Virus record (IMG/VR): IMGVR_UViG_3300044699_000195
Coordinates: 1 to 38,760 of that record
Length of the DNA stretch: 38,760 nucleotides
From: a virus
Reading direction: 5' to 3' (one strand)
Notes under the pieces: generated by a model
Seen by the model: only the letters and a program-made list of their open reading frames with translations
What the model was told of the DNA's origin: nothing
Database searches by the model: none
Position numbers and translations under genes: made by a program
Part shown: positions 1 through 38,760 of the stretch, one piece after another
How positions within the stretch are numbered: the first letter of the stretch is position 1
Layout of the letters: every line of letters begins with the position of its first letter

Positions 1-9
1 GGTTCGGCT

Positions 10-261
10 ATGGCAGTTGATCACAAGGAAGCTCTGCAGCATGCGCTCGACGCGCTCGGTGACGGCTCGGGTCACCAAGACTGGGGGCCGGGCCCCATCC
101 TCGAACGGCTCGACGCGATCAGCAATCCCGCCGCCGAAGCCTTGGCCATCGCCACTCAGGTGGCGGTCAAGGTTGGCCACCGCACGCGCGCCAAGATGAC
201 GGCCACCATCCGAAGGGTCGCCCCCGTCGTGCTCGATGTGATCTGGGGCGACGATGGCTGA
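10..261 (+). CDS. Small hypothetical phage protein
   Basis: An 83-residue reading frame starts with ATG ten bases into the window, so its upstream signals are not visible. It has an Asp/Gly-rich first 30 residues and a basic, probably helical middle (HRTRAKMTATIRR). It overlaps the next gene by 8 bases, typical of the tightly packed late operon that follows. Its place just before the portal gene would suit a packaging or head accessory role, but nothing in the sequence identifies one. I do not recognise the family. Confidence 0.5.
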   Translation: MAVDHKEALQHALDALGDGSGHQDWGPGPILERLDAISNPAAEALAIATQVAVKVGHRTRAKMTATIRRVAPVVLDVIWGDDG

Positions 262-466
262 TTTTTCCTGCATCCCCTGCAGCGGGCTGAAGTGTTTCCC
301 GCGCGAGCTCCTCGAGCGCAAGGCGTGTAGCCCGAAGCCCCACGCCTGCCCCGCGCGCATCGCCGACAAGGATTGGCAATGCCGGTGCTGCGTCGACTGC
401 ACCTGGGAATGCCTGAATCAGCGCCAGGCGCTGGAGCACACGAAGGACGCCGCCAATGGCAAGTGA
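254..466 (+). CDS. Cysteine-rich small protein, possible zinc binder
   Basis: A 70-residue protein with ten cysteines, arranged partly as pairs (CIPCSGLKC near the N-terminus, CRCCVDCTWEC in the middle). This is the look of a small zinc-binding protein. It overlaps both neighbours (8 bases upstream, 11 bases into the portal start), so it is translated within the head operon. Many phages carry small Cys-rich proteins before the portal gene, but I cannot assign a function. The metal-binding role is inferred only from cysteine spacing. Confidence 0.6.
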   Translation: MADFSCIPCSGLKCFPRELLERKACSPKPHACPARIADKDWQCRCCVDCTWECLNQRQALEHTKDAANGK

Positions 467-2706
467 AGAACATCCGCGCCCGCAGAACGACAACGACGCC
501 GAAGAGAGCGTGTTCGACGCCGGGCAGGACACCAAGGCCGAAGCCCCCTTCGAATACAAGGAGGACGAGCTCAACCTGGTCAAGTCGTTCCGCGACCACC
601 CCGAGGGGCGCGCGGCCCTGAAGCGTTTGGCGCTCAAGTGCATCACCGACTTCGATGCCGCGTGGGAGGCGACCGAGAAGTTCCGCAAGAACATGGCGGA
701 CATCTGGAAGCTGTTCGCCGGCACGCTCGACCCGAAGGCGCCGCCCATGCAGCACATGGCCAACGCGCACGTGCCCATCCTGATGGAGAACACCATCCGC
801 ATGGTCTACCGCCAGGCGTACGAGCTCTTCGGCAACTGGACGCAGGTGTTCGGCGTCAACCCGATCGGGCCCGACGATGAGCACACTGCCAAGCTCCTCT
901 CGCTGCACGGCAACTGGCAGATCCGAAAGCGCATCAAGGACTTCAAACGCCAGCTCGGCTACCGCGGGCTGATGGCGTTCGACCTGTACGGCGACGTCAC
1001 GTGTCACAGCTACTGGGACCCGCAGCGCCGCTACAACCGGCACGAGATTCTGACGGCAAACGAGTTCGTGAGCGCCAACGCGCACGTGTCCACGATGCCG
1101 GACTATTCCGACGTGTCTTGGGTGGCGAAAGTCATCTTCATGGACGCCCATGAGCTGCGGAAGATGTCGCCCGGCTGGGAAGACGTGGCCAGCACGCTCA
1201 AGCACTTGCCGCCCGCCTGGGACGAGTCGAGCATCACGAGCGAGCTGAGGGAGGCGGTAGACAAGAACCTGGGCGTCGACTCCACCGCGTACCAGAAGGG
1301 CCAGTACCGCATCATCCAGTACGAGGGCTGGCTGAACCTGCCCCGAGCACGGCACCCGCAGACGAAGACGAAGAGCCGCGCGACAGGTACTGCAAGGTCG
1401 TCATCGACTACCAGACGCAAAACATTCTCTCGCTCAACATCCACGAGCGCGTCGACCCCTACGACAAGCGCCGGTTCGAGTTCGAGACCCAGCAGCTGCA
1501 GAAGTACCAGGCCGCCCTCCAGGAGATCCAGGCCTTCCACCAGGAGCAGGAAGAGACGCGCCGGGCGGCGCTGTCGATGGGGCACAGCCTCGACCCCGAG
1601 AGTGACGGGCCTTCGCAGGCCATCATCATGGCGCGCAGCATCGAGGAGATGCCGCCGCCGCCTGACCCGCAGATGCCTGACTGGATGCACGGCGACCCCA
1701 ACGCTCAGCCGCGTCAGCCGGAGTTCAAGCCCATCCAGATGTTCTCGCACGGCGTCAACATCGAGCCGCTCGCCGGCATCCTCGGCCTGGGCACGGGCAG
1801 CATCCACGCGGCGCAGAACAAGGCCGCCAACATCGCGCTCTCCATGTTCATCGACCAGGGCGCCCTCGGCAACTGCAAGAACTTCCTCGCCAAGGGCGAC
1901 GTGAAGCTGCCGAGCCCGCTCGTGCTCGAACCGGGCAAGGTGCACCTGGTGCAGGGCGCGATCGATCTGCTGAAGGACATCATGCCGCTCGAGTTTGGGC
2001 CGGCGAACCCACAGCTCGTGCAGCTCGTCGACATGCTGGTGAAGATGGGCAACACCGTCACCAACACCCCCGAGGTGCTGAGCGGCGAGAGCGGCAAGAG
2101 CGGCGAGACCGCCCAGGGCCTGAGCGCGCGCATCGAGCAGGCGACGAAGATGCTGAGCGTGCCGACGGGCAAGTACGCCGACTTCCTCTCTCAGGTGCTC
2201 GAAAACAACGCGACGCTGAAACGCCATCTTTCCTCGACGACGCCGAGTTCTTCAGCGTGAACAACCACGACCCCGCGCTCGGCCCCCCGGGCCAGCAGAC
2301 CTTCAGCGTGGGGCGCGACCTGTACGACCGCCCCTACGACGTGGAGATCAGCGCAGATCTGAAGTTCACCAGTACATCGCAACGCATCAGCGAGGCGGAT
2401 GCCCTGGTGCAGCTACCGAACGCCGTACCCGAGCTCGCGCAGAACTACGCCTTCAAGCACGCGGTCATCACCAAGAGCCTCGAGGCGCGCAACCGCTACG
2501 ACCTCATCGGTCTGCTCGTGCCCCGCCGCAGACTCCGCAGATGTTCGGCGTAACCCACGAGCCCGCCCGCGCCACCGCCGGGAGCGCCGGCACCAGCCGG
2601 CGGGGCCCCGCCCACCGGAGGGCCGCCGCCGGGCAACGACAACGGTAAGCCGCCGCAGCAGAAACCGCAAGCTCCCCCGCAAACCCCAGCCCCGAAGGCA
2701 GCATGA
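456..2706 (+). CDS. Portal protein (P22 gp1-like size), frame-disrupted
   Basis: The portal forms the dodecameric ring through which DNA enters and leaves the capsid. The N-terminal part (456 to about 1350) is acidic then helical, including FRKNMADIWKLFAG and ENTIRMVYRQAYELFGNW. The middle (about 1382-2225) carries VVIDYQTQNILSLNIHERVD followed by a Gln/Glu-rich helix and then GLSARIEQATKMLSVPTGKY, the long wing and crown helices typical of portals. The C-terminus is Pro/Gly/Gln-rich and stops at 2706. About 750 residues fits P22-type portals. Frame changes near 1345-1380, 2225 and 2515 are each equivalent to one missing base, so I treat this as one gene. Identification rests on position, size and fold-like pattern rather than a decisive motif. 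Confidence 0.75.
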
Positions 2707-2707
2707 C

Positions 2708-2917
2708 ATGCAGGAGCTCGAGCTGCTCGGCGAGTACCTGGTGAAGCTGCGCGGTGAGCGGCTGCAGCAGGGACACGCCAAGGCGCTCAGCTCCGATAGC
2801 TCGCTCCACCGACATCCGCATCTGCGCCCATGAGGCCGAGCTCTGCACCCGCATCCGCGACGCCGTCAAAGTGCTCGCCAACGACCCGGCAAGTTCATCC
2901 AGGAGTTTCTCGCATGA
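2708..2917 (+). CDS. Small helical head-operon protein
   Basis: About 70 residues, beginning MQELELLGEYLVKLRGERLQ and continuing after a frame change near 2790 as RICAHEAELCTRIRDAVKVL, with a second change near 2890 giving the end KFIQEFLA before TGA at 2915-2917. It looks fully helical and charged. Its stop overlaps the ATG of the next gene. It lies between portal and the GroES-like gene. No family is recognised; a head-assembly accessory role is inferred only from position. Confidence 0.5.
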
Positions 2918-3665
2918 CCAACATCGCCCGAAGCGGCGACTACCGCACAAGCAACCCCACCAGCATCGGCGAGCCCGAAAAGGTCACCTCGTGGCCGTTC
3001 AAGGAGCCGACAAAAAAAAGCGCGTGGAACGACAACGATAAGCCCGAGGCGCCGGCGCCCGCTTCATGGTCGACGTCGAGGGGGAGAAGAAAGCGAAGGC
3101 AAAGAAGGCCATCCGCGACAGCATGAGCCCGCCGGGCTCGATGCGCCTACACCCGCAGCTCGAAGCGCATCGGCAGAAGTTCGGCATCCCCGATGGCGTG
3201 TTCCGCGCGATTGCTGGCAATGGACCGCATTCTCGTCTACCCCATCGACCCCTTCGACGATGACGATCACATCGCGGGCTCGGAGCTGTACAAGCCGAAG
3301 CTGACGAAGCTGAAGGACCTGCAGGAGGGCTATCGAGCAGTGCTCATCAGCGCTGGGCTCACGGCGATGGACCGGTTGATGAGCCCACGGCTACGAGCTC
3401 GGCGATATCGTTCTGACGAACAAGAACGTCCCCTTCGGCGCGCCGCTGTCAGCAAATCCCCGAGGTCGGCGACATCTTCGTTCTGGTGATGCGGGACGGC
3501 GACCTGGCGGGCAACGAGACCCTGCAAGAGCGCATCGACGCAGGCACCGTGCGCGTTGCCGACGTGGGCGGCGAGGACGGCTATTGCCACCAGATTGAGC
3601 GGTTCGTCGATGGCGAGTGGACGACGCGCAAGAAGCAATCAACGTACGTAGCGGATAGCTGGTGA
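2914..3665 (+). CDS. Head-operon protein with a GroES-like segment
   Basis: The reconstructed protein (about 250 residues) starts MTNIARSGDYRTSNPTSIGE, followed by a basic Lys-rich stretch. Its core reads DRILVYPIDPFDDDDH, then PKLTKLKDLQEGYRAVLISAG and GYELGDIVLTNKNVPFG. The series D-R-[IV]-L-V-x-P, then a QEG-x-AV turn, then GD-[IV]-[VL]-L resembles the beta-barrel pattern of GroES co-chaperonins. The C-terminal part (VGDIFVLVMRDGDLAGNE, then ERFVDGEW) is unfamiliar. Frames change near 3060, 3215, 3385 and 3450. The 3215 change runs in the opposite direction, so two genes cannot be excluded. Placement between portal and scaffold suggests a head-assembly role. The GroES assignment is tentative. 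Confidence 0.45.
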
Positions 3666-3674
3666 GAGGAAACT

Positions 3675-4572
3675 ATGGCTGGTGAGAGTTCATATCTTCA
3701 GGGCGATCACGACAACGCGACCGCCGTCCCGTTCAGCGATGACACGTCGGCGGACCCCGCCAACGACGTCGACCTCGACGAAGACAAGCCGGGCGCAACC
3801 GTCGAAGAGCGGCTGACCGGCTGCAGAAAAAAGAGGGCCGCACGGCCCGGCTGCTCGCCGAGGGCAAGCAGAGCACCGAGCGCGTCAAGACGCTCGAAGC
3901 CGAGCAGGCCGCGCTCAAGAGCCAGCTCGAACGCCTGCAGGGCTATGTCACGGCGCAGCCGCAGCAGCGCCCGGCGAACGACGGCGGCGACCCGTACAAG
4001 GAGCGGCTCGAGCAAATCTACGCGCACCAGGCCGAGGCGTACAACACCGCCCAGGCCGAAATCAAAGCGGGCACGTTCACCGCCGAGCGGCAGAAGCACT
4101 ACGAGCGCATCGCCCAGGACATCGAGTCGGCGAAGATTGGCGTGCACACCGAGCGGGCGATTGCCCAGGACCGGCAAGCGCGGCGCGGCGAGCAAGCCCA
4201 GCAGGTGTGGGTGCAGAAGTACCCCGAGGTCTACAACAACCCCAAGGCCTTCCAGTACGCGCAGGCGACGCACGCGCGCAAGGTGGCCCTCGGCGAGACC
4301 GTCACAACGACACGGTTGACGAAATCATGCAGGAGACGATCAACACGTTCAAGCTCGGCAAGAAGGCGCCCCCGAGCGCGAGCGAGCGGTCCCGCATGAG
4401 CGGCATCTCCGCGTCGGGCTCGAACGGCAGCTCGCGCAGCACCGGCATCGTCATGACCCCCACGCTGAAGAAGCTCGCGCACGCGGCTCACCCCGACATG
4501 CCTGAGGAGGAGGCCGAGAAGAAGTGGGGTGAACAAGACCGGCAAGCGCCTCCGGACAGCAAGGTGTTGTGA
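3675..4572 (+). CDS. Scaffold-like protein (candidate)
   Basis: A highly charged, largely helical protein of about 300 residues. It starts with ATG behind GAGAGGA. The acidic N-terminus contains DDTSADPANDVDLDEDKPGA. After a frame change near 3825 comes a coiled-coil stretch (ERVKTLEAEQAALKSQLERL) and then YKERLEQIYAHQAEAYNTAQ and KYPEVYNNPKAFQYA. After another change near 4300 the tail reads MQETINTFKLGKK, then a Ser/Gly linker and LKKLAHAAHPDMPEEEAEKK. Acidic start, coiled coil and basic end, between portal and coat, is the profile of capsid scaffolding proteins. Role inferred from architecture and position, not from a named domain. Confidence 0.6.
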
Positions 4573-4868
4573 CCTCGGATGTAGAGCGCGCAGCCGTGCT
4601 CTGGCAGAACGAGATGCTGCGCGAGCACTACCGCACGGCAAACCCGGGGCTCTTCCAGAAGCTCCGGCGTTGCTGCATCTGCTTGCAGAGCTCATGCTCA
4701 GACCAGAGAGCGTGCCGCGCCGAGTTCGAGACGTGGACCCAGAAGCGCTGGGACCGCTCCGTCGAGGCGGAGCTCGACCGGCGGGACCCACACCGCGGCC
4801 CCTACGTGCGGGTTGCCGAAGACGGCACGATGACGCCCTGCACACACGACGGGAAGCCGCTTCCTTGA
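4569..4868 (+). CDS. Small CxxC protein
   Basis: A 99-residue protein starting with GTG inside the stop of the previous gene (GTGA overlap). It has a helical N-terminus (RAAVLWQNEMLREHY) and a cysteine cluster CCICLQSSC with a further Cys seven residues on, which could bind zinc, then a charged segment with WTQKRWDRSVEAELDRRDP. It is the last gene before the tRNA-like genes. No family is recognised. Confidence 0.6.
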   Translation: MTSDVERAAVLWQNEMLREHYRTANPGLFQKLRRCCICLQSSCSDQRACRAEFETWTQKRWDRSVEAELDRRDPHRGPYVRVAEDGTMTPCTHDGKPLP

Positions 4869-4874
4869 TAGCTA

Positions 4875-4943
4875 TTGACAAGGCGCCCGTGTCTAGCTAC
4901 GGGGCCGTCATGCATTGACAGTCAGCGCTTCGGCGCCCCGATG
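4875..4943 (+). promoter_or_regulatory. Two TTGACA boxes upstream of the tRNA-like genes
   Basis: Perfect -35-type hexamers TTGACA occur at 4875-4880 and 4915-4920, exactly 40 bases apart, in the short non-coding stretch before the first tRNA-like gene. At a 17-base spacing the -10 positions read TACGGG and CCGATG, which are poor. They are therefore candidate promoter elements only. Confidence 0.25.
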
Positions 4944-4994
4944 CTTTTGCTCAGCGCGGTTCCTAGGGCCGATCAACGCTGGGCTCCAATTTCT

Positions 4995-5073
4995 GCGCTG
5001 ATAGCTCAGTCGGTCAGAGCACTCGGAGTAATGACCCGAGAGGTCGCTGGTTCGAGTCCAGCTTGGCGCTCCA
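4995..5073 (+). tRNA. tRNA-like gene 1, expanded anticodon arm, anticodon uncertain
   Basis: A cloverleaf can be drawn by hand. Acceptor GCGCTGA (4995-5001) pairs with TTGGCGC (5063-5069), followed by discriminator T and encoded CCA. The D-arm is GCTC...GAGC with GG in the loop. The T-arm is GCTGG TTCGAGT CCAGC, with a 5-nt variable region. The anticodon region between base 26 and the variable loop is 19 nt rather than 17: CTCGG pairs with CCGAG around a 9-nt loop AGTAATGAC. If the inner A and C are taken as a sixth, mismatched pair, the 7-nt loop is GTAATGA with anticodon AAT. The amino-acid identity is not secure. Confidence 0.75.
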
Positions 5074-5112
5074 ATGGCCTGCGGGGCGTAAGCCTTTTGG
5101 CCCACCAATTTT

Positions 5113-5189
5113 GCGCAGGTAGCTCAGCGAAAGAGCACTCTCGCCAAAAGCCTGAGGGGTCGTAGGTTTAAGTCCTACCCTGCGCTCCA
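5113..5189 (+). tRNA. tRNA-like gene 2, degenerate anticodon arm and D-loop
   Basis: Acceptor GCGCAGG (5113-5119) pairs perfectly with CCTGCGC (5079+100 frame, i.e. 5179-5185), then T and encoded CCA. The T-arm is GTAGG TTTAAGT CCTAC. The D-arm is GCTC AGCGAAA GAGC, whose loop lacks the usual GG. The T-loop has T where C56 is expected. The anticodon segment (5138-5156) is again 19 nt, with only the outer three pairs (CTC/GAG) sound, and no clear T33. CCA or AAA could be the anticodon. It may be a non-decoding tRNA mimic or a decayed gene. Confidence 0.6.
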
Positions 5190-5207
5190 ACCATGGGAGG
5201 CCCGGTG

Positions 5208-5495
5208 ATGCGTCTGTACGTAGTTGTGCGCGCAGACTTGCCGCCGGGCCTCCAGTGCGCCCAGGCGTGTCACGCGGCCCGCGCCTTCCGCGACCCGCCC
5301 GATGCGGACGAGAACCTGATCGTGCTGAGCGCGCCGAACGAAGAAGCGTTGCGCTCCCTGCTGTTACAGGCTGGGCCCACCGCTTCTATCGCGGCGTTCC
5401 ACGAGCCCGACCTCGACGGGCAGCTCACCGCGATCGCGCTGAACGGCATCGGCGTTCCCCTGCTGCTGGCAGCGCTCCCCGCTCGCGCTTCGTGA
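5208..5495 (+). CDS. Peptidyl-tRNA hydrolase 2 (PTH2)-like protein
   Basis: A 95-residue protein starting MRLYVVVRADLPPG. The ATG at 5208 is preferred over an upstream ATG at 5193 because GGGAGG lies 7 bases before it. The start (strand VVVRADL followed by QCAQACHAARAF) matches the conserved beginning of PTH2, where R-x-DL-x-x-G-K/x-x-AAQCAHAA forms the first strand and catalytic helix. The rest (LIVLSAPNEEALRSLLLQA, then IAAFHEPDLDGQLTAIAL) matches the alternating beta/alpha pattern of the family. PTH2 releases peptides from peptidyl-tRNA; phage versions are often annotated only as superfamily members. The catalytic Lys usually near the first helix is replaced, so activity is uncertain. It directly follows two tRNA-like genes, suggesting a shared tRNA-related role. 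Confidence 0.65.
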   Translation: MRLYVVVRADLPPGLQCAQACHAARAFRDPPDADENLIVLSAPNEEALRSLLLQAGPTASIAAFHEPDLDGQLTAIALNGIGVPLLLAALPARAS

Positions 5496-5505
5496 TAGGC
5501 GTACG

Positions 5506-5535
5506 CTATCAGACTTGACGGTCTGATAGTTTTCC
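5506..5535 (+). terminator. Rho-independent terminator
   Basis: CTATCAGAC (5506-5514) and GTCTGATAG (5521-5529) form a perfect 9-bp stem around the 6-nt loop TTGACG, followed at once by TTTTCCT. It ends the tRNA/PTH2 unit before the coat genes and is the clearest intrinsic terminator in the window. Confidence 0.85.
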
Positions 5536-5565
5536 TGTCTTACTAACCGGCGACAGCCTATCCCG

Positions 5566-6112
5566 GTGGCCCGTCTCCCACGACGCGCCCGCCTGAACCC
5601 CAGTGGGTCAGCGGAGCGTTCGTGCCGGAAGAGACGGTAGCAACACCACCGAAGAAGGGCATTCGACGAGAGGACCCGCCGCCGCGTCCCGTCGAGCAGT
5701 TGGCAAACCGCGCTATCTCGCCGGTGGCGACGCGAGCAAGCACTACGTCTGGGTGTCCGAGGTCAACGACCCGACCATCAACGTAGGCTACTACCGGCAC
5801 CTCGGTTACCAGGTCGCGCAGTACGACCCGGACGAAGCGCGCCCGAGTCTCGACTTCGGCTCGACGGAGTTCCGCCAGGGCGACCCCATCAAATCGATGG
5901 GCATGGTGCTCATGGAGGTGTCGCAAGCCCGCAAGGCTGAGCTCGACGCCAAGGGCGCCGACGGTCAAGGCGGCTGGGAGAAGGCCGCGCGCATCGAGGA
6001 CACCATCCGCAACCGCGAAGTCGACCCGCTCTCTGCTCAGGAGAAGCGCGAGTTCCGCGGCATCACATCTGTCCGCACTCAGCAGGACGACCGCAAAACC
6101 TGGTCCTTTTGA
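5566..6112 (+). CDS. Head protein of unknown function, upstream of coat
   Basis: About 180 residues. The first part reads PEPQWVSGAFVPEETVATPP and EDPPPRPVEQLAN in one frame. After a one-base frame change near 5705 it continues YLAGGDASKHYVWVSEVNDP, then a region with EFRQGDPIKSMGMVLMEVSQ and a charged helical tail ending DDRKTWSF at 6112. The start is unclear: the first frame opens after TAA at 5544 with no ATG, and GTG 5566 is only a guess. Its position before the coat genes suggests a head or maturation role. No family is recognised. Confidence 0.55.
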
Positions 6113-6125
6113 CCCGAGGAATTGA

Positions 6126-6791
6126 ATGGCGAACCCTCATCGATACGGCTTTCGGTTCCTGAAGAACCGGTGGGGCGCCGAGACCCCCGAAGTATACACG
6201 GGCTTCTTCGCGAGCGGCTACACGCCGAACGTGACGGGGGCCACGACCTGCAACGCGAACATCGGCGACCCCGTCAAGCTGAAGGACGCAGGCACGTTCG
6301 AGCTGGTGACGCCCGGAGACGGATCTACCGACGACGCGGGCGAGCGCACGTTCGGCATCATCGTCGGCTTCCCGCAGGTGCTCATCAACGGCGCAGTGCG
6401 CCCGAACGCCTACTACCCGACGGGCACCGTGTACGGCACGAACCTGAACGCGCAGACGCTCGTGCAGGTGATCCCCGTCGAGGGCTGCGTGTGGGAAATC
6501 GACACGGCCACGACCAGCTCGAGCTTCGACACCAAGGCGGAGTTTCAAGCCATCATCGGCGCGGTCGCGGATTTTACCTACACGCAGATCAACTCGACCA
6601 CGAGCAACCCCAAGGCCAACCCGATGCTGGCCCTGAGCTTCGCGGAGAGCACCACGGTGCGCGCGCTGCGCGTGGTCGGGCTCGGTCGCGGCTTCGACCA
6701 GTACGATCTCACGCTCGCCAACGTGCCGCTGCAAGTCGTCTTCAACCAAGTCCAGGCGTCGCCGTGGCGTACTGCCGGGTCGGTGGAGTAA
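6126..6791 (+). CDS. Probable head decoration or minor capsid protein
   Basis: An intact 221-residue protein starting MANPHRYGFRFLKNRWG behind a good GAGGA ribosome site. It is rich in Thr, Ser, Gly and Val with alternating beta-type stretches (FGIIVGFPQVLINGAV, then LVQVIPVEGCVWEIDT) and almost no coiled coil, as in beta-barrel capsid decoration proteins. It sits directly before the coat gene, 3 bases from its start, where phages often encode decoration proteins. The role is inferred from position and composition. Confidence 0.5.
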   Translation: MANPHRYGFRFLKNRWGAETPEVYTGFFASGYTPNVTGATTCNANIGDPVKLKDAGTFELVTPGDGSTDDAGERTFGIIVGFPQVLINGAVRPNAYYPTGTVYGTNLNAQTLVQVIPVEGCVWEIDTATTSSSFDTKAEFQAIIGAVADFTYTQINSTTSNPKANPMLALSFAESTTVRALRVVGLGRGFDQYDLTLANVPLQVVFNQVQASPWRTAGSVE

Positions 6792-6794
6792 GTC

Positions 6795-7704
6795 ATGAGT
6801 GAAGTCTTCACCAGTACCGCGGCCCTCGCGCTCAAAGAGACGCTCGAGGACATCGACACGGACGAGCACGGAAGCGAAGGCAGCAAGGCTGTCTTCACCA
6901 AGTGGCTCACCGTCAAGAACATGACCGACAACTACATCGAGTACTACGAGGTAGCTGGCTCAGGCTTGGCGGGTGAGAAGCCCGAGGGCGAGAGCATCCC
7001 GGTCGGCACCATCTTCGAGGGCCCACTCACCCGCTTCAACGCGCGCACCTACGGCCAGCGCATGATCGTGAGCGACGAAGCTCTCGAAGACATGAAGTAC
7101 GACAAGGTCATCCAGGCTGCCAAGCGCAACAACCGCGCGCTCTGGAAGCTGGCGGACTTTGACGCAACCCTGATGCTGGTGCGCGCCACCAACACCGCCT
7201 TCGTCGGCGGCGACGGTCAGCCGCTGGCCAGCACCTCGCACACGCTGCCCGGTGGCGGCACGTACTCGAACAAGATGGCCACGGCGATGAGCCCCTCGAA
7301 GGCGGCGCTCATCATCGCCAACGCGCAGCTCATGCAGCAAGTCGGCCACGACGGGCTCATCGATGGGTGGAAGCGAAGAAGGCCGTGTTCCCCGTGCAGC
7401 AGTGGGGCGTGTGGCGCGAGGTGCTCGGCTCGACGATGGACCCGACGCCGGGCGCCTACAACGCCATCAACGTCATCAACAAGGACCTGAACATCACCCC
7501 GCAGCCGGTGAAGTACTGGACGAGCTCCACTACCAACTGGGCGCTCCTGACGGACGCCGACCTCGGCTTGATGTGGTTCTGGCGCCGCAAGCCCAAGAGC
7601 AACACCTGGGTGACGAGGACAAGACGATGATGAACTACGCGATCACCGCACGCTGGTCGCGCGGGTGGGTCAACGCGCGCGCGATTCTGTTCAGCGACGC
7701 CTGA
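6795..7704 (+). CDS. Major capsid protein (Mu gpT-like type), frame-disrupted
   Basis: The coat subunit, about 302 residues. The N-terminus reads ALKETLEDIDTDEHGSEGSK and VFTKWLTVKNMTDNYIEYYE. Then comes the conserved coat segment ARTYGQRMIVSDEALEDMKY with ALWKLADFDATLML, a glycine-rich loop (GGGTYSN), QLMQQVGHDGLIDG, and a C-terminus LGLMWFWRRKPKSNTW followed by MMNYAITARWSRGWVNARAI. The last motif, with aromatic strands and a final RA-x-x-x-S, is typical of the Mu gpT-like/HK97-fold coats. Frame changes near 7368 and 7612 each equal one missing G. The following 25-residue Lys-rich gene overlaps no coding of this one. Confidence 0.85.
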
Positions 7705-7712
7705 GGAGCACC

Positions 7713-7790
7713 ATGGCCAAGAAGACCAAGATCAATCCGATTCCGGTGCCGCCCAAGGGTAAGGGCACCAAGAAGGGCAAAGGCTGCTGA
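7713..7790 (+). CDS. 25-residue lysine-rich peptide
   Basis: ATG at 7713 follows GAGGAGC after the coat stop and encodes a 25-residue peptide, MAKKTKINPIPVPP then a Lys/Gly-rich end GKGTKKGKGC. The stop overlaps the next ATG (TGATG). It is too short to assign, but the ribosome site and tight coupling to both neighbours support expression. A basic peptide made at coat-protein levels could bind DNA or capsid. Confidence 0.5.
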   Translation: MAKKTKINPIPVPPKGKGTKKGKGC

Positions 7791-8675
7791 TGTCCCTCTT
7801 CCAAAACGCATACGGCAACTTCCTCGCGGGCGCGCTGCCTTACTACCAGGCCATGCCTGGCATCATCACGCCCTACGGGTCGCTGATCAAGCCGGGCGGT
7901 CGCATCGCGGCCTATGTGCGCAGCACAGGCGCCATCGATGGAGAGGACCACTTCGCCTCTTCCGGCATGCTGGTGCGCACCATCGACGCGGGCTTGGCCC
8001 GCTGCCGGTCGACGCACAATGACATCGTGTTTGTGCTCCCGAATCACACCGAGACGTACGCTGCCACGGGCGCCATCTGGGCCAACCTGGTGGCGGGAGC
8101 GCAGATTATCGGCGTCGGGGTGCCCGGGGCGAGCAACAACCCCGTCATCAACCTGACCCATGCCGGCGCGAGCGTCGCGCTGAACGTCGCGAACGTGACC
8201 GTGGCGGGCCTGAATATCGTGGAGGCGTCGCGACCGCGACGGCCTCCATCGCAGTGACCGCCGCCGGCTGCTCCTTGTCGGGCAACTTCATGAACTTTGG
8301 CGGCTTCGCCCTCGGCGCCAACTCGGTCATCGCGGTTACCAGCGCCGCCAACTGCTCCATCGTCGGCAACAACATCGTAGCGGACTCGACGGCTACGATG
8401 ATTGCGATCACCGTGCCACGAGCACGAACTTCCTGGTCGCGGGCAACATCGCGCGGCAGGCGCAGGCCACGAGCGGCGGCGGGTTCTCCACCACGGCGAA
8501 CACTTCCGGCATCTCGGGCATGTACTGCAGCAACTACTTCAAGCAGGCGTCTACCGTCACCGCGGGCGCGGGCGTCATCGTGCTGGGAGCGGCGACGCTC
8601 ACCACGGTGGGCAACGTCGAGAACTGGGCCAACGACGAGACGGCAGCGGCCGCCCTGGTGGTCACGGGCGCGTAA
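7790..8675 (+). CDS. Right-handed beta-helix virion protein
   Basis: About 295 residues starting MSLFQNAYGNFLAGALPYYQ. The segment VFVLPNHTETYAATGAIW, then AQIIGVGVPGASNNPVINLT, then ASVALNVANVTVAGLNI and later CSLSGNFMNFGGFALGANSV, CSIVGNNIVADSTATM is the short-strand, Asn/Gly-turn repeat of pectate-lyase-like right-handed parallel beta-helices. Such proteins occur directly behind coat genes of some phages as head or neck fibres; others are tailspikes. Frame changes near 8222 and 8418 equal one missing base each. The stop is TAA at 8673-8675. Function on the virion is inferred. Confidence 0.6.
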
Positions 8676-8685
8676 CGGAGATGGC

Positions 8686-9060
8686 ATGCGCAGCGTACCC
8701 CGCAACATCGATCGCAAAGGCGAGTTTCTCTCGCGTTGCGATGTGTGTTCGGTCCCGTACTTGCGCAGCGCTCTGCAGCGTGGGCGTGACGGGTTACTCC
8801 GTTGCGCCAACGACCGCCCCGGTCGCGACGAGCTGACCCTGGCGGAACTCACCGCGTCCCGGGCTGCCGCCCTCTCTCGGCAGTTCGGGATGCAGTCCCC
8901 TGCTGACGGCGCCGTGCCGGACACGGACAGCAACGGGCAGCCCAACAGCTCGTCCAGCTACACGCATTCGGCGCGACGCACGACGGTCGACGACGTCTAC
9001 CTGGACGGGGCCCCGACGTACCTGTCGCCGGGCACGCTCGTCGGAAAGCCGGGGTTCTGA
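8686..9060 (+). CDS. Head-completion operon protein with Cys cluster
   Basis: About 124 residues from ATG 8686 (behind GGAGATG), MRSVPRNIDRKGEFLSRCDV. It has CDVC and a later C after LLR, possibly a zinc knuckle, then a helix ELTLAELTASRAAALSRQFG, a Ser-rich linker and a C-terminal TTVDDVYLDGAPTYLSPGTL. The stop overlaps the next ATG (TGATG). It lies between the beta-helix protein and the gp4-like adaptor, so a head-tail joining role is possible but unproven. Confidence 0.55.
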   Translation: MRSVPRNIDRKGEFLSRCDVCSVPYLRSALQRGRDGLLRCANDRPGRDELTLAELTASRAAALSRQFGMQSPADGAVPDTDSNGQPNSSSSYTHSARRTTVDDVYLDGAPTYLSPGTLVGKPGF

Positions 9061-9788
9061 TGAGCATCAACGCGAGCCCGTCGACCCCCATCAGCATCAA
9101 CCTGCTCATCCTGCTCGCTTACAAGCGAGCCGGGGTGTTGCCGGTCGAGGCGCGTCTGAGCGGCGCCAACATGGTGCCGAAGCTCGAGCACGGGCGGCAG
9201 ACGCTCGACCTCATCATGGACAGCCTGGCGACTGAGGGCTTCGTCGCGCGCACCACCGAGTTCTACGACCTGCCCATCGTGGCGGGGGAGAGCCAGTACA
9301 CGCTACCCGACACCATCCTCGACGTCTTTGAAGACGCGATGTTCGTACCGAGCGAGAACCCCGACACCAAGTTCACCACCGGTGAGCTCGTGTGCAAGCC
9401 GATGGACATGGCGACCTGGCAGACGCTGACCACCAAGGGCAGCATCTCGACCCGCCCGCAGCTCTACGTCACGCTCCGCAGCGGTGCGGCGGTCGTCCTG
9501 AAGTTCTGGCCCGTGCCGAGCGACGACGGCACGATGCGGCTGAAGACGACGCGCCTGCTCGGGTCGAGCCTCGACGGCACCAAGAACCCCGACCTGCAGC
9601 GCTACTGGTACGACGCGCTCGTCTGGTGCCTGGCCTACTACCTCGCCATCGACTCCTCGATGCCGGCGGAGAAGATCGGCATGCTGCAGGCGCTCGCCGA
9701 GGCCAAGAAGAAGGAGTGTATTCGCTACTCCTTCGAGCACACGAACACTCGGGCGACGCTCGACATCCAGACGCAGTGGAGCGCGTGA
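9060..9788 (+). CDS. Head-tail adaptor (P22 gp4-like)
   Basis: An intact 242-residue protein. The N-terminal helices include INLLILLAYKRAGVLPVEAR and TLDLIMDSLATEGFVART. A middle beta-domain has FYDLPIVAGESQYTLPDTIL and RPQLYVTLRSGAAVVLKFWP. The C-terminal helices include YDALVWCLAYYLAID and LQALAEAKKKECIRYSF. Helical N-terminus, small beta-domain with the YTLP turn, and helical C-terminus is the profile of podovirus adaptor/tail accessory factors that seal the portal. It precedes a gp10-like gene, the P22 order, supporting the call. Confidence 0.7.
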   Translation: MSINASPSTPISINLLILLAYKRAGVLPVEARLSGANMVPKLEHGRQTLDLIMDSLATEGFVARTTEFYDLPIVAGESQYTLPDTILDVFEDAMFVPSENPDTKFTTGELVCKPMDMATWQTLTTKGSISTRPQLYVTLRSGAAVVLKFWPVPSDDGTMRLKTTRLLGSSLDGTKNPDLQRYWYDALVWCLAYYLAIDSSMPAEKIGMLQALAEAKKKECIRYSFEHTNTRATLDIQTQWSA

Positions 9789-9862
9789 TGGCATGGGACG
9801 CTTTGGCACCGACCGCTGCGGCTCGTGCCTCGCTAACCGGGGGCTCGACGTATGCCCGCTGA
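9788..9862 (+). CDS. 24-residue peptide between adaptor and tail hub
   Basis: ATG 9788 overlaps the adaptor stop (TGATG) and encodes MAWDALAPTAAARASLTGGS plus four residues. Its stop overlaps the start of the next gene at 9852. The size and coupling suit translational coupling as much as a functional peptide. Low confidence. Confidence 0.3.
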   Translation: MAWDALAPTAAARASLTGGSTYAR

Positions 9863-11465
9863 GGCCACCCTCCAGCCCATCCCCTTTGCGCCAAGCCTCG
9901 AGACGAGCTCTGAGGAAATTAGCGGCGCAAGCCCAGAGGCTTACAACGTCATCGCCGACGCTCGGGGAGTCCTCCGCAAGCGCCCCGGTCTCGCCGCGTA
10001 CACGGGTGTCGCTCCCGCTACTGCAGTCGACGCCGCAGGGGTGCTCGGCCTCTACCTCACGGAGCAGCGGGTAGCGCACACCACGGGCACCGCGACCGTG
10101 AGCGGGACGCACCCCGGCGTCCTGTATGCCGTAGGTGCGACCGTAAATGCCTCAGGAGGTGGGCACAACGCCGGCAGGAACGTGTATCGCATCGTGGGTG
10201 GTACGGCCACGTTAGTTGGCACAGGTGCGGCCAATGAGGATCGGCTTGCAACGCCAGCAGCCGTTGCCACGACGCGCTTTCCGAGGCCCACGTTTGCGGA
10301 GACCGAGGCATTGCTCGTTATCGCAGGCGGCGCGGAGATGGCCAAGATCGACATCCGCCCCGAGACCTTTTCGGCGCCGAACTTCACTAACCCCAACGTC
10401 GACTACCACGAGATGAGCTTCCTCGGCGGCTGCCCGCCCTTGGCGAGTCACGTCTTCACGAACAGCTCCCGCATCTGCGCCAACGACACCCAGCTCGACC
10501 AGACCAAGGTCCGCTACTCCGACATCACCCAGGGCATCGTCAGCTTCGCGCCGCACGAGAGCTGGGACCCGAGCCCGGGAGCGGCCGGGTTCTTCACGGC
10601 AGAGGCGCGCGCCGACAGCATCGTGGCCTGCGCCGAGAACACCAACGACATCTTCCTCTTCGGCCGCACGAGTCTGCAGCTCTTCGCCCCCGATGGCTCG
10701 ACGACGTTCGCCCCGAGCGTGACGCGGGAGGCGGGGTGCTTGGCGGCGTACAGCCCGTGCAAGATCGACGACGGCTACTTGTGGCTCGACCACCTGACGC
10801 GGGTGGTGTCGAGCGACGGGCGGGAGTGGAAGGACGTGGGCGGCGCCATTCAGTCGACGCTCGATGCGCTGACCACCCCGAGCGACTGCTACAGCTACCG
10901 CTACAGCGACGGCTTTGCCGACTGCGTGGTGCTGCGCTTCGAGGCGGACCAGGAGACGCTCGTGCTGCAGCCCGGGGTCGGTTGGGGCCGCTGGGCTCTG
11001 TTCGATGCGGACGCCGATGCGTTTACGATGTTCCCGGTGCTCTGCCACCACCTGCGGCCCGACGGGGGCCTGAACGTGGTGGGCCTTTCCGACGGCACCA
11101 TCTGCACGCTCAGCCTCGACAACGAGACCGACCTCGGCGAGGCCATCGTGGCCTACGTGAGCACGGGCTTTCTCGATCGGGAGAGCGACCAGCTCAAGCA
11201 CTCCCAGGCGGTGCACCTGACGTTCAAGCGCACCCAGGCGCTGAGCGAGGGCGTGGTCTGTTACCTCGACTACCGCGACGATCTGAGCACCGAGTGGACG
11301 ACGATCGACATCGAGCTCGGTGTCGACGACGGCGACATGAACCCCGTGGTGACGCTGCGCTCGCTCGGCACCTACCGGCGCCGGCAGTGGCGGTTCCGGT
11401 TCCCCGACGCGGCGGGGCTGTTTCTCGTGAGAGCGACCGAAAAGGTCCAAACCCTGGACGTGTGA
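9852..11465 (+). CDS. Packaged DNA stabilisation protein / tail hub (P22 gp10-like)
   Basis: An intact 537-residue protein, close to P22 gp10 in size. It begins with EATLQPIPFAPSLETSSEEI, and the N-terminal third carries the AYNVIADARGVLRKRPGL motif in which a gene product introduces an 'own data' region, typical of the family. A beta-propeller-like centre has HVFTNSSRICANDTQLDQTK and YSDITQGIVSFAPHESWDPS, DSIVACAENTNDIFLFGRTS, and IDDGYLWLDHLTRVVSSDGR. The C-terminus includes LKHSQAVHLTFKRTQALSEG and ends in basic beta-strands. Together with the upstream gp4-like adaptor this gives the P22 tail-machine order. It closes the portal and connects to fibres or needle. Confidence 0.75.
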   Translation: MPAEATLQPIPFAPSLETSSEEISGASPEAYNVIADARGVLRKRPGLAAYTGVAPATAVDAAGVLGLYLTEQRVAHTTGTATVSGTHPGVLYAVGATVNASGGGHNAGRNVYRIVGGTATLVGTGAANEDRLATPAAVATTRFPRPTFAETEALLVIAGGAEMAKIDIRPETFSAPNFTNPNVDYHEMSFLGGCPPLASHVFTNSSRICANDTQLDQTKVRYSDITQGIVSFAPHESWDPSPGAAGFFTAEARADSIVACAENTNDIFLFGRTSLQLFAPDGSTTFAPSVTREAGCLAAYSPCKIDDGYLWLDHLTRVVSSDGREWKDVGGAIQSTLDALTTPSDCYSYRYSDGFADCVVLRFEADQETLVLQPGVGWGRWALFDADADAFTMFPVLCHHLRPDGGLNVVGLSDGTICTLSLDNETDLGEAIVAYVSTGFLDRESDQLKHSQAVHLTFKRTQALSEGVVCYLDYRDDLSTEWTTIDIELGVDDGDMNPVVTLRSLGTYRRRQWRFRFPDAAGLFLVRATEKVQTLDV

Positions 11466-11472
11466 GAGCACC

Positions 11473-11977
11473 ATGAGCTTCAATCCCTGGAAGATGGTTA
11501 CCGGCAAGGCCGAGAACGTCGTCTCCCGAGTCCCTGTTGTGGGCGCGCTGCTCGGCGCCAAGACGGATTCAGAGAAGGCGCTCGAGGCCAAGCAGAAGCA
11601 GATCGCCGCGGAGGCCAGGAAGCAGCAGGAGCTGAACCAGCAGGCGCGCATGAACGCGCTCGGCCAGCAGATGCTCGCCTTCAATCCGCAGAACCAGATG
11701 ATGGCCCAGATGTTCGGCCCCGGCGCAGCGTTCCAGCCCGAGCAGCTCGCCCAGATGGCGCAGAACCCCATGAAGCCGCAGCTCGACCCGTCGCTCATCA
11801 ACTACCAGGGCGTCGACCGCAGAAGCGCGCCGAGGTGCAGGCGTTCATTGCCAAGAAGCAGGAGTTCGACCGGCAAGAAGCACAGCGCCGCGAAATGCTC
11901 ATGAACGGTCTGCAGGCGCCGGGACCGGGGCCCGCACCGATCCAGATGAGCGCCCGCAGGCGGCGAGGAAGTACTGA
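11473..11977 (+). CDS. Virion ejection-type protein, helical
   Basis: About 168 residues, starting MSFNPWKMVTGKAENVVSRV with a hydrophobic PVVGALLGA segment, then a coiled-coil KALEAKQKQIAAEARKQQEL and Gln/Met-rich text (QQMLAFNPQNQMMAQMFG). After a frame change near 11818 it continues AEVQAFIAKKQEFDRQEAQR and, after a second change near 11955, stops at 11975-11977. It is the first of three Gln-rich helical genes after the tail hub, the usual place of ejection (internal) proteins. No specific family is recognised. Confidence 0.55.
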
Positions 11978-11978
11978 G

Positions 11979-13637
11979 ATGCCAACCTACGGCTCCGGCG
12001 GCACGCCCGCCGCCGCGTTCGACACCAGTCTCATCGGCAGCGCGTCCAAGGTGGCGTCGCGCCCCGCGCAGGGCAACACCGGCATCGCGTTTGCTGGCGG
12101 GTTCAATGGAGCCTCCAACCCCTTCACGACGCCCGCTCCGCTTCAGGACCCAGGCAACAACCTGGTCAACCCTGGCTATGGCGAGCAGGCGCTGAACTAC
12201 ACCCAGAACCGGCTGCTCGAGGACCCCTACGCTCAGACCCAGCAGAACCTCGCAACCCAGGCGGGGCAGCCGAGCGCGGGGCAGACCTACCTGAACGAGA
12301 ACCTGGGCACGCTCGACGGCCCAGGCCAGGGCGCGCAGTATTGGCAGGGGCAGCAGGGCCAGTTCAACAGCCCCTTTGCCGGCGAGCAGTACACTCGCGA
12401 GGCTACCCAGAACTTCAGCCCCACCGGCGCCGCGGGCGCGTTCAACGACCAGGCGCAGGGGCAGTACGACAACTTCACGGGCTACACCGGCGCGGGCAAC
12501 GCGCAGGGCCAGTATGGCGCCAGCTCCGCTCAGATCGGCAACGGCACCATTGGCCAGAACAACATGGCCAACATCGCCAGCGGCTACGGCAGCAATGGCC
12601 AGTACACGGGCGACAACCTGGCGGCAGGGCAGTACGCCCAGACGCAAGGCGCGTTCGGCGACATGCCGCTGCCAGACTCTGCCGACCCCTACTACGACCG
12701 GGCCATCCAGCTCGGCACGCAGAGCTACAATCAGGGCGCGGCGGGCCGCGGTGTGTACGGTTCGAGCGAGGCTCTCTCTGGCGTCGGCAACATCATCACC
12801 GATCTGAACGCCAAGCGTGCACAGACCACGTTCGGCAACCAGATGGCCATCGAGCAAGAGCAGCGCGCTCGCCAAGAGCTGCTCGGCAACCAGGCGCGCA
12901 TGGGCGACCTGAGCGGCACCGATGCGTTCAACGCCAACATGAAGGGCGTGGAGACCTACGGCAACCTGAACAACCAGATGGGCCAGCTGCAGAACCAGAG
13001 CATGGACATCCTAGGCAACCAGGCCAACGCCGCCGACACGCAGCGGACCAACGCGCAGAACAGCAGCATCGCCGGCATGAGCGCGCTCGGCAACATCGCC
13101 AACAACGCCGACCGCGCCGAGACGGACCGCTACACGGCATCCAACACGGCGATGAACAACGCCGACCAGACGCAGCTCGACCGAGCCAAGACGGGCGCCG
13201 ACATCGCGTTCGGCGTGGATGACCAGAACCGCAACAACTACACGGCGAGCAGCAACGCCGCGACGGCCGCAGGCACCCTCGACAACAACCGCCTCTCGAC
13301 CGCGTCCGACATCGCACACACGGGCTCGCAGGACGACCTGAACCGTCTCAACGCCTTCAACGACACCGCCCAGGGCGCCGAGAACCAGCGCGTTGCGCGG
13401 CAGGTCATGCAAATCGATGCGGTCCGCAACATGACCAAGGACTTGCAGAACGTCATTGGGGGGAACCTGCAGGCCATGTTCTCCGGCAGCCAGCAGGACA
13501 TGGAGAACACCTGGAACACCGAGATTGCCCCCTATTTGCAGGAGGCCGGTTACGACCAGCAGCAGATCAGCCAGATCTACGACTCCATCAACGCCGCCGC
13601 TGGCGTAGTCCGCGCCTCCAAGAGCAAAGGCGATTGA
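11979..13637 (+). CDS. Gln/Asn/Ala-rich internal virion (ejection) protein
   Basis: An intact 552-residue protein from ATG 11979. The first 250 residues are Gly/Gln/Asn/Tyr-rich with repeats of short Gln-Gly-Gln-Tyr type blocks (GQGAQYWQGQQGQFNSPFAG, then QAQGQYDNFTGYTGAGNAQG). The second half is a long helical region (NMKGVETYGNLNNQMGQLQN, then ERAKTGAD-like repeats, QRVARQVMQIDAVRNMTKDL) ending RASKSKGD. Such Gln/Asn-rich helical proteins after the tail hub are ejected with DNA in podoviruses (as P22 gp7/gp20 or T7 gp14-16). No domain signature is visible, so the assignment is by position and composition. Confidence 0.6.
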   Translation: MPTYGSGGTPAAAFDTSLIGSASKVASRPAQGNTGIAFAGGFNGASNPFTTPAPLQDPGNNLVNPGYGEQALNYTQNRLLEDPYAQTQQNLATQAGQPSAGQTYLNENLGTLDGPGQGAQYWQGQQGQFNSPFAGEQYTREATQNFSPTGAAGAFNDQAQGQYDNFTGYTGAGNAQGQYGASSAQIGNGTIGQNNMANIASGYGSNGQYTGDNLAAGQYAQTQGAFGDMPLPDSADPYYDRAIQLGTQSYNQGAAGRGVYGSSEALSGVGNIITDLNAKRAQTTFGNQMAIEQEQRARQELLGNQARMGDLSGTDAFNANMKGVETYGNLNNQMGQLQNQSMDILGNQANAADTQRTNAQNSSIAGMSALGNIANNADRAETDRYTASNTAMNNADQTQLDRAKTGADIAFGVDDQNRNNYTASSNAATAAGTLDNNRLSTASDIAHTGSQDDLNRLNAFNDTAQGAENQRVARQVMQIDAVRNMTKDLQNVIGGNLQAMFSGSQQDMENTWNTEIAPYLQEAGYDQQQISQIYDSINAAAGVVRASKSKGD

Positions 13638-13640
13638 CGC

Positions 13641-16600
13641 ATGGCCATCAACACCCAAGATTTGCTCTCTCGGTTGCAGCCGGTCCCCAAGCTCGACTTG
13701 AGCGGGTTCTTTGACGACGGCGAGACGTCCATGCAGCGCAAGCAACTGAAGCTCGCGCGCGAGCAGTTCGAAGAGACCAAGCGCAGGAACGCCGAGGAAG
13801 CCGAGCTCCGCCGCGTCAGCGAAGCGGGCGAGATGACCCGCGCCAAGATGATGGACCAGCGGCAGCGCGCGCAGCAGGCGGCCCAGGCCGAAGCCGAGAC
13901 CCTGAAGCAGCGCCGCGAAGCCCACGACACGATGCTCAAGTACCGGGACACCGGCGACTACGAGGGCATGGAGGGCGCCGCCAACCGCCTGAACGAGCTC
14001 GGTGGGCTCGCCGAGCGCACGGGCGAAGACGAGCACGGGCTGCCCACCTGGCACATCGAGCTCGACGCCGAGAAGTACAAGAGGGAGCAGGCCGCGCGCG
14101 ACGCGCAGACGGCGCCGGGCGAAGTCGACAACCCCGAGAACCCCTACAGCACCCACCCCGGCGACGAGTCGCTGACCGCGTCGCTCGGGCGCCTGAACCC
14201 GCTCGGCTACGACACGCTCGGCACCCGCGGGAAGGCGGACGGCGGCCCCGGCATCAGCTCGTCTGACGACATGACGCCCGAGCAGATTGCCCGCGTCACC
14301 GGCGGCGGCTCCCAGCAGCGGGCAGCCACCGATCGCGCCGTGGCGCAGGCCCCGCTCGAGGTCGAGCGCGACATCGGGCCACCCGCGCCCGGCGCCGACC
14401 CCACGGAGGACACGAGTCCCATCAAGCCCGAGTACCGCCAGGCGCCGCAGGGGCTCGACCCGCTCGCTGCGCTCCGCCCCGCTCGGCTCGGCCCGGTGCC
14501 GCCAGACCAGGCCGACATCATGGGCGGCGTGCCCAAGAACGTCATCGATACGGGCGCCATGAACGCGCAGGCGCAGCGCCGGCTCGGTCCCGTCATGGCC
14601 AACATCGAGGCCTCGATGCCCGCTGCCTACCGGGACAGCACGCATGCAGCCAACCAGGCCGCTCAGGACATGGCGTTGCCGGCGGACAAGACGCTCGACG
14701 CTTCGCTCAAGCTGCGGGCTCCTGCCGACGCCGCCACCGCGCGCGAGCGCGAGCACGAGTTCGATCTCGAGAAGGAAGACGCCAAGGAGAAGGCCGCGCG
14801 CGACAAGCCGCTCACGCGCAAGGAAGAGCAGGAGCTCGTACAGCGGGGCAACAAGCGCGCCGAGGTGACATTCACGAAGAGCAAGATCCAGGACTCCGTG
14901 GCCACCTTTGCCATCGCCGACGAGGTGGAACGGATGCTCACGAGAGGCGACCCGCTCGGCCAAGATCGAGCCGTCAACCTATTGGGCCAGTTGAACGCCC
15001 AATCGAAACAGCAGTCGGACGCGGATGCGAATCGTTTGACGGGCCTCGATCGGGCGAGCCTCCTCGGGAAAATCGATCAATACATCCACCAGCTCACCAA
15101 AGGCGGGTTCGATGAGGATGTGAAGAAGTCGATGCTCGCCTTCGTCGGCTCCATGCGCGAGCGCAACAAGAAGATGGTGTTCGACTGGTACAGCGGCACC
15201 CTGGACCAGGCACACTCGAACCCGGACCCGCTCGTTGGGCGCGGTTACAGCGAGTTCGCTGAGGGCGTGTTGTCGCCAGAGCTGCGCGCTGCCTACGACA
15301 AGGAGAATCCGCCCGAGGAAGAGCCCGAGGAGGCCAGCCCCGGCGCCACCCCGACGAGCGCGGCCATCGACGACGGCGACGGCCCCGACACCGAGGACGA
15401 CTTCGATGGAGCCCTCGAGCGCGCCGCTGGCGACCATGGCCTCGACCCCGACAAGATGCGTAGGGTCATGGGCCCCGAGAGCAAGGGCGACGGCAACGCG
15501 AAGAACCCGGGCTCGAGCGCGAGCGGCATCATCCAGATGATCGACTCGACGGCGCGTCGGTACACCAACCCGCGCACGGGCAAGAAGTTTGCGAACGCCG
15601 CCGAACTGCGCGAGCTCTCGGCAGCCGAACAAGCGCCCATCGCGGCCGAGTACTTCGCCAACAGTGGGGTCGACGAAGATAGCCCCCAAGAGGACTACGA
15701 CCTGGCCGTCGCGGCACCTGCGTTCGTAGGCAAGAGCGCCAACCGTGACGCGGTCGTGGTACCCCAAGGGCACCGACGAGTACGAGGCCAACAAGCCCTG
15801 GCACGCCACAAGGACGGCGGCGACATCACGGTCGGCAGCATCCTCGACTTTCTATCGCGAGGAACAGGAAAGGGCGACGCGCCCGCAGAGAAGCCCGCGA
15901 GCTCGAAGCGTGCCGCCGGTGGCCAGGACGCTGCCCGCAAGAAACTACTCGAGGGCTCTGATGCTCGCCTCCTACTCCGAATACATGCACAAGAAGGCGG
16001 CGCTCGAGCAGTACCGCGCGCAGTACCCCGACGACGCCGACTCGATCGCCAAGGTGCAGGCGGCGCTCGCGGACTACGAGCAGAAGAACGACATCAGCGC
16101 CGACGACCCCGGCACGGCGAGAGAGGTGAGCGCGCTGAGCGCCCCCACCGAGGGCCTGCCGAGCCAGGAGGAGATCTCCCAGCAGCTGAGTCATGACGCG
16201 CCTGCGCCTGCAGCTGCGACCCGCGCGTCGAATCGGCTCCTGGGCATGCTCGACCCGATGCAGCCGCTCGTCCCGCAGGCGCTCGCGACCCTGCCCGCTA
16301 CACGCACCCGGCCAGGCGACGAGGCAGCCAAGGACGAGTGGGTGCAGGGCGACCCTCGACAACCCCAACGGCAAGGTCATCGTCTACGACGCGCCGCTGT
16401 CCAAGGTGAGGGAGGACCTCGCCAACAACCCGGCCCTGCTCGATTACATCGGGCTGCACATGTCGCCCGGCGCCACCGTCGAGAAGGGTGACAGCGTCGA
16501 GCAGCTCCGCCTACCAAGCCCACCATTGGCGCATGGCGGCCAACTCCGCCGCTGAGGCGGGCAATGTACGGCGTACCGCTACTCGGCGGCGCCCTGGCTC

Positions 16601-18627
16601 GGCGACGGCAAGAACGCGAGCCGCTCGACTCGCTCAAGACGAAGCTCGGCAGCGTACCGGGGGATGCCCTGGAAGCGTTCGTGCTCGGGTACGACGATCT
16701 CGCCAACTTCGGCGCGGGGGAGAGCGGCGCGCGAATCGGGAGCGTTTGCGCCGAGCAAAGAGCCCGGCATGTTCCAGACGGAGGAAAGTAAAAAGCGCTG
16801 GGACGCTTCCACACAGGCCGCCCGGGACGACCCAGCCTCCGCCAGACCAAGAGCGTAGGCGGCATCCCAGCCCGCGGCGAGGGCTCCGAGCGCGAGCGCG
16901 ACACCATGCTCGATGAGGAGCACCCGATCGCTCACGCCCTCGGCAAGTGGCGGGCATCGCGCCGGGCCTGGTGGGAGGGCGCCGCCAAGGGACTGTACCG
17001 CGGCGCCAAGGCACTGGTGGGTGCCGCGTCGAGGCAGCAGAGCAGGCACCCAAGTCGCTCGCCGGTGGTCGCTGTCCAATGGCCTCTGGGACGCCAATCA
17101 CGGGGGGCGCCAAGGCCGCCGAGGCGGGGCGTCGTGAACAGCACCCTGCGCGGCGGGGGGCGGCAGCGACCGACCAGGCCGTGCGGGAAGGCATCCGGCG
17201 GGCTCACGGTACGCCGAACGGGCGACACGGGCACGACCCTGAAGGACGTGGGCGAGCATGCGGCGATGCGGCTGGCGGCGGCGCGGTGCTCACGCGCTCG
17301 GCACGGGCTTGCGTAAGGGGGCCTCGGCTTCGCCGAAAATGTGCGCACGGGCCCACGCTACGAGGGAGCGTCCGGGCGCCTCGAGTCGCACGGGCGTCGG
17401 GTCCGCGTCGGCAAGGGGGCACGTTGACCCGCAGATCGTGAAGGACGCGGCGCTCCGTGGCCGCAAGGAAGGCGGTCGCGATGCGCTCACGGTCCTCGCC
17501 AGCGACTGGACGAGCCGCTCGGCGACGTCGCTCGCGGCCGCGTGGCGAAGGCGGAGCAGGCAGAGGCCAGCACCGTCCGACGCACCGGGGGAACGCCGCA
17601 GGCGGGCCTACACGCTGCCCGCTCGCAACCTGGCCGAGACGAGCGTCGAGAAGCTGCGCGAGCTGACGAGCCCCGTGCCCAAGAGGGCCTGCCGGGCGTG
17701 GCCAAGCCCGGCAGCGAGAGCGAGGTCAAAGGCATCTTCAACAGAACATCGAAGGCGTCTCGACGCGCAAGACGCGCACGGCATTCCCCTCACGGCGGAC
17801 GAGGCCGGTCGTTTCTGTCGCCCGAATGGCAGGAGACGGGCAAGCTCGATTTCGAGAAGCTCGGCAAGAAGAAGGGGCCCCGCGTGTGGGTCCGCAACGC
17901 GCGCCGCCACGACTCGCGCACTTCGATACGGTCATCGAGGAGCTGGGCGCGAGCAAGGACAAGCAGGTCCAATCCCTGCAGGAGGCGGCCCGCAGGACCG
18001 CGCTGCGCGAGGCTACGGGCGACTACGGCGCCGCGCGTGACCAGCACGACAAGGACAGTCCGGCAAGGCGAAGAAGGGGTCAAGCGCATCGGCGCGAGAC
18101 AAGGACGACGGCGTCCGCGAAGCACGCGGTCGTGAGGGTGGGCAAGAGCAAGGGCAACGACAAGGCCACCTCGGCTGCTGCGCTCCGCAGCGCGCGGAAG
18201 CAAGGGGGGCCGGGCGCGCGAGCAGCTCCGTCGGCGCTCTTCGTCGCCGAGGACCTGGACGACCTGCGCCAAGTAAGGCAGCCCTGGGAGGTGACGGACG
18301 CGTTAACTCCCGCTCGCCTCCCCGCGCGGAGACCCCCTGGGGGCTGGGCGCGCACTCAGGCCGTGCTGGCGCACCGCTCTACCCACTTGCATGACGCGCA
18401 TCATCACGAGCGCTTCGGCACCCGGCAAGGCAGCGGCATGCCACGCCGCATGATCGCCGCCCTCGCGACGCGGGGCGCCGAACGTAAGGACGCGAAAGCT
18501 GCGCAAAGAGTCGGAAAGTCGGCCGGGCGCCCGCGGGGCGACCGCACTCGTGCAACCAAGCCGCACACGCCACCCGGCGCATCCCCCGCGGCGTCCTCGC
18601 ACCGCGGCAGAAGGAGAGCTGCAAATG
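13641..18627 (+). CDS. Giant ejection protein with lytic transglycosylase domain, C-terminus heavily frame-disrupted
   Basis: An intact frame of about 700 residues runs from ATG 13641 to roughly 15760, then continues in changing frames to about 18620, giving about 1650 residues. The N-terminus is coiled coil (QRKQLKLAREQFEETKRRNA). Residues near 600-730 form a lysozyme-like transglycosylase: ALERAAGDHGLDPDKMRRVM, then PESKGDGNAKNPGSSASGII with the catalytic Glu in ESKG and the SASG-I-Q turn. The later part has YSEYMHKKAALEQYRAQYPD, VIVYDAPLSKVREDLANNPA and a Gly/Ala-rich stretch GIAPGLVGGAAKGLYRGAKAL that could insert in membrane. Ejected transglycosylases (as in T7 gp16) open peptidoglycan at infection. 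Frame changes beyond 15760 come every 50-150 bases, so the C-terminus is only partly readable and could comprise more than one gene. Confidence 0.7.
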
Positions 18628-19077
18628 AGCGGCCTCGCAAAGTAACCCGCATCACCCTTCAGGCCCAGCAGATCCGCCGACGGCACGGGCCTGCCCGCCG
18701 CCGGCTGAGGTCGGTCGTGTGCGTGCCAACTCGGTCACCGCGATGGGCGCAGTGCCGTCAACCCTGCAGGAACGCGCCGGACCACGTTCTACGTTCTCAG
18801 TTAGCAGACCTCACATCCACAGAGGTCACCAACGCCCCCGGCAACATCAGCGTCACGGCGCAGTACAGCATCGACGGTGGCGCCAACTGGGTGGAGTTCT
18901 ACGCCTCCACGACGAACGAGCCAGTGGGCGACTCGACGACGTTCACCGATGAAATCTTCATCGGCCCCCTACGCGGATGTCCGGGTGAAGTTCAACAACG
19001 GGGCTCTGCGCCAAGTCGCGCCCTTCAACGTCAACATGAGCCTCGACTCTGAGGACCGCACCTCAGCGGGAGTGTAA
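18624..19077 (+). CDS. Small virion protein, frame-disrupted
   Basis: ATG 18624 follows AAGGAG by 8 bases. The reconstructed protein is about 150 residues: MSGLAK, then VTRITLQAQQIRR, RVRANSVTAMGAVPSTLQER, ADLTSTEVTNAPGNISVTAQ, IDGGANWVEFYASTTNEPVG and FNVNMSLDSEDRTSAGV. Beta-sandwich-like strands suggest a tail or fibre-associated domain. Frames change near 18642, 18700, 18785 and 18972. Its stop overlaps the next ATG. No family is recognised. Confidence 0.55.
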
Positions 19078-19872
19078 TGGGCGGCGCGCGCGGCAGCTTC
19101 AAGGGCAGTCTGGCCAACCAGATTCTGCAGTCGGGCGTGGTCGCCGCGTGGTTCCGTGTGGCCGACGCCAGGGACGCGGGTGCGGGCGGGCCCTTCACGC
19201 TGCCCGACGTGTTGTCCACGAACGCGGCGACCACGAGCATCGCCGCGCGCAAGCCGACCCTGGCCTCGAGTGCCAACGGCCTGCCCATTCTCACTTGCAA
19301 CGCCTCGGCGTTGCAGGCGCCGCTGTCTACGCCGATCAACAGCGCCACGAAATGGGGCTTTGGCGCGTGGATGCGAGTGACGACCGCGGCAGGCAACCCG
19401 GTGCCCGTGAGCATCGACAGCGCTGGCGGCGGCGGGGCGTCCACCCGCAAGCTCATCATCCAGCGCTTCGTGGGTGACAACATCGCTGCGTTTCGATACC
19501 CCAACGACGGCACGACGCGGAGGCCCCTCCACCATGTGGGTGACCAACACGTGGGCGTTTTGCACGTGGGAGATGTCACTCGACACGGGCGAAGCGGAGA
19601 CCGTGCGGGTGGTTGCCAGCCGGGACGGCGCGCTCCAGACGTGCGCGTACGCCGACAACAACGGCACGCCAGGCACCTTTGCGTCGAGCATGCAGGTCCC
19701 GACCGGGTCCATGAACTTGTTCGCGCAGAACGCGAGTACCGGCGGCAACGGCTGGGTGGGTGACATCGGTCCCAACATCTACATTTTCGGTTCACGCATG
19801 GCCGGAGCGACCGAAGGGCTGCTCACCCCCGCGGCGCGCGCACTACTCACCTCATTCGAGGCACCCACCTGA
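19077..19872 (+). CDS. Concanavalin A/LamG-like fibre-associated protein
   Basis: About 265 residues with one frame change near 19528. Features include ILQSGVVAAWFRVADARDAG, ANGLPILTCNASALQAPLST, KWGFGAWMRVTTAAGNPVPV, then WVTNTWAFCTWEMSLDTGEA, and GWVGDIGPNIYIFGSRMAGA before ALLTSFEAPT. Asn/Gly-rich strands with aromatic positions and the late 'GWVGDIGPNIYIF' pattern are typical of jelly-roll carbohydrate-binding (LamG/concanavalin-like) domains used in phage fibres. ATG 19077 overlaps the previous stop (TAATG). Role in glycan binding is inferred. Confidence 0.55.
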
Positions 19873-20045
19873 TGGCATCACGACGCAAGAAGTTTCGGCC
19901 GACCATCAAGACCCGCTCCTCTGCGCAGGTTTTCAACGAGTTCATCAAAGACCTGCTGCGCGGCGCCATTCAGGCAACCAGGCTGGTCGTGACCGGCGGC
20001 ACCGCGAACCGCCCCGAGCTCTCCTACGACGACCCGAACGGATGA
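19872..20045 (+). CDS. Small basic virion-operon protein (57 aa)
   Basis: An intact 57-residue protein, MASRRKKFRPTIKTRSSAQV, then FNEFIKDLLRGAIQATRLVV and TANRPELSYDDPNG. Basic N-terminus and one amphipathic helix. ATG 19872 overlaps the previous stop. It lies among fibre genes and is too small to identify; a chaperone or structural-adaptor role is possible. Confidence 0.6.
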   Translation: MASRRKKFRPTIKTRSSAQVFNEFIKDLLRGAIQATRLVVTGGTANRPELSYDDPNG

Positions 20046-20049
20046 CACC

Positions 20050-20490
20050 ATGACACTCGCCCTCTCCGTCACTGCCAGCAACGCCCTGCTCGACGGCTTC
20101 GAGACGTTCATGGTCTCGGGCACGGGCCAGGCGACGCTCACCGTCTACCAGACGAACACCGCGCTCTGCGTCTTCAACCTCGGCGCCTCCAGCACGGGCA
20201 CGCCCTTCGGCACGGCAGGCGGGCGAGCGCTCTCGCTCAGCTCCACGCTCTCGGCGCCGGTAGCCAACACGGGCACGGCGGTAGCGGGCACGGCCAACCG
20301 CTTCATCATCGTCAACCAGAACGCAGCCACTGCGCTGACCGGCACCATCAGCGCAGTGGGCGGCGGCGGAGACATCGAGACACCAAGTCTCACCGTCACC
20401 GCTGCAGCTGCCCAGGCGCTCAATGCGTTCGTCGTCCGGCAGGACGCAACCGGTCTGCTCAGCATCGAAGGGAGCCTCACTCTCGTATGA
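20050..20490 (+). CDS. Beta-rich fibre-type structural protein
   Basis: An intact 146-residue protein starting MTLALSVTASNALLDGFETF. It is Ala/Thr/Gly/Val-rich with successive short strands (QATLTVYQTNTALCVFNLGA, FIIVNQNAATALTGTISAVG) and no charged clusters, as in trimeric fibre or baseplate-like beta domains. Its stop overlaps the next ATG. Repeated Ala/Thr strand text also appears in the gene at 20658, suggesting related domains. Confidence 0.55.
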   Translation: MTLALSVTASNALLDGFETFMVSGTGQATLTVYQTNTALCVFNLGASSTGTPFGTAGGRALSLSSTLSAPVANTGTAVAGTANRFIIVNQNAATALTGTISAVGGGGDIETPSLTVTAAAAQALNAFVVRQDATGLLSIEGSLTLV

Positions 20491-20654
20491 ACTACAACCA
20501 AGCCTCCATGCCCGCGCCCGTCGTCGCCGCGGTGTTTCACGTGGAACCTCACCCGGACCCGACCGTGCGCCAGCTCATCGCGGAGATTGAGCGCCTGCGC
20601 CTCGAGAACGAGCGCCTGACGGCGGAGCTGTACGACCTAGGAAAGGGACCCTGA
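20487..20654 (+). CDS. Small leucine-zipper-like protein (55 aa)
   Basis: A 55-residue protein whose C-terminal half is a regular coiled coil, VRQLIAEIERLRLENERLTA then ELYDLGKGP. The stop of the preceding gene overlaps the ATG (ATGA). The zipper suggests dimer or trimer formation and a role in fibre assembly, but there is no direct evidence. Confidence 0.55.
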   Translation: MNYNQASMPAPVVAAVFHVEPHPDPTVRQLIAEIERLRLENERLTAELYDLGKGP

Positions 20655-20657
20655 CCA

Positions 20658-21042
20658 ATGGCCCTCACTCTCGGCAACCCGTCAGCCTCGTTCCCCATCG
20701 CCACCGCCGCGCGCAACGCGCAGGCGGACGCCTTCACCACGCTCATCGCCACGGGCGGCGGCACGGCGACACTGCTCCTGCGCAACAGCACCACCACGCT
20801 GGTCACGTTCAACCCTCAATAATACCCCCTTCGGGGCAGCCTCGACCGGCGCCATCACGCTAGCCGGCGTCACCATCAGCGCCGTCGCCTCGGCGGGCTC
20901 CGCCACCGCGGTCGACAACTACCAAATCAAGGACCGCGGCGGGACAGTGCAGTGGGGCGGCGTTGTCACCGGCAGCGACACCATCACGAGTGGCCAGACC
21001 TGTAATTTAACTTCACTCGTCATCACCTGGCCCGCATCGTGA
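20658..21042 (+). CDS. Beta-rich structural protein with frame change
   Basis: About 128 residues. It starts MALTLGNPSASFPIATAARN and, after a frame change near 20812, continues NNTPFGAASTGAITLAGVTI, DNYQIKDRGGTVQWGGVVTG and TWPAS to TGA at 21040-21042. The composition (Thr, Ala, Gly, Val) and Ala/Thr strands resemble the gene at 20050. Probably a fibre or tail-associated domain; function unassigned. Confidence 0.5.
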
Positions 21043-21050
21043 GCTGAGCC

Positions 21051-21941
21051 ATGGCTGCATTCGTCAGCGTCACCACGGGCGCCGCGTCGCGCTCGGTCAC
21101 GGTCGCCGCTGGCACCGATCGCATTCTGGTTGCGGTCGCGCTCTACACGTCCACGCAGTCCGCGCAGTCGGCGACCTACAACGGTGTCGCGATGTCGGTG
21201 GCCAACACGGACAACGGCTTCGTCCAAGTCTTCTACATGCTGAGCCCCCGGTGGGCACGGCAACGCTCGCCGTCACGGGCTCGTCCGTCGACACCGTGGT
21301 GGCCGCCCACTATACGGGCGTCGGCTCGTTTCAGAGCGGGCAGCAAGCGAGCGCGGCAAGCGCGAGCTTCTCCCCCAACACGGGCGGGGTCATCGTCTTC
21401 GGCATGGAGGCGGTCTCGACGACCCACACTCCGGTCGCCAACACCAACGAGCGCTATGACTCGGGTGGCGGGTACTACGCCGATCGCATCGTCACGGGCG
21501 CAGGCGCCGTCACCGTCGGGGTGTCGACCGCGACCTCCCCGACTACGCCGGGGCCATCTTCCTCGACGCCGGGGTCAATGCGAGCGGCACCCCCGCGGCT
21601 CCCGCCCCCACCGTCAGCGGCGCGGCCAACATCGTGGTCGCCTCGAGCGGCACGCCGAGCGCCCCGGCACCCACGGCGAGCGGCGGGGCCAACGTCGCGG
21701 TCGTCAGCGTGGCGGGCACCCGAGTGCCCCCCACCCCACGGCCGCAGGCGCCGCCGTCTCCATCATCAGCGTGAGCGGCTCGGTCTCGGCGCCCCACCCG
21801 GCAGCAGTCGGCGAATCGATCGGGGCGAGCCACCCGCACTCGGGGGTCACGGCTCACGGTGCCCAGAGCGGCGTCACCGTGCGCGAACCCTTTGCCCGCG
21901 TCAGCGGCAGCCGAGCTCGCGGCGCAGTCACGGAGGAATGA
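21051..21941 (+). CDS. Ala/Pro-repeat fibre protein, frame-disrupted
   Basis: About 295 residues. The N-terminal domain reads MAAFVSVTTGAASRSVTVAA and LVAVALYTSTQSAQSATYNG, then TATLAVTGSSVDTVVAAHYT, GVIVFGMEAVSTTHTPVANT. The C-terminal part is low-complexity with repeats of the type S-G-x-x-x-AP-x-P-T-x-x-G-x-AN-[IV]-x-V (about 21580-21760), then HPHSGVTAHGAQSGVTVREP. Frames change near 21245, 21540 and 21725. The repeat block suggests a flexible shaft or linker. It sits before the major fibre; role inferred. Confidence 0.5.
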   Translation: MAAFVSVTTGAASRSVTVAAGTDRILVAVALYTSTQSAQSATYNGVAMSVANTDNGFVQVFYMLSPRWARQRSPSRARPSTPWWPPTIRASARFRAGSKRARQARASPPTRAGSSSSAWRRSRRPTLRSPTPTSAMTRVAGTTPIASSRAQAPSPSGCRPRPPRLRRGHLPRRRGQCERHPRGSRPHRQRRGQHRGRLERHAERPGTHGERRGQRRGRQRGGHPSAPHPTAAGAAVSIISVSGSVSAPHPAAVGESIGASHPHSGVTAHGAQSGVTVREPFARVSGSRARGAVTEE

Positions 21942-22281
21942 ATGGCCCACATCGGACAAGACCTCACGTTCTCGGTCGTCTTCACCAACTCGAGCGACAT
22001 CGCCACCGACCCGACCACGATTCGGTTCCTTTTGCGTTGAGGGCATCGACGGCACCGAGCTCGAGTGGCTCTACAACGCCGCGCCCGTCTCGGGCACCCA
22101 CTACCCCGTCGGCGCCAACCCCATCGTCAAGGACAGCACCGGCACCTATCACGTGGTATGGGTGTCGCGCAAAGCCGAGAGGCACACGGGCTTCTGGGCA
22201 GGGTCCGGCACCGTGAACCAATCGAGTCAGACCACCGCCTTTGTGCGGCACTCGGAAGTGGCGGCCATCGATGGCGTGTAA
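21942..22281 (+). CDS. Ig-like or tail-associated small protein
   Basis: About 112 residues: MAHIGQDLTFSVVFTNSSDI, then, after a frame change near 22030, VEGIDGTELEWLYNAAPVSG, IVKDSTGTYHVVWVSRKAER and WAGSGTVNQSSQTTAFVRHS. The strand order with Asp-Ser-Thr-Gly-Thr-Tyr-His turn is typical of immunoglobulin-like domains on phage tails. It overlaps the next gene by 11 bases. Confidence 0.5.
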
Positions 22282-24240
22282 CGATCGGCAACTCACTGAA
22301 GCACAACGACAGGCGGGCTTTGGCCAGCAGCGCTCGGGCGTCAACCGCGCTATCCGCCCCTTCAGCGGCAGCCAGACGCTCGAGAACCTGATCGACTACG
22401 TCAACCGCGAGCTCGGCCCGGCCCTGCGCGCGACCCGCGACGCCTGCAACGACGTCTTCCTCCAGGTCGCCGACAACGCGCCGAGCGCCAACCCCCTGGC
22501 GTTCTACTTCTCGACCAGCACCGCGGCAGCCGACCCCACCGTCGGGCGCATGCGCCTGAACCAGGCCGTTCAGAACACGGCGACCGTCATCCGCGTGTCA
22601 GAGAGTAACGGGCGCCTACAGAGCGTCCAGCCCTGGCTCGACGTGATGAGCGGGGGCCCGACGACTCCGCTCGGCACGCTGACGATGGTGGACGCCATCA
22701 ACCCGAGCCGCTTCCTGCGCTTCGACCTCAACACGATGACGGACCAGGGGCGTATTGGGACCTCGGCGTCACCATCATCGAGTCGAGCGACGCCAACCCC
22801 TTCGTCGAGGACGAGCCGGTGGTCATCGGCTTCATCGCGGGCGTCTCCGCCGCGGGCAGCACCATCCCCGTGGCAGCGCTCAGCCCCATTGCAAACGACA
22901 CCTTTGTCGGCAACGTGTCAGGCGCCACAGCCGCGCCGAGCGCCGTCAACCTGAGCACTCTCGCGGGCGCCGGCCTCAACTTCGCAGCGCATACGCTCGA
23001 CGTCAATGGCTCGACCAGCATCACGGTGGACGAGCGACCAGGTGCAGCGCGCGGCCCTCACCGGCGAGGTTACCGCGGGCGCCAATGCCAACGCGACGAC
23101 CGTCACGCGCTCGACCAACTTCCAGACCGCGCCGTGGACCGGCAGTCACTCCTTCGGGGCAGGCGTCGCGGTAACGGGAACCAACGCGCACGCGCAATGG
23201 AGCTCCCAGCAGGACAACTTCGCGCTCGGCGCCGTGGCCATTCTCCGCGGCACGCAGGCCGGCGACCAGAGCCTGACCGGCATGGTACCCGCGTTTGACG
23301 GCCAGCTCTGCATCATCAAGAGCTCGGACAGTGGCGACGTGCTGAGCTTGCCGCACGCCAGCGGCTCGAGCTCGGCAGCAAACCAGTTCGACAATCCGCG
23401 CGACGGCACCGTCACGATCGACCCGGGCGGAGCCGTGCTCGCCTACTATGATCCATCTCTCACCAAGTGGTGCCCCATCCTGCCGACGCTCGGGTCGGGG
23501 CGCCTCATCGCAAGGCACAGTCTCAACGGAGCCGACTCCAGCTACTCCATCACGCCCAACGCTGAGACTACCTGGTTGCGCGTCAGGGCGCAGGGCGGAG
23601 GCGGAGGCGGAGGCGGAGCAGACGCTGACTCAGCGGAAGCTTGCGCGGGGGCGGGTGGCGGGCGGGCGCCTGCTTCGAATCCATTATACCAATCGTCTCG
23701 GGCAACATCACCGGCGCAGTCGGCGCGGGAGGCAGCGGCGGCAGCAACACCGGAGGCAACGGCAGCAACGGCGGAGACACGACCTTCATCTACAACGGCA
23801 CGACCATCACGGCGGGCTTCGGCTTCGGCGGAGCGGGCATGACGGTGGGGGCCTCGGATGTGGCCAATGCCTTCGAGCTCTCGGCGCCCGGACAGGGCGG
23901 CTCGCTCTCGGCAATCCCCACGGGCTCCATTGGTGCAGACGGGGGCGATGGGCACGCGGGTATCGCTTTCGGCCCGTTCGAGCCCGTAGCTACCAAGTCA
24001 GCACTGGGTGGCCACGGAGGCGCGTCGTTTCATGGCGGCTCCGCCCAGGGCGGCCGTGTCGTGGGCACGGCCGCCGGCTCGAACGGAACGAATGGCAAAG
24101 CTACGGGCTCCGGCGGGAGCGGCGGCGCCCGCATCGCGACCGCAGCGTCAACGGGCGCAACCGGCGGCGCGGGCCAGGCCGGGTGCTTGCTCATCGAGGA
24201 ATGGTCGGGCCCCGTGCCCACTCTGGCGACGATCAGCTAA
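22271..24240 (+). CDS. Tail fibre with glycine-rich tip
   Basis: About 655 residues when frames are joined (changes near 22745, 23030 and 23645). The N-terminal anchoring part has LENLIDYVNRELGPALRATR. A shaft-like middle carries NDTFVGNVSGATAAPSAVNL with STLAGAGLNFAAHTLDVN, a common phage fibre unit, then SLTGMVPAFDGQLCIIKSSD. The C-terminal domain starts WLRVRAQGGGGGGGGADADS and continues with Gly-rich stretches (AGGSGGSNTGGNGSNGG, GGAGMTVG, GGSGGARI) and ends with LLIEEWSGPVPTLATIS. Gly-rich tips with polyglycine motifs are known receptor-binding tips of phage fibres. It is the last plus-strand virion gene. Confidence 0.7.
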
Positions 24241-24526
24241 TGGCCCGCATCGATGGGAGTAACGGGCACCGGCGCGTAGTCGCACGGTAGGTCTGCAGAC
24301 AGAAGTCTGTCTCCGAGCGCCCCTTCCAAATCACATCCTCGCACGTGTTGCCCGCCCCGTAGTCGCGCTGACCAGGGCAGGGCGGGCAGCCCTCGGGGTG
24401 ACGCCAGTAGCAGAGCGCAGGGGCCGCAGGGGCGGGCTCCTCTGCCCCAACCGGTTCGGGCTCCGGAGCCTCTCCGCCACACGCGCCACACCCCATCAGG
24501 ACCATCATTGCGACACCGAGCTTCAT
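24233..24526 (-). CDS. Small secreted lipoprotein on the opposite strand
   Basis: A 97-residue protein with signal MKLGVAMMVLMGCGACGGEA, in which LMGC is a lipobox; Cys13 would be lipidated. The mature part begins with a Pro/Glu/Ala linker (APEPEPVGAEEPAPAAPA) and has about eight further cysteines that could form disulfides. TAGGAATG before the ATG gives a ribosome site. It is encoded against the virion operon and its stop overlaps the fibre end by 8 bases. Single-gene insertions on the opposite strand expressed in lysogens (morons) often encode host-surface proteins; that is inference. No homologue is recognised. Confidence 0.6.
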   Translation of the reverse strand: MKLGVAMMVLMGCGACGGEAPEPEPVGAEEPAPAAPALCYWRHPEGCPPCPGQRDYGAGNTCEDVIWKGRSETDFCLQTYRATTRRCPLLPSMRAIS

Positions 24527-24605
24527 TCCTAAAGTCTGACTCCAGGGGGTGATACCGCAAGAGTACCAAATCAGTGCAACACGCAGGGAAACACGGGAGA
24601 ATGAG

Positions 24606-24989
24606 ATGAGTGCCGATCATGACAACCCTAACATTAGCGAGCTCCGTCCTCGCTCTGCTCTGGGCAAAGTATGGGACTGGTTTAGTTGCAGCGATCGCTA
24701 CCTGGCTTCTTTACCGACAGAGACGCTACTCGAGCGCAGCGTCGGCAAGGCAGCAGCAGCGCGAATTGCCCTTAGTCAACGCGACGTGGACGATGGCATT
24801 CGAGACCGTGCTGCGCGAGCAACCGCGGAGGCTTCGCGACTTGGTAGAGGATATCGAGAACGAGTCATCGCTCAAGCCGTGAAGGACTCGACCCGCCTGG
24901 CCCAGCTCGAGTACGAGCAGGAACAGCGTAACCTCTTGCACCCCCTGAAGCAGACCGGCCGCTACGAGCTACCGGTCGCCGGTGAGTAA
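24606..24989 (+). CDS. Charged helical lysis-region protein
   Basis: ATG 24606 follows GGGAG by 6 bases and encodes 127 residues, MSADHDNPNISELRPRSALG onwards. From residue 50 it is a charged helix (RIALSQRDVDDGIRDRAARA, ERVIAQAVKDSTRLAQLEYE) ending YELPVAGE. It opens the lysis region. Another frame starting at 24610 in the first half gives a hydrophobic segment, so the true protein could be that membrane N-terminus joined to this C-terminal helix by a missing base. That would be an inner-membrane spanin-like protein. I cannot decide. Confidence 0.5.
   Translation: MSADHDNPNISELRPRSALGKVWDWFSCSDRYLASLPTETLLERSVGKAAAARIALSQRDVDDGIRDRAARATAEASRLGRGYRERVIAQAVKDSTRLAQLEYEQEQRNLLHPLKQTGRYELPVAGE
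24610..24882 (+). other. Alternative overlapping frame with membrane segment (holin/i-spanin candidate)
   Basis: GTG 24610 or ATG 24619 opens a 90-codon frame with LASSVLALLWAKYGTGLVAA then IATWLLYRQRRY, one long hydrophobic stretch followed by positive charges, the topology of a membrane anchor. It shares the ribosome site of the 24606 frame. In this window frame loss of one base is common, so this frame may be the N-terminus of the 24606 gene rather than a separate gene. Confidence 0.3.
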
Positions 24990-24997
24990 GCAGGCTA

Positions 24998-25049
24998 GCC
25001 CTGACCGTCACGAGCCGGGGGGGGGACAGCTCGTAGCGACGGTCAGGGC
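24998..25049 (+). repeat. Large inverted repeat with poly-G loop
   Basis: GCCCTGACCGTC (24998-25009) pairs perfectly with GACGGTCAGGGC (25038-25049), and CGAGC (25011-25015) with GCTCG (25029-25033), separated by small bulges. The loop holds nine G in a row. No T-run follows, so it is not a classical terminator. It follows the stop of the 24606 gene and precedes the lipoprotein gene. Confidence 0.6.
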
Positions 25050-25145
25050 CCACCCAAAGCAAGAAGTATCACGGGCCTGAGCGTCTGTCATCACCCCCTG
25101 GGGTTTTGACGGGCGCAAAAATGTGGCGGGTGTATCATTCTGGGC

Positions 25146-25331
25146 ATGTTCAAGAGCGCGCTTTTCGTTCTCGTCGGAGCCCTAGCAGGGTGCGGCGGAG
25201 GCGCTCTGCTCCAATGTCGGGTGGACGCCGTGGGTCTGCTACCCCTCGAACCGGACGCCATCACCCTCGGTGATCTGCGCGAGGTGGTGCGCCGGGTGCA
25301 CGCCTGCCAGGCGAAGGACGGTGGCCCGTGA
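25146..25331 (+). CDS. Small lipoprotein (o-spanin candidate)
   Basis: A 61-residue protein starting MFKSALFVLVGALAGCGGGA. LAGC is a lipobox, so a mature lipoprotein of about 46 residues would be anchored by Cys16. The rest (PDAITLGDLREVVRRVHACQ) has one short helix. Position in a lysis cassette before a TM/coiled-coil gene and an amidase matches outer-membrane spanins (Rz1-like), though the proline-rich content of many Rz1 proteins is absent. Its stop overlaps the next gene's GTG start. Confidence 0.55.
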   Translation: MFKSALFVLVGALAGCGGGALLQCRVDAVGLLPLEPDAITLGDLREVVRRVHACQAKDGGP

Positions 25332-25627
25332 CGCAGCCCCCGCCCCTGCCACCCTATGAGGTGGCGCGCGACGCGACCACCGAGCCCGGCATCGGGACGA
25401 GCGCGGAGAACATGGCGCTCAAGCGCGAGAACATGCGCCTGCGCCGGGAGCGCAACGAAGCCCGCCAGGCGCTGAGCCAGGCCCTGACGCGCTTCGGCAA
25501 GCTGAAGCTGGTGGGCAAGTGGGCCATCTTGGGCACCGTCGTCGGGCTGCTCGCCCCGGTCATCGAGCACTACGTGCCCGAGTACGCCGCCGTCATCCAC
25601 GAGCTGGTGAAAGCGTTCGGTTCCTGA
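25328..25627 (+). CDS. Coiled-coil plus one TM protein, lysis cassette
   Basis: A 99-residue protein from GTG 25328 overlapping the lipoprotein stop (GTGA). Residues 27-55 are a coiled coil (NMALKRENMRLRRERNEARQ), then KLVGKWAILGTVVGLLAPVI as one hydrophobic segment near 60-80, and a helical end. Size and topology fit a holin-like or spanin-partner membrane protein. The exact lysis role is inferred from the neighbours only. Confidence 0.5.
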   Translation: MTQPPPLPPYEVARDATTEPGIGTSAENMALKRENMRLRRERNEARQALSQALTRFGKLKLVGKWAILGTVVGLLAPVIEHYVPEYAAVIHELVKAFGS

Positions 25628-26096
25628 TGAGGCTCGTTGACTGGGTGGTGGTGCACACGGCGGGGGCCTACGACTTCAAGGCCAAGCGCGTCGTGTACCA
25701 GTCGACCGAGTCCATTCGCGAGTATCACAAGAAGCACAACGGCTGGCACGACATCGGGTACCACTGGGTCATCGAGGACACTGGGCGGCTGATGCCGGGG
25801 CGCACCGAGGACACGATTGGCGCGCACGTGGGCGGCTTCAACGAGCGCTCCATCGGCATCTGCGTGACCGGGCACGGCGACTTCGCCCCGTTCCTGCCCA
25901 CTCAGATGGCGCAGCTCGTGCGGCTCTGTGCTGGCATCTGCGGGGCCCGGCAGCTCCCGTCCGCTCGGGTCATCGGTCACCGCGAGGCGCCCGACCACGG
26001 CGCCGCCCGACGCACAAGACGTGCCCCGGCATGCTCGTGGACATGAACGAGATCCGCCGGCTGGTGGCGGCGCGGCTCGACCCGGAGGCGGCATGA
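25627..26096 (+). CDS. Endolysin: N-acetylmuramoyl-L-alanine amidase (Amidase_2)
   Basis: A zinc amidase that cleaves between MurNAc and L-Ala. The N-terminus MRLVDWVVVHTAGAY carries the first Zn ligand (His10). WHDIGYHWVIEDTGRLMPGR is the typical fold segment with Tyr45. GAHVGGFNERSIGICVTGHG is the conserved centre. VIGHREAPD gives the second ligand His118, and after a frame change near 26010 HKTCPGM supplies the Cys ligand, as in T7 lysozyme. About 156 residues, T7 lysozyme size. ATG 25627 overlaps the previous stop; its own stop overlaps the next ATG. High confidence in the family. Confidence 0.85.
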
Positions 26097-26215
26097 GCCT
26101 GCGCGCGAGCGTGGTCGATGGCGTCTTCAACGTGCTCGAGCTGGTGGCGTCGGGGTATGACCTGGTGCGCGGGCTGCAGCGCACGTTGGTGAAGGAGGAG
26201 GAGCCCTTCCCCTGA
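26093..26215 (+). CDS. 40-residue peptide after the endolysin
   Basis: ATG 26093 overlaps the amidase stop (ATGA). It encodes MSLRASVVDGVFNVLELVAS then GYDLVRGLQRTLVKEEEPFP, an amphipathic helix with an acidic end. It could be a small lysis or structural peptide. No match is known to me. Confidence 0.4.
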   Translation: MSLRASVVDGVFNVLELVASGYDLVRGLQRTLVKEEEPFP

Positions 26216-26273
26216 CGCATCGGGACGTCGAGCACCAGCAGGCGCAGATCAGAAGCGCCACCGCTCATCGCAA

Positions 26274-26591
26274 GTGATGCCCATCAACAGCCGAGCCAAG
26301 GGCGCCAGCTACGAGCGCGAGGTCGGGCAACAGCTGGGCCTGGTGCGTCAGCTCGACCAGTGCCGCGACGGGGGCGGCGACCTCGAGCACCCAGCGCTCG
26401 CGATCGAATGCAAGCGCCGGGCTCGCGTGGTCAATGTGCCCAAGGCCATGGCGCAGGCCACGGCGAGCGCCAGGGGTCGGGTGCCGGTGGTGATTCACCG
26501 GGTCGACCGCGCCGAGAGCCTCGTGACCATGAAGCTCTCGGATTGGCTGGCGCTCTACGAGCAGCACTGGCGGCTCACTCCTCCGACTTGA
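26274..26591 (+). CDS. PDDEXK-type nuclease, Holliday-junction-resolvase-like
   Basis: About 105 residues. The start is GTG 26274 or ATG 26277. The N-terminal SRAKGASYEREVGQQLG is the K/R-G-x-x-x-E-R/E helix seen in archaeal-type resolvases and related phage nucleases. GGGDLEHPALAIECKRRARV is the active-site hairpin: D, then E-x-K with spacing typical of the PD-(D/E)XK fold. The tail has PVVIHRVDRAESLVTMKLSD. Such small nucleases resolve DNA junctions before packaging. It follows the lysis genes, at the plus/minus strand boundary. Confidence 0.7.
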   Translation: MMPINSRAKGASYEREVGQQLGLVRQLDQCRDGGGDLEHPALAIECKRRARVVNVPKAMAQATASARGRVPVVIHRVDRAESLVTMKLSDWLALYEQHWRLTPPT

Positions 26592-26805
26592 GCGGCGGAC
26601 CCTTGTCCCAGTCGGGCGGCAGCAGTCGCTCGCTCACCACCTCGACGGCGTCTCTATTGTCCGCGTCCCAGTCGTCCGAGCCGCAGAAGAGCCAGCCCCA
26701 TCGGTCCATGTAGTCCTGTGCGTACTCGGCCACGTGGGGCTCACTGCTACCGGTGCGCACCCAGTAGTACCCGGGCTGGCGCTCCTTGATGGTCACCCCT
26801 CTCAC
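26575..26805 (-). CDS. Small early-region protein, GYYWVR type
   Basis: A 76-residue minus-strand protein, MRGVTIKERQPGYYWVRTGS onwards, then AEYAQDYMDRWGWLFCGSDD and a C-terminal acidic and basic mix. The GYYWVR start and Trp-rich middle resemble small phage early proteins. It overlaps the end of the plus-strand nuclease by 17 bases, tail to tail. Its own start overlaps the RecT-like gene stop. Function unknown. Confidence 0.55.
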   Translation of the reverse strand: MRGVTIKERQPGYYWVRTGSSEPHVAEYAQDYMDRWGWLFCGSDDWDADNRDAVEVVSERLLPPDWDKGPPLKSEE

Positions 26806-27674
26806 GCTGCCTCCAGCTCTTCCTGGCTGTACCCCATCTCTTCGGGGCAGTACATGCCGAGCGTGGCGCCGGGCCAGAGCAGGCGCGCGAGCTTGGATCC
26901 CGCCGTCTTCATGAGCATGTCTTGCGGGCGCTTCTCCCAGTTGCCGGGGTTGCCGTACTTGTCCTTCTTGAACACCAGCGTCTTCCCGGTCCGGTCGGGC
27001 ATCCCTAGGGCCTCCCTCGCCTCATCGATGGTGTAGGAGTAGTCCACGTGGGTCGGGTGCTTCTTGTGCTTGCCCCGCCACACCACCTTGGTCGGGCCAA
27101 TCTCGATGGGCATCAGGTATTCGAAGTTCACATCGCGCTCCGCCAGCGCACGGATGAGGTCGGCGCTAGCAACCGGCTTGCCCTCGACCATGTGATGGCC
27201 GGCAAGCGCGGTCGTCATGCCGATGCCGAGCTCTTTGCCCCGAGCGATGACGCTGAACACCGCCTGCTCGGTTTTGAATTGCGGGTAAACCCCGCCATCG
27301 AAGAGCCACATGCTCACCGTCTTGGCGGCCTTCAGGTCGAGCGGCTGTAGGTCCTTGGTGACCAGGCCGTACTGAGATTCGCTGTACTGCGGCAGGGTGA
27401 GGAGCGCATGAGAGGGAGAGTGCCGGGGCACCACCACCGACTCGCCCGCCTTGTCGCCTGGCTCGTTGGAGACGGTGTCGTTCTCTGCCTGCTGCTCCCG
27501 CTCCCGGTCGTACTCCCGCTCGAGCAGCTCGTCGTCCTTGGCGGCCACCTGCTTCAGGTCGGGCAGCTTCTCCTGGTAGAGGCGGGCCGCCTCGTCGAGC
27601 ACTTCCTCGTCCATGCTGCGCAGCGGAGCGATGGGCTCACAGTTGGAGAGCAGCGCCTGGGTGTCGAGCGGCAC
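26802..27674 (-). CDS. RecT-like single-strand annealing protein
   Basis: Encoded on the minus strand; GTG start at 27674 in a 290-residue frame. The first ~95 residues are acidic and helical (DEEVLDEAARLYQEKLPDLK, ELLEREYDREREQQAENDTV). From about 110 comes the annealase domain: SMWLFDGGVYPQFKTEQAVF, ARGKELGIGMTTALAGHHMV, KPVASADLIRALAERDVNFE, then WEKRPQDMLMKTAGSKLARL and WPGATLGMYCPEEMGYSQ. The order G-x-x-L-G-[IL]-x-x-x-x-AL, then W-x-K-x-P-x-DML-x-x, then LG-x-Y-x-PEEM is the RecT-family signature. The N-terminal part continues the exonuclease text, so the two may be fused. Confidence 0.7.
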   Translation of the reverse strand: MPLDTQALLSNCEPIAPLRSMDEEVLDEAARLYQEKLPDLKQVAAKDDELLEREYDREREQQAENDTVSNEPGDKAGESVVVPRHSPSHALLTLPQYSESQYGLVTKDLQPLDLKAAKTVSMWLFDGGVYPQFKTEQAVFSVIARGKELGIGMTTALAGHHMVEGKPVASADLIRALAERDVNFEYLMPIEIGPTKVVWRGKHKKHPTHVDYSYTIDEAREALGMPDRTGKTLVFKKDKYGNPGNWEKRPQDMLMKTAGSKLARLLWPGATLGMYCPEEMGYSQEELEAA

Positions 27675-28446
27675 GTTGGTTATCGAGCGTCGCCAGCTTG
27701 AGCGACATCACCAGGCTCTCCCAGTTGGAGGCGAGCGACTTGATCTTGGCGTTCAGCTTGCTGTCTTGGGTTGCCGCGCCGGTGGCCAGGCCCGCCGCGA
27801 GCAGCTCGAGGGAGGGGTACTTGTTGACCAAGCCCGCCGCCGTCTTCGGGCCAATGTCTGGCACGCCGGGGATGTTGTCCGACGTGTCGCCGACGAGCCC
27901 TTGGTAGAGCGGGATGGTACCCGGCGCGACGCCAAACTTCTTCCACACCGCCGCGATGTCCCGCACTTCCCAATCCTTGGCGCCGACCGGGGGGATGTAC
28001 TGCTTGACGTGCTCGGTGATGCACTGCGCGCAGTCCTTGTCCGTGCCCACGATGCGCACGTCGTCACACCACTCGCTGTAACTCTTGGCGAGCGTGGCGA
28101 TCACGTCGTCGGCTTCGTAGCCCTCGGCAAAGCCCACGGCATAGCCGCGTTTGCCAATCTCTGCCCAGAGCCAGCGCTTCTGCGCGGCCTCTTCGGGCTC
28201 GGCCTTCGGGCGGTTCGCCTTGTACTCGGGGAAGAGAGCGAGGCGCTTGCTGTAGGGCGGGGCGTCGCGGCAGATGATGACGTGGTCGACGCCGCTCTTC
28301 AGATCCTCGATATCCCTGAGCGTGGCGATGGCCGCTGCGTTCTTCTCGCCGAGCGGGATGGTGTGCCACCTCTTTGCGAACAAGTAGCTGATATCGATGA
28401 GCGCGATGCTTTGGGGAGTGGGCGGGAGGGTGAGGGGCTGGGTCAT
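27637..28446 (-). CDS. 5'-3' exonuclease (Pol I N-terminal/flap type)
   Basis: Minus-strand gene from ATG 28446, MTQPLTLPPTPQSIALIDISY. Asp18 in IALIDISYLF is the first metal ligand. RDAPPYSKRLALFPEYKANR is the arch motif with the R-x-x-x-x-x-YK-x-N-R pattern. EADDVIATLAKSYSEW and IVGTDKDCAQCI are two acidic metal-binding segments. VGDTSDNIPGVPDIGPKTAA is the helix-hairpin-helix region. The frame stops at 27637, but the end SLKLATLDN is followed, in the next frame, by VPLDTQALLSNCEPIAPL, which matches this family's C-terminus (LATI...DVPL). One base is probably extra near 27680, so the protein reads into the RecT-like frame. It degrades 5' ends or flaps during replication or recombination. 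Confidence 0.85.
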   Translation of the reverse strand: MTQPLTLPPTPQSIALIDISYLFAKRWHTIPLGEKNAAAIATLRDIEDLKSGVDHVIICRDAPPYSKRLALFPEYKANRPKAEPEEAAQKRWLWAEIGKRGYAVGFAEGYEADDVIATLAKSYSEWCDDVRIVGTDKDCAQCITEHVKQYIPPVGAKDWEVRDIAAVWKKFGVAPGTIPLYQGLVGDTSDNIPGVPDIGPKTAAGLVNKYPSLELLAAGLATGAATQDSKLNAKIKSLASNWESLVMSLKLATLDNQRAARHPGAALQL

Positions 28447-28661
28447 TTGTTTGCTGCTTTCTTCCGTGTCGTGAGCACGCAGTAGATGGGATTGCCGGTG
28501 TCTCGTGAGAGAATCTCGGCGTCTTTGAGTGTGGACACCGTGTCGTCGCCCACCCGAAACTCCCATCGGGAGTATCGGATGATGCGGCCGGCGTTGTCGT
28601 TTGCTGCAGATGTCCGCGGTGACCCGCGGTAGAGGCGATAGGGAATTGGCTTAGGGGTCAA
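28443..28661 (-). CDS. Small early protein (72 aa)
   Basis: Minus-strand gene starting with TTG at 28661, preceded by GGAG five bases upstream, which decides the start. It encodes LTPKPIPYRLYRGSPRTSAA, a basic N-terminus, then SRWEFRVGDDTVSTLKDAEI and a Lys-rich end. The stop overlaps the exonuclease ATG (ATGA). Function unknown; likely a replication-region accessory. Confidence 0.55.
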   Translation of the reverse strand: MTPKPIPYRLYRGSPRTSAANDNAGRIIRYSRWEFRVGDDTVSTLKDAEILSRDTGNPIYCVLTTRKKAANK

Positions 28662-28854
28662 ACTCGACTCCAGTCAATGTACTACATCGTTGAACATGTT
28701 CAAGGCGTGATGTTGGTTCAGTGTCCCGCGGTGGGTCATCGAACGGGTATAGAAACCAGCCATGGCTCGGGTTCCAAGGGTCCGGCTGCTGCGGGGTGCC
28801 CCCGTCGCGGCACTGGTTTCTGCGCGGCGAGGCGCAGGGGCGGTTATGGCTCAT
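28651..28854 (-). CDS. Small early protein (67 aa), low complexity
   Basis: A minus-strand 67-residue frame, MSHNRPCASPRRNQCRDGGT then DPWNPSHGWFLYPFDDPPRD and a charged end. It overlaps both neighbours by about 10 bases, the packing expected here. The Pro/Arg-rich start gives little structure. Reading-frame support is moderate and the function unknown. Confidence 0.4.
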   Translation of the reverse strand: MSHNRPCASPRRNQCRDGGTPQQPDPWNPSHGWFLYPFDDPPRDTEPTSRLEHVQRCSTLTGVEFDP

Positions 28855-29017
28855 CTTCCTCGACGGGAGGCAGGTTGCGCAGCGCGTATCGGCTGACGAT
28901 CCCCTTCTTCTGCCCCTTGCTGCGACTGCGGTTTACGTCTTGTTGGCTGAACCGAAAGCACCGCCTCGGCTCGTCTTTGGGTGGCTCGCACCACTCAGGT
29001 GTCGTTGGCTGGCTCAT
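28844..29017 (-). CDS. Small early protein (57 aa)
   Basis: Minus strand from ATG 29017 with AGGGAG upstream. It encodes MSQPTTPEWCEPPKDEPRRC, then FRFSQQDVNRSRSKGQKKGI and a C-terminal acidic end. Its start overlaps the end of the methyltransferase gene. No recognised domain. Confidence 0.45.
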   Translation of the reverse strand: MSQPTTPEWCEPPKDEPRRCFRFSQQDVNRSRSKGQKKGIVSRYALRNLPPVEEDEP

Positions 29018-29606
29018 TGCGATAGCTCTCCCTTCTGTCCCAGATGACGATGACGATGCCGAACGGTGGATTGCGGCTGGTCCGGTTGGTGATGGCCGCG
29101 CCTCGGTTGCGGAAGCAGCGGCGCCCGGCGAGAAACCGCGTCTCGACGAGAAAGTTGGCGCAGCGGTAATCACGGTAGGGCTCGATGTAGCGCTGCCAGT
29201 AGGGCTGCTCGCAGCGGTTCGCCGGCAAGAGCATCACGACGGTGGCGCCGCAGTAGGTCGCTTTCTTCACCCAGGGCTCGAGGTCGCTAAAGGGCGGGTT
29301 GACCCAGACCCGCTCTCCGGGCCCCCACTCGTGCGCCAGGCCATCGAAGCCGAGCGCGTCCGTATCGCCGACAAACTCCTCGGGGAAGATGCTGAGCTGC
29401 CGAGCGATATAGAGCGGGCTCGGGCCGAGCGTGTAGTAGCGCCGGCACTTGGCGTTGTGACGGGAGGCAGCCGCGTCGAGCGTGAAGTGAAACTCTTCGT
29501 TCAGCGGATCGAACACGTCCGGCGGCGTCTCGCGGTCGTCGACTGAGTCCAGCGCACCCTTGCCCTTGCGGTGGTTCGGGTGGTTCTTCGGGACCATGGC
29601 CAGCAT
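28995..29606 (-). CDS. DNA N6-adenine methyltransferase (phage Dam type)
   Basis: Minus-strand gene; ATG 29606 is chosen because GGAGGAACCCTG precedes it. The protein is about 203 residues. Motifs: RETPPDVFDPLNEEFHFTLD and AAASRHNAKCRRYYT, the cofactor-binding start of the phage Dam family; then GERVWVNPPFSDLEPWVKKA, where NPPF is the catalytic motif; and VVMLLPANRCEQPYWQRYIE. It methylates adenine in DNA and may protect phage DNA from host restriction. It is intact and lies between the small genes and the initiator. Family assignment is strong, the target site is unknown. Confidence 0.85.
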   Translation of the reverse strand: MLAMVPKNHPNHRKGKGALDSVDDRETPPDVFDPLNEEFHFTLDAAASRHNAKCRRYYTLGPSPLYIARQLSIFPEEFVGDTDALGFDGLAHEWGPGERVWVNPPFSDLEPWVKKATYCGATVVMLLPANRCEQPYWQRYIEPYRDYRCANFLVETRFLAGRRCFRNRGAAITNRTSRNPPFGIVIVIWDRRESYRNEPANDT

Positions 29607-29824
29607 CAGGGTTCCTCCGCCGGCTTGCGGCACTCGGCCTCGAGCGCTTCCACGCGCTCCATCGCCCGGGACCAGTCTTGGAAAGCCTGGTGATATCCCC
29701 AGGCATTGAAGATGTTGTGGGCAATGCTGAGGTTGCCCGGGTCCCTCTCCCAAGCTTCTTTGCGGGCCTCTGCCAGCCGTTGGGCGTCAGCACGCGCTCT
29801 CTCGAGTGCTACGCGGCGGTTCAC
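29606..29824 (-). CDS. Helical small protein before the methyltransferase
   Basis: Minus strand from GTG 29824, VNRRVALERARADAQRLAEA, then WERDPGNLSIAHNIFNAWGY and QAFQDWSRAMERVEALEAEC. Mainly helical, about 72 residues. GTG overlaps the initiator stop (GTGA) and its stop overlaps the methyltransferase ATG. Function unknown. Confidence 0.5.
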   Translation of the reverse strand: MNRRVALERARADAQRLAEARKEAWERDPGNLSIAHNIFNAWGYHQAFQDWSRAMERVEALEAECRKPAEEP

Positions 29825-30897
29825 GCTGCCCTGCCTTTGTTGGCCTTGGCGCGCTTGCCGAGCCACTTGGCGAACGCCTTGTCGGCCTCGAAGCGAGTGA
29901 GCGGCTTGCCCTCCCCGATGGCGATGGCTCGCCACTCCCGCGCCAAGGGCTCAGCGTCACCGAGGCCTGCCCGGTCACAGAAGTTGGAGTGGGCCACGGT
30001 GAGGTAGCGAGGGTCGAAGTCCACGAGCTCGGGCGGCTCCTCGCCGGGGCGTCGGTAGCTCTGACCTCGAGGCTTCGCAGCAGCAGCGGCAGCCTTGGCG
30101 CGGTCGGTCTCTGACCACGTGCGCCACTTACCGAAGAAGCTGCGAACGTAGTTGTCGAGCTCGCCCTCGAGCACTCCGCGCGCTCCGCCGATGGGGCCGC
30201 TCCTGAGGCTCAGGATTCGCTCGTCGAGATTGCCGACGCCTGCCATCGTCGCGTCGTCACGGAGCGCTTGTGAGGGCAGCCAGGTGGCAGGAAACTTGTG
30301 ATGCGTGGCAGGCAGCGTCGGCATCACCGGTGCGTCGAACGTCCCGGCAACCCCAACGTACGGTGCGGGGGTTGGCACGCCTCGTGCTCTTTCTAGAAGA
30401 TCCGGATCCGCTCCGTACTTTGTAGAGTTTGTAAGTACAGGATCAGGATCATCTAACGCGGGCGCGCGCGAGGCCGGGACATCGTTTTGCGTAACGTTTG
30501 GTAAGGCTAGCGTAACACTTGGTGGAGCCTCAGTGTCGTTGGCGACACGTGTGCGATAGCTCTTCATGTACTGGCGATTGCGCGCGCGCTGACGCTCGAC
30601 AGCGACGAGCTCGCGCTGCTCCTTGAAGCCAACCACGCGCCAGCCCCTCGGGACCCGCTCGAGGATTTGAACGGGCTCGGTATCGGGGTCCGGTTCGGTG
30701 AGCTCCTCGAGCGCCGCGGTGGCCGCCTCGAGCGTCACGTTGGCCCCGATGGCTACGCCTGCGACCGACGCGCAGACAAAGCCCTCGGGGTCAGCGCGGA
30801 GCTGAAACCAGAGCCACACGACTCTGGTGCTGGGTGCCATCGCCCAGAGGCGGCTGGCGAGAACGTCTTGGAAGATGCAGGTGTACTGATGTCGCAT
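29821..30897 (-). CDS. Phage replication initiator / replisome organiser (winged-helix N-terminus)
   Basis: Minus-strand intact gene, start ATG 30897 with AAGGAGG 10 bases upstream. The N-terminus MRHQYTCIFQDVLASRLWAM, STRVVWLWFQLRADPEGFVC, SVAGVAIGANVTLEAATAAL, EPDPDTE and GWRVVGFKEQRE is the winged-helix domain of phage replication initiators that read 'A-x-x-x-R-x-x-W-L-x-L'. A linker follows, then a C-terminal basic region (LERARGVPTPAPYVG, WRTWSETDRAKAAAAAAKPR, RFEADKAFAKWLGKRAKANK). About 358 residues. It heads the minus-strand replication genes. Confidence 0.65.
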   Translation of the reverse strand: MRHQYTCIFQDVLASRLWAMAPSTRVVWLWFQLRADPEGFVCASVAGVAIGANVTLEAATAALEELTEPDPDTEPVQILERVPRGWRVVGFKEQRELVAVERQRARNRQYMKSYRTRVANDTEAPPSVTLALPNVTQNDVPASRAPALDDPDPVLTNSTKYGADPDLLERARGVPTPAPYVGVAGTFDAPVMPTLPATHHKFPATWLPSQALRDDATMAGVGNLDERILSLRSGPIGGARGVLEGELDNYVRSFFGKWRTWSETDRAKAAAAAAKPRGQSYRRPGEEPPELVDFDPRYLTVAHSNFCDRAGLGDAEPLAREWRAIAIGEGKPLTRFEADKAFAKWLGKRAKANKGRAA

Positions 30898-30976
30898 GTT
30901 GTGGGGCCCTCCTTGGCCCCGCTCTGACGCCGTCCATGGCGCCGTGATCACCTAAAGGAACGTAAGCGCGCGCACG

Positions 30977-32654
30977 TCAGCGACGACGCCTGCGTGCGTC
31001 TGAGAGCTTGTGGACGGGTGCGAGACGCAGCGGCGCGTTGATGATCACCCGAATCTGATCGGCGCGTTCCCAGTCGCCCTCGAGCACTGCCTGAGCAGCG
31101 GCGGCGAGCAGGGATTCACGAGAGCTTGAGTTCTGTCCCAATGTCTGGGATAGAACCCACTCGCCAGGGCTCTCTAGCGCTCCCTCAGGTGTTGAATCCA
31201 CCTGAGTTTGTGCAGGTTCGAGAGCAGAGCCTTCATCTACGGAACCGAAGGTCACTCGTTCGAATCGAGTCGGGCGCGCAAGTAGTTTCGCAGAGTTACC
31301 GAGACCCAGGCCCCGTCGAGGTGGGGGTTTTGACCCAGTCGCTGGGACAGAACCCCCAGACGGCGGGATTGCGCCCGGCAACGCCGCCGCCGGCACCCCC
31401 ACCAGAATGCGCTTCATGTAATGCTTGTTCCCCGTCGCCGCCTGCGTGTGCCCGAGAATCGCGATGCGCTGATCGTCGGTCACCCCTGCCTCCACCAGGG
31501 CCGCGTTCAGATCCGCGCGCAGCCCGTGGAACGTCAGGCGACGGGTCGTGTCGGTGTCCGTCTGAAAGGCGCAGAACTTCTTGTCGGGCTGGGCAGGGTC
31601 GAAGCCCGGCAAGGGCGAGTAGATCTGCTCCTTCCACACCGCCCGCCGGAACGCCTTGGCGTAGCTCGTGCCCCGTCCCTTGCGGCCCCCCACCGTGCCC
31701 CTTGCCGCTCGATGACCTGTCCGCCCTTCAGCTTCATGGGCGTCGTCACCGCGTTGCGCAAGAGCGGGAAGATGGGGCCGCTCGTCGGGCAGCCCTGGCT
31801 CTGCCAGTACTCGCACGCAAAGGCGGGTCGGTACTGCTCGTGCACCGTGTGCACACGCGTGCTCGTAGTTCTTCGTCTTGCTCTTCTGCTTCCCCACCCG
31901 TTGTCCTACCTGCCCGTCCGTCTTCGGGCGGCGCACTTTCATCGTGGCGAAGCCCACGAGGTCCACATGGCTCCAGTCGCCCGCATGCCCGTCGCTCGTC
32001 CGCTGCCCACCCACGCACGGCAGAGCAGATGTTCATGTCGATGCGGGCTCGTGAAGCCGCGCCGCGTCTGAAACGTGATCATCTGCGCGTCGCTCAGTGC
32101 ATCCGCTCGCGCGTGTCGACCGTCGCCTCTCTCGGGCAACGCCAGCTCCTTGGCGGGGTTCATCTTCAGCTCACCCTCACGTACCAGCTTGGAGAGAATG
32201 ACGCTGATGTCGCTCCGCAGGTTGTGAGTCGTCCGGAAGCGAGGCGCCCTGCTCTGCCATACGGTCGAGCACAGCCAACGATGTGGCTCGGCTCGAGCAA
32301 GCCCACACGGCACCTGACCGATGATGGGCAGCGCATACTTGCGCAAGCGGGTCGCGCCGGTACTGGACCAGCCTTCTTCTCGGCGTCGGCCTGAGCCTTG
32401 GCAAGCCTTCTCACTCTAGAGATCGCGCTCGGCTTCTTCAGTGAAGGAGCGCTCGCCGCGCTGGCCGCGGGCGGCGTACCCGTGCGACCCCACGCCTCGA
32501 ATCATCTTGCGAGCGAGCTCGCGATCGGTCGTGCCGAGTGGCAACCAACCAGACCACTTGGTCGCGCCGCTCGGCCCATACGCGGCCGACCCATCCCTTG
32601 CCGCTCGTGAAGCGCGGGCCCTCGGAGCGGAAACTCCTTCTTCGGGCGAGCCAT
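30977..32654 (-). CDS. Tyrosine integrase, reading frame spans attP; N-terminal two thirds frame-disrupted
   Basis: Minus-strand site-specific recombinase, ATG 32654 overlapping the excisionase-like stop (TGATG). Fragments in changing frames give the N-terminal SAM-like domain (RTTHNLRSDISVILSKLVRE, ALSDAQMITFQTRRGF), then GMRAGDWSHVDLVGFATMKV with Arg I. From about 31570 the frame is continuous: LTFHGLRADLNAALVEAGVT (His-x-x-Arg), GHTQAATGNKHYMKRIL (His and nucleophile Tyr) and an unusual C-terminus of about 180 residues to 30977, ending KLSDARRRRR. This frame crosses the tRNA-derived attP at 31237-31280. Frame changes occur several times between 31640 and 32650, so the exact N-terminus is uncertain. 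Confidence 0.8.
31130..31156 (+). repeat. 27-bp imperfect palindrome, copy A, left of attP
   Basis: GTTCTGTCCCA (31130-31140), 5-nt spacer, TGGGATAGAAC (31146-31156): 11-bp arms with one G-T pair. It is closely matched by copy B at 31327-31353, and the two flank the attP core. Candidate arm-type or accessory binding sites. Confidence 0.6.
31236..31280 (+). other. attP-like core: 3' half of a tRNA-Arg
   Basis: On the plus strand the sequence CTACGGAACCGAAGG (31237-31251), then ACTCG TTCGAAT CGAGT (31254-31270) and CGGGCGCG form an anticodon loop (anticodon ACG), perfect T-arm and acceptor 3' strand of an arginine tRNA. No matching acceptor 5' strand (GCGCCCG) lies upstream and the 5' anticodon strand does not pair, so identity begins at the anticodon loop. 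That is the usual attP core for a tyrosine integrase, here beside the integrase active site. The integrated target would be a host tRNA-Arg gene. Confidence 0.7.
31323..31357 (+). repeat. 27-bp imperfect palindrome, copy B, within a longer hairpin right of attP
   Basis: GTTTTGACCCA (31327-31337), 5-nt spacer, TGGGACAGAAC (31343-31353) repeats copy A with 19 of 22 arm bases identical and the same spacer length. Flanking GGGGG/CCCCC extends it to a 15-pair hairpin with one mismatch (31323-31357). It may also act as a structured element at the integrase 3' part. Confidence 0.6.
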
Positions 32655-32893
32655 CAGGCAACCCCTGCGTCACGCAGCCACTCGAGCACCTTGGCGGGCT
32701 CGAAGCGAACGATGGTTGCCGACCTTCTTGCTCGGCAGCCCCTGTTTACGCAAGTGGTCCACGTGCGTGGGTGAGCAACTGAGCAACTGAGCGAGCCCCT
32801 GCTTGTCGACCAGCATCGGGGTCGTGCTGCGCAAGTAGAGCCGCGGCGCTCACCGCGCGGTTGACCAGGCTCTCTAAACTCGGCCCGTGTCAT
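32654..32893 (-). CDS. Excisionase-like HTH protein
   Basis: Minus-strand gene of about 80 residues; ATG 32893 begins MTRAEFRE, then in changing frames SLVNRAVSAAALL and MLVDKQGLAQLLSCSPTHVD, HLRKQGLPSKKVGN and IVRFEPAKVLEWLRDAGVA. 'VDKQGLAQLLSCSPTHVDHLRKQGLP' is the MerR/excisionase-type HTH (HTH_17), used by phage Xis and DNA-bending proteins. Its stop overlaps the integrase ATG (TGATG), so the pair is translationally coupled and probably works together in recombination. Confidence 0.65.
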   Translation of the reverse strand: MTRAEFREPGQPRGERRGSTCAARPRCWSTSRGSLSCSVAHPRTWTTCVNRGCRARRSATIVRFEPAKVLEWLRDAGVA

Positions 32894-32942
32894 CGTAAAC
32901 TACGGGCCCATCGTTGTCATTGGCGGGCGCTCGCTCTGACAT
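32874..32942 (-). CDS. 22-residue peptide upstream of excisionase-like gene
   Basis: ATG 32942, MSERAPANDNDGPVVYDDTG then RV and stop TAG, overlapping the excisionase-like start. It could be a leader peptide coupling translation. Very short and unconfirmed. Confidence 0.25.
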   Translation of the reverse strand: MSERAPANDNDGPVVYDDTGRV

Positions 32943-33110
32943 CCGTCTTCTCTCTCCCTCAGGGGTGGGCCAGGTCTGGGTCCATCGCTGACCCGAGTCA
33001 ACGATGAACCCACCCGTTGCCGAAGGGGAGAGTATGGCTGTGTGGTCGCAAACGTGTCGATGTGTAACTGAATGCCACTTGCTTTTTTCCTGGGGTGTAG
33101 GTATGGGGGG

Positions 33111-33170
33111 CTGGAGTAACACTCCAGAGCAGGCCTAGAGCATTGCACGCGGCCTAGTGGACGGCTAGGC
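33111..33170. promoter_or_regulatory. Candidate operators in the divergent int/repressor control region
   Basis: Between the minus-strand integrase unit and the plus-strand repressor are two palindromes. CTGGAGT aac ACTCCAG (33111-33127, perfect 7-bp arms) and GCCTAG tggacgg CTAGGC (33152-33170, perfect 6-bp arms), with a further half-site GCCTAG at 33133-33138. These sit 8-65 bases before the repressor ATG, as expected of phage operators. No convincing promoter hexamers are visible in the same place, so the role is inferred from position. Confidence 0.5.
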
Positions 33171-33177
33171 TCACGGG

Positions 33178-33403
33178 ATGCCAGCCGGAAAACCGAACAA
33201 ACGAACTGACCACGAGCGAGAAGGAGGCGCTGCGCGCGTACCGCGGAGCACCTCGACAAGTACGGGGCGCCGCCGACGCTGCGCCAACTCGCGAATACCT
33301 CGGCATCGTGCACAGCGCGGCGCAGTACACGCTTCGTCGCCTGCATGAGAAAGGCTACATGCAGGAGAAGAGGGTCACGAGCACCCGCCTGATGCTGAGG
33401 TAG
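33178..33403 (+). CDS. LexA-type DNA-binding repressor, no peptidase domain
   Basis: Reconstructed from ATG 33178 with two or three frame changes (near 33213, 33242 and 33293): MPAGKPNKRT, then LTTSEKEALRAYREHLDKYG, APPTLRQLAEYLGIVHSAAQ, YTLRRLHEKGYMQEKRVTST, RLMLR and TAG at 33401-33403. The helix order and G-x-PPT-x-R-x-[IL]-A-x-x-LG plus L-x-x-L-x-x-KG[YL] are the LexA DNA-binding domain (winged helix). The Ala-Gly cleavage site and Ser/Lys peptidase are absent, so it cannot self-cleave like LexA or cI. It is divergent from integrase and next to palindromes, suggesting a lysogeny repressor. Confidence 0.65.
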
Positions 33404-33470
33404 CAAGGGGAAGAAGGCGCCGTTATGACCGGGTGCCGGCTGCTGCTCTTGGGCGCCCTGTTGCGGGCCC

Positions 33471-33535
33471 TGACCCCCAGGGGTGACCTGACCCCGTGAC
33501 AGACCCTTGACACCTACACCCCGAGCGTGTCGAAT
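33471..33535 (+). promoter_or_regulatory. Promoter candidate with adjacent palindrome
   Basis: TTGACA at 33507-33512 and TCGAAT at 33530-33535, 17 bases apart, precede the gene at 33588. A dyad ACCCC-CA-GGGGT lies just upstream at 33473-33484. The -10 is a partial match only. It would drive the early plus-strand genes and could be regulated at the dyad. Confidence 0.45.
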
Positions 33536-33587
33536 TGGTACGCTCCAGGGGCGCCAATCGGGGGCTTCTGTATTCAAGGGGATTGAA

Positions 33588-33819
33588 TTGGAAGCAGCAC
33601 GGGTATGGGCGGAGGAGGGCGTCTTGCGGCGCATGATGGCCAAGGGGTGGCTCACCGAGGCGGAGGCCTACGAAGTGGCCGGGACGCTCGAGCTCCTGGC
33701 GGAGCGCGTCGAGAGGGGGGAGATCACCGTCCACTTCATGGACGTGGTCGTGCGCAAGCTTGCGCAAGAGAAGTACAACGCCTGGCTCGCCCGGCGTCAG
33801 ACAGGAAGGCAAAACGTGA
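33588..33819 (+). CDS. Small helical early protein
   Basis: TTG 33588 follows AAGGGGA by 5 bases. It encodes LEAARVWAEEGVLRRMMAKG, EAEAYEVAGTLELLAERVER and VVRKLAQEKYNAWLARRQ, a helical protein of about 77 residues. A single missing base near 33795 would give the end RQEGKT with a stop overlapping the next gene's GTG (GTGA), so I end it at 33819. No family is recognised. Confidence 0.5.
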
Positions 33820-34288
33820 AGACCAAGATTCTAAAGCTGGAGCTGAAGCCAGACGCCAATGGCGAGGTACTGACAGCGGAGAATGTCGAACAGATGCGCC
33901 AGAAGATGTACACGTCCATCGACGACAACGTGCCCGAGAAGGCACGGGACGGGCACGCAAGCAAGCCGATGAGCTCGTGGCCGAGCTATTGAGTGGTGGC
34001 GTCAGAGCGCTCGGCGCACGGTCGTGCATCGCCGCCATCAACGTCGCCATCGATCCATCGACGGCTTGCCGCGCTCGGTGCAGACCATCGCGCAGACCCT
34101 GGACACGCCGAGTCACATCTTCGATCTCGGTGGCGCCGTACCATCAGATCATCGCTGCGCATGGCCTGCTCGAGCTGACGAAGAAATCGCTAGAGGATTA
34201 CTTAGAGTGCGACCACTGCACACCCAAGACAGAGCCAGAGGAGCCCAAAGGGCCGCTGTCAATGATATTCATACTGCAGGCACAATGA
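33816..34288 (+). CDS. Early-region protein of unknown function, frame-disrupted
   Basis: GTG 33816 has AGGAAGG six bases upstream. The joined protein is about 157 residues: VKTKILKLELKPDANGEVLT, ENVEQMRQKMYTSIDDNVPE, then ADELVAELLSGGVRALGARS, SIDGLPRSVQTIAQTLDTPS, YHQIIAAHGLLELTKKSLED with YLECDHCTPKTEPEEP and a hydrophobic end. Frame changes near 33950, 34060 and 34130. CDHC suggests metal binding. No family is recognised. Confidence 0.5.
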
Positions 34289-34989
34289 GCAGACCACTTG
34301 CAACCTTGGGAGACGCATTGATGGCCAATTCAGAATGGAGGGCGCAACTTCGCGCCGCAGGACATACCGCGCAGACCGCCACATACTCAGAGGGCCCGGG
34401 AGAGCAAGCCGCCGAGCACCCCGCCCCGGCGCGTCGTCATACCAATAGCGCGCTCGAGCAAGCGCAGAACGAGAGCATCGCCGAGGAGCTCGGGCTTGCC
34501 TTGGATCCAGCGCCCTCGAGCTACCACGCCACCGCCCACCACGCTTGCGCGATCCACCGGAGACGCAACCGTCAGCACCCGCAACAGAAGAGAAGACTGA
34601 GATGGTCAAGGCAAAGAGAGCCAAGCTGGGTCCGAGCCCCCATGATGATGCATACAAGATTGCGGCCGTATCGCGCATGCTGCAACAGCAGCACGAGGCC
34701 ATGAAGAACGGCGAGAGCACGCGCGGCATTCTGGAAAGCCGCTGCTGAGGAGGCAGGCATATCGGCTCCGTCCTTCAAAGGGTGGATGGCGAAGTTCAGG
34801 AAGGAGGCGGGCGCGCTCAACAAAGGCAGCTCGACGCGCACCCTGGTGAGTCCGCCGAGCTCTCCACGCAGCGCCGCCGTCAGTGTCAGCAATGGCTTGC
34901 TTCCGCCGCTGCCCACCGTGACGCTTGCGGGCCTCGAAGAGTATGTGCGGGCGCTGGTCGCGCAAGAAGTGAAAGCGGCTATTCCGTAA
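34285..34989 (+). CDS. Early regulator with homeodomain-like HTH
   Basis: Starts MSRPLATLGDALMANSEWRA at ATG 34285, overlapping the previous stop. After a frame change near 34540 it reads PPETQPSAPATEEKTEMVKA, KRAKLGPSPHDDAYKIAAVS, RMLQQQHEAMKNGESTRGIL, then AAEEAGISAPSFKGWMAKFR (after a change near 34745) and ends VRALVAQEVKAAIP. 'AAEEAGISAPSFKGWMAKF' is a helix-turn-helix of the transposase/regulator type. ATG 34602 behind GAAGAGAAG could be a separate start. The HTH suggests gene control. Uncertain whether one or two genes. Confidence 0.5.
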
Positions 34990-35008
34990 GGCATTTGGAG
35001 GCGAGTGT

Positions 35009-35236
35009 ATGGACGACAAGGACGACAAAGCTTTTCGTAATCACCCAGGTGGCGTTAGAGGGGGAAACGGAACGAGCGCGAGCTGCGCGAGTGCATTCGC
35101 AAGGCAGCAAAGCTCCTTTCGAAGAGCGGCCACGTGGAGCGCGACACGCCGGAGTTCATCGATGCGGTCGACGCCTGCTCGATCTGCCCGCGGTGCACTC
35201 TGCGCTCGCACTCGAAGCGGCAGACAGGGGGAATGA
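35009..35236 (+). CDS. Small early protein with Cys pair
   Basis: ATG 35009 behind GGAGGCG gives MDDKDDKAFRNHPGGV. After a frame change near 35080 it continues ERELRECIRKAAKLLSKSGH, DTPEFIDAVDACSICPRCTL and RSHSKRQTGG to a stop at 35234-35236. CSICPRC could bind zinc or be a redox motif. It ends 8 bases before the third tRNA-like gene. Confidence 0.5.
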   Translation: MDDKDDKAFRNHPGGVRGGNGTSASCASAFARQQSSFRRAATWSATRRSSSMRSTPARSARGALCARTRSGRQGE

Positions 35237-35243
35237 TGCAACC

Positions 35244-35317
35244 GGGGCCATCGTCTAAGGGGAAGGACGCCAGGGCTTATCCCCACGGATACGCGGGTTC
35301 GAGTCCCGCTGGCTCCA
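35244..35317 (+). tRNA. tRNA-like gene 3, tRNA-Glu-like scaffold, expanded anticodon arm
   Basis: Acceptor GGGGCCA (35244-35250) pairs with TGGCTCC (35310-35316), discriminator A, no encoded CCA. D-arm GTCTAAGGGGAAGGAC and T-arm GCGGG TTCGAGT CCCGC match the usual tRNA-Glu scaffold closely. The anticodon segment is 19 nt, CCAGGGCTTATCCCCACGG. Outer C-G pairs and an inner GG/CC with two mismatches between leave a 7-nt loop CTTATCC with anticodon TAT. The anticodon arm is weak, so function as a decoding tRNA is uncertain. Confidence 0.65.
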
Positions 35318-35336
35318 CGCAAGGGAGGTTAGGCAA

Positions 35337-35794
35337 ATGAAAACGAAGATTGAAGCAGTGCGAACGATTGAACGAATCCCGGCAAGTCCCCGGCAGGGTG
35401 GGTGAGCGGCGAGCTGGCCAACCAGCATGGGCAGCGGAGACTCGGGAAAAGGTTTCAGCAGCGCAGCCCGCCGCACCGGAGCCGAGCGGGTTTGAGGCAT
35501 GGCCTGACGATGCGGTTGCGCTATGGCAGGATGCGAAGAATGAGTGTAGCGCGGCCCATCTGGCGAAGGAGTCCGCCGAAGCCCAGCTCGCGGCCGTGTG
35601 TATATTGCACGAGCAGGGCACTGAACGAGCGCGACGCTGCGCACCTGGCGCTAGAAACTGCCGAATCCCAGCTCGCGGCCGTGCGGGAGGTCGTGCGCAA
35701 GTACGAGTTTGGCTACGGCATCACTCCGCCCATGCTTGCGCTCAAGAAGGCCCTCACCCCCGCCCCGAGCCCCGGCGCTGTAGGTGGCAAGTGA
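35337..35794 (+). CDS. Coiled-coil early protein with internal duplication
   Basis: ATG 35337 behind GGGAGG. The joined protein is about 152 residues: MKTKIEAVRTIERIPASPRQ, then SAAQPAAPEPSGFEAWPDDA, and two similar helices, ECSAAHLAKESAEAQLAAV and RDAAHLALETAESQLAAVRE, an internal repeat. It ends PPMLALKKALTPAPSPGAVG and stop at 35794. Frame changes near 35400 and 35610. Repeated helical units suggest oligomerisation. Function unknown. Confidence 0.5.
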
Positions 35795-35822
35795 GCGCCA
35801 GGTGACCTGAAGGCGCGCTCAC
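35791..35822. terminator. Strong hairpin between convergent operons
   Basis: GTGAGCGC (35791-35798) pairs with GCGCTCAC (35815-35822), and inside it CAGGT/ACCTG pairs around one G. It covers the stop of the plus-strand gene and the end of the minus-strand gene, where a bidirectional terminator is expected. No T-run follows on either strand, so it may stop transcription less efficiently or act as an RNA element. Confidence 0.5.
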
Positions 35823-36166
35823 TTGAGCTCGAGCGCGCGATCCCCGTCCGGGTGTGGCGACCATTGCCGCTCGACACCACCTTGGGCACGTCGCGCGCTA
35901 GCCCCTTGGCAGCCAGGGCGGCTAGCATCCGGTGGGCGCCTCGGCTGCCCCATGCCCATGTGTCGGGCAAATCTCGGAGGCATTGGGGGCCCGCCCAAGG
36001 GCCCCTCTGTCAGGACGTGTAGGCCCTCGAGGAATGCCACTTGCCGGCGCGTAGGGGGCCTCTGGCTGGCATCAGGCTTGGGCAGGGGCGAACGGGCGCG
36101 CTCTTGTCCGCGCTTGCGCTTGCCAGCGCCTCCAGGGCCTTGCCCATGGCCATTCTTGCGGGCCAA
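35819..36166 (-). CDS. LexA-like winged-helix regulator 2
   Basis: Minus-strand gene, ATG 36166, MARKNGHGQGPGGAGKRKRG, a very basic N-terminus, then RPPTRRQVAFLEGLHVLTEG, PPMPPRFARHMGMG and, after a frame change near 35950, SRGAHRMLAALAAKGLARDV, PKVV, ending in HPDGDRALELK. The helix order, with A-x-x-G-x-x-S-x-x-x-x-R-x-L-x-x-L-x-x-KGL, resembles a LexA-type winged helix. It converges with the plus-strand operon that carries the other early regulator. DNA binding is likely, target unknown. Confidence 0.5.
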   Translation of the reverse strand: MARKNGHGQGPGGAGKRKRGQERARSPLPKPDASQRPPTRRQVAFLEGLHVLTEGPLGGPPMPPRFARHMGMGQPRRPPDASRPGCQGASARRAQGGVERQWSPHPDGDRALELK

Positions 36167-36171
36167 TGGCC

Positions 36172-36514
36172 TCAGGGTACTCCTCCCAGCGCGTCACAGC
36201 CGTCTCCAGAGTCAGCAGGGGCCACGGGGCGCGGGTGCTGGCGCGGGATGCGCCGGGGCGTGCGGTGCACGATAGGCGCCGGAGGTGGGGGCGTGTAAAC
36301 AAACGGCGGCACCGCGCGATCGTAGGCTGCCTGCACGGCCTTGTCGATGCTGTCCAGGGCGCCCATGACGCGCCCGATACCTACGATGTACAGCAAGAGC
36401 AAGAGCCCGGCGGTGAGCGCGAACTTGATGAAGGGGATGCAGGCCCATCACCAGGGGATAGCGAGCAGGCAGAGCAGCACGGCGCCCGAGTAGCAGGATG
36501 CCAAAGACAATCAC
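36172..36514 (-). CDS. Two-TM membrane protein with Pro-rich tail
   Basis: Minus strand; GTG 36514 behind GAGGAG is chosen as start. Reconstructed: IVFGILLLGAVLLCLLAIPW (first TM), then FIKFALTAGLLLLLYIVGIG (second TM), RVMGALDSIDKAVQAAYDRA and a Pro-rich end (PPFVYTPPPPAPIVH, RIPRQHPRPVAP). Frame changes near 36470 and 36440. Two hydrophobic segments and a cytosolic tail suit a small inner-membrane protein such as superinfection exclusion or a holin-like factor; role unproven. Confidence 0.5.
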
Positions 36515-36786
36515 GGTCTCCTCTTTTCTGGGCGTGCACTGGCACACCCTGCCGCGCCGTTCCCCGTGGAATGGCGCAGCCGGCGGGTCAGAGACCTTTG
36601 CATTCGTAGCCGGTGCATCCGGGGCATGGAACCCCAGGCCGCTCCTGCCCTGCGGCGCGCTCTCGCGCTGCCGCTCGCCGCGCATGAAGCCCTGCGGTCG
36701 CGGCACGCTGCACAAGCCGGGTGGTTGCACGCACAAGTGCTGGCGACCGCCTCTGCTTCGCTGCGAATAACGTTGGTGCTGTACAT
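36511..36786 (-). CDS. Cys-rich small early protein
   Basis: Minus strand; ATG 36786 behind AAGGAG, MYSTNVIRSEAEAVASTCAC, then NHPACAACRDRRASC and an Arg/Ala-rich end to 36511 (GTGA overlap with the next gene). The CxCNHPACAAC cluster may bind zinc. The Arg-rich end probably results from a frame change, so the true C-terminus is uncertain. Confidence 0.45.
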   Translation of the reverse strand: MYSTNVIRSEAEAVASTCACNHPACAACRDRRASCAASGSARARRRAGAAWGSMPRMHRLRMQRSLTRRLRHSTGNGAAGCASARPEKRRP

Positions 36787-36863
36787 GTCTGCTTTCTCCT
36801 TATCGGCGGCCGTGAAGGCACACCCTATAGCGCCCGTCCCGTGAGAGGCGCTGTGTGGGCGGG

Positions 36864-36998
36864 TCAGCGCGACAATTCCTCGCAGAGGGCCAGCACTTCA
36901 GCGCGCACATCGGCGGGGAGTGGTCGCACTAGCCCAGGGATGCAGGTCTGCTTAGTGGCCGTGACGCGAGCCGGGTCTAGGTAGGTGAGGTCAGCCAC
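36864..36998 (-). CDS. 44-residue peptide
   Basis: Minus-strand frame from GTG 36998, VADLTYLDPARVTATKQTCI, GLVRPLPADVRAEVLALCEE then LSR and stop. It lies just after the stop of the gene at 37001-37378 and reads as a plausible small helical protein. Unidentified. Confidence 0.45.
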   Translation of the reverse strand: MADLTYLDPARVTATKQTCIPGLVRPLPADVRAEVLALCEELSR

Positions 36999-37000
36999 GG

Positions 37001-37378
37001 TCAGCCCACCGTTACGAAAGCGAAATGGTCGCGAATGAATTGGCGAGGCTCCGGGTCCGCCTCATACACGGTCACAGTGAGGCCCCACCCGGAATCGAAC
37101 GGCGTGAGATACACCGGCACGCCGTTGCGCCGATTGAATCGCATGTGTCAATCTCGCGAGCCGCGTCAATGACCTCGCCCACGTGCTCCTGTAAGTAGGC
37201 AACGGTGCGGCGCATCGATGCGCACAAGCGGGCGCGATCGCGGCTAGGCGTGGGCGAGTAGTGCGACGATAGCGCTGTGCAGGGAGCAAGGCTGGCCCTT
37301 GCTATTGACCTCGGGAACGCCGTTGGCATCGCCGTAGGTCGAGTAGAATTCTTTGCTGAAAGATAGCCCGTACGACAT
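37001..37378 (-). CDS. Early minus-strand protein (about 125 aa), frame-disrupted
   Basis: ATG 37378 behind AGGAG. MSYGLSFSKEFYSTYGDANG, then PEVNSKGQPCSLHSAIVA, RLCASMRRTVAYLQEHVGEV, IDAAREIDTC and, after changes near 37265 and 37140, VPVYLTPFDSGWGLTVTVYE, ADPEPRQFIRDHFAFVTVG. The alternating helix and strand pattern looks like a real small globular protein. No family recognised. Confidence 0.55.
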
Positions 37379-37398
37379 TGTGTCTCCTTTGCTGGCCC

Positions 37399-37593
37399 TT
37401 ATCGGCCGAGTAGGCGCCGCAACCCGTGTTGCGAAGCCTGCTCGGAGATTAGCGGCGGACGCGCTGGACCGTTGCCCGGAGCGACGCGGCGGTACGCAAG
37501 CGTAGGGTCTGCTGCAAGCTCTTCTGCGCTGAACATCCCATCGTTGGGGCGCGGCTCATCCGTGACGATGAAGGAGCCGCTAAAGCCCATCAC
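37399..37593 (-). CDS. Small early protein (63-64 aa)
   Basis: Minus strand, GTG 37593 or ATG 37590, MGFSGSFIVTDEPRPNDGMF then SAEELAADPTLAYRRVAPGN and a basic end. It lies upstream of the gene at 37378. Intact and of plausible composition. Function unknown. Confidence 0.5.
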   Translation of the reverse strand: MMGFSGSFIVTDEPRPNDGMFSAEELAADPTLAYRRVAPGNGPARPPLISEQASQHGLRRLLGR

Positions 37594-37602
37594 GGTCCGA
37601 CA

Positions 37603-37697
37603 CTAGGACGGCTCGCGCCCGGTGTATTGGCCAGTGGAGCGGAGGAACTTGCCTGTCAGCTGGACACGGTTCGCCGATCGCAAATGGTTTCCGACAT
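37603..37697 (-). CDS. Very small peptide, frame-disrupted
   Basis: Minus strand, ATG 37697, MSETICDR, then (after a missing base) NRVQLTGKFLRSTGQYTGRE PS and a stop at 37603-37605. A coherent 31-residue peptide. Low confidence. Confidence 0.3.
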
Positions 37698-37809
37698 GTG
37701 AGTGCTCTTTTCTGGCCGCTTGGGTCGGCCTTGTTACGGGGTGACAGATTCAAGGTAACGACTTAGGTAAGCCACGTGCACGGTGGGTTGCGCGCGGCAA
37801 GCGCTTTTA

Positions 37810-37826
37810 CGTTCCACAGTGGAACG
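37810..37826. promoter_or_regulatory. Perfect 17-bp palindrome
   Basis: CGTTCCAC-A-GTGGAACG, 8-bp arms and one central base, in the noncoding stretch between the genes ending at 37951 and starting at 37697 on the minus strand. It is a candidate operator or protein binding site, 15 bases from the nested inverted repeats. Confidence 0.55.
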
Positions 37827-37840
37827 GTGCCACGGGCAGG

Positions 37841-37908
37841 GAGTGCTCGTTAGATTCGGGACGGCAGGTCACGTCCAAGCGGACCTGCCGCCCCTAGGGC
37901 GAGCACTC
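37841..37908. repeat. Nested inverted repeats, 68-nt structured element
   Basis: Outer arms GAGTGCTCG (37841-37849) and CGAGCACTC (37900-37908) and inner arms CGGCAGGTC (37862-37870) and GACCTGCCG (37882-37890) are both perfect 9-bp pairs. Internal loops are 12 and 9 nt, with an 11-nt apical loop. No T-run follows, so a plain terminator is unlikely. It lies in a 250-base gene-free stretch with the palindrome at 37810-37826. Confidence 0.6.
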
Positions 37909-37950
37909 ACGCTTACCGTGTGAAAGGGTAGGCTAGAGCGCCGCGGGTGT

Positions 37951-38368
37951 CTACTCGTCGCCCGCTTTGCAGTAGGGACAGGTGTCGTTGCATATGCCGT
38001 TAGCGTGGTCCTCCGCATAGGCGCTCTCGATTCGCTCGTTCGTGTGCGCGCAATACATGGCCGGGTCCTCCCAATTGACGTCACAACCCACGACGCGCCA
38101 CCCGTCGTTAGAGCCGTCGCGGATTGACCGGGCAATGCGTCCACAGTTGGCCATGCATGCGTCGTAGCTCAGCTCCGAGCTGTCGCTACAAAGCCAGAAC
38201 TTGGGGTAACAGCCGTCCGCATACTTACCCGTTCGCAAGGTTTGCAGAACCATTGCACGGTGCCAGGCGCGGCGTGGTTACCACGGTCCTTGACGTGTCG
38301 CCGCACGTCGTAAAGGTTCTTCGACCGCCCGTTGGGGCCGTGAAGCGTCGCGCAAACTGGTCAGTCAA
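37951..38368 (-). CDS. Early protein with CPYC motif, frame-disrupted N-terminus
   Basis: Minus strand; TTG 38368 behind AGGAGAGACAA gives MTDQFARRF (as TTG start), then HGPNGRSKNLYDVRRHVKDR and, after a change near 38265, VLQTLRTGKYADGCYPKFWL, CSDSSELSYDACMANCGRIA, DGWRVVGCDVNWEDPAMYCA and GICNDTCPYCKAGDE. The eight or more Cys residues and final CPYC could bind metal or be redox-active. The last 100 residues are intact. No family recognised. Confidence 0.5.
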
Positions 38369-38403
38369 TTGTCTCTCCTGGTTAGGGCGTGAGTGCCACA
38401 ATC

Positions 38404-38428
38404 GGAGCCCGGCCATTGCCAGGGCTCC
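38404..38428. repeat. Intercistronic hairpin
   Basis: GGAGCCCGGC (38404-38413) pairs with GCC-A-GGGCTCC (38418-38428): ten base pairs with one bulged A and a 4-nt loop, between the DUF932-like gene and the CPYC gene on the minus strand. No T-run follows, so it is an intercistronic element rather than a strong terminator. Confidence 0.45.
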
Positions 38429-38438
38429 TGTTGTGCGC

Positions 38439-38760
38439 TTACGCTGCGAGAGGGAGCTTTCGGCGTAGCGCACGGCCGTCTCGAGGGCGCGCTGGATCAG
38501 TCTCCGCCCGAGCCGAACCAATTGCGTTGACTCGCGCATCAGCAGAGCGCCCGCGCTCATGCGTCGCAAACTCGGTCAACGCATTAAAGCCGCCCCATAG
38601 TGGTGCCGGGCGTTGCCCCGCGTCCCTCATTGGCGAGGCCCGAACGATGGTATACCACGTTCCTCACCTTGATCGCGTTGTCGTTGCCTGCGCCCTCGTG
38701 CAAGGTCTCACGCACGTAGCGGACCAGGTTCGCGTCGGATAGGCGCTTGTTGGCCAGCAT
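38439..38760 (-). CDS. DUF932-like protein, C-terminal part, cut by window edge
   Basis: Minus-strand coding from the right edge: MLANKRLSDANLVRYVRETL, EGAGNDNAIKVRNVVYHRSG, then GRGATPGTTMG and (in the next frame) FNALTEFATHERGRSADARV and RLIQRALETAVRYAE, ending near 38439. 'G-x-GA-x-x-GT-x-W/M-x-A-x-N-A-[LV]-TE-[FY]-x-x-H' and the following helix match the C-terminal part of DUF932/phage-plasmid-like proteins. The start lies beyond the window. Function of the family is unknown. Confidence 0.5.

Follow-up and report, generated by a model that had tools for sequence, protein, structure and literature searches.

The window, that is, the whole stretch of DNA analysed here, is a 38,760-base IMG/VR virus record with a G+C content of 66.0%. 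According to the list of open reading frames (ORFs) and to the ARAGORN and Rfam calls, it holds a cassette of RNA and protein elements between the end of an ORF at 4572 and the start of a gene near 5603, with all parts on the plus strand. These parts, together with the small ORF that precedes them, are the following:

4569-4868, plus strand: small ORF 5' of the cassette, with no Pfam or NCBIfam match at E values up to 1
4875..4903, plus strand: promoter-like sequence at the start of the cassette (TTGACA and TACGGG, 17 nt apart), read from the sequence
4912..4946, plus strand: conserved leader 5' of tRNA1 (GCATTGACAGTCAGCGC, a loop, then GCGC ...), from an alignment of four phages
4995..5073, plus strand: tRNA1, from ARAGORN, Rfam RF00005, and pair counts over 11 sequences
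5075..5107, plus strand: CCA-tailed hairpin between tRNA1 and tRNA2, from fold z scores
5113..5189, plus strand: tRNA2, from ARAGORN, Rfam RF00005, and folding
5205..5495, plus strand: PTH2-like gene, from profiles and an alignment, with the fold predicted on the L028 protein
5493..5543, plus strand: operator/promoter-like element for the downstream (coat-side) genes, from the repeat pattern, the relatives, and the fold z score

Both tRNA-like genes reported in an earlier note on this DNA, at 4995-5073 and 5113-5189, were confirmed, being called by ARAGORN and exceeding the RF00005 gathering threshold of 29 bits (54.2 bits for tRNA1 and 44.6 bits for tRNA2); the 9-nt anticodon loop, the CCA-tailed hairpin between the tRNAs, and the promoter-like start at 4875 do not appear in that note. 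The hexamers and spacing of the promoter-like start are identical in the related phage L002; a consensus promoter scanner called none between 4500 and 6200, and the promoter at 4875..4903, read from the sequence, is thus putative. The leader is conserved across the four aligned cassette-bearing related phages (the window, L002, L096, and L098), and its fold over 4915-4960 is unremarkable (z 0.53). In L002, whose DNA is 74-87% identical to the window across aligned blocks and whose PTH2-like protein is 53% identical, the same cassette parts come straight after the upstream gene and the 4569 ORF is absent; for this reason, we placed that ORF outside the cassette. The distance from the end of tRNA2 to the start of the hydrolase is 15 nt, and this start is probably the GTG at 5205, with GGGAGG upstream and a GTG also in L002.

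The cassette had been described as interrupting a scaffold-coat gene order. The interruption itself stands, since the order is intact without the cassette in the relatives L007 to L011, but the gene names are less secure: the "scaffold" label comes from gene position alone, and the "coat" gene has weak matches to Pfam Phage_capsid_4 (E 0.0011, below the cut-off) and to a PHROG major head protein (E 0.012). L007 to L011 have the same site without tRNA genes or a PTH2-like gene, and both the PTH2-like protein and tRNAs are absent from their records as well. In L005, two other genes are found at the site, one resembling SSB by eye and one homologous to the 4569 ORF, and in L006 an unrelated small ORF is present there. 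The cassette thus occupies a variable site. Of the records of 12 relatives searched, several of which are short fragments, 4 (L001, L002, L096, and L098) matched the protein profile and 8 did not, and the Rfam tRNA matches were confined to those same 4. In this set, L001 is the same virus as the window; moreover, L028 is the same virus as L001, and L029 is the same contig as L002. The earlier note had made its reading depend on the genes occurring together in relatives, and they do so in the related phages L002, L096, and L098 and, beyond these, in other viruses (L030, L033, L039, L046, and L267). Trees of the coat and g5603 proteins, the latter with an unreliable L006 row (wrong reading frame), did not distinguish between single and multiple gains of the cassette.

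As for the rest of the record, apparent frameshifts split the window genes at 456-2260, 3675-4572, and 6795-7630 (portal-like, in scaffold position, and coat-like, respectively). These frameshifts, and a one-base length difference from the near-identical L001 in the hydrolase C terminus (5470-5495), are possibly sequencing or assembly errors. An Amidase_2 lysin (25624-26046), RecT and 5'-3' exonuclease domains (26802-28566, minus strand), and a Dam-type methyltransferase domain (28995-29753, minus strand) were also observed. A stretch of the frame at 30977-32014 (minus strand) resembles by eye the C terminus of a tyrosine integrase, and the frame had no Pfam match at E 0.001; the phage may be temperate, and tRNA-dependent lysogeny (PMC10865867) was considered and set aside.

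tRNA1 has the formal anticodon AAU and an encoded CCA, and its anticodon arm consists of a 5-bp stem and a 9-nt loop at 5027-5035, AGUAAUGAC. The anticodon loop of a normal tRNA has 7 nt, a rule broken under the tested structure by 9-nt loops in 11 of 11 tRNA1-like sequences, and tRNA2 is irregular. The 11 genes come from ten sources (the window, L002, L096, L098, L030, L033, L093 with two genes, L267, L046, and L039), of which the window, L002, L096, and L098 are related phages. In their alignment, 99.6% of the 228 cells are paired and 16 of the 21 pairs show two-sided changes, a level of pairing reached by 0 of 500 shuffles, while slid controls gave 25-49%. In particular, the anticodon stem is 100% paired, and UAAUG in the loop is identical in 11 of 11; this loop identity is partly a selection effect, because all of the genes were picked by the AAU call and four of them (L093a, L096, L098, and L267) through the loop pattern. 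The loops of the other seven are AGUAAUGAC (in three), AGUAAUGCC, AGUAAUGAU, CGUAAUGAC, and GUUAAUGAU. The loop core is common to these genes, and the acceptor stems and discriminator bases differ. The way in which the genes were picked cannot explain the changes in the stems, and therefore tRNA1 is a real RNA under selection, with an abnormal loop.

tRNA2 has the formal anticodon AAA, an encoded CCA, and an irregular anticodon arm, GCCAAAAGC; its acceptor and T stems each show one two-sided, pairing-preserving change in L002. The hairpin at 5075..5107 has fold z scores of -0.61 in the window, -2.74 in L001, -5.52 in L002, and -6.30 in L098, and the window copy differs from that of L001 by single-base length differences. 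Both window tRNAs have G1-C72, C2-G71, G3-C70, and U73. We considered a Gly-type acceptor decoy against glycyl-tRNA toxins and dropped it in view of G73 in L002 tRNA2 and L096 tRNA1 and of A73 in L030. The codons corresponding to AAU and AAA are rare, with AUU at 0.33 and UUU at 0.73 per 100 in six chosen window frames, and neither tRNA has the stop anticodon of a suppressor. With their abnormal anticodon arms and anticodons for rare codons, the window tRNAs are not plain translation helpers. At 35244-35318, a third tRNA-like gene, to which ARAGORN assigns Ile and the anticodon TAT, has no encoded CCA and an anticodon arm of irregular form; directly 3' of it comes an ATG with a GGGAGG stretch. 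ATGs preceded by odd tRNA-like genes were also seen in the record of L098 (L277; Rfam gives three in tandem) and in that of L001 (L275).

The gene at 5205..5495 had been likened to PTH2, a similarity that is firm when the aligned viral proteins are considered and that is accompanied by a predicted fold, but that stays below curated cut-offs for the single protein of the window. The latter scored 17.9 bits against Pfam PTH2 (PF01981), short of the gathering threshold of 23, and 11.5 bits against NCBIfam Pth2 (cut-off, 126), and a phmmer search with it against the PDB gave nothing useful. The proteins of L081 and L022 exceed the Pfam gathering threshold (25.6 and 25.3 bits, respectively), Pfam PTH2 is listed for 37 of 37 aligned viral proteins at E values up to 1 (best, 1e-12), and the profile of these 37 proteins matched, in the PDB, the archaeal Pth2 MJ0051 (2zv3; E 6.7e-10) and 1rzw (2.3e-8). 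The structure prediction that the earlier note had suggested was run on the L028 protein, 96% identical to that of the window, which models as a Pth2 fold (AlphaFold pLDDT 89.8, pTM 0.83); the top four Foldseek matches of the model are chains of the 2zv3 Pth2 (E 3.6e-5, TM 0.71), followed by 2gax Atu0240. The residues R9, D11, G15, Q17, Q20, H23, E67, P68, D69, and T75 are invariant in the 37-protein alignment. The catalytic lysine of Pth2 presumably sits in the GKGK segment, and the position aligned to it is Leu or Tyr in most viral members.

Because the 75 stretches retrieved from cellular genome contigs with one short peptide pattern held no relative of the PTH2-like protein, the family looks virus specific within the limits of that pattern. 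A PADLOC scan of the 37 viral proteins gave three isolated weak matches, each in one member. The PTH2 domain occurs inside longer proteins in L022:3461-4297 (jumbo phage XacN1) and L081:3001-3888 (279 and 296 amino acids, respectively), the extra part of which looks HD-like by eye and had zero Pfam matches. The open frame holding the PTH2-like domain in L093, L094, and L095 (191 amino acids as called) is overlapped in its 3' part by tRNAs that have 9-nt loops.

The inverted repeat at 5506-5529, CTATCAGACTTGACGGTCTGATAG, had been taken for a perfect terminator. The repeat is real, occurring once in the window, with 0 of 100 shuffles matching at up to 3 mismatches, and its RNA fold has a z score of -5.65; however, it is centred on TTGAC, is kept in the cassette-less L007 to L010, and belongs to the hydrolase frame, at its 3' end, in L028/L001 and L029/L002, and the terminator was set aside as the main reading. 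The element at 5493..5543 comprises TGATAG half-sites, the palindrome, TTGACG at 5515-5520, a 17-nt spacer, and TCTTAC at 5538-5543; in several relatives, the hexamer lying 17 nt past the TTGAC centre is richer in AT. The repeat pattern with free bases around the centre was found in 12 of 99 loci, corresponding to 7 distinct viruses (window/L001, L002, L098, and the cassette-less L007 to L010); in its exact form, it is missing from L005, L006, L011, L012, and L096. Since the cassette-less L007 to L010 keep the repeat, it is more likely to be an operator over a promoter of the downstream genes than a terminator. Against the operator reading, a promoter scanner called zero sites around the repeat, and a terminator scanner called 5505-5530, where 4 of 11 pairs are GC, its single call in the region comparing with 0.9 expected by chance.

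To describe the association between the protein and its RNA neighbours, we defined as odd any tRNA with a stop anticodon, an abnormal loop size, or an AAU/AAA anticodon. The 71 loci considered (65 from the protein search, L002, which repeats the L029 contig, and five found by a tRNA pattern) fall into 39 clusters at 75% protein identity, among which related phages remain, and 36 clusters were counted after the three that the tRNA pattern had brought in were removed. Of these 36, 33 have a tRNA of any kind within 1.6 kb of the protein; an odd tRNA is present in 28, 25, 22, and 16 of the 36 within 1600, 1100, 600, and 250 nt, respectively, and 20 have a stop-anticodon tRNA at up to 1600 nt. All 213 tRNAs that lie within 1.6 kb (168 distinct sequences; 66 of the 71 loci) share the strand of the protein, and the nearest odd tRNA is downstream of the gene in 22 of 28 clusters and upstream in 6. 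The eight clusters without an odd tRNA within 1.6 kb are L035, L044, L047, L051, L057, L086, L087, and L089; when Rfam was run on these and on L061, tRNAs were found in all except L047 and L087, and a tmRNA was found in L044 and L047. Further Ile-type GAT tRNAs with 9-nt-like loops (e.g., ACUGAUGUC) lie close to the PTH2-like gene in L035 and L046; ARAGORN calls them ordinary, and they were counted as sense.

The control consisted of 119 viral loci among the matches listed for one T-arm pattern, 72 of them with an ARAGORN tRNA. Its 466 tRNAs comprised 456 ordinary and 10 odd ones (4 stop, 3 odd loop, and 3 AAU/AAA), and among the matches listed, stop-anticodon tRNAs occur at just two loci, L181 and L182, which look like one lineage and are also the only two with the protein. 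With these two excluded, an odd tRNA was found in 28 of the 33 clusters that have a tRNA versus 5 of 47 control loci (Fisher p 2e-11; first 80 control loci listed), a comparison of clusters with contigs of other lengths. In the reverse direction, the loop pattern AGCACNNGGAGTAATGNCC matched 19 of 2.9 million viral contigs, within a tRNA in 12, and the protein was present in 12 of those 12, two of which hold it through other loci of the same contig, and in 0 of the 7 others. In cellular genomes, the pattern matched 36 times, once in a called tRNA (Ser/SeC calls, L283), and the protein was found at 0 of the 36 loci. From this linkage, a tRNA-related function of the cassette is well supported.

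The RNAs at these loci depart from the usual anticodon arm in several ways. Position 31 fails to pair with position 39, at the top of the anticodon stem next to the 7-nt loop, in 15 of the 31 distinct tRNAs with stop anticodons at protein loci and in 5 of 7 AAU tRNAs, against 11 of 184 other (sense) tRNAs from these loci and 10 of 313 from the control. Cloverleafs with an anticodon arm capped by 4 nt are found in L267_2 (GGAG), L039_mid (GCCA), and L046_2 (UCCG), and L096_tRNA2 has a long anticodon arm with a GCAA cap. The tRNA2 of the window and that of L002 fold as cloverleafs with small irregular arms, and 5 of 11 folded partners (L039 "gaa", L267_mid, L030_mid, and two of L035) gave no clean cloverleaf. 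L030_hp is a 15-bp hairpin with a CCA tail, and CCA-tailed hairpins occur in L030, L001, L002, and L098.

At several soil-phage loci, belonging to a few related lineages that do not include the window, tRNA_bind (best E, 1.9e-22) and HD_4 (best E, 5.7e-13) genes lie between the protein and the tRNAs, with a CoaE gene in two of these loci; HD_4 covers SpoT-like HD domains. The 99-protein neighbour set, made up of 94 of 138 script-proposed ORFs and 5 hand-added tRNA_bind/HD genes, contains 8 HD_4 and 6 tRNA_bind members, counts that are not an unbiased rate because the five proteins were added by hand after they had been sighted. Among control neighbours (99 of 155 proposed ORFs), both families are absent from the best 25 of 50 families, and at most one member of each could be hidden among the rest. 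In L031, the PTH2-like frame contains a single in-frame TAG (L031:3166), and a tRNA with a CTA anticodon lies 74 nt downstream of the match; stop-codon recoding in L031 is possible.

The conserved structure of tRNA1, the abnormal anticodon arms, the predicted PTH2 fold, the same-strand linkage in several unrelated viruses, and the insertion at a variable site are the results computed here; catalysis, decoy action, and counter-defence are what we infer beyond them. The explanation that we prefer, tentatively and well short of conviction, is that the cassette encodes several CCA-ended tRNA-like RNAs, which would leave normal sense codons unread, and with them a PTH2-family protein of the virus type, whose action would be at tRNA 3' ends. 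The RNAs would be processed and handled as tRNAs at their acceptor end, where host enzymes could charge, acetylate, pyrophosphorylate, or otherwise modify them, and the PTH2-like protein may bind them or cleave the ester of blocked (peptidyl- or N-acyl-aminoacyl-) forms. In this way, host enzymes attacking the 3' ends of tRNAs would meet a sink or decoy that the phage maintains and recycles, and the cassette would be most useful against enzymes of this kind. Besides the linkage and the structure of tRNA1, the arms capped by 4 nt, the CCA-tailed hairpins, the unpaired 31-39, and the tRNA_bind and HD_4 neighbours of some loci speak in favour of this explanation. As related activities, a small alarmone hydrolase of a phage is reported to remove the tRNA modification made by FaRel2 (PMC11559606), and tRNA acetylation by TacT is reported to be undone by Pth, an enzyme of the bacterial type that is dissimilar in sequence to Pth2 (PMC9241777). 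Of the earlier proposal of a tRNA-processing or tRNA-protection module serving counter-defence or translation support, the tRNA-related function is upheld by the linkage, plain translation support is disfavoured by the abnormal arms and rare codons, and a counter-defence role is possible. More generally, and with a shade more reserve, it is possible to hypothesize a two-part viral system in which a PTH2-fold protein is dedicated to tRNA mimics and CCA-tailed minihelices, which would act through their 3' ends or their loop and not by sense decoding, the mimic arm being a stop-reading one, a 9-nt GUAAUGA loop, or a tetraloop hairpin.

A 3'-end decoy should conserve its acceptor end, yet what the tRNA1-like genes share is the loop, and the loop itself thus seems important. 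The Leu or Tyr at the presumed lysine position, the eight clusters that lack a nearby odd tRNA, and the five folded partners with no clean cloverleaf also weigh against the 3'-end explanation. The shared loop with a variable acceptor stem is the strongest evidence against the 3'-end explanation and favours a different one, to which we give nearly level standing, as a possible but doubtful account: the expanded-loop and stop-anticodon tRNAs would be nonstandard decoders that read stop or near-cognate codons and often drop off the ribosome as peptidyl-tRNA, which the PTH2-like protein would recycle. Indeed, most odd tRNAs of the wider family have stop anticodons and could simply suppress stops; stop anticodons in 20 of 36 clusters, the unpaired 31-39 in 15 of 31, the shared core of the tRNA1-like loop, the in-frame TAG of L031 with its nearby CTA tRNA, and the argument that codon reading is affected by changes in the anticodon stem (PMC13092985, 2026) all agree with decoding. 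However, partner RNAs whose arms are capped by 4 nt lack the usual anticodon loop, CCA-tailed hairpins are unable to decode, and AUU is rare in the counted window frames.

The other accounts appear less probable. That these are ordinary Ile/Phe phage tRNAs accompanied by a ribosome-rescue hydrolase is unlikely in our view, even though Rfam and ARAGORN both call tRNAs, the PTH2 of jumbo phages has been proposed to rescue jammed ribosomes (PMC7824862), and the genes common to about 96% of the tRNA arrays in cluster C mycobacteriophages include a PTH2-like one (PMC5966550); the 9-nt loop, the irregular arm, the A34 anticodons, the rare codons, and the specific link with odd tRNAs speak against it. 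Equally improbable is that the elements act in cis, as tRNA-like 5' leaders that RNase P would cleave and that would set the expression of the next gene: tRNA2 does end 15 nt 5' of the hydrolase start, and the tRNA-like genes at 35244-35318, L275, and L277 stand just 5' of an ATG with a purine-rich stretch, but the nearest odd tRNA is downstream in 22 of 28 clusters, and the CCA ends of the cassette are encoded, as free tRNAs would have them. Degenerate tRNA genes or chance structures, to which the odd loops, the variable arm lengths, and a window hairpin no more stable than its shuffles (z -0.61) might point, are highly improbable as a general account; for tRNA1, this reading is strongly disfavoured by 99.6% pairing, two-sided changes at 16 of 21 pairs, and 0 of 500 shuffles as high, and the linkage of the protein with odd tRNAs is far above the control.

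Some components of this picture are known already, namely, phage PTH2 genes among tRNAs (PMC5966550 and PMC7824862) and suppressor tRNAs together with a putative hydrolase (PMC5852040 and PMC6102473). In the cluster C mycobacteriophages Myrna (L015) and Cane17 (L016), a homologous protein (41% and 39% identity, respectively, over about 80% of the window query) is encoded among phage tRNAs on the same strand (PMC5966550). However, their records are about 154-165 kb long and most of the neighbours are ordinary tRNAs, whereas the cassette of the window is minimal, with a CCA-tailed hairpin and two tRNAs, both abnormal, and the record is 39 kb long. Cluster C arrays hold pyrrolysine- and selenocysteine-type tRNAs, for which no link to the PTH2 gene was found in the available text (PMC5966550). 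The jumbo-phage PTH2 belongs to the same fold family, and ribosome rescue has been proposed for it, but the accessible part of that report contains no link with abnormal tRNAs (PMC7824862). Phages XacN1 (PMC5852040) and Atu_ph07 (PMC6102473) combine stop-anticodon tRNAs with a putative peptidyl-tRNA hydrolase; in the text available for these, hydrolase and suppressor tRNAs are listed separately, and the window tRNAs, different from theirs, have no stop anticodon. The archaeal Pth2 MJ0051 (2zv3) resembles the phage proteins in predicted fold and profile match, but the latter have Leu or Tyr at the presumed lysine position and an E-P-D motif invariant in the 37 sequences. Altered anticodon loops are also a feature of phage tRNAs that have been proposed to evade anticodon nucleases (PMC10264068); those carry base changes, with decoding thought to be kept, whereas in the cassette family the loop is changed in size or lost. 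In the available portions of the open-access PMC literature searched, we found no link of phage PTH2 to abnormal or suppressor tRNAs, nor the GUAAUGA-loop family or mimics without the usual anticodon loop.

The role of phage tRNAs has long been debated (PMC10264068), and the cassette ties a subset of them that is poorly explained by codon supply to one protein. At about 620 bp (4875-5495), it is minimal enough to be cloned and assayed. If the decoy or recycling model is true, the cassette would represent a counter-defence strategy against toxins that act on tRNA 3' ends; if the decoding model is true, it would provide natural expanded-loop decoders. The pairing of the same protein with odd tRNAs in other, unrelated viruses points to an unexplained RNA-protein partnership.

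Follow-up and report, generated by a model that had tools for sequence, protein, structure and literature searches.

A putative single-chain exonuclease-annealase recombinase of phages, divided by one base in a metagenomic virus record

The stretch of DNA analysed here (the window) is the IMG/VR virus record IMGVR_UViG_3300044699_000195, with a length of 38,760 bases. Its minus strand carries two overlapping open reading frames, one for a 5′-3′ exonuclease (28446-27637) and one for a RecT-like protein (27674-26802), which are offset by one base at 27681 (Table 1). The exonuclease domain reads MTQPLTLPPTPQ... from the ATG at 28446, a start that is supported by the small upstream frame whose stop overlaps it, and its nominal frame continues out of register to 27637. 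The RecT frame terminates with a TGA about 15 residues past the annealing core and is without a C-terminal tail domain; judging by the overlap, the 76-residue frame that follows is probably translationally coupled to it. A 100-residue frame matching a rotavirus Pfam family was also noted, although the match is weak and was put down to chance.

Table 1. Features of the exonuclease-RecT locus in the window.
Feature	Position	Strand	Basis
FEN / Pol I-type 5′-3′ exonuclease domain (predicted)	27681..28446	-	Pfam, PDB relatives, FEN folds, acidic residues; ATG 28446
Frame break, one base extra relative to in-frame L002	27681..27682	-	Alignment and indel list
Nuclease C-terminal end (VPLDTQALL) and charged linker, in the RecT frame	27414..27674	-	Long helix then disordered stretch (model)
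RecT / Red-beta-type annealing core (predicted)	26802..27413	-	Pfam RecT, PHROG 4171 RecT-like, AF2 model, tail comparison
Small ORF, 76 aa, overlapping the RecT stop (GTGA)	26575..26805	-	Sequence; weak PHROG match only
Small ORF, 72 aa, stop overlapping the exonuclease ATG (ATGA)	28443..28661	-	Sequence
PD-(D/E)XK-like endonuclease adjoining the fusion, labelled RusA-like Holliday junction resolvase in PHROG	26274..26591	+	Pfam, PHROG

The exonuclease frame follows its family as far as ...SLKLATLDN, after which it departs from the family consensus (QRAARHPGAALQL, then a stop), and the missing C-terminus of the exonuclease family, VPLDTQALLS..., is found one base away in the RecT frame, which ends at 26802. 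The initial annotation had read both motifs in this way, and had proposed that one base corrected near 27680 would unite the frames into a chain of about 550 residues, in which a Pol I-type 5′ nuclease is fused to a RecT-like annealase. This proposal is borne out by a second contig, IMGVR_UViG_3300037477_000038 (L002), which is 99.5% identical to the window across 1.9 kb and whose junction is that of the window minus one base at 27681, giving a single open frame (LATLDTNVPLDTQALLS). From the ATG equivalent to 28446, the L002 chain comprises 547 residues with all three Pfam domains, and its 5_3_exonuc match extends over profile positions 1-85 of 97, compared with 1-79 in the window. Across the two halves the window and L002 differ by eight synonymous and no non-synonymous codon changes, and both reading frames are therefore genuine.

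The break at 27681 most probably represents an error or a variant of no consequence, because the window differs from L002 by about 200 small indels, mostly of one base (159 events in 5552-22914 and 36 in 28842-33429), which also split genes that are intact in L002, among them a 932-codon frame near 15756-18551 and the integrase gene (559 versus 351 codons). It may instead be a genuine recent mutation. Relative to the L002 contig, which is 98% identical, one-base indels are so dense at 15759-22914 and 31702-33429 that split genes in these regions are suspect. Two other explanations of the break deserve mention. In the first, the break is genuine, the window phage produces two separate proteins, and L002 is the exception. 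The sequence as given does hold the frames apart, and RecT has possible starts of its own, a GTG (27674) and an ATG; however, the C-terminal motif of the nuclease lies in the RecT frame, the codons of both halves have been conserved as described, the indels have broken other genes in the same manner, and ten further fused homologues are present in divergent phages, all of which makes this explanation very improbable. The second, programmed frameshifting that would yield a free nuclease together with the fusion, is improbable to a still greater degree: the two frames overlap at 27681, but the sequence there contains no classical slippery heptamer, and neither L002 nor any other member needs such a mechanism. 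The L002 gene does contain internal in-frame starts (an ATG at codon 278 and several GTGs), from which free RecT could also be made.

The nuclease half is assigned by several lines of evidence to the FEN / Pol I-type 5′-3′ exonucleases, and the corresponding activity is predicted for it. The first frame matches the Pfam families 5_3_exonuc_N (9.5e-23) and 5_3_exonuc (2.5e-18); the scores for PF02739 and PF01367 in the window (81.1 bits against 34.3, and 66.8 against 40, respectively) both exceed the curated cut-offs, and those of L002 are 78.9 and 73.8 bits. Its PDB relatives are Taq Pol I, ExoIX and T5 FEN, and the sequence families that it matches are Pol I, Xni and PRK14976. An AlphaFold model of this half adopts a FEN fold, with Z scores of 20-22 to ExoIX, T5 FEN, Mycobacterium smegmatis FEN and a plastid exonuclease (Foldseek/VIA), the closest solved folds being M. 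smegmatis FEN and plastid exonuclease 1 (6c33, 9l55/9l56). In the ten intact fused chains described below, nine acidic residues (D18, D61, E111, D113, D114, D136, D138, D187 and D190), which we take to be the metal-binding positions of the active site, are invariant, as are the YK..R residues.

The second frame matches Pfam RecT (1.9e-8) and PHROG 4171 (RecT-like). Its RecT score is 34.5 bits in the window against a threshold of 24; L093, another member, scores 30.8, and the divergent L009 falls below the threshold at 14.7. An AF2 model of this half (pLDDT 82) resembles Red-beta (7ujl) with an E-value of 5.2e-5 and a Z score of 9.1 over 142 residues, and RAD52 (Z 5.4), Listeria RecT (Z 5.2) and phage Sak score below Red-beta. 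The model thus points to a Red-beta-type annealing core, for which annealing is the predicted activity. What follows this core differs markedly between fused and free proteins. In the fused chains the stop always falls between -4 and +4 residues from where the core ends, whereas the tails of 110 free RecTs extend a median of 153 residues beyond it (quartiles 130-177), the shortest of these including frames cut by contig ends. A rank test of this difference gives a p value of 1.9e-7, which is overstated, as the fused rows form one clade; the difference therefore amounts to one evolutionary contrast. Lambda Red-beta can anneal without its C-terminal domain but requires it both to contact the exonuclease and to recombine dsDNA, so that the truncated protein still anneals while recombination is lost, and exonuclease/annealase pairs are not interchangeable, as mixed pairs fail (PMC5052646). 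Because this region of Red-beta recruits the exonuclease and the fused chains are without it, the covalent tether plausibly stands in for the lost recruiting region.

Profile scans identified L009 (3300046642_000534) and L093 (3300046723_000342) as single chains about 30% identical to L002, and a second scan with the RecT type of L009 and L093 added seven further fusions (L143, L144, L146, L148, L149, L150 and L152). Together with L002, these make ten distinct intact FEN-RecT chains in ten IMG/VR contigs besides the window. Of 157 RecT loci examined, ten lie within roughly 4 kb of a FEN gene, which is always in the same open frame as RecT; these ten loci represent nine distinct contigs (L009 and L141 are one and the same contig, and L140 is the contig of L093), and L002 provides the tenth chain. 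The initial annotation had called for a search for proteins with both domains, and held that relatives with two separate genes would speak against the fusion; no such locus was found among those with a FEN gene (0 apart, 10 in one frame). The chains are about 28-35% identical at the extremes, and all ten intact homologues share the junction motif in frame at the corresponding place. Between the halves lies a non-conserved linker of 52-99 residues, in most cases with an abundance of P, A, E, D, S and T; the L002 model shows it as a charged helix that gives way to a disordered stretch. Apart from the fusion, the window phage shares no protein with the L009 and L093 phages at an E-value below 1e-4, and thus the fusion gene sits in otherwise unrelated genomes. 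Every fused chain comes from a metagenomic contig and none from an isolate, and a chimeric assembly might accordingly have brought unrelated nuclease and RecT genes together. This is hardly credible, however, for independent contigs from different IMG datasets, 28-63% identical, that share a common architecture, a junction motif and a single RecT clade.

Several neighbours of the fused genes were observed in passing. The RusA-like endonuclease of the window (26274-26591, plus strand) is a possible junction resolvase within the recombination module of the fusion. Three different phages have DNA methyltransferase genes (Dam, N6/N4 and C5) in the vicinity of the fusion (window 28995-29753, minus strand; L149:5044-6156; L146:6063-7121). 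In L152, a QueC gene of the 7-deazaguanine pathway (2175-2843) and the fused gene overlap at the stop of the latter, and this phage may therefore have modified DNA.

In a RecT tree of 50 rows, the ten fused domains form one clade (support 98/93), and the fused FEN domains also group together in the best tree, though weakly supported (63/89); a single origin of the fusion is thus the simplest reading of these trees, less secure for the nuclease half. Earlier trees with only three fused rows had left the number of fusion events open, a point that the ten-row RecT tree settles better. Independent fusions had been considered, as the FEN of the window is no closer to that of L009 than to some Pol I FENs, but the trees disfavour them. 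After its origin, the fusion appears to have been retained while its RecT half was exchanged as a cartridge, because RecT has changed far more than FEN in two pairs of chains: L009 and L140 share 98% identity in FEN and 61% in RecT, and L143 and L152 share 87% and 63%, respectively. Between L009 and L093, divergence sets in sharply past the linker, where dS rises from 0.06 (linker) to 0.85 (RecT). The segments in which a RecT half has apparently been exchanged beside a near-identical nuclease and linker are L094:5001-6548 and L093:5001-6566 for L009/L093, with a second instance in L143/L152.

The free relatives of these RecTs have different partners. Most of those examined adjoin a separate exonuclease gene, usually of PD-(D/E)XK type, and the genes often found beside them are YqaJ (L142 and L166), DUF3799 (L048 and L088), DUF2800/PDDEXK_1 (L019, L026 and L147) or RNase_T (L010). 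YqaJ-, DUF3799- and DUF2800-type partners of phage RecT have also been described for Firmicutes phages (PMC8093625). Ten neighbours of the fused genes included none of these four nuclease types. The phage RecTs accompanied by YqaJ, DUF3799 or DUF2800 genes are the nearest free relatives of the window RecT, but they differ from the fused family in having a separate gene for a nuclease of unrelated fold and a RecT tail of typically 110-180 residues. In L010 (4983-5618), the free RecT is followed by a gene for an RNase_T-type exonuclease, which usually acts 3′-5′, in place of a 5′-3′ partner. The fused family resembles the SynExo pairs, lambda Red Exo/Bet and RecE/RecT of Rac, in that a 5′-3′ exonuclease is predicted to work with a RecT/Red-beta annealase. 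However, these pairs consist of two proteins, with a nuclease of PD-(D/E)XK or RecB type and contact via the C-terminal domain of the annealase, whereas the fused family has one chain, a FEN-type nuclease and no C-terminal tail; its ten intact members have neither separate adjacent genes nor an exonuclease of PD-(D/E)XK fold, by which two-component SynExo systems are recognised. The N-terminal domain is like the Pol I 5′ nuclease, ExoIX/Xni and T5 FEN in sequence, fold and the nine acidic residues, but those nucleases are free or joined to a polymerase rather than to an annealase, and M. smegmatis FEN and plastid exonuclease 1, its closest folds, are free-standing cellular enzymes.

We therefore regard the gene in the window, with a probability of roughly 0.7, as a frame-broken copy of a single-chain exonuclease-annealase recombinase, in which the tether would replace a recruiting tail. 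A feasible model is that the N-terminal FEN/Pol I-type nuclease would resect the 5′ strand at an end or gap of the phage DNA, and that the RecT core, tethered through a mostly disordered linker of about 50-100 residues, would be loaded on the exposed 3′ strand and pair it with a complementary strand. The tether would take over from the C-terminal region that serves free annealases in recruiting their exonuclease. The two activities, their coupling and their order are inferred. A broader reading, slightly favoured though less probable than the first, is that these chains constitute a new family of single-chain phage recombinases; a nuclease of FEN type would have taken the place of the PD-(D/E)XK partner as well as of the recruiting tail, and the family would have spread among unrelated phages while RecT cartridges were swapped next to a conserved nuclease and linker.

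Many Pol I-type 5′ nucleases act distributively and are specific for flaps, in contrast to lambda exonuclease, a processive resector. The main rival to resection accepts the same anatomy, and supposes that the nuclease acts after annealing, at a gap of the replication fork, where it would clear away a displaced 5′ flap or an RNA primer and so allow sealing by ligase, as a partner in gap filling and flap processing instead of end resection. This proposal constitutes the main uncertainty because many members of the FEN nuclease family prefer flaps, and the nuclease half belongs to the flap endonucleases, both by its nearest folds (ExoIX, M. smegmatis FEN and T5 FEN) and by its sequence families (Pol I, Xni and PRK14976). 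On the contrary, T5 FEN and T7 gp6, which belong to the same superfamily, also degrade duplex DNA 5′-3′, and the fused FEN is the only exonuclease partner seen, in the place occupied elsewhere by the resecting-type YqaJ, DUF3799 and DUF2800 nucleases. Flap trimming is thus the less likely role, though one to be taken seriously, and resection coupled to annealing is preferred.

In two-protein systems the contact between exonuclease and annealase is needed and specific, and its function is hard to isolate (PMC5052646); a natural chain with a tethered nuclease and no recruiting region would offer a direct test of whether physical linkage matters. The FEN-RecT chain further offers genome engineers a ready candidate, encoded by a single gene, for work with dsDNA donors. 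Both domains and their functional pairing were known already, and the single-chain fusion is apparently new: the open-access literature searched contained no report of a FEN-RecT or exonuclease-annealase fusion, although an earlier mention is possible, and no PHROG, Pfam or NCBIfam model was found to span both halves. Collections of 50,697 phages and of 72,556 plasmids contained no record that covered 80% of the L002, L009, L093 or L149 chains, each of which was compared with one or both collections, and a scan for close relatives with RecT alone or the whole chain as query returned only L002. A scan of genome contigs yielded one free RecT in a Planctomycetota MAG, with an adjoining DUF3799 gene. 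Searches of Planctomycetota genomes, first 99 and then 294, yielded matches to Pol I or FEN only, plus two free RecTs, one of which lies in a 523-residue frame without FEN, and this phylum is thus not identified as the host. The fused chains nevertheless define a family for searches of phage genomes, whose annotations may list such genes merely as "exonuclease" or "DNA polymerase I." The latter annotation is carried by a stand-alone FEN of 428 residues in Bacillus phage BalMu-1 (L133, 961-2247), the gene for which lies directly upstream of that for a Gam-like inhibitor of host nuclease.
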